Origin: Puniceicoccaceae bacterium
GTDB lineage: Bacteria; Verrucomicrobiota; Verrucomicrobiia; Opitutales; Coraliomargaritaceae
Direction of reading: 5' to 3'
Assembly (NCBI GenBank): GCA_007117865.1
Contig: SKFT01000041.1
Location: forward strand, 1 to 42,279
DNA: 42,279 nt
Of this stretch, positions 1 through 42,279 are shown piece after piece. The translations under genes and the position numbers were made by a program. The notes below the pieces were generated by a model. That model saw only the letters and a program-made list of their open reading frames with translations. It did no database searches and was not told the origin of the DNA. The number at the start of each line of letters is the position of its first letter. Position 1 is the stretch's first letter.

Positions 1-102
1 AAGAGCACCGAGGAGGCGGATGCCTTTTGGCGGATTGTGCCGAATGGGTTGGAATTGCCAGAGCTGGAGAAAAAGGACGGCCGGTTTGTGGCGAAGGGGT
101 AG
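1..102 (+). CDS. C-terminal fragment of a truncated CDS (hypothetical), runs off the left edge
   Basis: Frame 1 is open from base 1 to TAG at 100-102 (KSTEEADAFWRIVPNGLELPELEKKDGRFVAKG*); convergent with the next gene. Confidence 0.5.
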   Translation, partial: KSTEEADAFWRIVPNGLELPELEKKDGRFVAKG

Positions 103-110
103 GTTTTTTG

Positions 111-479
111 CTAATGGGCGTGTAGGGGTAATCCTTTAATCAAATTCTTTACATTATTGGCAACCAGCAAGCCCATGCTGATGGCGGTTAGCAACCAGGC
201 AGGACTTAGTGCAAGGATTAGAAAAGCACCGCGCAAAGGGTCCACCTTGAAAAGCAGTATTAGGCCACGCGCGGTTAACACAGCTAGTCCCAGTAAATAT
301 ACCCCCAGTAAGGGGTAATAAAAATCCAGCACAAAATGCCTAAGCCCGACAGGATAACCACCTGAATTGAGCCAAAAGGCAGGTGTCTCCTTAAGAGCGG
401 TTAGCGCACATATGGCGATTGCGACAATGAAACAACTTAGACCTAGGAAAATTGCCTGCATAAAATTATCGTTTTCCAA
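111..479 (-). CDS. Small hydrophobic membrane protein, unknown function
   Basis: 122 aa with several hydrophobic segments; start overlaps the 3' end of the flippase gene by 14 nt. Confidence 0.7.
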   Translation of the reverse strand: MENDNFMQAIFLGLSCFIVAIAICALTALKETPAFWLNSGGYPVGLRHFVLDFYYPLLGVYLLGLAVLTARGLILLFKVDPLRGAFLILALSPAWLLTAISMGLLVANNVKNLIKGLPLHAH

Positions 480-2010
480 CCATCAAATCAAGAAGCCGGT
501 TGAGTTTATTAAAATCCAAAGCCCGAAGTTCCGCCAAATCCTCTTTAGCCAGCAGTGGCGCAAATCTCAAGAGTCCTAGCAAAATAAAGCCATAAAGGCC
601 ACCTGCCGCGAATAAATTGAGAAAGGTATGACCTGGCAGCAAAAGCCAAACTATCGCTGCGGTAGAACCGCAGGCAAAAAGGAAACGCAGTAGAAAAGCG
701 AGAGGAAAATGAAAGCCACCCAAAATTGAACGAATCAGTCGTAATCGCAAAGGGAAGGTCAGCAGAAATGTCAATACAACAGCTGCCAAGGCACCCGGGA
801 TTCCATAGGTTGGTATCAGCAGCCAGTCCAGTGCGATATTTACTGCAACGCGAAAGTATAGTAGTGGTAAGAACTCTTTAACTTTTTCCTTGGCACCGAT
901 GGCCATGGAAAGCGGCATGGCGATCAGTGGAAGTAAATGAATGGCACAGAATGAAGAGGCAATCCAACCCGCGTCACGCATCTCATCGCCATAGAAAAGA
1001 ACCACCGCCGCGGGTGAAAAGAATACGCCGAAGGCCGCGACCGGAACGGCAAGCAGGATAAGAACCTTGTAAAGGTTACTGACCATTCGCGGCAGACAAT
1101 CCGGATCTTTGACAAACGCTTCTGCCACACCACTGGCAAAAAGGGTCTGTAGGGCCATTGGAATGAAAGTGATGACCAACATCGTCGATGAGTATCCGAG
1201 ATCATAAATCGCTACTGCGGCGGGGCCAAAATAGATACCGAGAAAAAAGGTCTCGGTGTATTTCATCATAAAAGCGCGGCCAATACTACCACCCCAAACA
1301 GCCAATCCCATGTTCAAAACACGCCGTCGACCAATTCCCATTGGAGGGGATCGCCAACGCATGGCCTTTACTGAACGAGACAGGATGACGATTGCCATGG
1401 CTCCGGAAATCGCGATTGAAACCATTTCGACTACAAAAATAGCAAAAATGCTCGCGCCCCCCCGCCACACAAGCCAACCAAGTAAAAGGGCCCAACTGAT
1501 TCCCTGAACAAAGGAAATCAATGCGACCCAACGACCCAAAAAAAGGCTCGTCAAGACATCGTTATACCACGACTTGAATAAAACGAAGCCAACCGATAGG
1601 CACATCAAAGCAATCAGAGGGCCGAAAGAAACATCAAACCAACGTGCAAAGTGGCTTGTTAAAGGGGTGAATAGCGCAATGGCAAATCCCACCAACAGTA
1701 ACTGCACCGCAAGTGTTTTCCAAAGTAAGCGAATGAGTCCGGCACGATTTTTATTAACCACCAACTCCGGCACGAAGCGAAGCAGAACGGCATTCATGCC
1801 CAGACCACAGACTATCATCAATAGGTCAGCGATATTTTTAAGAATCGCAAAAATGCCATATTCGACCTTGCCCAGTGCGCGGACGATCAAAACGGAAATC
1901 AAGAAATAGGCGAAGAAAAGCAGGCATTTCGAGGCAAGGATCCACGGCACAGCCCCCATCGACTCACGTGAGAAAAGAGGCTTTGTTGAGTTATTCTCGG
2001 GAGATGCCAT
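466..2010 (-). CDS. Wzx-like oligosaccharide flippase (polysaccharide biosynthesis protein family)
   Basis: 514 aa multi-TM protein; N-terminal LIVRALGKVEYGIFAILKNIADLLMIVCGLGMNAVLLRFVPE is typical of the family; adjacent to ligase/export genes. Confidence 0.88.
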   Translation of the reverse strand: MASPENNSTKPLFSRESMGAVPWILASKCLLFFAYFLISVLIVRALGKVEYGIFAILKNIADLLMIVCGLGMNAVLLRFVPELVVNKNRAGLIRLLWKTLAVQLLLVGFAIALFTPLTSHFARWFDVSFGPLIALMCLSVGFVLFKSWYNDVLTSLFLGRWVALISFVQGISWALLLGWLVWRGGASIFAIFVVEMVSIAISGAMAIVILSRSVKAMRWRSPPMGIGRRRVLNMGLAVWGGSIGRAFMMKYTETFFLGIYFGPAAVAIYDLGYSSTMLVITFIPMALQTLFASGVAEAFVKDPDCLPRMVSNLYKVLILLAVPVAAFGVFFSPAAVVLFYGDEMRDAGWIASSFCAIHLLPLIAMPLSMAIGAKEKVKEFLPLLYFRVAVNIALDWLLIPTYGIPGALAAVVLTFLLTFPLRLRLIRSILGGFHFPLAFLLRFLFACGSTAAIVWLLLPGHTFLNLFAAGGLYGFILLGLLRFAPLLAKEDLAELRALDFNKLNRLLDLMVGKR

Positions 2011-2042
2011 AGCCGTTTATCAAGCAGGAGTTGAGAGTTTAA

Positions 2043-3440
2043 CTAAGGGACGATTGGTTCCGATTCGGACTTGTCACGACGGGATTGGTTTTGTTTGAGA
2101 GCAGCAACAATAGCAATTGCAATCATCATTAAAAAGAAGATTGGCGTTTGACGGAAGGATAACTGAACCATCGACTGGACGTGACATACCAAACACAACA
2201 AGGCGGAACCAGTCACAGCGGAGAGGGGCATTCCACGAAGTCGCCAAATGATAAGCGGGGCCGACATGGTAAAAAAACGCAGCCAAAAAAGGACAAAAGC
2301 GATGAGCCCAGGATAACCAGTTTCTCCGAGTGTGAGGAACCAAATATTATGAGCCGGCGTTCCCGGTGGATTATCCGGATCAACGCGGGCGGCATATTGA
2401 TCCCAGGAAAATGCTGAAAAATTGCCCATACCGACGCCAAACAAATGCTCTGAAGCCATCAGTTTAGCCTGATTATTGTAATACATACGATACTCCAGAT
2501 CTCCGGCAGCGTCCTGTTCACCAACAAAACGATTGAGCAGCGTATCGGCAGCAGCGGCCAAAACAAGCACGCCAGCAAAACCACCCAGAAACAATAGAAA
2601 GCCGTTTTTTATGGAAATATTGCGCCACCCGAGAAGAAGAAAAGCGAGACCCAAGCCAATTATCAAGGCTCCCAGCCCTCCCCGTGAAATCGTCATAATC
2701 ACACTAAGCCCTGCAAGGCCCAAGCCCGCACACAACAATCCAACCCGAAAAAAGCGCTTCTCCGCCAGAAGAATAGCAAACATAAAGGTCCCTGACATCG
2801 CCATATAAGTCGCCAGGGAATTGGGATGCTGGAAAGTTGCCTTCACGCGATGAATGCCGTGGATATAACGATCGGTCAAAACGACATATCCCAGATAGAC
2901 GGCGGCAAGCGCAACACCGAGAACAACCGTATCGAGATTTTTAACCTTGCGCAAATAATAGTACAGGGCGAGGAAAAGAAGAAAACCACGTATCCACTTG
3001 CTTGTCTCAAAAAGAGGATAGAGTCGGGTCTCAAAAATATCGTAGGGCAGAAAAAAGGGATGCATTTGCGCCGCCTCAGGCACAACAATCGATGCGGGAG
3101 CAAAAATCCACGACAGGATCCCGGATGCGATCACAACAATAAAAAAAAACGACATGGGCGGGATACCCGGGGCTCGGTATTCATCGCGCCTCAAAAAAAT
3201 CACCCCCAATATCACCAGCGCGCATAAATCACCCAAACTGATTTCAATTCCCTTGGTAAGGGCGAAATAAAACTCACGGGAATAAAAATTAATGGAGGTA
3301 TCATCTGGAATGACGGTGGTAAAGATCAGCAATACGACAACCCCCTTGAGTACTACCGGGAACCGATAGGCAAAAAGAATTCCGACCGGCACGCCAATGA
3401 ACGTAGCCAGAAAAAAGATGACATATTTTAGCTCAGACAT
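2043..3440 (-). CDS. O-antigen ligase/polymerase-like (Wzy/WaaL) membrane protein
   Basis: 465 aa polytopic; periplasmic-loop motif GVGMGNFSAFSW...PGTPAHNIWFLTLGETGYPGLIAFVLFW typical of Wzy_C/O-antigen ligase family. Confidence 0.87.
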   Translation of the reverse strand: MSELKYVIFFLATFIGVPVGILFAYRFPVVLKGVVVLLIFTTVIPDDTSINFYSREFYFALTKGIEISLGDLCALVILGVIFLRRDEYRAPGIPPMSFFFIVVIASGILSWIFAPASIVVPEAAQMHPFFLPYDIFETRLYPLFETSKWIRGFLLFLALYYYLRKVKNLDTVVLGVALAAVYLGYVVLTDRYIHGIHRVKATFQHPNSLATYMAMSGTFMFAILLAEKRFFRVGLLCAGLGLAGLSVIMTISRGGLGALIIGLGLAFLLLGWRNISIKNGFLLFLGGFAGVLVLAAAADTLLNRFVGEQDAAGDLEYRMYYNNQAKLMASEHLFGVGMGNFSAFSWDQYAARVDPDNPPGTPAHNIWFLTLGETGYPGLIAFVLFWLRFFTMSAPLIIWRLRGMPLSAVTGSALLCLVCHVQSMVQLSFRQTPIFFLMMIAIAIVAALKQNQSRRDKSESEPIVP

Positions 3441-3455
3441 TGCTTGAGAGCAAAC

Positions 3456-4580
3456 TTATGGCTGGGGTAAGTCGGGACGAACCGTTTCCGCATCAGCTCC
3501 CTCGATAAAGCGCACACCCTCGTTTGCCGCGACCGTGTTGGCTGCGGTGGACAGAATGACCTCGACATATCGCTCAAGCCGCTCCCATGGGCTGGTGGGG
3601 ATAAAAAGCACGTCTCCGGGCAACACAGGGATATCCGACTCGCGACCACGGAGAATGGCATCGAGATTAATGACCGCCACGCGCGGATTGGAGAAGCTAC
3701 CCCGCAATAGAAGCATACGTCTAGAATGTGCATTTGGGAGCAAGCCATCCGCCTCGGCAATCGCACCTACGATGCCCTGTCCCTCTCGCCACCCGACAGC
3801 TTTGGGAGTCCCTACCCCACCAAGCACAAGGATTTCGAGGGTGCTTTTGGGCGGTAAAAAAATAAAGTCCTGATCGCGCAGGTAGACATTGAAGCGCATA
3901 TCGCCACGATTAACCAAGGCTTCAAAATCAATGGGAAGGAGGCGACCATCACGTGCTAAAATAGCACGCGAGAGGTCGGCAAGCTCCTCGGTCGTACCAG
4001 TGCCTCCGGCAATCTCAATCCCACCGGCACGGGCGATTCCGTCAATCAGAGTCGTGGGCTGGTTGAGTTGATAAATATTTGGACTATTGACCTTGCCCAG
4101 AATAGTGAACCGGCGACTTTGCGCAGTATGCAAGGAGACTGAAACATCGGGACGGCGATAGTAGGCGCGCAGCGCCTCTGTAAGCTCGCGCGAAAGTTCA
4201 GAAACCGTCTTACCGACTGCCTGAACCGGCGGGGCCAGGTCGTAGTGAACAAAGCCATCGGGCATGACAAAAGTTCGCAGACTGGCGTTGGGGTCATCCT
4301 CGCGGGCATTTAAACGATAGATTACGATCTCATCGCCTGGTCCAAGATGATAAGGACCAGCCGGGGGGAGCAAATCCGCCGGTTGCAAGGGAGGACGGTC
4401 TACCGATTGCCAGGAAAGACCAGCTGGCGATTCGAGGCGCGGATCAAAGGTAACCTCATCAGGCGGGAGTGTTCGGCAAGCCGAGAGGTAAAAAATGGCC
4501 ACACCAATCATCAACGAAGCGAAGAGGCGACCCAAGTGGGAACTAATACGATAAACCGGAGCTTTCATGACGTCATTCAT
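3456..4580 (-). CDS. Wza-like polysaccharide export lipoprotein (Poly_export/SLBB)
   Basis: Lipobox-like LSAC near N-terminus; YHLGPGDEIVIYRL...VMPDGFVHYDLAPPVQAVGKT; FTILGKVNSPNIYQLNQPTTLIDGIARAGG SLBB-type repeat. Confidence 0.88.
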   Translation of the reverse strand: MNDVMKAPVYRISSHLGRLFASLMIGVAIFYLSACRTLPPDEVTFDPRLESPAGLSWQSVDRPPLQPADLLPPAGPYHLGPGDEIVIYRLNAREDDPNASLRTFVMPDGFVHYDLAPPVQAVGKTVSELSRELTEALRAYYRRPDVSVSLHTAQSRRFTILGKVNSPNIYQLNQPTTLIDGIARAGGIEIAGGTGTTEELADLSRAILARDGRLLPIDFEALVNRGDMRFNVYLRDQDFIFLPPKSTLEILVLGGVGTPKAVGWREGQGIVGAIAEADGLLPNAHSRRMLLLRGSFSNPRVAVINLDAILRGRESDIPVLPGDVLFIPTSPWERLERYVEVILSTAANTVAANEGVRFIEGADAETVRPDLPQP

Positions 4581-5631
4581 TATTGCGGCTACCGGGAATT
4601 ACCGGGTCGGAAAAAATAATGGGCGCATTGGCACCTGTCCATGTAGCGGTGGCACTGCGCAGGAACACAGCGACTGCACGATCAAGGATTTCCTCAGGCT
4701 TATACCACGGACGGTTGCTTACAAAAACGACGTCTTTGGGCTCGAGTGGAAAATCCGCACGCGCTCCGCGCAAGATTTCACGCACATTGATAACATGCAC
4801 CTCGGGCGTTTCCATGCTACCCCTAACAACAATAACTCTCTCACGAAAAGCCGACTGGGTGAACCCTTCGCGCTTGGTTATGGCAGCAACAACGGAAGCC
4901 CCGGCAGTAAAACCCTCACGACCGGGATTGGTTACGGCACCGAGCACATAATAATCGTTAGCCAGAGCAGACGCAATCTGGATATAATCGCCAGGGGCGA
5001 GAGCCACGTTCTGGCTCATATCACCCTCCAGCAGTAATTTTGAGAAGTTGACTGGCAAGCGATAGCCATCGCGAATAATAAAACTCCGGTCGAGATCCGC
5101 CAGATCAACATAGCGACCATCGAACAGACCCGATTCAGTACCGCCTGCCCGCGCAATGGCCTCGACTAAAGTGATCGGGCTATCAAGGGCAAATACACCG
5201 GTAAGCCGCACCATGCCAATAATGGTGTAACTGCTACTTGCCAGCTGAATAGGGGTAATGATAATACGCGGATTCCGATATAGCGAAGACATCGCCTCGG
5301 CAATTCGCAGACGAGCTTCCTCAATCGTTAAGCCAGCCACCTCAATATTGGTTGCGGCCAAATAGGAAAGGGTACCGTCAGGGGCAATGGTGACCTGTGG
5401 ACGAGTGAGATTTGGACGGCCGTAAAACTGTATAGAGAGGACATCGCCAGCGCCCAGACGATAAGGTAACTGGCCGTAGGCGGGAGGCAAGTCAATGGAA
5501 TCGGCAGCATCCGAAACAATCGCCGCATTGGGCAAATCGCCCCAAACAGATGTCGATTCTGCTGAAACAGACAGGCACATGCAAACGGATGCACCTACAA
5601 TCGAAGTAAAGAACTGCTTAAAGCTAAACAT
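4573..5631 (-). CDS. Second Wza-like polysaccharide export protein
   Basis: Signal-peptide-like N-terminus; YRLGAGDVLSIQFYGRPNLTRPQVTIAPDGTLSYL; YTIIGMVRLTGVFALDSPITLVEAIARAGG; paralogous to the adjacent gene. Confidence 0.88.
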   Translation of the reverse strand: MFSFKQFFTSIVGASVCMCLSVSAESTSVWGDLPNAAIVSDAADSIDLPPAYGQLPYRLGAGDVLSIQFYGRPNLTRPQVTIAPDGTLSYLAATNIEVAGLTIEEARLRIAEAMSSLYRNPRIIITPIQLASSSYTIIGMVRLTGVFALDSPITLVEAIARAGGTESGLFDGRYVDLADLDRSFIIRDGYRLPVNFSKLLLEGDMSQNVALAPGDYIQIASALANDYYVLGAVTNPGREGFTAGASVVAAITKREGFTQSAFRERVIVVRGSMETPEVHVINVREILRGARADFPLEPKDVVFVSNRPWYKPEEILDRAVAVFLRSATATWTGANAPIIFSDPVIPGSRNNE

Positions 5632-5636
5632 GCTAA

Positions 5637-7718
5637 TTAGAAGGAAAACCTTGAGCCAAAACCGACAATCCCGCGCAAATTATCATTTTTGCGAAGCAAA
5701 GCCGACTGAACCTGTAGGTCACTTTTACGGCTCTGCCCCAAGGCACAAAGAACGACCAAGTCGGGAGCGGATGCCAACAGGCTGCTATTGGTCTCGTTCA
5801 AAGGTCCTTGCACCAACAACCAAACCTCAGGAAAGCGATTGCGAAACATACTCTCGCGTTGCTGAGGAAGATGCAGTTGTTTGTCAGAAATCTGACAACG
5901 ACACAGATTTGAATTCATTTGCTGCGCGTTAAGGTCGTCAAAATGGGTCGATTCGAAAGCCTCGACCTTTACGATGGCGGAACTGGGCGGGTGAAAAACA
6001 AGCACGTGAGTGTCGAGTGATTCAGCCGCACGAGCGAGAAGATGCCAGAATTGTTTCTCTGCCGGGTGTTTTTGCGGACACCAAAATACCCGAAGTCTGT
6101 TCTGCTCCAACGGACTGATAACATCGGCCCAGAGTTTTTGCGCACGGGCATCCTCTTCATCAGCTGTCAGACGGGACTGTGCTGGCACAATCGCAAGTGA
6201 ACGCGTTCCGAAGATACTGGCAGCCTCGCGCGAAGTCCGCAAGGTGTCATCCAAAAACTCACGCATGGCACCGATGAGCACGCCCAAGCCAAAGAAAGCG
6301 GCACCACCAAAAAAACCCAGAAATACCACCTTGTTAGTACGGGAACCGATGTAAACCTCGCTCTCTCTGGGCAAACGGAAAATGCGGAAATAACCAGGGG
6401 CAAGCTCCTCAAATCCGGCGACTTCCTGAAGCCGATTGTTCAAGGCGTCACGGGCAGCGGCAACGGCCTGAGCCGATTCCATAAGGCGACCCGCCTCAAT
6501 GGCAAGGTCGGGTAAGTCGCGCAATCGCTCCCTTGCTTCAGTTCGTAAAGCCTCAATTTTCTGCTGCTGCAAGAGTAAGGATTTTTGCCGCGACTCAAGT
6601 TCGAGAATCTGCAAATAGAGGGCATTTCCGACATAAGTGCCCGTGAATTCAGAAAAGTCGATATCCTCGGCTGTGATGGTTCGATTGACCCTGCGCCGGA
6701 GGGCCTCGACCCGATCCTTGGCATCCTGAAAAATTGGATTTTGCGGCGTGTAGTATTCTGCCATTTCTTCCAATCGCGCCTCCTCTGCCTTGAGTTCCTC
6801 AAAGCCCGGGCTATGCTTGCGGATTTCATTACGCAACGCAGCCAATTGAAAACCCAAGGCCTCGAGGTCGACACGATTTGATTCAAAATTGGTATTGAGA
6901 GTTGCCAGAGACCGCAGGTAGGCATCAATTTCACGCTCGGCATCGACTACCCCTGATTCCTCGCGCAAAGCGAATATTCCTGAGTTCAGGCGTTGCAATT
7001 CACGCTCCTTGTTTTGCAACTGTTCATTCAAGTGATGACGCAAATCCGTGCTTTCCACAACTTGCAGGGAACTGGTAAACGCGATTGCCTCCTCAGCCCA
7101 AACCGTTGCCAGTTCAGCTGCCTGGCGAGTCGTCAGCGGACCGTAGATAATGATATCGACAAAATCGGTTCGGCGAACTTCCTGGATGTTCACCATGTCC
7201 GCCAAACGCCCGGCGGACATATCCCACTTCAGGCGATCGGCAACCTTTTCAGCAACCTGAGGTGCCGCCAATGCTTGCAGCAAAGTGGCACCCTGAACGC
7301 GCGAAGGCGTATAAGCCGTGCGATTGGCCGCAAAAGCCTCAGGGTTACGCGTTATCAGACGGGCGGAAGCAGTGGCGTAAACATCAAAGACCTTCAGCCC
7401 GGCAAAAATTCCCAGTGCCAATCCAAGTAAACAAAGCGGCAGTGAAATCCACCATCGACGGAGAATACCAAACGGCAAGCGCAACAAGTCGAAACCAAAA
7501 AAAACCGTCTGTGGTAATGGCAGATTGGCAAGTCCAGCAGGATTTTGCTTGATCTCATTCGCCGAGACAGGGGATCTCGCTGAAGATTTTCTGGAGTTAT
7601 CCGGGCGCGGAGGAGGTAAAGCCTGATCGTCTTTGGAAGCAGTCTTAGGTGATTTTTTCTGCCAATCACTGACACGTAATGGCGGATCTTCCTTCATTGA
7701 GGCAACGCCCTCCCCCAC
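5637..7718 (-). CDS. Wzc/GumC-like polysaccharide co-polymerase with C-terminal degenerate BY-kinase-like domain
   Basis: Two TM segments flanking a coiled-coil Wzz-type periplasmic region; C-terminal alpha/beta domain lacks Walker A. Confidence 0.82.
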   Translation of the reverse strand: MGEGVASMKEDPPLRVSDWQKKSPKTASKDDQALPPPRPDNSRKSSARSPVSANEIKQNPAGLANLPLPQTVFFGFDLLRLPFGILRRWWISLPLCLLGLALGIFAGLKVFDVYATASARLITRNPEAFAANRTAYTPSRVQGATLLQALAAPQVAEKVADRLKWDMSAGRLADMVNIQEVRRTDFVDIIIYGPLTTRQAAELATVWAEEAIAFTSSLQVVESTDLRHHLNEQLQNKERELQRLNSGIFALREESGVVDAEREIDAYLRSLATLNTNFESNRVDLEALGFQLAALRNEIRKHSPGFEELKAEEARLEEMAEYYTPQNPIFQDAKDRVEALRRRVNRTITAEDIDFSEFTGTYVGNALYLQILELESRQKSLLLQQQKIEALRTEARERLRDLPDLAIEAGRLMESAQAVAAARDALNNRLQEVAGFEELAPGYFRIFRLPRESEVYIGSRTNKVVFLGFFGGAAFFGLGVLIGAMREFLDDTLRTSREAASIFGTRSLAIVPAQSRLTADEEDARAQKLWADVISPLEQNRLRVFWCPQKHPAEKQFWHLLARAAESLDTHVLVFHPPSSAIVKVEAFESTHFDDLNAQQMNSNLCRCQISDKQLHLPQQRESMFRNRFPEVWLLVQGPLNETNSSLLASAPDLVVLCALGQSRKSDLQVQSALLRKNDNLRGIVGFGSRFSF

Positions 7719-8557
7719 GGCAATGACTGGTGGCGCTGAAGATCGCGGATAACCGATTCGATATCCTTTGCATCCACCTGACTCTTGTTACTGGCGGCAG
7801 CTGAATCCAATGCGAGTTTGGCCAGGCGGTTGATCTCGCGAGGTACGCCGTTGCTAGCAGCAAACAAGGGCTCAATCACAGACTGATCAAACAAATCACC
7901 ACCAGCGTGTCCTGCCACCTGCAAGCGATGACTTAAATAACCCGACAACTCATCCTGTAACAAATTAGGCAAATGGAATCTTAGACTGATACGCTGATCC
8001 AGCGGGGGCAATTTGGCAACTTGAGTCCGTAATTCGGGTTGCCCAATCAAAACAATGGTAATACGGCAATCGGCTTCACCATTAAGATTCGACAAGCGCT
8101 TGAGCGAAGTCAATGTGTGATGATCCAAGTCCTGAGCCTCATCAAAAAGGAAAACCAATTGACGTCCCTGCTGCTTCTGCAAGGCACTCGCGAAATCGCC
8201 AACGGCATCGAACAATCCGGCGTAATCATCTGCATTAGGGATATCCGATGATTCGTAACCGGCTTTTGCAAAGAGTTTGACCATCAAATCGCCAAATGAG
8301 AAGCCGGAGTTTTCGAACTCAACGACGTAATGTCGGCGACGATCCATACGCTCGGTAAACACCTTGCGCGTGATAGACTTACCGGCTCCGATCTCACCGG
8401 TAAGCATTCCAAAATACATCGACTCCTGATCAACAAGATAAATCAAGCGTGCAAGGGCCTCTTCGTGTTCCCTGCTGGCATAGAAAAAACGAGCATCAGT
8501 AACGATTTCAAAAGGCCGCTCGGATAGGCCAAAATGCTGAAGCATAGGATCTGACAT
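7694..8557 (-). CDS. ExeA/GspA-like AAA ATPase (XrtA-system-associated ATPase type)
   Basis: MLQHFGLSERPFEIVTDARFFYASREHEEALARLIYLV; Walker A GEIGAGKS; Walker B VFLFDEAQDL. ORF extends to 8599, but the Met at 8557 fits the family N-terminus. Confidence 0.87.
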   Translation of the reverse strand: MSDPMLQHFGLSERPFEIVTDARFFYASREHEEALARLIYLVDQESMYFGMLTGEIGAGKSITRKVFTERMDRRRHYVVEFENSGFSFGDLMVKLFAKAGYESSDIPNADDYAGLFDAVGDFASALQKQQGRQLVFLFDEAQDLDHHTLTSLKRLSNLNGEADCRITIVLIGQPELRTQVAKLPPLDQRISLRFHLPNLLQDELSGYLSHRLQVAGHAGGDLFDQSVIEPLFAASNGVPREINRLAKLALDSAAASNKSQVDAKDIESVIRDLQRHQSLPWGRALPQ

Positions 8558-8644
8558 TGGCGATAACCTATCGGCATATGAGACAAGATGACAAGTCAAT
8601 TAGCTTGCCAAGCATAACACGGAACCTTAGTTGGATATAGCATA

Positions 8645-9865
8645 ATGAAAATACTCCTTGGAGGTGTCCCGTTTGGACGAAACAATATCGGCGATGAAGC
8701 AATTCTTGCCTGTGTTATCAAAATCGTCCGGGCAGCAGCTCCGCAAGCTGAGATAACGGTCAGTACCGATGACCCTGAAACGGCACAGCGTCATGCTGTA
8801 GGCGTTTGTTCGCTTTATGGATTTGATGTGGTCGCCTATTCCGAAGCAGCCATGCAAAAAGAAATGGCAGCTCACGACTTTTATTTGTGGGCCGGAGCCA
8901 CCGGATTGTCAGATTATCCTGATCGAGCCTGTCAACTGCTGGCTGCCGCCCGTCAGGCAGGGTGTCGATCAATTGTCTGGAATGTTGGTATGAACAGCGA
9001 ACTGAATCCGGCCAAATATAAACTTCAGGGGCGGCGCCTTAAGCTGGTGCAAATTGCGGATAAGATGAGCGGTGGGCTGTTGGGCGCGCAAAAGCGAATG
9101 GAAGGGCTCAAAGAATTACAAGCACGCAAACAATTACGCCGGGAACTTTTGGATTGTGCCTTAATTGTAACCCGGGATCCCCAAAGTGCCGCTGAACTGG
9201 TCGGCTGCGGAATTAGCGAAGAGAGCATTATTGTGGGTGCGGACTCCGCGCTCATAGAGACTGCCAGCGAATGGCCACCAAGAGCCCTGGCCGAGGATGA
9301 CAAAGCCCGACTGGAGCGCAAAAATCGCAAACGGATTGGATTGTGTATCAGCGCTCAACGGGAAATAACCCGTCGCAATGAACTTATTGCAGCGCTGAAT
9401 CGACTGTTGGAGGATCCTAAGATTGAAATTGTCGGTTTACCGATGAATCCTATCACTGATCTTGCGCTACTGGATGATCTAAGGAAGGACATTGTGCGTC
9501 GAGAGGCCTTTTATCCACTGCGAGGAATTGTGGAAACATCCGACATGACAGCGATTGCCGCGCGTATGGACGTATTGATTAGCAGCCGTCTGCATTTGTT
9601 GATTTTGGGGTCGATTCATCATGTGCCTATGATTGGCATCAGCCGAGGCTCAAAGGTCGATAATTTTTTAGCACCCTATGGATTAAAACCCGTTGGTTCC
9701 GTCGAATCGTGCGACTTTGATGCTCTGATTCAAGAGACGCAACGACTGCTGAACGCGCGTGCAGCATTTGAGGACACCAGTCAACGAGTCCGCCGCGAGC
9801 TTCTGGCGCGTTTGGACGCTGCGCGGCTGGAACTAACTAAAGTCTTACAACGGGATAAGTCATAA
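8645..9865 (+). CDS. Polysaccharide pyruvyl transferase family protein
   Basis: MKILLGGVPFGRNNIGDEAILACVI N-terminus; C-terminal ISSRLHLLILGSIHHVPMIGISRGSKVDNF typical of PS_pyruv_trans. Confidence 0.85.
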   Translation: MKILLGGVPFGRNNIGDEAILACVIKIVRAAAPQAEITVSTDDPETAQRHAVGVCSLYGFDVVAYSEAAMQKEMAAHDFYLWAGATGLSDYPDRACQLLAAARQAGCRSIVWNVGMNSELNPAKYKLQGRRLKLVQIADKMSGGLLGAQKRMEGLKELQARKQLRRELLDCALIVTRDPQSAAELVGCGISEESIIVGADSALIETASEWPPRALAEDDKARLERKNRKRIGLCISAQREITRRNELIAALNRLLEDPKIEIVGLPMNPITDLALLDDLRKDIVRREAFYPLRGIVETSDMTAIAARMDVLISSRLHLLILGSIHHVPMIGISRGSKVDNFLAPYGLKPVGSVESCDFDALIQETQRLLNARAAFEDTSQRVRRELLARLDAARLELTKVLQRDKS

Positions 9866-9866
9866 A

Positions 9867-11129
9867 ATGAGTGGTTTAGCTAAACATCGGAGTAACATCA
9901 GGCGTATTGTGCATGTGATGCGCCGGTTTGTTCCGGAAAAATGGGGAGGAACAGAAAGCGTGGTATTTCATTTGGCCAGGGAATTCAATCGCCTTGGTAT
10001 TGAAAGCCCGATATACACAACTGCAATGTTTGCAGAACCGGGTCTGGAGGTAATAGACGGAGTTGAAATCCACCGCTTCAAGTATGTTTTGCCCTGGCTT
10101 GGGCTGAGTGATGAGCAACGTCACGCACTTGAGCTTAAGGGTGGCAGTCCATTCTCCTGGCCAATGTTAATGGCGTTGCGCAAGGAACGGAGAGCATCGT
10201 TATTGCACGCCCATGTGCAGCACCGTTTGGGCGGCTCAGTCCGCAATGCAGCAATGAAGCATGGTATCCCTTATGTTGTTTCGATTCATGGCGGTCACCA
10301 CACCTTGCCTCAGCATCAAACTGATAGCATGCTGGAACCCACGCGAGGCAAACTTGAATGGGGACGAGCTATGGGAGCCATACTTCGGGCAAGGCGCACA
10401 CTCGATGATGCGGCGGCCATTTTCTGTGTCGGTGATGACGAATACCAATTGATGCGCGAACAAAGACCGGGACAAAAAGTCCACTACCAACCGAATGGAG
10501 TGGATTTGCCAAGGTTTCGCGATGCCGACGCGCAAGCCTTCTACAACCGTTGTCCGCAATTGCGCGGGAAACGCCTGCTATTATGTGTTTCCCGCGTAGA
10601 CCCTCAAAAAAACCAATTACTATTGATTGAGGCCTTTGCCAAAATACAGTCTCAGCTTCCCGACTACCACATTGTTTTGATTGGAGCCGAAGTGGTCAAA
10701 AGCTACGGCGACAAACTACGCGAGGCAATTGCGCGCACTGGAATGCAAGAGCGGTTGCTGTGGATACCGGGGTTAGCCCCCGATGACCCCGCGCTACCGG
10801 GAGCCTTTCGCGCTGCCGATTGCTTTGTGCTGCCAAGCGTCCACGAACCCTTTGGGATTGTAATACTGGAAGCTTGGGCAGCAGGTTTACCGGTTATTGC
10901 GAGCCGGGTCGGAGGCATCCCGGGATTTACCACTGACGGAGAAAACTGTCTCCACTTTGAATCCGGCAACCCTCATGCACTTGCCGCTTGCATTCTGAAA
11001 CTGGCGAGAGACAGAACGCTAAACGATGGCTTGGCCGACAAGGGATTCAAGCTGGCAGCTGAACGCTACGACTGGCCCGCCGTTGCGAAAAACATATTGG
11101 AACTATACCCAACCCCCGACTCAAAATGA
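9867..11129 (+). CDS. Glycosyltransferase family 4 (GT-B)
   Basis: LLLCVSRVDPQKNQLLLIEAFAKI; VLPSVHEPFGIVILEAWAAGLPVIASRVGGIPGFTTDGENCLHFE. Confidence 0.92.
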   Translation: MSGLAKHRSNIRRIVHVMRRFVPEKWGGTESVVFHLAREFNRLGIESPIYTTAMFAEPGLEVIDGVEIHRFKYVLPWLGLSDEQRHALELKGGSPFSWPMLMALRKERRASLLHAHVQHRLGGSVRNAAMKHGIPYVVSIHGGHHTLPQHQTDSMLEPTRGKLEWGRAMGAILRARRTLDDAAAIFCVGDDEYQLMREQRPGQKVHYQPNGVDLPRFRDADAQAFYNRCPQLRGKRLLLCVSRVDPQKNQLLLIEAFAKIQSQLPDYHIVLIGAEVVKSYGDKLREAIARTGMQERLLWIPGLAPDDPALPGAFRAADCFVLPSVHEPFGIVILEAWAAGLPVIASRVGGIPGFTTDGENCLHFESGNPHALAACILKLARDRTLNDGLADKGFKLAAERYDWPAVAKNILELYPTPDSK

Positions 11130-12004
11130 ATGATTCAGAGCCTCCCCAAAAAAAAGCAACGATTGCGATTATAATGCGCGCCAAGGACGAGATGCCCTAC
11201 GCGAAGTGCGCACTGGCGGCACTTCGCAGTCAGACCCGACGCGATTGGAAGCTTTACGCAATTGACTCGGGATCGATTGATGGCACGCTTGAGGCGATAA
11301 AGGAGTTCCCACCTGATGAGCTGGTGGAGATCGCCCCGCAAGACTACGAACCGGGCCCCGTACTCAACCAAATGGTTGGCATGACAAAAGAGCCGCTTAC
11401 AGTCTTTCTGAACGCTGATGCGATCCCGCTCGACGAACACTGGCTTGCACGACTGATCGCACCCGTGGAAGCAGGTGAAGCGGATGCCACCATGAGTGTG
11501 CAAGTTGCCCGCGCCGATGCCGACTTTATCGTCGCCTACGACTACTCCCGCGCCTACGACCCGAAAAACATTAAAGACGACAATGAGGACTTCTTTTCAG
11601 CTGTTGCCTGTTGCTTCCCGCGTAAACTTTGGGAAAAACATCGGTTCAAGGACAAGGGCTACTCTGAGGACCTTGCCTGGGCACGCGCCTGCCGACGCGA
11701 CGGGGCCCGCTTTAAGCTCGTGACGGAATCACGGGTTGAACATTCGCACAACTTTACCATACCCGGACTGCACCGCAAACGATACCGTCACGGCCGTGCC
11801 TACGTCGACATTTTCAACGCCCGCCCCAGTGCGATTCGCCAAAGTCTCACCTGTGCCAAGGAGATGGTTCGCGACCTCCTGTATGCTATCCGCCGAGGTC
11901 GTCTGGACACCATTCCTTTCAACCTCGCCCACCGCTATACTATCCACCGCGCCCTTTACCTCGGGATGCGCGACGAGTGCCGCGAACGAAGCCTACACCA
12001 ATGA
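11126..12004 (+). CDS. Glycosyltransferase family 2
   Basis: IAIIMRAKDEMPYAKCALAALRSQTRRDWKLYAIDSGSIDGTLEAI; LNADAIPLDEHWLARLI; ATGA overlaps with both neighbours. Confidence 0.9.
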   Translation: MNDSEPPQKKATIAIIMRAKDEMPYAKCALAALRSQTRRDWKLYAIDSGSIDGTLEAIKEFPPDELVEIAPQDYEPGPVLNQMVGMTKEPLTVFLNADAIPLDEHWLARLIAPVEAGEADATMSVQVARADADFIVAYDYSRAYDPKNIKDDNEDFFSAVACCFPRKLWEKHRFKDKGYSEDLAWARACRRDGARFKLVTESRVEHSHNFTIPGLHRKRYRHGRAYVDIFNARPSAIRQSLTCAKEMVRDLLYAIRRGRLDTIPFNLAHRYTIHRALYLGMRDECRERSLHQ

Positions 12005-13197
12005 AAACGTTAGGTCTATATGTGTTTATTGATGCCCTCGGTTGGGAAGTTCTAAAAAAACATCCGGAATTTCTGGCGGACCTGGCACCACATCGAAAAC
12101 CGCTGGAAACCATACTTGGCTACTCCTCTGCCTGTGACCCCTCGATCATTTCTGGACTGACGCCCTCGGAACACAAGCTTTGGTCTTCCTATTACTACCT
12201 GCGTGAAGGCGCGTCACCTTTTGCGTGGACCCGCTGGCTGGGCTTATTACCGGAAAGTCTTAGTGAGCGTGCACGCGTTCGGCACTATCTCTCGAAGCTG
12301 GTCAAAAAAGTCTGCGGCATCAGCGGCTACTTCCAGCTATACAACGTACCCTTTCGCTATCTACCACTCTTTCACTACGCCGAGTGGAAACGGATTTGGG
12401 AAATCAAGCCCGAGGGGCTTCCCGAAGGCAGCACGATTTTCGATCTGATGCATGCCGCCGGATTGTCATGGTATGTCCACGACAGCCGTAAAAAAGATGA
12501 AGGAAAACTGGCTGACCTGCATCAGGCACTAGAAGCTGGTGAGATCAATCTTGCCTACATCAGCCTCGGCAGGCTGGACGCGCTCATGCACGCTGAGGGC
12601 ACCAGTAGTCCGAAGATAGCTGAACTCCTCAAATGGTATGATACCCGTATCCATGAACTCATGACGACTGCCAGTGCCAGCTACGACGATGTGCGGCTGC
12701 ATATATTTACCGACCATGGGATGCACGACATCCACGAGGGTTACGATCTGCAAAGGGATATTGATGCCCTTGGCCTGCGCTTTGGGAAGGATTACATTGC
12801 CTTCTATGACTCCACCATGGGGCGCTTCTGGCCACTCACGGGGACGGCTGAGACGCGTCTGCGCGAAACATTGCTTGAGCATCCCAAGGGTCGCTTACTG
12901 CCTGAGGCGGAGTTGCGAAGACTCGGAGTCTATTTCCCCGATGGCCAATACGGAGACCTTATTTTCCTCATGCACCCCGGCATTCAGATCGCGCCCAGTT
13001 TCATGGGGCGCAAGGCGATTGCAGGAATGCACGGTTTTCACCCGGAAGATAGCGACTCCCGTGCCATGATCTGCGCCAACTACGTGCTGCCAGTTGATTT
13101 GACCTGCATACAGCAAATCTTCGGCCTCATGTGCGCGACCACCGGACTTACGCCTCCGGCAGGACGGGCCGTGCCGCAATCACTTTTTCAACCATGA
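12001..13197 (+). CDS. Alkaline phosphatase superfamily / nucleotide pyrophosphatase-phosphodiesterase-like protein
   Basis: ORF listed from 11977; the ATG at 12001 overlaps the upstream stop (ATGA). Metal-site-like motifs FIDALGW, SACDPSIISGLTPSEH, GRLDALMHAEG, IFTDHGMHD, GMHGFHPED. Confidence 0.78.
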   Translation: MKTLGLYVFIDALGWEVLKKHPEFLADLAPHRKPLETILGYSSACDPSIISGLTPSEHKLWSSYYYLREGASPFAWTRWLGLLPESLSERARVRHYLSKLVKKVCGISGYFQLYNVPFRYLPLFHYAEWKRIWEIKPEGLPEGSTIFDLMHAAGLSWYVHDSRKKDEGKLADLHQALEAGEINLAYISLGRLDALMHAEGTSSPKIAELLKWYDTRIHELMTTASASYDDVRLHIFTDHGMHDIHEGYDLQRDIDALGLRFGKDYIAFYDSTMGRFWPLTGTAETRLRETLLEHPKGRLLPEAELRRLGVYFPDGQYGDLIFLMHPGIQIAPSFMGRKAIAGMHGFHPEDSDSRAMICANYVLPVDLTCIQQIFGLMCATTGLTPPAGRAVPQSLFQP

Positions 13198-14288
13198 AAG
13201 CCCTATACGAATTTCGTGAACTTCCCTCGGACTACGATGACAACTGGGATAGCTTTGTCGAAGCCTCACCTCAGGGAAATGCCTTTCTGCTCAGTCAAAG
13301 CTTACGGACCCTCGCCTCACATGAACACCCGCAAGCCTACCCGCTCCGCGTGGGGGCCTTTAATCGGGAGGGAAATCTGGATGCCGCTTGGGCAGTGCTT
13401 GTGCGCAAGCGCGGTCCCGTTCGCTATGCTACCCAGTTTCCACTTTATTATGCGGGACCACTGCTTTCCGCGGCTGCCTGCGAATCTAAGGAACAAACCC
13501 ACCGAATCGAGCTTTTAGAGGGCCTTGCCAGAGAACTCTGCGAGGGCATTGATATATTGGATACAGAGGCAGCACCTGAGCTTCCGGATGCAAGGGGGCT
13601 AATCTTTGCCGGTTGTAAAATCCATCAGGTTTATACCCATCTGTGGCCGCAGGGAACAGCCGAAGACCTGGCGGGTTGGCCGAATAAGACCAAACGCTAC
13701 GAGATGCGCAAAGCATCCAAACATCATCAGTTCCAAGAGATCCCAATCACCCCCGAGAATCTCGACCTTTTTGATCACCTGCATAATCTTACCTTAATTA
13801 AATTCAAATGGATAGCTCCTGCGCATTGGCGTTCCACCTTACTTGCCAACATGTCCGCGATGGGTAAGGCAGGGTTCTGCCGTCTATATGGCGCAACTTC
13901 AAGCGATACTCCCGATTCGCCCTGCGCCATTGTTAGCATCCTCCTCTCACCCCAGCAGCAAAGATCCTGGCTTTGGCGAGTGGCTTACCATACAGACGAA
14001 CCCGGATTGGTCCCGGCGCTCTACGTCGAGGCGTCCAAAGACTTAAAACAGCGCGGTGGCGCGGGTTGGACACTCAACTTTGGAGGCTCACCACGCCCCT
14101 CGCTGGCCGCCTTCAAAGACCACCTTGGCGGTATCCCCTGCCCTCGCTGGCGAATTACATGGGAGCGTCCCGGAATGAAATCAATACTCTGGAATCTCTC
14201 AACAACGACCAAGGAATACCTTCGAAAAAAAACTTACCGCTTACGGAGTGTAACTACGATTGAGTCAGGATCCAAAATTCAGGAGTAA
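13194..14288 (+). CDS. FemAB/GNAT-like protein (peptidoglycan-bridge/EPS-associated acyltransferase family)
   Basis: ATGA coupling at 13194 (ORF listed from 13131); WDSFVEASPQGNAFLLSQSLRTLASHE; late GGAGWTLNFGGSPRPSLAAFKDHLGG is FemAB-like. Confidence 0.68.
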   Translation: MKALYEFRELPSDYDDNWDSFVEASPQGNAFLLSQSLRTLASHEHPQAYPLRVGAFNREGNLDAAWAVLVRKRGPVRYATQFPLYYAGPLLSAAACESKEQTHRIELLEGLARELCEGIDILDTEAAPELPDARGLIFAGCKIHQVYTHLWPQGTAEDLAGWPNKTKRYEMRKASKHHQFQEIPITPENLDLFDHLHNLTLIKFKWIAPAHWRSTLLANMSAMGKAGFCRLYGATSSDTPDSPCAIVSILLSPQQQRSWLWRVAYHTDEPGLVPALYVEASKDLKQRGGAGWTLNFGGSPRPSLAAFKDHLGGIPCPRWRITWERPGMKSILWNLSTTTKEYLRKKTYRLRSVTTIESGSKIQE

Positions 14289-14471
14289 GGAGTCTTTAAA
14301 AAGCTGAAACGCTAAAAAGCTGAAATACTGAAATGGGTGACGAAGATGGCCTATGGTGAGTGAGTTGAACGGGTGCCATCTTGGCATCGTAGGAACACGA
14401 CAAGCGGCGATGGATATTTCAAATGTCTTCGCTTGATTTTTCATCCCGACTCCTGAATTCTGGCTCCTGAC
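14264..14471. repeat. MITE-like/structured non-coding element bounded by 24-bp imperfect inverted repeats
   Basis: Left arm 14264-14287 GTCAGGATCCAAAATTCAGGAGTA vs reverse complement of right arm 14448-14471 GTCAGGAGCCAGAATTCAGGAGTC: 21/24 identical; internal 16-bp tandem TAAAAAGCTGAAACGC/TAAAAAGCTGAAATAC and internal stem AAGATGGC/GCCATCTT. Confidence 0.6.
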
Positions 14472-14492
14472 CCCTGAGTAGTTGCATAAAAT

Positions 14493-15431
14493 ATGGAAAT
14501 TAAAATTGATTTACCTTTAAGTATTAAAGAAGAAACGCTGATTGACATGCACAGCATTCTCAACGTGTTGAACGTTACCACCTATGAACTGATGCAGATG
14601 CAAACACTCTTCGGTGATGACTACGACATAGAAGAGGCAATCGATGATAACAGTCGGGCAGCAGAGCTATTAAAAGATCCTGACAAAGCCTACGACCTGG
14701 TCAATAATATTGACCAAGTGCTACAAAGGCTTAGGCAAAAAGTGCTGCTTGGTGCGGAAACATGTGGCCTGAGTAATGACCCCAACTTTCTCAAACACCT
14801 TGCCAACCTCGACTCAATATTCAATATAACGGGCATTCGAGCTGCCGAGATCCAAGCACGCCATAAAAACCCGATGGCATGGGTCAAGCACCCGATTGAC
14901 AAACTAACTAAAAATTTCAGCGAAGTATTGCGCGCGATAGAACGTAATAGCCATGGAGGCTATCGTATTGTAAATAACATCGCGGAACATGAGGATGGCA
15001 ATTATTTCGTAAACTTTGAAATTACCAGTTGCCATGGCGACGACATTTACATGCCAGCCGTATTACAGGATGTGGTAAGGGATTTGATTGCAAACGCGAG
15101 AAAATATACTGCTCCCGGAGGAAAAATCATTGCTGGCCTTTCCGAAACCCAAAACGAATTGAGGTTTGTCATATCGGACAATGGAAGCGGTATCCCGCCG
15201 GAGGAAATCGTGGCCGTGGTTCAATACGGCAAGCGAGGTAGCAACATGGCACATCGACCAACCCGAGGTGGCGGCTTTGGTCTGACCAAAGCCTGGTATG
15301 TAACCAAAAAATTTGCGGGTCGCATGTGGATCGAATCCACCGGCGAGGCGGGTAAAGGCTGTTGTATACGCATCGCACTGCCAATACTGGCAGAGGGATT
15401 TCAGGACCAAGGCAACCCTCAACCCGACTGA
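14493..15431 (+). CDS. Soluble histidine-kinase-like HATPase protein
   Basis: N-box DLIANARKYTAPGG, G1 ISDNGSGIPPEE, G2 RGGGFGLTKAWYVTKKFAGRMWIESTGEAGKGCCIRIALP; no TM segment; possible H at IDMHSILNVLN. Confidence 0.82.
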   Translation: MEIKIDLPLSIKEETLIDMHSILNVLNVTTYELMQMQTLFGDDYDIEEAIDDNSRAAELLKDPDKAYDLVNNIDQVLQRLRQKVLLGAETCGLSNDPNFLKHLANLDSIFNITGIRAAEIQARHKNPMAWVKHPIDKLTKNFSEVLRAIERNSHGGYRIVNNIAEHEDGNYFVNFEITSCHGDDIYMPAVLQDVVRDLIANARKYTAPGGKIIAGLSETQNELRFVISDNGSGIPPEEIVAVVQYGKRGSNMAHRPTRGGGFGLTKAWYVTKKFAGRMWIESTGEAGKGCCIRIALPILAEGFQDQGNPQPD

Positions 15432-15438
15432 GCAAGCA

Positions 15439-17034
15439 GTGAATCCAGCGCCTATTGTCATTGCGATTGCCGGACCATCCGGCAGCGGCAAGTCCATGCT
15501 TTCGTCTGGCATACAGGCACTATTGGGTCGCCATCAATGCGTGGTATTGGGCATTGATCATTGCTACAAGGATTGGTCGCATCTACCTGGCGAACAACGC
15601 AACGAGATCAATTTCGATCAGCCACAGGCATTGGACACGGTCAGTATTGTATCCGCCCTTGCCAGGCTAATCGAAGGGCAGTCAATCATTTTCCCGCGAT
15701 ACGATTTTAGCCAACATGCCCGCAGTGAGATCGGTGACATTATCAAACCCGCACCTCTAATCCTGGTAGAGGGCATATTCGCCCTGGCCATACCTGAAAT
15801 ACAGAAATGCTTTACCCAGTCATGGTATGTAAACCTCGATTCCGATACCTGTCTGGAGCGTCGACTCAAACGGGATGTAACTGAGCGCGGAAGAGATGCC
15901 GAAGAAGTGCGGTCACGATTTGAACGTGACGTGCGACCGTCGATTAGGGATTGGGTCGAACCGCAACGTAAATTTGCAGATTCTATTTTTGATGGAAACA
16001 AACCGTGGGAGCGCTTACTGGAAGAGGCAATTGCTCATTTACGAACTTTGCTTAGCGCACAACCCAAAAACTTGATTATCATTGAAGATAATCCACCAAT
16101 GCCGACCGAGCAAAATCTTGCCATAGGTGCTCGGATGGGAATGAAGCTGCTTGATAAAAGATTACTCAAAGAGACTGCACTTCCTAAATCAGGAAGCAAC
16201 CTATGCGAGGACGGCCTTCGCTTGCGTCGGAAGATGCGACGCAATCAATGCCTGCACAATCTGCTTCGTTATACAGGGTTAAGCGCGATTGGCAGGCGTT
16301 TTTCAAAGCAGATTAAATTAGAAAAAAACAGCGTCTTTGTCCGCAATTTGCCAACGGAACTGGATGGCTTCAAAATCCTTCATATCAGCGATTTGCATCC
16401 TGATTTGGGATGCGAATGGCTACCAAGCTTAGTTGAGCTTATATCCGGTGAAGCATACCATCTGGCGGTAATAACCGGCGACTTTCGAAATAATTTTCAG
16501 CCAAACACCCGCCTCAGTATAAAAAAAATCTCCCCCTTATTCGACGCGCTAAAATCACCGGTTTTTGCGGTCTTGGGCAATCATGATCTTATCGAAATGG
16601 TATCGGAGCTGGAAAGCCGTGAAATACGGGTTTTGCTGAATGAAGCAGTGGTATTGCAGCATTCCGGAGCACGTATCTGGTTGGCAGGAGTGGATGATCC
16701 TTATTTTTTTAAAACAGATGTGCTGAATCTGGCTTTGCCAACCGAAGCGGATAGCGAGTATTTGCGTATCCTGCTGGCTCATAGCCCAGGCGTCTATCGT
16801 TCGGCGCTGAAAAACTTTGATCTTCTGCTGGCGGGCCATACCCATGGCGGACAAGTCTGCCTACCCGGTGGGATACCCATTATCCGTAATGGGAACTGCC
16901 CCTCACGCATGCTGGCAGGCGCATGGCAAGAAGGCAATTTGCAGGGATATACCTCCAGAGGCGTAGGGTGCAGTGGCGCATCCATTCGTTTTTTTTGTCC
17001 GCCGGAAGTCACGCTTCATACCCTGAGTAAGTAA
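15439..17034 (+). CDS. Uridine-kinase-like P-loop domain fused to calcineurin-like metallophosphoesterase (YkuE-type)
   Basis: GTG start at 15439, 7 nt after the upstream stop (ORF listed from 15313). P-loop AGPSGSGKS; ILVEGIFAL; RRLKRDVTERGR; then ILHISDLHPDLG, VITGDFR, VLGNHDL, LLAGHTHGGQVCLPGG. Confidence 0.85.
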   Translation: MNPAPIVIAIAGPSGSGKSMLSSGIQALLGRHQCVVLGIDHCYKDWSHLPGEQRNEINFDQPQALDTVSIVSALARLIEGQSIIFPRYDFSQHARSEIGDIIKPAPLILVEGIFALAIPEIQKCFTQSWYVNLDSDTCLERRLKRDVTERGRDAEEVRSRFERDVRPSIRDWVEPQRKFADSIFDGNKPWERLLEEAIAHLRTLLSAQPKNLIIIEDNPPMPTEQNLAIGARMGMKLLDKRLLKETALPKSGSNLCEDGLRLRRKMRRNQCLHNLLRYTGLSAIGRRFSKQIKLEKNSVFVRNLPTELDGFKILHISDLHPDLGCEWLPSLVELISGEAYHLAVITGDFRNNFQPNTRLSIKKISPLFDALKSPVFAVLGNHDLIEMVSELESREIRVLLNEAVVLQHSGARIWLAGVDDPYFFKTDVLNLALPTEADSEYLRILLAHSPGVYRSALKNFDLLLAGHTHGGQVCLPGGIPIIRNGNCPSRMLAGAWQEGNLQGYTSRGVGCSGASIRFFCPPEVTLHTLSK

Positions 17035-17091
17035 GTAAAAACAAGCTGAATTTCATTGCTATAAATGTGTTAAAGAACAAACTAATAACTT

Positions 17092-18252
17092 ATGTCCAAT
17101 ACACACTTTTTTCCACCATGGAATGAGACGGCAAGGCTCACTGGTGAGGATGGAAAAGCTACCCCGGAGTCAAAGGCAGAACCAGAGGCAATTGCGGCGC
17201 TACGCAGCCAATTAAAGTCGTGGCTGCAGTGGCTGAGGCACGAGGCTGAAAACGTTAGTGGGATGCAGGCCTTACTATTGGCGGGTGGCTATGGCCGTGG
17301 CGAGGGAGGGGTTTGGTGGCCCGACCGGGATCAACCCCCGCAACTCTACAACGACATGGAGTTTTATGTGTTCACCCATCATCTTGCAGCCGCCCGGCTA
17401 CAAGAGTGGATACACGAGGGGGAGGCTCGCCTGGGCATTGAAATGGAATTCAAGGTAATGACCCCGAAGGCGTTTGCCTGTGCGACTCCGAGCATGTTTT
17501 ACTACGACTTATTAAAAGGGCACGTATGCGTTGCAGGGGTGCCCGACTGGATTGATACCCTACCTGCCAAACTTTCCGATGCGCAAGCCATCCCAGCGGA
17601 GGAAGCCAGTCGTCTATTGGTAAATCGGGGAATAAGCATCCTGCGCTGTCTGCGCTGGAGCCGTGGAGCCTATGAGCTTGAGGCAGGCTTTTGTGATCGG
17701 ATTGTAGCCAAGCTCAAAATGGCGCTCGGCGATGCTGTGCTATGTATACACGGCCAATACCACTGGTCCTGTCGCGAACGCAATAAGCGTCTTGCACAAG
17801 TAAGGGATACACCGCCTGACTGGGAGGCCATCGTCACTCATCACCAGGAGGGAGTTGCATTCAAGTTCAGCCCCCAAGTGAAGGGATGTCAGGCTGAGGA
17901 ATGGGAGGAGACGCTATCGTATTGGCAACAAATATGGGTGCAAACCTTCCTATGGCTGGAGAGCAAGCGTCTTGGTAGTGTTTTCTCAACTGCCAACGAC
18001 TACGCCCATTACCAAGGCAAGGTTTTCCGATCAGAGCCGATTTGGAAAAATGTGCTACGACAATTGCGCGACCTAAGGCATTCGCCGCGTTTGCCTTTTA
18101 CACTGAGTGAACATCCGCGCTTGCGGGTGTGGCGCGGTCTGCTCGCACTAATGGCGCACGACGAAGCGACTGCAAAATCGCAGTTGGGTGTCGACGCAAA
18201 CAACTCGGAATTGGAAGAGCTCTGCCGACGTGCATGGCAACGCTATCCTTAA
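17092..18252 (+). CDS. Nucleotidyltransferase-fold-like protein, unknown substrate
   Basis: LLLAGGYGRGEGGVW...LYNDMEFYVFTHH resembles the GSxGRGE...DxE/D signature of minimal nucleotidyltransferases. Confidence 0.6.
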   Translation: MSNTHFFPPWNETARLTGEDGKATPESKAEPEAIAALRSQLKSWLQWLRHEAENVSGMQALLLAGGYGRGEGGVWWPDRDQPPQLYNDMEFYVFTHHLAAARLQEWIHEGEARLGIEMEFKVMTPKAFACATPSMFYYDLLKGHVCVAGVPDWIDTLPAKLSDAQAIPAEEASRLLVNRGISILRCLRWSRGAYELEAGFCDRIVAKLKMALGDAVLCIHGQYHWSCRERNKRLAQVRDTPPDWEAIVTHHQEGVAFKFSPQVKGCQAEEWEETLSYWQQIWVQTFLWLESKRLGSVFSTANDYAHYQGKVFRSEPIWKNVLRQLRDLRHSPRLPFTLSEHPRLRVWRGLLALMAHDEATAKSQLGVDANNSELEELCRRAWQRYP

Positions 18253-18272
18253 TCAATCAAACGAAAACAACG

Positions 18273-19343
18273 ATGCATTGGGTTATTGGCATACTAGCAT
18301 GGAATGAAGAATCCTCGATTGCTGCAACATTGCGAAGTCTTGGCGAGCAAACCCTTTTTGCCAAAGCGGCTATGGACTCGGCCAGCGTGGAAGTGATTGT
18401 TGTGCCAAACGGCTGCACCGATCAAACTGCCAATGTAGCGGAGGCGGCACTCGACCGATATATTCGCTGCCATGAAGCAGCCACTGCGCGGGTGGAAAGC
18501 CTGGCGGAAGGCGGCAAGTCCAATGCATGGAATCAATTGATCCACCGTATTGGACCGGAAAATACTGATTATTATTTTCTGATGGATGCCGATATCGAAC
18601 TGCTGACAAGCGATACCCTTGAACGCATGGTTGGCGTCTTACTAAGCAATCCGCACGCACAAATTGCGACAGATACGCCGGTAAAGCATATAGCGAAAAA
18701 AAAGCGCTTAACTCTTACCGAGCGGATTCTCCTCACCGCAGGATCCATGACTCAAACGGCACCGGGGCAACTGACTGGACAACTCTATTGTGCGCGCGGA
18801 CCTGTTTTAAGGTCACTTTTTATTCCCAAAGGCCTGATCGTTGATGATGGATTCATTAAGCAACTCGTTTGCACCGACGGCTACAGTCGAGCCTCAGACC
18901 CGAGCCGGATCGCACGCGCCGAGGGAGCTGCACACCTGTTTGAATGCTATACCCGCTTGCTCGACATCTGGAATCACCAAATAAGGCAAGCGGTGGGTCA
19001 CACGTTATACACCTACTTTACCGGATACATGCGCCGGAAAATGCCTGAACGACCCATTTTCGAAAGCCTAAAGCAAAAATGCCGAGCGGAGCCCGAGTGG
19101 TTTATGCTACATGCTCGAAACGAAATCAAAGCGCGCGGCTTTTGGGTAATGGATCGCGGGTCCTTCTGGGTTAGATGGCGCCGGGCAAAAGCAGCAAAAG
19201 GAATGCGCAAGCTGCGCTTTTTAGCGCTGGCAGCGGCAGCCACCCCGTTTGATGCCGCTATTTTTATCGTTTCCAATCATCGATTAAAAACCGGACGCGT
19301 CAATAGCGTCTGGAAAGATACCAAAACCTCCACCCTGCAATGA
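18273..19343 (+). CDS. Glycosyltransferase family 2-like
   Basis: MHWVIGILAWNEESSIAATLRSLGEQT; VIVVPNGCTDQTANVAEAA; YYFLMDADIELL. Start chosen at ATG 18273 rather than the listed 18129, which overlaps the upstream gene. Confidence 0.88.
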   Translation: MHWVIGILAWNEESSIAATLRSLGEQTLFAKAAMDSASVEVIVVPNGCTDQTANVAEAALDRYIRCHEAATARVESLAEGGKSNAWNQLIHRIGPENTDYYFLMDADIELLTSDTLERMVGVLLSNPHAQIATDTPVKHIAKKKRLTLTERILLTAGSMTQTAPGQLTGQLYCARGPVLRSLFIPKGLIVDDGFIKQLVCTDGYSRASDPSRIARAEGAAHLFECYTRLLDIWNHQIRQAVGHTLYTYFTGYMRRKMPERPIFESLKQKCRAEPEWFMLHARNEIKARGFWVMDRGSFWVRWRRAKAAKGMRKLRFLALAAAATPFDAAIFIVSNHRLKTGRVNSVWKDTKTSTLQ

Positions 19344-19951
19344 ACAAACAATCACAAACCGCACTGTGTACGATAGTCGTTGGCAAAGCCTATCAAGACG
19401 CGTTTGACCGTTACTGCCGGAAGCGTTTTGAGCGCTACGCCAAAAAGCATGGCTACGATCCTATCATTCTTACCGAACCCGTCCGCGAGCTTCGCGGACG
19501 CAAATTTACCTGGCAAAAGCTATGCCTCCCGGATCAGGATTGGTGGTGGCAATACGAGCAAGTCATCTTCGTGGATGCCGATATCCTGATAGCACGCGAT
19601 GCCCCCCCCTTGCCGATCGTGACGAAAGGCAAGATTGGTGGCGTTCCCGACAAGCTTCCCTATCAGATTAACAGCGGCGTTTTGGTTTACCATCCTGACG
19701 AAGTAATCAAGTCTTTGTTCGATGAAGCGTTATTGGATGAAGACCCGTTTTGGGATCAGCGCGCGCTTACGCGAGTGATGCTATACCGGAATATGGAAAA
19801 AATAATCGACCGGCGCTTTAACCGTCAGTTCTACTTCAAATGCTGGACCCTATTCAGCTCATTATTTCGGCGTCAGTGGTTTTACCACGCATGTCACGGC
19901 AAAATAAAAATGCCCTTCATTCACTGGTGGCTGCGTATTACCTTGAGATAA
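19340..19951 (+). CDS. Glycosyltransferase family 8-like
   Basis: YEQVIFVDADILIARDAPPL (DxD), QINSGVLVYHPDE, HACHGKIKMPFIHWW; ATGA overlap with upstream GT. Confidence 0.78.
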   Translation: MNKQSQTALCTIVVGKAYQDAFDRYCRKRFERYAKKHGYDPIILTEPVRELRGRKFTWQKLCLPDQDWWWQYEQVIFVDADILIARDAPPLPIVTKGKIGGVPDKLPYQINSGVLVYHPDEVIKSLFDEALLDEDPFWDQRALTRVMLYRNMEKIIDRRFNRQFYFKCWTLFSSLFRRQWFYHACHGKIKMPFIHWWLRITLR

Positions 19952-19969
19952 GAAGAGGCTGGCAGCCAC

Positions 19970-22105
19970 TTAAACAGAACTGCTATTATTGATAACTCGC
20001 AAAAACTGCGAATGGAGGTCTTTTAGTTTCGTTAACTGCAACTTCATGACATCAGCGTCCTCAGCACGAGCAGCAACCTCAATAGCCTTCAGAATCTCGT
20101 CGAAAGCATCTATACCAAGGTAAGAAGCGGAATCTTTAAAGCGATGAGTCGCCTGCCAGGCAGCAGGGAATCCATAGGCGGCAATCGCCTTGTCAATGGC
20201 AGCAATATCGGCAAGACTGGACTTGGCAAACCTGGCCAACATCCTATCCGCCATTGCCAGATCACCGGCAAACTGCGCGGCTATATGTTCCTTATTGAAC
20301 GCCGGGATAGCTTCAGTTGACTCTTGCGGGGAAAGCACATCGGTTGAATTATCATGCAAGGCAAAGGTTAAACAAACCGTGAAGATCGAACCCTTGCCAA
20401 GCTCGCTCTGACAATAAATGCTCCCCTCCATCAAGTCGCAGAGCTGCTTCGATATCGCCAAACCCAAGCCGGTTCCACCATATTTGCGAGTCATTGAGGC
20501 ATCCGCCTGATTGAATCGGGTAAACAATTTTGCCTGCATTTTCTGGCTAATACCGATACCTGTATCGTGCACAGAAAACGTAAAAGAAGCGGATTGAGGT
20601 GAAACTTTGACCGCTGAAACTGCCAATTTGACTCCCCCCGCATCAGTAAACTTCATCGCATTACCAATGAGATTGATTAGAATCTGACGTATTCGCCCCT
20701 CATCAGCAACCACCCACTCTGGCAAGTCCTTGGGTAACTCACAGGTCAGATACAATCCTTTTTCGCTGGCCCGGAATTGCATGACCTCGGAGAGGCTTTT
20801 CAGCATTTTGGGCAAATCAAAAGGCACAGGATCAAGGGATATCTGCCCAGCCTCTATTTTGGAAAAATCCAAAATGTCGTTAATGATCTCCAAGAGCGAT
20901 TCAGCACTTTGAAGAACCAACTCTGCTTGTTGTTTTTGCGCGGGAGCCAAGTCGCTGTCCAATAATAGTTCGGTCATGCCGATCACACCATTCATTGGGG
21001 TGCGAATTTCGTGGCTCATATTCGCCAGAAATTCGCTCTTGGCCAAATTAGCTGACTCCGCCTGCTTTTTGGCACTTTGCAAGTCGTCCTGCACTTTTTT
21101 GCGTGCTGTAATATCCTGAAAGATTGCCAGAACCCCTGCTTTTTGACCTGAAGCCAAAGTTATTGGCAAAGACCTGAGGTGCCAAACTTGATCACCCACA
21201 TCAATATCCTGCCCCGCTTCATCAAAAGGAATGTTTAGCCTTAGCGCCCAGCGGGCATTCGGGCTTTTTTCAATCCATTGGCGTTTAAAATCGTCGCTGG
21301 CAACAAGGCTATTGGCAGCGGGATTGGCATTAACGATATTACCCTGGGCATCAAGCACGAATAAGGCATCAGGCAAGTTTTCAAAAAGTGTATCCAGTGC
21401 CTGCGGCATGACATCAAACAGACCCAACCGGAATACGCCATAAAAGAACAGCAGGCACATCAACGTAAAGCCCACAGGGGTTAAATCCAGAAAGCCGGCA
21501 GGGCGGAGATCAAATAAAACATAGGCAAGGTTTAACGAATAAGGGATTAACACTCCGATAAGGATATACGTTATACGCTTACGATCGGCACCGCGGACAC
21601 GTATCCATAGTTGTAGGGTAAGAACAATTCCCGCTAACATCAAGGTATGGGAATAGACAAAAAAGGCCCACCAAAGGGGTGCTGGTGTCAATATCTGATG
21701 ATAGATACCGCCAAACAAACCGAGTTGGACCGAGGCATAATAAAGTTGATGCCATGGGTTGGTTGCGACCAATAAAACTGTTAAAAGAGGCGGCGCAAAC
21801 CATGCAAGCGAACGCCAACCGTTAATCCAATGAGCACGTCCCACCTGGGTTAGAACAAAGCCCAACCAGCAAACCGGAGTTGCACCCATACCAATATAAG
21901 CAAGCGTGGTGGTCCAGCGCATAGACTCCAAGCTACTTAAGCTTAATTCAATGGAATAGCTGAAACACCATAGGGAGATGCTGCCCATTAAGCCGACAAG
22001 CCAAGCGGAACCAGGGACTTCGTTAACGTGTTGCCATGCCCTCTTGGCCAACCAAAAGGAGATGATAGCTGAGAGCCAGATGGCAAGTATTGCTGCAACT
22101 AACAT
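19970..22105 (-). CDS. Sensor histidine kinase: N-terminal 7TM-type region, PAS, HisKA, HATPase, C-terminal Hpt, no receiver
   Basis: Hydrophobic N-terminus; [52 protein letters not shown]; Hpt-like [15 protein letters not shown]. Confidence 0.9.
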
Positions 22106-22108
22106 AAA

Positions 22109-23170
22109 TCAACGGCTCCAAAGGGGGACAGCTAACCAAAGCTCCCAGTAGGAGTCGGCATAGGCTCGGGTATTGCGAGCCCGTTTCAAATCCCAATAAC
22201 GCAGTTCGACAAAAAAAGGCAGCGGCAATTTACCCAAATTGTAATCCGTCAAACCGCTGTAAGCCAGCGCGTATTTATGCCATAAATAATCCTTGCCAGT
22301 CGCATCGCGCACGCCATCGATCCTTGAACGGCCTTCATCTCGATACCAGATTCCAAACTTGGTGCTGATACGATCGGAAAACCATGTAGCCTCCGCGTCG
22401 AGTTCATGCGTAAGATAGTGCCCTGGCCTATGCTTGACATTGACAACACCCAATCCCGGTTGAAAGGCATCGCGCTTGCCCGGTAAAAATGCCTGCAGCT
22501 CAAAACGATAATTCATTCTTAAATTATTCAGGATCTGAAATTGGCTATAGTGGTTCAGCAACAAGGCCTCGCTCTCGCGCGTTCCCACATTCAGTTTTTC
22601 GGTGTTTTGCCGATAGGTCGAAGCCAGCAGCGCAGACCTCCAACCAAGGCCTGCCGTAAGGCGCCAATGGTCTGAATCAATATAATTGTGGTAAAGCCAA
22701 AGGTGAGCATCGCCCCAACCCCGTGCATTGAGCGTCTCATCGCGTATGTCCAAGGCCTCCAACTGTGCTTCGATCACACCTGCCAAGGGCGGCGGTGCAA
22801 AAATAGCAACCCGCTGACGAACCTGACTGCGAAAATAAGGGATTTGGAAGTGAAACGTGGTGCGATCGGACAGACCGGCATAAAGATCGAATGTGAAAAA
22901 ATGATAGTCAGCCTCATAGGAGCCATCGACCCAAAGACCACCAGCGGGGTTGGGCCCCAAAGTGGCATTTAATCCGGTGTTGAATTGCTGGATAAGATCT
23001 GCACCGATTGGAAAAGACTGGCGATTTTCATCCCAGGCGCGTCTGTATTCAAACGGCGAGTAAAGAACCGCACCGACTAAAACACCCTCGGGAACTGTTT
23101 GCGATTGGCTGTAATAAGCTCCGGCAAAGAGAAAGCAAACCATGCAAAAAACCAATCTCATGCAAGGCAC
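22109..23170 (-). CDS. Putative outer-membrane beta-barrel/transporter-like protein
   Basis: Signal peptide-like MRLVFCMVCFLFAGAYYSQSQ; alternating aromatic segments (YHFFTFDLYAGLSDRTTFHFQIPYFRSQV); terminal aromatic-rich strand. Confidence 0.6.
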   Translation of the reverse strand: MPCMRLVFCMVCFLFAGAYYSQSQTVPEGVLVGAVLYSPFEYRRAWDENRQSFPIGADLIQQFNTGLNATLGPNPAGGLWVDGSYEADYHFFTFDLYAGLSDRTTFHFQIPYFRSQVRQRVAIFAPPPLAGVIEAQLEALDIRDETLNARGWGDAHLWLYHNYIDSDHWRLTAGLGWRSALLASTYRQNTEKLNVGTRESEALLLNHYSQFQILNNLRMNYRFELQAFLPGKRDAFQPGLGVVNVKHRPGHYLTHELDAEATWFSDRISTKFGIWYRDEGRSRIDGVRDATGKDYLWHKYALAYSGLTDYNLGKLPLPFFVELRYWDLKRARNTRAYADSYWELWLAVPLWSR

Positions 23171-23520
23171 TCCTCAATGAGGGTTATCACTCGACGTGGG
23201 CTGAAGGGTTTGGCCAACAAGCGCGCATTATTGATGCCCTCGATCTGCGCTAAAATTGACGTGTCAATTTCTCCCGTAACGAAGATAACGGGTAGTTTGG
23301 GATTGGCGAGCTTCTCGCGCAGCGCTTGCAGCAACTCGGCACCATTCATGCCCGGCATATTGTAGTCCAAAACTGCCAGATCGGGTCCAATCTGGTCGGC
23401 CTGACCAAGTGCCTGCTCGCTTTCCTGAAAATAAAAGCCCTGAAATCCAGCGCGCTTCATTTGCACCTGAAACAGCTTGATCATCACCACATCATCATCA
23501 ACAACCAGAATCTTTTTCAT
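23158..23520 (-). CDS. Stand-alone CheY-like response regulator receiver
   Basis: KKILVVDDDVVMIKLFQ; LAVLDYNMPGMNGAELL; VIFVTGE; LLAKPFSP. Confidence 0.93.
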   Translation of the reverse strand: MKKILVVDDDVVMIKLFQVQMKRAGFQGFYFQESEQALGQADQIGPDLAVLDYNMPGMNGAELLQALREKLANPKLPVIFVTGEIDTSILAQIEGINNARLLAKPFSPRRVITLIEECLA

Positions 23521-23540
23521 AATTCGTAAATTTGCTTGGA

Positions 23541-25265
23541 TTAGTCGGTTCGAGTTAAAACCATGAGTGTTTCGTCATCCCGTGAAAGTTTGGTGCTACG
23601 GCTCTCTGCCGAACTTCGGGAAAGCTGGTGAAAATGCTGAATGATTTTTTCACCGGGGTAATTGAATTGCGTTTTGAGCCACTCAACAAATGGTCCCCAA
23701 TCGAATAGACGTCCCTCCTCGGTTTGCCATTCATAAAATCCATCAGTCACAAAGAAGCAGCGATCTCCGACAACGATTTCAAGATCGATACTAGCAAAAG
23801 ATTGATCGATAAAAAGTCCCAAAGGCGGATTATTGGCGGCAAACTCGAGTGTTTCGCCTGATTTTTTTAACAGAACAACAGGAGGATGTCCGGCAATGAC
23901 GAGTTGCAATCGCCCCGATAAAAGGTCCAGCCGAAAGATGACACCTGTAATGAACATGGTTTGGGCAGCCAGCTGTATTTCGAGTGCATTGTTAACTCTT
24001 GCGGAGAAATCCGCAGGAGCCTCAGTTCCTCGGCTAAAATCAATAAAGTGGCTACGGAAAATACCGGCAAGGATGGCAGCGGTGACCCCCTTCCCCATTA
24101 CATCGATGATACAACCGACAACCGTGTTGTTGCAGGACGGGCGTATTTCAGCAAAGTCGCCAGCAACCTCAAGTGCAGGATCACAGCTTACGAAAAACTG
24201 CCAGCCATCCGAACTGGGAGGCAAGGCATTGAGCGGCAACAACTGCTGTTGCAATTCGGTTGCAATCTGAAAGGCATGGCGAATTCTGTCCCTATCCGCT
24301 CTTTCACGGTCCATAATGGATCTCGAAAGAGCCATACTCAAGATGCTGCCAAGCGCTTGGATTTGACGCACAACGCGCGAGCCGATGGAGTCTTTATTGG
24401 AATCATATCCCAACGCAAGTAAGGCAACGACGTGCTCATTGTGTGAGATGGGAATGACGCAACCCTCCCGACAAGGCATGGCAGATGGATCCACATCGAA
24501 GGGCAAATCGGCATTGTTGCGGGTCCAGAGCGCGTATGGTTTATTTTCAAGCTGTTGCCAAAGAGAAGGCAGCGCACTGCCGAAACGCTTAAACTCTGGC
24601 TGATGCTTGAGCGCATCCAACTCCGGCAAATCTGAATCGGGAAGCGCCTCAATATGAAAATAATCCGGGGTCCCGGCATCAATGAATACCTGTAGCGTTG
24701 AACGAAAAAAATCGGCAAACGAATCGCCGCCTACAACAGCTTGGCCTAGTCTGTCATAAAGCGCCAGATTTTCATAGGAATCTGCCAATTCATCCAAAAT
24801 AAGTTCCATGGCCGGATCTTCAGGTGCCACCTCCGCCAAGGCAGGATAGGATTTCCAAACCCGCAAAATGTAGACATCGCTACTGCGCGAATGTCGCCAG
24901 TTTTCAACAAACGAACGGATAATAAAGAGACCCCGCCCCCCTTCGGATAGTGGATCCTCCGGCAAAGAAGGATTTTGAATGAGGGAATCATCAGGACCTG
25001 GGCCCGGATCGCGCGTCTCGAGGTAGAACACATTGCCCTCAACCCACCAGGAAATGCGCAACGCCTCGCCTGTTGCGTATTTTGCACCGTGCTTAATAGC
25101 ATTTGCCAACATTTCAGCGAATACCAGTTTCCAGCCATCCACCTCCTGCTCTGCCAGCCCCAAACCGCCAATAAAATCCACAAACTGCTTACTGATGGAA
25201 GCAATCTCGCTGACATCGGCCCTGAGCCGTGCCTGAAACAAATGAATGGTTTTGAAACTGGCCAC
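23541..25265 (-). CDS. RsbW-like HATPase serine kinase fused to GAF-like region and SpoIIE/PP2C phosphatase
   Basis: N-box FAEMLANAIKHG, DPGPGPDD, EGGRGLFIIRSF; C-terminal VAGDFAEI...IDVMGKGVTAAILAG, FVTDGFYEW, SRDDETLMVLTR. Confidence 0.9.
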   Translation of the reverse strand: MASFKTIHLFQARLRADVSEIASISKQFVDFIGGLGLAEQEVDGWKLVFAEMLANAIKHGAKYATGEALRISWWVEGNVFYLETRDPGPGPDDSLIQNPSLPEDPLSEGGRGLFIIRSFVENWRHSRSSDVYILRVWKSYPALAEVAPEDPAMELILDELADSYENLALYDRLGQAVVGGDSFADFFRSTLQVFIDAGTPDYFHIEALPDSDLPELDALKHQPEFKRFGSALPSLWQQLENKPYALWTRNNADLPFDVDPSAMPCREGCVIPISHNEHVVALLALGYDSNKDSIGSRVVRQIQALGSILSMALSRSIMDRERADRDRIRHAFQIATELQQQLLPLNALPPSSDGWQFFVSCDPALEVAGDFAEIRPSCNNTVVGCIIDVMGKGVTAAILAGIFRSHFIDFSRGTEAPADFSARVNNALEIQLAAQTMFITGVIFRLDLLSGRLQLVIAGHPPVVLLKKSGETLEFAANNPPLGLFIDQSFASIDLEIVVGDRCFFVTDGFYEWQTEEGRLFDWGPFVEWLKTQFNYPGEKIIQHFHQLSRSSAESRSTKLSRDDETLMVLTRTD

Positions 25266-25274
25266 TGGTCAAAT

Positions 25275-26408
25275 CTACCTTGTCGGAGAAAAGCTAAAGA
25301 TAAAGCGGTTACCGGTCTCAATTGCTTCGACCGAAGCCTTCATGCCCAATAAACGAAGCATGGGGTCGAAGCTGACCAATGAAATACCGACGCCGCGAAT
25401 TCTGCGGTAACGCGCATCTGTCATGACATTGAAAAAGCCTCGGCATTCCTGTTCACTGAATGGACGCATGGGTACTTCCAGAAAAATGCCAGGCAAGCCT
25501 GATGCATCCTTAAGCGGACCCGCTTTGATAGTTACTGACGTTTCATCGACGGTATTGGTGCACAAGGAACGGAAAAGAAGAAAATAAAATTCCTCCAACA
25601 GAAAGGTATCCGTGTGTATTTTGGGCAACTCCCCTTGGGGAGAAAGCGTTACGGATGGAATTTGAATAAGCTCGGTGGCACGGACAGCGGCAGCTTGTAA
25701 CGCTTTCAGGCAGTCACACTCCTTTGGCTTACATTCAAAATCGGAAAGCAAAGACCGCCGCAAAGTCAACACGTGCAAGGCCTCGTCCATGCCGATCAAT
25801 GACCTGTGTAACCAATGACAGGAGTCCGTTATCGCTTCAACATTAGCTTCTTCCTTCAACTCATCCTGAATCCCTTCAAGTAGTCCGATAGCACCGCCGA
25901 GGGAGCCACGCAAATCATGCATGACTGCGGAAAGGATACCCTCATTGAGGGAAGTGGGCTTGAGTTGAGTATTTTTACTTGCGGGCTGAGCTTTTGCGGC
26001 AGGGGTTGCGGGTTCAGGCTTGCGTAAACTTTGTTTCAAGGAGCGTGCAACACAGGCGAGGGTTGCTTTGCGCTGAATCGGTTTACTGATAAAATCGACG
26101 GCACCGAGGTTAAATGCACGAGTCTTGGACTCGGAATCCGTCAAGGCGGTAACAAACACCACAGGGATAGCGGCAGTAGCCGCATCCTTTTTAAGTGCCT
26201 GGCAAACCTCAAACCCATCCATATCCGGCATCATGGCATCGAGAAGGATCAAGTCGGGGTGCCCCTTTTTGGCCCGCAATAGAGCCGCATTTCCGCCCTC
26301 AGCTACCAAAACGCGATAACCACTTTTAGTGAGCATATCGTAAAGGACCCCCAAGTTGGTGGGGTGATCATCTACGATGAGAATAGTTGCTGTTGGTTCT
26401 TCGCTCAA
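25275..26408 (-). CDS. Response regulator with C-terminal degenerate histidine-kinase-like region
   Basis: Receiver ILIVDDHPTNLG...LILLDAMMPDMDG...FISKPIQ; H-box-like AVMHDLRGSLGGAIGLLEG; weak HATPase remnants (RGVGISLVSFDPMLRLLGM). Confidence 0.85.
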   Translation of the reverse strand: MSEEPTATILIVDDHPTNLGVLYDMLTKSGYRVLVAEGGNAALLRAKKGHPDLILLDAMMPDMDGFEVCQALKKDAATAAIPVVFVTALTDSESKTRAFNLGAVDFISKPIQRKATLACVARSLKQSLRKPEPATPAAKAQPASKNTQLKPTSLNEGILSAVMHDLRGSLGGAIGLLEGIQDELKEEANVEAITDSCHWLHRSLIGMDEALHVLTLRRSLLSDFECKPKECDCLKALQAAAVRATELIQIPSVTLSPQGELPKIHTDTFLLEEFYFLLFRSLCTNTVDETSVTIKAGPLKDASGLPGIFLEVPMRPFSEQECRGFFNVMTDARYRRIRGVGISLVSFDPMLRLLGMKASVEAIETGNRFIFSFSPTR

Positions 26409-29400
26409 GCTTGAGTCTCCTTTGAAGGTGATTGGGTTTCCTCCATGATACGATTGATTTGAAACCGCTCTAAATAACGTAGCATTCGTTTGGCCCAGTC
26501 GGGATGGGTGGTGTGAAAACCCTCAAGCGCGACACGTAGGGCAGCCACATCGCCAATCTCGGCAAGTGTTTGAATTTTCTTCATCACGTCGGCACCTGGT
26601 TGGGTAAGAGATTCTTTTTTCTGCTTTGGGTTTAGCCCACCGCCACCACGCAGCAATTCTTGCTCAAGCCACTCCAAATTCAAGACATCCCTGATTTTCC
26701 GTAAAAGCAAAGCGCTATCGATGGGTTTTTCGATAAAATCGTCGAACAGGCGGCGATCGGGCAGCATTTGCGGAGAGCTCTCCATTACACTTGCGGTTAC
26801 GGCAAAGATGCGCAGGTCTTTGCGGAATTCTCCACTTCGAAGTTTACGCACCAACTCAAAACCGTCCATAAACGGCATAACAAGGTCGGAGAGAATCAAA
26901 TCAAATGACGACTCCCTAACCGCATCCAACGCTTCCAGACCGTTGCGTGCTTGTTCGATTTCAAAGCCAAGGGGACTTAAAATATCATTCAATACCGCAC
27001 GATTGTCATTCACATCGTCAACAATCAGGATGCGCTGACGACGCCCTTTGTAACCGCGAATAAAGGCCGGAGCGGTTTTTTGGGTCTTTGCAGAGTGCTT
27101 GGAGTGCGGGTCTTGCTCTACCCATGAAAATGGCATCTCAAGCGTAAATTGAAAGGCGGAACCCTTGCCCTCTTCGCTTTTGCAGGTAAGCGAACCACCC
27201 AGTAATTCAACCAGTTTTTTGCAAATGGCCAGCCCCAGGCCTGTTCCCTCCTCGCGACCACTATGGGATTCCACTTGGTGGAAGGGATTGAAAATCTGCT
27301 CCAGTGCGTGCTCGGGAATACCGATACCCGAATCCTCTATTGCAAAAGTGACCGAGGCAATAGCATCCGCCCGCGGTTCCACATTGATGGATAGCTTGAC
27401 AAACCCCTCATCGGTAAACTTCACCGCATTGCCAAAAAGGTTTAGTAGAATCTGGCGCAGTGCCCGATTATCACTCTGGACGCAGAAATGTTTTCCTTGC
27501 GGCACCTCTCCCTTAACATCAAAATCAAGACTTAAAGCCAGGCCCTTGCGCGAAGCCACCGACTCAAGTATCTCCATTATCTCGCCACCCAAATTGGCCA
27601 AATCAATCGGATCGCGGGCAAGCTGCACTTGGTCAGCCTCAATTTTTGACAAATCCAGAATGTCATTGATGAGGGTCAGAAGGTGATTGCCACTACGGTG
27701 TATGGTCTCGACCTGCCGAACGAGCGACTCGGCCAACTCATCGTTTTGTAACAGCAGTTGAGTATAGCCCAGAATTCCATTCAATGGCGTGCGAATTTCA
27801 TGGCTCATGGTCGCCAAAAACTGGCTCTTTGCACGATTGGCAGCCTCGGCTTGGCTGCGTGCCTCGCGCAAATCATGTTCATCGGCTTCCTGTGCCAATC
27901 GGAGACCCATAGTTGCCGCTGCGGTTTGCAATAAATCGATCTCCACGTTCAACCAATTGCGAGCTGACTTGCAATGATCGTAACCAATAAAACCCCACAG
28001 TTTTTCGCGCGCAAAAAATGGCATTACCAAGATGGATTGTATGCCTTGCGCTTCCAGTAACGGACGTTCATTCTCCGGAAATTCGGCGACCAGGCCATGG
28101 ATAGCACTGCCTGCTTTAAAGGCCTCCAACCAGCGCGGTGAATAATCAGACCATAGGATGTTTTGTAAATCCTCACGACCCAGTTGGGCATTGACCCCCG
28201 AGCTACACCACTCAGCGACCTGGGAGCAAGCGGGCTCAGCTGAATCGGGATGACTATGACAGCGGAAAACATACGCCCTGTCGGTGTAAACGGACTGTCC
28301 CAGAATGCCCAGGGGCTGCATCCAGCCGTTGGTGCTGGAAAGAAGGCTATTGGCAAGTATCGCCTGACCTGCCTCGGCAACCGCGCGAAAGATACGCAAA
28401 CTGCGAACACTACGGGTCACATCGCGATAGTGCCATAACATGCCCGCCGATTCACCGTTGTGGGCAACAGGCAAAAAGTCGCGCTCAACCCAGCGACCAT
28501 CGGCCAGCTGCAACTGATCCCCAACCAAGGGCTCGCCGGCATCGATGATAGCCTGGGTATGCTTGCGAAACCACTCAGGCTCGGCAAAGCCGGAGCTAGC
28601 GGACTCAAGGAGAGAAGCGCAATTTTGCCCCAGCAGACTGCCTTGGTCGAACCCGAACAAACGATCCATGCTTGCGTTTGCAAGAATCACATTGCGTTTG
28701 GCATCCTCAACAATAACGCCCCCGGACAGGCTCTCCAGTAGAGTCGCAAAACGCGTTTTCTCAAGTTCTAAAGCGCGTCGGGTCTCATGTAACAACTCCT
28801 CACGGCCAATAGCATCGGCAACAATCGAAAGCAGCGCATGGATATAATCGTCCATTGGCACATCGCGCCCAAACACAACACAAATCGAGCCCAGAACCCT
28901 GCCAACGGAAGCGACACGATGACCGATATAAGTCTTCAAACCATAGCGGGCGACATTGGGGTCGGACTTGAAGTAGGGGGTGTTCGGCAAGTCGCGCAGA
29001 TGCAGAAAGCCGCTATCCGAGCGCATGACGTCAAAACACAAATGGCCATCAGGTTTATCCTTGGGGTCATAATCGGGCGGGGTATGCCACTGCCCCCGCG
29101 ACACCAACAATTCCCCCTCCATACGGTTGTATAAGGCGCAGTCCGCATCAAAAAGCTCACCGGCAAGGGCAGTCAGACTCTGAAGATTAGACTGAAAATC
29201 GGCGCCCAAGCCAAGAATAGTCTGGTTGATCTGGCGAAGTTCCCTGCGATACCGGGAGGCTCTTTCATTGGCAATATGACGATCCGTTATGTCATACTGA
29301 ATGGCAATATAGCCCTCAAAGTTTCCATCATTGTCAAACAGAGGATCCGCGTTGACCTCAACCCAATACGCCGCCCCTGATTTATGAAAATTCAACAGCT

Positions 29401-29764
29401 CCTCGCGAAATGACTTGCGCTCCTTAATCGCGGAACGAATACGCTCGCGCGCTTGATCATTCCCATCGTTCTTACGCTGCAACAACTGACTTGGCTTATA
29501 CCCCAATGCCTCCTCGAGCTTGTAACCGGAAAGTGTGGTAAAAGCATCGTTGACCCAGCGAATGCATTCCTCCTTGTCGGTAATTAGGACACCGTTGCGC
29601 GTGCGAAGTGCCACTTCCGCCAAGACATTGTCGCTGATGCGGGAATGCGCAACAGCGGATGAGCCGGTCATTTCAGAGTTAGTTGATTTTTCGGTCACAG
29701 CATCGATTGAGATTGATTTATGAATCACCCGCAAGCAGTTTTTCCAACCACCGTCGGCAGACAT
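26405..29764 (-). CDS. Hybrid sensor kinase: PAS, GAF, PAS, GAF, HisKA, HATPase, receiver
   Basis: [74 protein letters not shown]. True start may be downstream (e.g. 29671) because the ORF overlaps the upstream gene by 47 nt. Confidence 0.92.
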   Translation of the reverse strand: MSADGGWKNCLRVIHKSISIDAVTEKSTNSEMTGSSAVAHSRISDNVLAEVALRTRNGVLITDKEECIRWVNDAFTTLSGYKLEEALGYKPSQLLQRKNDGNDQARERIRSAIKERKSFREELLNFHKSGAAYWVEVNADPLFDNDGNFEGYIAIQYDITDRHIANERASRYRRELRQINQTILGLGADFQSNLQSLTALAGELFDADCALYNRMEGELLVSRGQWHTPPDYDPKDKPDGHLCFDVMRSDSGFLHLRDLPNTPYFKSDPNVARYGLKTYIGHRVASVGRVLGSICVVFGRDVPMDDYIHALLSIVADAIGREELLHETRRALELEKTRFATLLESLSGGVIVEDAKRNVILANASMDRLFGFDQGSLLGQNCASLLESASSGFAEPEWFRKHTQAIIDAGEPLVGDQLQLADGRWVERDFLPVAHNGESAGMLWHYRDVTRSVRSLRIFRAVAEAGQAILANSLLSSTNGWMQPLGILGQSVYTDRAYVFRCHSHPDSAEPACSQVAEWCSSGVNAQLGREDLQNILWSDYSPRWLEAFKAGSAIHGLVAEFPENERPLLEAQGIQSILVMPFFAREKLWGFIGYDHCKSARNWLNVEIDLLQTAAATMGLRLAQEADEHDLREARSQAEAANRAKSQFLATMSHEIRTPLNGILGYTQLLLQNDELAESLVRQVETIHRSGNHLLTLINDILDLSKIEADQVQLARDPIDLANLGGEIMEILESVASRKGLALSLDFDVKGEVPQGKHFCVQSDNRALRQILLNLFGNAVKFTDEGFVKLSINVEPRADAIASVTFAIEDSGIGIPEHALEQIFNPFHQVESHSGREEGTGLGLAICKKLVELLGGSLTCKSEEGKGSAFQFTLEMPFSWVEQDPHSKHSAKTQKTAPAFIRGYKGRRQRILIVDDVNDNRAVLNDILSPLGFEIEQARNGLEALDAVRESSFDLILSDLVMPFMDGFELVRKLRSGEFRKDLRIFAVTASVMESSPQMLPDRRLFDDFIEKPIDSALLLRKIRDVLNLEWLEQELLRGGGGLNPKQKKESLTQPGADVMKKIQTLAEIGDVAALRVALEGFHTTHPDWAKRMLRYLERFQINRIMEETQSPSKETQA

Positions 29765-30887
29765 CAGCCGACTGGCCGGAAGTATCGGTCAGCATAAAAG
29801 CGGTGTGTAGAGCCTCCTCCATCGAACCGGGTGTCGCACCCATGCAGTCAGCATAACTGAAGGCACCCGGCGGTGCATGTCGGATGGGATCGGCAAAGCC
29901 ATCCGGAAGCGCTTCGAGGTCGGCAGCGGGTCTGGGCAACGGACCAAACAAGCGCATCTTTCCAAGCCAAACCATTTTCAAGAGGGTTCGCCTGACAGAT
30001 GACAAATGTCCTTCTTTACCCAACGTCCATTGACGCCCGTCGAAGCCCGTAAAGGTATGTTTTCTATGGCAAGGGCTCGTATTGCGCCAGTGCCACCACA
30101 AACGCAATGCCAACCAGCGCTCGGACCACGTGGGCTTATCGGCTTTGGTCTGTGGGGTCACCCCCGAGGCAATAAAAGCCTCCAACCGGTCCACCCGCGC
30201 CTGATGCCGCAAATTGAGCAAGGTGGCACCTTCCAATACCGCATCCACCAAATCGGTTTCCTGCCCAAGGTAGGTGCCATCACCTATATGGGAATTTGCC
30301 ACTTTGGCCCCAGCCCCAACCATTGCCCCATCACCGATAACCGCCCCCGGACCAATGATGCAACGAGGGCCGATCGAGACGTAATCACCAATCCAATACG
30401 GGGGCTTCAGTTGCGCTTGCGGGTGAATATCGCAGCCGCGACCAATACCCAAATCGAGCGACATCGCGGCAATCTCCTGCTGGAATCGCATCAGCCAACT
30501 TTGTTCGAGGGCACTCCAGTGGCGAATCAGTGCCCAGCCATCCTCTGGCACGGTAATGGGAGGGTCTCCAGGCAAACGGTCAAGCCAATCGTCATAAATC
30601 TCCTGGGCTGGATTTCTTACCGGGCGCACTTCCCAATCCAGAGGCCACAGGGTTGCCTCCTCCATCGCCCTGCGAACATCTGCCGGACGGTCTGCCACCA
30701 GTAAAACAACTTTTTCAATTCCTTGATTAACCGCCTCATCCAGCCAGTGATAGAGCAGGCATTGCTCGCCAACTTTCCATAAAACAAAGGGCTTGGCCCG
30801 ACGCCAAACGGTATCGATGCGGCCCCAGTCCGGCAAGGCATAGGTGCGTTGTTTGATCGATTGCGGATGATTGCCGTTGGTAGCCAT
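29718..30887 (-). CDS. NDP-sugar pyrophosphorylase-like protein with left-handed beta-helix (hexapeptide) domain; catalytic N-terminus apparently degenerate
   Basis: Hexapeptide-type repeats IGDYVSIGPRCIIGPGAVIGDGAMVGAGAKVANSHIGDGTYLG; no recognisable GxGTRL motif. Confidence 0.7.
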   Translation of the reverse strand: MATNGNHPQSIKQRTYALPDWGRIDTVWRRAKPFVLWKVGEQCLLYHWLDEAVNQGIEKVVLLVADRPADVRRAMEEATLWPLDWEVRPVRNPAQEIYDDWLDRLPGDPPITVPEDGWALIRHWSALEQSWLMRFQQEIAAMSLDLGIGRGCDIHPQAQLKPPYWIGDYVSIGPRCIIGPGAVIGDGAMVGAGAKVANSHIGDGTYLGQETDLVDAVLEGATLLNLRHQARVDRLEAFIASGVTPQTKADKPTWSERWLALRLWWHWRNTSPCHRKHTFTGFDGRQWTLGKEGHLSSVRRTLLKMVWLGKMRLFGPLPRPAADLEALPDGFADPIRHAPPGAFSYADCMGATPGSMEEALHTAFMLTDTSGQSADVCRRWLEKLLAGDS

Positions 30888-31705
30888 CAGTAAGCTCCTT
30901 TCCCGAGCAAAACCGCAGGCACGGTCTTAATTAATATCCATAAATCCGACCAAAAGCCTTGTGACTGGATATATTGCAAATCAAGCCTGACCTGGCCCTC
31001 AAAATCAATTTCCGAGCGGCCACCTATCTGCCACAAGCAAGTAATCCCAGGCTTTGCGCGCAAGCGGCGCAAATGCCGGGCCTTATACATCGCCACTTCT
31101 TTGGGAACCGGCGGACGTGGCCCCACCAACGACATTTGCCCTACCAATACGTTAAAGAATTGCGGAAACTCATCAATGGAGAGTTTGCGGATCCATTTGC
31201 CAATGCGCGTTATTCTCGGATCCTCTTTCATTTTGAAGGTAACGCCCTCGCTGCCATGCTGATTGACTTCCTTGAGTTCTTGCTTGACGGCATCGGCATT
31301 GACGATCATGGAGCGAAACTTCCACATGGGAAACAGGCGCCCCCGCTCCCCTACTCTCATCTGTTTGAAAAGGATAGGCCCCCGGTCCTCCCATTTGATT
31401 GCAAGCGCGGTAAAGATAAAGATAGGGCTGAGAAGAATAATCGCAGCCAAGGCCCCAAGGATATCGACCAGGCGCTTAAGTGCACTGGAAAAGGCAATAA
31501 CCCTCTTCCAGTTATTGCGCTTGCGGCGGGCAATCCGCAACCACACCCGGGCCTCATCCCCCAATAATGCCGATGCCCAAAAGTCGCTATCGGAATCGCC
31601 AGTGTGCTTAGGGTTGGAAGACTTGGGTGATTGTGGAGCGTTGTTCATTTTGATGATGTCATTTTGAGGCTTATAATGGCTTAGACGATAAAAAAGGTTT
31701 CCCAC
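30887..31705 (-). CDS. Undecaprenyl-phosphate sugar-1-phosphate transferase (ExoY/WbaP C-terminal family)
   Basis: KRLVDILGALAAIILLSPIFIFTALAIKWEDRGPILFKQMRVGERGRLFPMWKFRSM; IRKLSIDEFPQFFNVLVGQMSLVGPRPP. Confidence 0.94.
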   Translation of the reverse strand: MGNLFYRLSHYKPQNDIIKMNNAPQSPKSSNPKHTGDSDSDFWASALLGDEARVWLRIARRKRNNWKRVIAFSSALKRLVDILGALAAIILLSPIFIFTALAIKWEDRGPILFKQMRVGERGRLFPMWKFRSMIVNADAVKQELKEVNQHGSEGVTFKMKEDPRITRIGKWIRKLSIDEFPQFFNVLVGQMSLVGPRPPVPKEVAMYKARHLRRLRAKPGITCLWQIGGRSEIDFEGQVRLDLQYIQSQGFWSDLWILIKTVPAVLLGKGAY

Positions 31706-31716
31706 TCATGAAAAAG

Positions 31717-33570
31717 TCATGGCAAGTCAAAGGGCAGATGGAACCAAAATTCGGAGCCCTCTCCCTCAATGCTGCGACATCCGATCTCACCCCCCATCAA
31801 CTCAACCAGTTGTTTTGAGATGGCAAGTCCGAGGCCGGTACCACCATACTTGCGTGTCATGGAACTATCCGCTTGATAGAATTTGCTGAAAAGTCCTGCC
31901 AATTTGTCCTCAGCGATACCGATTCCGGTATCCTTAACCGAAAAGCGCAAAACGACCCTGCCCTTGTCTTTTTGCTCCAAGACAGTCACTGCCAGTACCA
32001 CCTTACCGCTGTGGGTGAATTTGATGGCATTGCCTAGCAGATTCAAAAGGATTTGACGCAAACGGGGCGCGTCTCCCATAAGCCTCAGTGGCACATCGTC
32101 TGCACAATAACACTCAAAATCGATGCCTTGTTCATCCACTTTGATTTCCAATATTTCCCTAAGCCTATCCAACACCTCTTGCAGATCAAAGGGCAGCAAT
32201 TCGACTTCAAGTTTACCTGCCTCAATCTTGGAGAAATCGAGTATATCATTAATCAAACTAAGCAGCGATTCGCCACTGGACACTATGATCTTTGCGTATT
32301 TTTGCTGGATATCATCCAGTTCGGTATCAAGCAGGAGTTCGCTCATACCAATGACACCGTTCATAGGCGTTCGTATTTCGTGACTCATATTGACAACGAA
32401 TTGCGATTTGGCCTTGTTTGCCGCCTCGGCTTGTACTGCCAGTTCATTCGCTCGTGATATGGATTTTTCAAGTTTCCGATTAATAAGCTTACTTCTCAGG
32501 AATGCCGCCAACGAGAGTAGGGTTAATAGGCAAAGACCAAGCAACCACGGCCAGAAGCGTCTTAGGAATTCACCAGCTGTCACCTTGCCATAATCCTCAA
32601 AGGGTGGCAATCGGAGCTCTTGTAATAATTCTATAACAGGTGAGTAATCTTCGGCGGTGGTCCAACCCGCGCTGCGCATGGCAATCGCTGCCTCGCTATC
32701 TTCATCCATTTGCATGAGTGCCAGCGCTACTTGTTTACTCAAATGTGAATCCGTTTGCGAAAGTGCTGCCAGTGGCCACTCCGGATATAAACGTGTGGAC
32801 AAAGCATAAGGGTAATGCGGATACTGTTCCGCACGGCTATCGATCACCTTAAGGCTTTCCCTGTCCAGCAGACCTTCATTGAGCATACGCTCCAATTGAG
32901 TGCTGCGCACCGTGCCCGCATCGACCTCGGCATTCAGAATAGCTCCAATCACCGCATCGTGGCTGCCGCTAAGGACGAGTTCACTAAAGGCGCGTTGCGG
33001 ATTGATTCCCGCCTGTCGTAGCTCTCTCAAGACAGCGTGCCAACCGCCAAGGGAACGTGGACTGACAGCGGCAAAGCGCTTACCGCGCAGATCCGACAAC
33101 TGCTGAATATCACTGCGCTCCGCCAGAGCCAGAATAACGCCGCCGAAGCGTGACTGTGGACCGGCATCGGTTGGCATTTGCAAAGTGATGATTCTACGCG
33201 CCAGACCATGATGCTCCAGGTAGGCGTAATAGGAAGGATTGGCTGACACAAAATCAACCTCTCCACGCCGCACAGCGGGAATCAGTTCAGTAAAATCCAA
33301 TGGCACAATAGTAAAAACCAATGGCTCAAGCAATGCGTTCAGGTAAGTGGCGGTGGGGCCCCATTCCTGCAAACAGATATCGCTACCACGATTGGCCAAA
33401 ACTCCAATACGAACCGTGTTGTGGGTCAACTGATTGGCATGAGGCAACGCATGCAGTGATCTGCCAAAGCCGCCGCAGACGGCAGCCAACATACAGGCGC
33501 AAATAATCGCGGAATAAGCGTTGCGCTTTAAAGTCAAAATTGAGTTGGAAGACATTAGGGCAAAAAACAT
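31717..33570 (-). CDS. TtrS-like sensor kinase: PhnD-type periplasmic substrate-binding domain, TM, HisKA, HATPase
   Basis: [102 protein letters not shown]. Confidence 0.9.
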
Positions 33571-36344
33571 CAGGGGAACCAGCGTTTTAGCAGTGTCGCC
33601 AATTGATCGCGACGGACGGGCTTGGCGAGATAATCATCCATGCCGGCATCCATCGCCTTGCGCCTATCCTCCTCAAAAGCGTGGGCAGTCACTGCCACAA
33701 TTGGAATGCGCTTGGACGCTGAACGGCTAAAACAGACCCCTTCTCTTTCCTCCTTGCGAATTAAGCGTGCGGCCTCGAGGCCGTCCATAACCGGCATTTG
33801 CAAATCCATTAGCACCAAGTCGAAGGGAGTTTTTCTGATTGCCGCCATAGCCGCCTGCCCATCCCCGACCACCTTGACCTCGGCGCCAAAACTTTCAACC
33901 ATGGCCTTGATAACCATTTGGTTCACCGCATTGTCCTCCGCCAGTAGCACTCTATGCTTCTTATCACTGGCAGCGGGTTCACCTTGCGGTAACGATTGGG
34001 TTTCCGATGGGTTGTTTGCGGGTATGGTATTGGCGGCAGATCCACTCTGCGGTTCATCGATGGGTAGGCTAAAATAGAAGTGGGAGCCCTTGCCCTCAGT
34101 GCTTTGCATGCCAATCTGCCCTCCCATAAGGGCAACCAACTCCTTGGCTATAGCCAAACCCAAACCCCTGCCGCCATAGCGACGAGTCAAGGAATTGTCG
34201 ACCTGGTTAAAGCGATCGAAAATGGTGTCGGCCTGTGCGTTAGGAATACCGATTCCGGTATCTTCAACGCTAAAGCGAATTTGGGGTCTCGAGGCAACCT
34301 CCAGAGCAGCGCTAAACGTGATACATCCTTTCATGGTAAATTTTATGGCATTGTTTAAAAAGTTGGTTATTATCTGACGTATGCGAGTAGCATCCCCTCG
34401 GAAATGTTGAGGTAGATCCGAATCCTTGCGCACTTCGAAATTCAGGTCATTATCAGCGGCTTTTAATTGATACTCTTTGGCGATGAGATCGATAAATGTA
34501 GGCAGATCAAACGGCTCTTTTTTAATCTCAATTTTGCCAGCATCCAACTTCGCAAAGCAAAAGATGTCGTCAATGATGCTTACCAATTGCTCGCCGCTTG
34601 ACTCGATGATCTTGGCATATTGTGACTGCTCGGGATCTAACGAGCTCTCCAAAAGTATCTGAGTCATGCCCAACACGCCGTTAAGGGGAGTCCGCAGCTC
34701 ATGACTCATATTGGCAAGGAATTGGCGTTTCGCTTCATTCGCCGCCTCAGCTTTTTCAAAGGCTCGCCGGAGTGCGTCCTCAAGCCCCTTGCGTTGCGAC
34801 AGGTCAATATTGACACAGAAAAACTCCCTTTCGGCGCCCGGCACCTCTACCAGCGAGTGGGAACTGTAAACGGTAATCGGTGCCCCGTCCTTGCGCATTA
34901 AGGTTAATTCTCCTGCCGGAATAGGCTGATGGGTTTCTACCATTTTACGGATCTCCGCCTTAACCGCCTCGCGCATTGCGGGAGGGATAATCAATTCAAG
35001 TAGATTGCGCCCTAACGCCTCCTCCTCGGTGTAACCATAAAGTAAAGTCGATGCCTTATTCCAATAGCGAACGGTCCCGTCGAGCGCATACCCTTGAACC
35101 GACACGGTCTCAACGCCCTCTAAAATATTTTTAAAGCGCATCTCGCTGGCCTTGAGTGCTTCCTCCGCCATGATTCGCTCAGTGATATCCGTCAAAATAT
35201 AACAAAAGAACCGTTTTCCCGTTTGCGGATCACGCAGTATTGTTGGCGTAATCTCGACCCATATTACCCCACCTGATTTATCCAAAAACCTACGCTCATA
35301 AATGGACATATCGCCAGATTCTACTTTTTGAAGTGCTAAATGAAAACCTGTAATATCATCCGGATGCCAATAGGGCAAGGGGATCTTGCAGCCGATGAGT
35401 TCCTCGCGCTGGTAACCTGTCATTTTACAAAGCGTGGCGTTCACCTCGATCAATACACCCTCTTCGTCAATAATGGAAAAACCGCTGTTAAGGTTGCTCA
35501 ATAAATTGCGGTTGAAATCGCGCTCGCGTTCCAATTGCAGCCGCAGCACCATGGAATTCGTTATGTCCTGGAAGGTGCCTCTAAGCACCCTTGAGTTGCC
35601 ATTATCAATGGGTTGCGAACAAACGGCACGCACCCAGCGAATATTACCCTTGCACGTGCGGATTCGCAACTCCAGGTCGTAGCCGCTGTTAGTGGCTATT
35701 GCGGCAGCTACCGCATCGCGAATCATTGCCCTGTCCTCTTCAAGATAGAAACCAAGGTCTGTCTCAAGAGTAGGGGTAAAATCGCTCGGTGCTTCGTGGA
35801 TGATCCGCGTCTGATCGCTCCACCACAGGGTATCATTTTGCAAGTCAACCTCCCATGCGCCTATCTGGGCAATCGCATTGGTTCGCTCAAATAAATCCCT
35901 TTCGCGCCCAGCTTTAATCTCTGCATTGCGCAGTTCGGTAATATCAACATGTGTGCCGACCATACGCGAGGGTTGCCCCTCGTTGGTCCACTCGACGACC
36001 TTTCCGGCACATCGCACATGGACGATGGAACCATTTTTATGGCGGTGGCGCGCTTCCAGTGTATAGGGGTGCCCGCCCTTGCTTTCAAAATGTTTCTGCA
36101 ACTGTTCTTGCGCGAGAGGCAAATCGTCAGGAAGCAATGTTTTTTGCCAAAAAGCAGGTGTATTTTCAACCTCGTCATCCTCATAGCCCAGCATTGCCTT
36201 ATAAACCGGGCAGTAGTAATAGCGGTTACTGGGAATATCCCATTGCCAGACCCCGTGGGTTGATAAGCGGATGATGGCATCCAAGTCGTATTTATTCAAA
36301 AAGCTGGGTAGCGAACAGTCGTCGGGTGCGCAATTTACTGTCAT
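33570..36344 (-). CDS. Multi-PAS hybrid histidine kinase with C-terminal receiver
   Basis: Four PAS/PAC-like units; [57 protein letters not shown]...[14 protein letters not shown]. Confidence 0.94.
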
Positions 36345-36361
36345 GTTGAGTAATTAGGGAT

Positions 36362-36395
36362 TTGGCTCAAAAACTTTTAAATAGTTTTAAGCCAA
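36362..36395. promoter_or_regulatory. Imperfect palindrome in the divergent intergenic region, candidate operator
   Basis: TTGGCTCAAAAACT-TTTAAAT-AGTTTTAAGCCAA; arms pair with one bulge/mismatch. Confidence 0.45.
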
Positions 36396-36413
36396 CTATA
36401 AAAAACTTGTCAA
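36384..36413 (-). promoter_or_regulatory. Candidate sigma70-type promoter for the minus-strand sensory operon
   Basis: On the minus strand TTGACA (36408-36413), 18-nt spacer, TAAAAC (36384-36389); -10 lies inside the palindrome. Confidence 0.35.
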
Positions 36414-36444
36414 CCCCCTCCAACAATGAGATAAGGGTTTTAGT

Positions 36445-36744
36445 ATGATTACCTTCAACAAAACTGATGATTGCCTGACAATTGTTCTTCAAGTCGCCAG
36501 CCTGGATGCTGGTAACGCTGTTACTGCGAAGGAACAGTTTCGGGAGTTGATCCAAGATTGGGACAAAACCGTCAAAATCGATCTCTCTCAGGTAGACTTT
36601 ATGGACAGTAGCGGGATTGGTGCGCTGCTGAGTTTATTCAAGTCCACCAACCAACAACTCACACTCGTTCGTCCCAAGCCCTCGGTCATGAGCGTATTGG
36701 AGCTATTGCGTCTGCATCGGGTCTTTCCCATTGAGCTCGACTAG
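36445..36744 (+). CDS. STAS-domain anti-sigma-factor-antagonist-like protein (SpoIIAA/RsbV type)
   Basis: IDLSQVDFMDSSGIGALLSLFKSTNQQLTLVRPKPSV; DSSG phospho-acceptor motif as in SpoIIAA. Confidence 0.93.
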   Translation: MITFNKTDDCLTIVLQVASLDAGNAVTAKEQFRELIQDWDKTVKIDLSQVDFMDSSGIGALLSLFKSTNQQLTLVRPKPSVMSVLELLRLHRVFPIELD

Positions 36745-36764
36745 ACCTTACGGGCCAAACTCAG

Positions 36765-37922
36765 ATGTCGCCGCCTACCCCCAGTCAATCTGATACCGCA
36801 GCGCACGACCCCGAAATTGCCTTTTTACTGGGACTGCCCTTTCACCGCATGACAATGGCGGATACGGTCAATGCGGCGGTTGAGGCGGTCGAGACCGCAA
36901 TTCCGCGCTATTTTGTGACCGCTAACGCCGACTTTGTGGCGCAGGCATACGACAACGATCGCTTGCGCGAGATTTTACTACACGCCCACCGCGCGGTATG
37001 CGATGGAATGCCGCTAATCTGGCTCTCGCGCCTATTTCCTCCAGCCTTGCCGGAACGGGTAGCGGGATCCGATTTGGTATTTGAACTTTTTCAACAGGGC
37101 AGTCAGCGGAATTGGCGGTTTTTCTTTTTGGGTAGCGATGAGGCCACTCTGGCAAAAACCGAAGCGGTTTTGGCCGAGCGCTACCCTGGCTTGCAAGTTT
37201 GTGGCAGTTTCTCCCCGCCTTTTGCTGCCGTCGAGGATTGGCCCAATGCGGAAATAGCCAAACAAATTCAATTGGCGAAGCCGCATGTCCTTCTCGTAGC
37301 CGTCGGCTGCCCCAAGCAGGAATACTGGATCGCCCGTTATGCCAGCGAGCTTAATATCCCGCTGGCGATAGGGATTGGTGCTTCGCTCGATTTTATTGCG
37401 GGTCGCCAAGTGCGGGCACCCCGATGGATGCAAAAAACGGGCACCGAGTGGATCTGGCGTATGGCTACTGACCCAGGCAGACTGATGGCGCGCTACTGGA
37501 AGGACTTTCGCTATCTTGCGAGATTGAGTTTCATCCAATGGCGACTGACCCGCAGGCATCATATCCGCGCGCTTGATCTGGCAGCGCAATCGGATGCTGC
37601 TGCCAGCGCCTCCAAGAATGTAACCCACATTCACTGGGTTGGCTCCGTTGAAGCAGCCAATCTCTCGTTGCATGTGCTACCTGACAATCCAACACAACCT
37701 CTTTTGCTCGATCTCTCGGATGTCAGTTTCATGGATAGCGCAGGGATCGGCCATTTGATAAAATTCGCGCGTCGCTGCCGCGAGGCCGCACAGCCCTTTG
37801 CGCTTTTTAGGCCCTCGCCGCAAGTGCAGAAAATCATAGCCGCGCTACACCTGCAACGTGAGTTCTCGATTGTTGAGGACGCCGCGCTTTTTCCGGCTAC
37901 ACAAACCAAGGTGTCCAAGTGA
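36765..37922 (+). CDS. WecG/TagA/CpsF family glycosyltransferase with C-terminal STAS domain
   Basis: TANADFVAQAYDNDRLREIL..AVCDGMPLIWLSRL; FFLGSDEATLAKTEAVL; VAVGCPKQEYWIA; GIGASLDFIAGRQVRAPRWMQKTGTEWIWRM; then STAS LLLDLSDVSFMDSAGIGHLIKFARRC. Confidence 0.92.
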   Translation: MSPPTPSQSDTAAHDPEIAFLLGLPFHRMTMADTVNAAVEAVETAIPRYFVTANADFVAQAYDNDRLREILLHAHRAVCDGMPLIWLSRLFPPALPERVAGSDLVFELFQQGSQRNWRFFFLGSDEATLAKTEAVLAERYPGLQVCGSFSPPFAAVEDWPNAEIAKQIQLAKPHVLLVAVGCPKQEYWIARYASELNIPLAIGIGASLDFIAGRQVRAPRWMQKTGTEWIWRMATDPGRLMARYWKDFRYLARLSFIQWRLTRRHHIRALDLAAQSDAAASASKNVTHIHWVGSVEAANLSLHVLPDNPTQPLLLDLSDVSFMDSAGIGHLIKFARRCREAAQPFALFRPSPQVQKIIAALHLQREFSIVEDAALFPATQTKVSK

Positions 37923-39091
37923 GCGCGCGTCAATCAAAAGTCCTGATCTCCGCCGGGATGATCCAAGGCGGATTATCCGGTGTAGGCCGTTATGTTGTCG
38001 AAATTGCCCAACGCATACCGCAGTCAAGTGGTGTCGATTTGCATGTGGCCGGGCTGGTTGACGACAGGCACTTGTTCCCCAAAACATCGGATGCTAACTG
38101 GATCAGCATCCCAAAACGATACGCCAAAGGCGCTGCCAATCTGTTTTGGCATACCATGGCCTTGCCGAGGATACTTCGGCAAAGATCATTTGATCTCTAT
38201 CACTCCCCCAGCTATCGCCGTATCATTCCCTGCTGCCCGGCGGCTCAGATCGCAACCGTACATGATTGTGCTCCCTTCCACCTGCGCGAGAAGTATGGCT
38301 TGATACGCGGCTTCTTCGGCCGCTCTTTTGCTCCGGCCATGGCGCGTCGCTGCCAAGGCATCCTAACGGTTAGCCATTTTACTGCCCGTGATATTGTGCA
38401 ATTTTACAAGATACCGATCGATTCGATCAACGTCATTCACAATGGGCTCGACCACAACACCTACTACCCTCGCGACTCCAAGGCTTTGGCAGATTTTCGC
38501 CAGCGCATGGGCATCGCCAAGCCCTACCTGCTATACATTTCGCGGCTGGAGCATCCCGGCAAGAACCATGTGCGTTTGATTGAAGCCTATGATCGCGCCC
38601 GCAAAGCGGGAATAATCGATGCACCGCTGGTTCTGGGAGGCGCTCCCTGGCACGGTGCCGAGACAATTCGCCAACGGGTGGCAAGCTCGCCTTTTGCTGC
38701 CTCAATCCTGCTCCCGGGCTTTATTGAGGAAGCTGATTTGCCGCTATGGTATGGAGCTGCGGCGGCACTGATTTTCCCCAGTCTAATCGAAGGTTTTGGC
38801 CTGCCTGTGGCGGAGGCGCTTGCCTGTGGAATACCCGTCTTGTCCTCAGACCGCGGCAGCTTGCCGGAAGTCGGTGGCGATGCCGCACTGTATTTTGACC
38901 CAACCGACATTGATTCGATCGTTCGGTCCCTTGAGGAATTTGCCAATTGCAAGCCTGAAGCTAGGGAAGCACTGTGCAAACGCGGGATCAAGCAAGCCGC
39001 GAAGTTCCACTGGGATAATGCCGCGCAAGCCACTGCCAAGGCCTATCTCAAGCTGCTTGGACCTTTTGCAACCCATCAGGAGTCAAAATGA
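37919..39091 (+). CDS. Glycosyltransferase family 4 (GT-B)
   Basis: YLLYISRLEHPGKNHVRLIEAYDRA; LIFPSLIEGFGLPVAEALACGIPVLSSDRGSLPEVGGDAALYFDP; ATGA overlaps. Confidence 0.93.
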   Translation: MSARQSKVLISAGMIQGGLSGVGRYVVEIAQRIPQSSGVDLHVAGLVDDRHLFPKTSDANWISIPKRYAKGAANLFWHTMALPRILRQRSFDLYHSPSYRRIIPCCPAAQIATVHDCAPFHLREKYGLIRGFFGRSFAPAMARRCQGILTVSHFTARDIVQFYKIPIDSINVIHNGLDHNTYYPRDSKALADFRQRMGIAKPYLLYISRLEHPGKNHVRLIEAYDRARKAGIIDAPLVLGGAPWHGAETIRQRVASSPFAASILLPGFIEEADLPLWYGAAAALIFPSLIEGFGLPVAEALACGIPVLSSDRGSLPEVGGDAALYFDPTDIDSIVRSLEEFANCKPEAREALCKRGIKQAAKFHWDNAAQATAKAYLKLLGPFATHQESK

Positions 39092-40734
39092 AAAAAGCGG
39101 CACCCCATTATGTCTGTGGTCATCGTTCACCCGATACCGATGCCATTGTTTCCGCCTATGCCCTGGCTTGGTTGCATCGTCAGCGCTATCCCAACTCAAA
39201 CGCGCAGGCAATTCGCCTGGGTGATGCCAACCGCCAAACGGACTGGCTTTTTACCAGCAGCAATTGCGAATTGCCTCCGGTGCGTATGTCCTGTCTTGCG
39301 AATGCCGGGGAGATTTTCAGCGAGGCTCCACAGGTTGGCTTGGATATGCCACTCAGGGAGGCACTGGAAAACATTCAACGCATGGATGCCTCATTTGCCG
39401 TTGTTTGCGATGAGGAACAGCGACCCATTGGAATTGTCAGCAACCGCCACCCGCGCACAAATTACCTGCTTCAATGCAATGTGGAGGATTTCTTTGGCAC
39501 CCTGCTGGACTTCTCCCACATTGTCCAAGGTCTTCCGCTGGAGGCTCTGAACAGCAGTGACGTGGCTGAGATCGATCGGCTTGAGGTCGTCATGCATAAA
39601 CACACATTTGCCGGCGAGTGGAATGAAAATACGGTTCTCGTCCTTGGCGATCGCGACCTTTTGCTTGAAAAAATCATTCAACAGCCACCTGCTGCCGTTG
39701 TGCTGCTGGGCATGGATTCGGTCAGGGCTAGGGAAATCGCCAATCAGCTAACGTGCCCGACATTTTTGTTTAAAGGCTCGGTGGTAAACCTCTGCGCACG
39801 ATTACCCGGGTGCGTACCTTGCGAGACGGCGCTTGAGCCAAACTTTCCCATCCTAAAAGCCGACACCGATCTTCTGACACTGGAAAAAGCCGTTCGCGCC
39901 CATCCGTTGGGCATCGTGGTTGTGGACGCTGAAAACCGTTTTATGGGCACACTTTCAGCCGATGACCTACTCTCAACCCCGCGTCCAAAGCTGAGCCTGG
40001 TGGATCATAGTGAAAGACGGCAAAGCATCGATGGGTTGGACCGCGCAGAGATTATCGAGATTCTGGATCACCACCGACTGGGTGATATCGAAACGCATAC
40101 CCCAATCGCAATTGATGTCAGACCGGTCGGTTCGACCGCCACAATTCTCTTTGCGCGAATAAGGGCGGCTCAGCTCAAAATGCCCAAGCATCTGGCTCGC
40201 TTGCTTTTGGGTGCATTAATCAGTGACACCCTGTTGCTGACTTCACCCACAACGACTCCAACAGATAAGGAAGCGGCAAAACACCTGGCCGACATTTCGG
40301 GTGTCGATTTGAACGCTTTTGGATTGGAGGTTTTGCGGCAAAACGACGAGCTTGCCAGTGCCTCTGCCGCGCAACTGGTAGCGCGCGACTGTAAAGAATT
40401 TCACCATGGCACCGAAACCTCCTTCCTAATCGCACAAATAGAAACGGTTGATCTTGCTTCGCTATCACCTGAATTGGTGGACTCATTGCGCGATGAACTG
40501 CTTAAACGCGTGCTATCAGCGCGTGCAGTCTTTGGTATCGTGATGGTAACGGATGTTATTAAAACCTGTAGCCGATTGATACTGGCAACTGAGGACCCTC
40601 AATTTCAAGCCGCCTTCGCGCTTGAGGCGCAGGAAGCTGAAGCCAATTGTTGGCAGGTGGAGGGCATGGTCTCCCGCAAAAAACAACTGCTTCCCTGGGT
40701 CTTCGAATGCCTGCAAAAGCAATCCAACCCCTAA
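39088..40734 (+). CDS. DHH-family (family II) inorganic pyrophosphatase with CBS/DRTGG regulatory insert
   Basis: YVCGHRSPDTDAIVSAYALAWL; CBS-like IQRMDASFAVVCDEEQRPIGIVS; LVDHSERRQS, EILDHHRLGDI; C-terminal SRKKQLLPW. Confidence 0.9.
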   Translation: MKKAAPHYVCGHRSPDTDAIVSAYALAWLHRQRYPNSNAQAIRLGDANRQTDWLFTSSNCELPPVRMSCLANAGEIFSEAPQVGLDMPLREALENIQRMDASFAVVCDEEQRPIGIVSNRHPRTNYLLQCNVEDFFGTLLDFSHIVQGLPLEALNSSDVAEIDRLEVVMHKHTFAGEWNENTVLVLGDRDLLLEKIIQQPPAAVVLLGMDSVRAREIANQLTCPTFLFKGSVVNLCARLPGCVPCETALEPNFPILKADTDLLTLEKAVRAHPLGIVVVDAENRFMGTLSADDLLSTPRPKLSLVDHSERRQSIDGLDRAEIIEILDHHRLGDIETHTPIAIDVRPVGSTATILFARIRAAQLKMPKHLARLLLGALISDTLLLTSPTTTPTDKEAAKHLADISGVDLNAFGLEVLRQNDELASASAAQLVARDCKEFHHGTETSFLIAQIETVDLASLSPELVDSLRDELLKRVLSARAVFGIVMVTDVIKTCSRLILATEDPQFQAAFALEAQEAEANCWQVEGMVSRKKQLLPWVFECLQKQSNP

Positions 40735-40746
40735 ACGCCGAAGCCC

Positions 40747-41946
40747 ATGACAAACCCATCTACCAACTCATTCACCGTCTGCTGGCTGCACGAAAAAAAA
40801 GGTGCTTTCGGCGGTGCCGAAGCCAATGTGATCGAAACAGCGTTGGCACTTAAGGAACGCGGATTCAACAACATCCTGGCCTACCGCGAAAACACCGGAA
40901 TCGATAGCGAGCGCTGGGATCATGCCTTTGATTCAAGTATTGCGATACCAGCCGACACCCCGGCAAGTGCGCTATTGAAAGATATACGCGCCGATTTATT
41001 TTGGATTCACAACTGGTCTTGCAGCAGCGATTTTGAGGATTTGCGCAGCATCGGAATTCCGCGAGTTCGAATGATACATGACCATGCTATGTATTGCATG
41101 CGCCATTACAAATACCATCCGCTAACCCGCCGCAATTGTACCCGTCCGGCCTCGCTTGCCTGCGTTTTTCCCTGCATGGCACCCGTTCAACGTGGCTCTG
41201 GCATGTGGCCGATCAAGTTGGCCAGCTTCTCTGCCAAGCTTAGGGAAATCAATGACAACCGGGGACTGGATCAACTTGTGGTCAATTCCCGCTTCATGGC
41301 GGGTGAACTCCTGAAAAATGGATTTTTGCATGAGCAAATTAAAGTATTAGCACCATTGCCACCTGAAAGGGAATTGCCGGATAGCGTCCTGAAAACACCA
41401 CCAGTAAAAGGGCATCTCCTCTTTGCCGGGCAAGTCATCCGCGGCAAAGGTCTTGATGTGTTGCTAAAGGCTCTCGCACTAGCCAAAGGCAGCGATTGGA
41501 GCTTAACGGTTGCTGGCAGTGGCTCGGCACTGGAAAAATGTCAATCGCTGGCACAGAAATTAACCCTCAATGATCGCATTCAATGGCTCGGGCACTTAAC
41601 TCCTCTGGAGCTGGCACGACTCTATCGAAGCGCGTCTATCGTTATTGTTCCCTCCATGTGGCAGGAGCCGTTCGGCATGATTGGTATTGAGGCGATGCGC
41701 CACGCACGCCCAGTCATTGCTTTCGCATCCGGAGGGATTCCTGAGTGGATACATGACCGGCAACATGGACGACTGGTAAAAACAGGAGACGTTTACGCCC
41801 TTCGGGATGCCATCGTGGATTTGCTTGAAAACCCGGATAAAACCAAGGCCTACGGCGAAAATGCCAGTCGTTGGGTGCAGGAAAACTTCTCCTTCAAAGA
41901 TTACATTGAAAACCTGAAGGACTTACTCATGAAGCTATCAAGATAG
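40747..41946 (+). CDS. Glycosyltransferase family 4 (GT-B)
   Basis: GAFGGAEANVIETALALKERGF; LLFAGQVIRGKGLDVLLKALALA; IVPSMWQEPFGMIGIEAMRHARPVIAFASGGIPEWI. Confidence 0.92.
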   Translation: MTNPSTNSFTVCWLHEKKGAFGGAEANVIETALALKERGFNNILAYRENTGIDSERWDHAFDSSIAIPADTPASALLKDIRADLFWIHNWSCSSDFEDLRSIGIPRVRMIHDHAMYCMRHYKYHPLTRRNCTRPASLACVFPCMAPVQRGSGMWPIKLASFSAKLREINDNRGLDQLVVNSRFMAGELLKNGFLHEQIKVLAPLPPERELPDSVLKTPPVKGHLLFAGQVIRGKGLDVLLKALALAKGSDWSLTVAGSGSALEKCQSLAQKLTLNDRIQWLGHLTPLELARLYRSASIVIVPSMWQEPFGMIGIEAMRHARPVIAFASGGIPEWIHDRQHGRLVKTGDVYALRDAIVDLLENPDKTKAYGENASRWVQENFSFKDYIENLKDLLMKLSR

Positions 41947-42214
41947 CCCTTCCGCCTTTCAAAAATCAGTGCCGCAATGAAAGCGTGGACAAACAGGAGG
42001 CTGCCTGCCAAGGATTATCCTGAATCAGAACTCTGAGACTTTGCCTGGCACGCCATGGCGTAATTGCTTGACTCTGACCATCAAATAAAGGTCACTACCA
42101 CAAATCCTGATGGAAATATATTACCAATTAAATCCGTGAGTTTCACTAAGGATAACTGTTACCTGAATCCGTGAAATTCCCCTCATAAAATAGGTGCAAC
42201 TTGTTTCCTGTCAG

Positions 42215-42243
42215 TATTTAGTGTTATTTTTCAACACTAAATA
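42215..42243. repeat. Perfect 11-bp inverted repeat with 7-nt loop
   Basis: TATTTAGTGTT-ATTTTTC-AACACTAAATA; no T-tract typical of an intrinsic terminator after it. Confidence 0.6.
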
Positions 42244-42245
42244 TA

Positions 42246-42262
42246 TTCACCTCGCAGGTGAA
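42246..42262. repeat. Perfect 7-bp inverted repeat with 3-nt loop
   Basis: TTCACCT-CGC-AGGTGAA directly after the preceding hairpin. Confidence 0.5.
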
Positions 42263-42279
42263 ATTTCTTATGCAAGTAA

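Follow-up and report, generated by a model that had tools for sequence, protein, structure and literature searches.

A gene that joins a uridine-kinase-like domain to a metallophosphoesterase raises two questions: whether the join is real and, if so, what the two enzymes do on one chain. The gene lies in the stretch of 42,279 nucleotides analyzed here (the window), and a sequence-only reading had described it as one uninterrupted frame. Translation of the window agreed, giving 531 codons without a stop at 15439–17034 (+), where the other forward frames hold 21 and 32 stops and the reverse frames 14–26. The GTG start at 15439 falls 8 nt past the stop of an upstream HATPase ORF; a TTG start at 15313 (573 aa) is unlikely and overlaps that ORF. 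A Pfam search of the product placed PRK at residues 7–185 (E 1.3e-29) and Metallophos at residues 311–470 (E 1.3e-10), and the PF00485 score of 103.9 bits against a cut-off of 22 assigned the first domain to the P-loop NTPases of the PRK/uridine kinase family. The motifs from which both domains had been read, GPSGSGKS, LVEGIFAL and RRLKRDVTERGR in the kinase and SDLH, GDF, GNHD and GHTHGG at the metal site, are all present. The gene is divided as follows.

15439–17034, + strand: fused uridine-kinase-like/metallophosphoesterase gene (GTG start, 531 aa)
15439–16053, + strand: kinase domain, residues 1 to ~205 (P-loop GPSGSGKS, lid RRLKRDVTERGR)
16054–16365, + strand: junction and N-terminal region of the esterase family, residues 206–309 (stand-alone esterase alignment, hydropathy)
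16366–17031, + strand: calcineurin-like metallophosphoesterase catalytic domain, residues 310–531 (Pfam, alignment, model)

Since stand-alone esterases of the same family (~315–330 aa) align with the fusion from residue ~215–230 through its end, the protein is a complete kinase joined to a complete ~315-aa esterase (~215–531) and not two domains held by a mere linker. Hydropathy revealed no transmembrane segment in residues 206–309.

A second copy settles whether the join is real. A pattern search of genome contigs with the window protein alone found no relative, and a two-sequence profile search recovered a second fusion together with a zetaproteobacterial kinase–esterase pair. The second fusion, JAFIGE010000237.1, comes from an Opitutales bacterium MAG (genome G095, contig C222) of the same order and another family; it contains no stop and is 51–52% identical to the window protein end to end (residues 5–529). 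Both copies come from metagenome assemblies and the G095 contig is short (4,084 bases), which leaves some room for an artifact that merged two genes. However, the same join in two independent assemblies from different families, at a divergence of 52% identity and with the upstream HATPase conserved at both, makes such an artifact scarcely credible. The fusion is therefore real, and a missed stop or frameshift between the domains, a concern already raised when the gene was first read, is very unlikely, as is a chimera. It is also rare: among ~940 distinct genomes of Verrucomicrobiota searched, two carry the fusion and kinase and esterase are otherwise separate genes, found by the dozen. The sequence-only reading had named homologs that are always separate genes as grounds for refutation; this comes close to the pattern seen, the two fusions being the exception. 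Long frames around the esterases of genomes G094, G109, G172 and G063 encode Metallophos domains only and no kinase, a plasmid search gave esterase relatives up to 43% identical and no fusion, and a search of viral contigs matched the esterase only.

In the kinase tree the two fusion halves form one clade (support 100/100). The esterase halves also form one clade (86/86) with long branches left out; in a first tree that included them the fusions were not joined and the window row was unplaced, an effect traced to the long branches. The simplest account is that the fusion arose once and was then inherited or transferred.

A HATPase_c gene (14493–15431, + strand, Pfam) lies directly 5' of the fusion, and a 58% identical HATPase precedes the G095 fusion, possibly separated from it there by a 116-aa ORF. 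Third-position GC in the window is 0.46–0.49 for the HATPase and fusion genes versus 0.51–0.60 for most flanking genes, weak evidence that would fit joint acquisition. No general tie of the HATPase to the kinase–esterase pair was found, its other homologs lying in unrelated surroundings. The window HATPase has no recognized HisKA domain, and its family is scattered over ~5% of the genomes in the order, where it lacks a constant neighborhood.

The kinase and esterase halves

Among solved structures, the kinase half best matches the uridine kinase of T. thermophilus (E 1.1e-35) and human UCK2 (E 5e-30). The kinase was modeled separately because the full-length model was poor in this region, where its alignment had only two kinase sequences. 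The resulting AlphaFold prediction reached a pLDDT of 95.7, and its best Foldseek match in the PDB was 3asy, the T. thermophilus uridine kinase (TM 0.86–0.91). An alignment of 53 sequences in UCK2 numbering showed that the fusion keeps K33, D62, Y65, D84, Y112, H117, E135, R166, R169, R174 and R176. In UCK2, D62 serves as the base, D84 and R166 contact the ribose hydroxyls, and Y112 and H117 contact the nucleobase (PMC9163393; residue roles also from PMC6274218). The fusion kinase thus resembles Udk, UCK2 and 3asy in fold, P-loop and the published nucleoside and Mg contacts, and because Y112, H117, D84, R166 and R176 are kept in both fusions, the nucleoside pocket looks usable from its residues. 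It differs from Udk and UCK2 in the attached esterase, in its scores and at position Q184, which is R in both fusions, a notable change among the substrate-site positions tabulated. No role for UCK2 Q184 was found in the literature searched. Neighboring positions also vary (F64 to C or Y; Y185 to F). The protein scores just below the NCBIfam cut-off for PRK05480 uridine kinase (174.4 of 180 bits) and well below that for TIGR00235 (147.5 of 220.3 bits). AAA_33 matched at 17.4 bits, under its cut-off of 27, leaving PRK/Udk as the best kinase model. Apart from the fusion, no PRK/uridine-kinase family protein was found in the source genome, which is 83% complete.

The esterase half has a catalytic domain predicted with high confidence in the full-length model, and its metal-site residues (D318, H320, D348, N381, H382, H448, H467 and H469) are invariant in 54 of 54 relatives. 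It shares with YaeI/YkuE (COG1408-like) and LpxG the calcineurin-like fold and the DxH, GD, GNHD, H and GHTH set. A sequence search of solved structures with this half found nothing. YkuE is Tat-exported. The fusion esterase should instead be cytoplasmic, because it lies C-terminal to a cytoplasmic kinase and, in contrast to YaeI/YkuE and LpxG, carries no membrane or signal segment; hydropathy showed its N-terminal part to be free of hydrophobic segments. It falls far below the NCBIfam cut-offs for both YaeI (84.4 of 188 bits) and LpxG (64.6 of 350 bits). It belongs to a subfamily separate from YaeI and LpxG, one that carries GDFR where LpxG has GDxxDR. Of the original label "YkuE-type", the calcineurin-like esterase held; the subfamily assignment is loose, given the YaeI score, the GDFR motif and a cytoplasmic position unlike that of YkuE.

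The weak profile similarity to LpxG (65 bits) could point to a UDP-2,3-diacylglucosamine diphosphatase of lipid A synthesis, a role we consider very improbable. LpxG has a GDxxDR motif and an N-terminal membrane helix (PMC4807358), whereas the fusion has GDFRNN and no such helix, and the score stays far under the 350-bit cut-off. Such a role would also not be needed, because LpxI is present in 41 of the 44 genomes of the family, including the source genome.

Exopolysaccharide context of the genes

The fusion gene sits inside an exopolysaccharide (EPS) cluster of ~42 kb. The sequence-only reading mentioned neither this cluster nor the EPS linkage of stand-alone kinases described below. The window also encodes glycosyltransferases, a WecG-STAS protein, a SpoIIE phosphatase and several histidine kinases. 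Gene names in the window, of which the following are used below, were assigned partly by similarity and inference.

466–9865: Wzx-like, Wzy-like, two export proteins, Wzz-like, ExeA-like ATPase and pyruvyl transferase (similarity, inference)
11977–13197, + strand: alkaline-phosphatase-superfamily (AlkP-type) phosphodiesterase (Pfam; recurs beside related kinases and in G748)
17092–18252, + strand: 386-aa ORF downstream of the fusion (no Pfam match)
30887–31705, – strand: PssY-like priming sugar transferase (Bac_transf; adjoins the stand-alone kinase in other Opitutales loci)
39088–40734, + strand: DHH/CBS/DHHA2 pyrophosphatase-type protein (recurs in EPS clusters of G020, G025, G026 and G095)

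Most of the rest of the cluster is present in G095 on another contig, at 46–86% identity.

Stand-alone relatives of the two halves were then compared, with an EPS locus defined by at least two EPS markers within 5 kb and the window's own EPS genes as baits. By this definition 18 of 28 kinase loci but 1 of 49 esterase loci lie in EPS clusters (Fisher p ~1e-9, merely indicative, as the loci are related and the baits were taken from the window). The stand-alone kinase is a recurrent EPS-cluster gene, with PssY and LbH adjoining it at most EPS-linked loci, although the relatives cannot be counted as independent samples. The other 48 esterase loci show no EPS context, and the esterase family thus has a general role that is not tied to EPS; no constant neighborhood was found for it, a RibB-like gene on the opposite strand occurring at 13 loci. 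In the one exception, G748, a related EPS cluster has the esterase directly beside a homolog of window ORF 17092.

Kinase and esterase also meet as separate genes. In G020 an EPS operon contains the kinase, then a 319-aa ORF, then the esterase; the zetaproteobacterium J005 has the order reversed relative to the fusion, with a kinase gene that follows the end of the esterase gene at a distance of 1 nt. Because the G020 esterase and that of the G095 fusion fall in different supported groups, kinase and esterase have become associated on at least two occasions. The pair from the zetaproteobacterium, its long branch being uncertain, would make a third. These arrangements bear on the idea that the fusion simply joins two co-transcribed EPS enzymes with no catalytic coupling, fixing their expression or localization only. 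The separate genes within one operon of G020 fit this idea, as does the rarity of the fusion, without which most relatives manage. The association has, however, arisen on more than one occasion, and with either gene first, and therefore some functional link seems favored; we regard uncoupled fusion as rather unlikely.

Twelve EPS-linked kinases of Opitutaceae type that adjoin PssY carry H117F/Y, R176Y, Q184F/S/L and Y185W in various combinations.

L083:8312–8950 and L084:8163–8801: kinases with altered UCK2 contacts (alignment)
L120, L135–L139, L142, L143, L145 and L147: further kinases with altered UCK2 contacts (alignment)

The L083 kinase, the one tested, still scores above the NCBIfam cut-off for uridine kinase (197 of 180 bits), and because of this the label "uridine kinase" on such genes may be a misannotation. 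In UCK2, H117Y was reported to abolish uridine phosphorylation (PMC9163393). Since these EPS-linked kinases have lost uridine contacts, the EPS role of the kinase may not be uridine phosphorylation at all, and the Q184R of both fusions could be a step toward loss of the uridine role.

Proposed function and precedents

We tentatively favor, as a possible reading, a cytoplasmic bifunctional enzyme that would manage the phosphates of pyrimidine nucleotides or of the carrier lipid when EPS synthesis is primed. The N-terminal domain would most likely convert a pyrimidine ribonucleoside (uridine or cytidine) to UMP or CMP by ordinary uridine-kinase chemistry. The C-terminal domain, a predicted two-metal phosphoesterase that is probably Mn-dependent, would most likely act at the membrane face and cleave a phosphate or pyrophosphate ester of an EPS intermediate linked to a nucleotide or to polyprenyl. 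At the priming step a PssY-type transferase would use a UDP-sugar and release UMP, and the tethered domains would balance the UMP/UDP or carrier-lipid phosphate pool there. The two domains may also act on unrelated substrates.

The main competitor to this reading is a kinase repurposed in EPS clusters to a non-nucleoside such as a sugar, sugar-lipid or polyprenol, with the esterase removing or processing the phosphate so formed. The twelve altered pockets, the loss of uridine activity in the UCK2 H117Y variant, the altered kinase that nonetheless passes as a uridine kinase and the Q184R of both fusions all speak for it. We judge it somewhat unlikely because the fusions retain the nucleoside contacts, and the contact-altered kinases form a clade distinct from theirs. 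A further extension, in which an undescribed EPS-dedicated branch of uridine kinases acts on a sugar, carrier lipid or EPS intermediate and the esterase reverses or processes this step as a one-chain control point of priming, seems improbable. As for the bifunctional switch suggested from the sequence, nothing was found in support of a regulatory switch.

The claim that no member had been characterized stood for the exact combination: in the limited collection of literature searched, neither a uridine-kinase/metallophosphoesterase fusion nor a recurrent presence of uridine-kinase homologs in EPS clusters was found described. Fusions of a kinase with a phosphatase as such do have characterized precedents. 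Plant TTM1 and TTM2 join a uridine kinase to a CYTH domain, with pyrophosphatase activity reported (PMC8615392). As in the fusion, the uridine-kinase domain is N-terminal to a phosphohydrolase, but theirs is a CYTH/TTM tunnel phosphatase unrelated to metallophosphoesterases, and Pfam found no CYTH match in the window fusion, Metallophos taking its place. Bacterial Pnkp1 also has a P-loop kinase followed by a phosphatase in one chain (PMC4411300), the order that Pnkp and the fusion share. The Pnkp kinase, however, is of polynucleotide-kinase type and belongs to RNA repair, whereas the fusion kinase is of PRK/Udk type and neither a ligase nor a Hen1 partner accompanies it. In clostridial Pnkp the phosphatase is a metallophosphoesterase. 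Both domains of the fusion belong to known families; their combination is new, without making this a system of a new kind. Should the EPS link prove functional, many Opitutales "uridine kinase" genes would be misannotated EPS enzymes, and the fusion would identify the esterase as the enzyme they work with, a pairing open to direct assay.

Further observations in the cluster

The ORF at 17092–18252 carries an LLAGGYGRGEG motif and is possibly a nucleotidyltransferase-like protein; homologs occur in 94 of 376 genomes of the phylum, some inside EPS clusters. The DHH/CBS/DHHA2 protein (39088–40734) is ~50–60% identical in the EPS clusters of relatives, where it often adjoins the AlkP-type protein. 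A SpoIIE phosphatase with an N-terminal HATPase_c_2 domain (23541–25265) and a WecG glycosyltransferase that ends in a STAS domain (36765–37922) together resemble a partner-switching regulator incorporated in the EPS cluster. The kinase of Opitutaceae has a separate STAS-like ORF of ~104 aa beside it. A 203-aa ORF at 19340–19951, with no Pfam match, is 86% identical in G095, versus 52% for the fusion.
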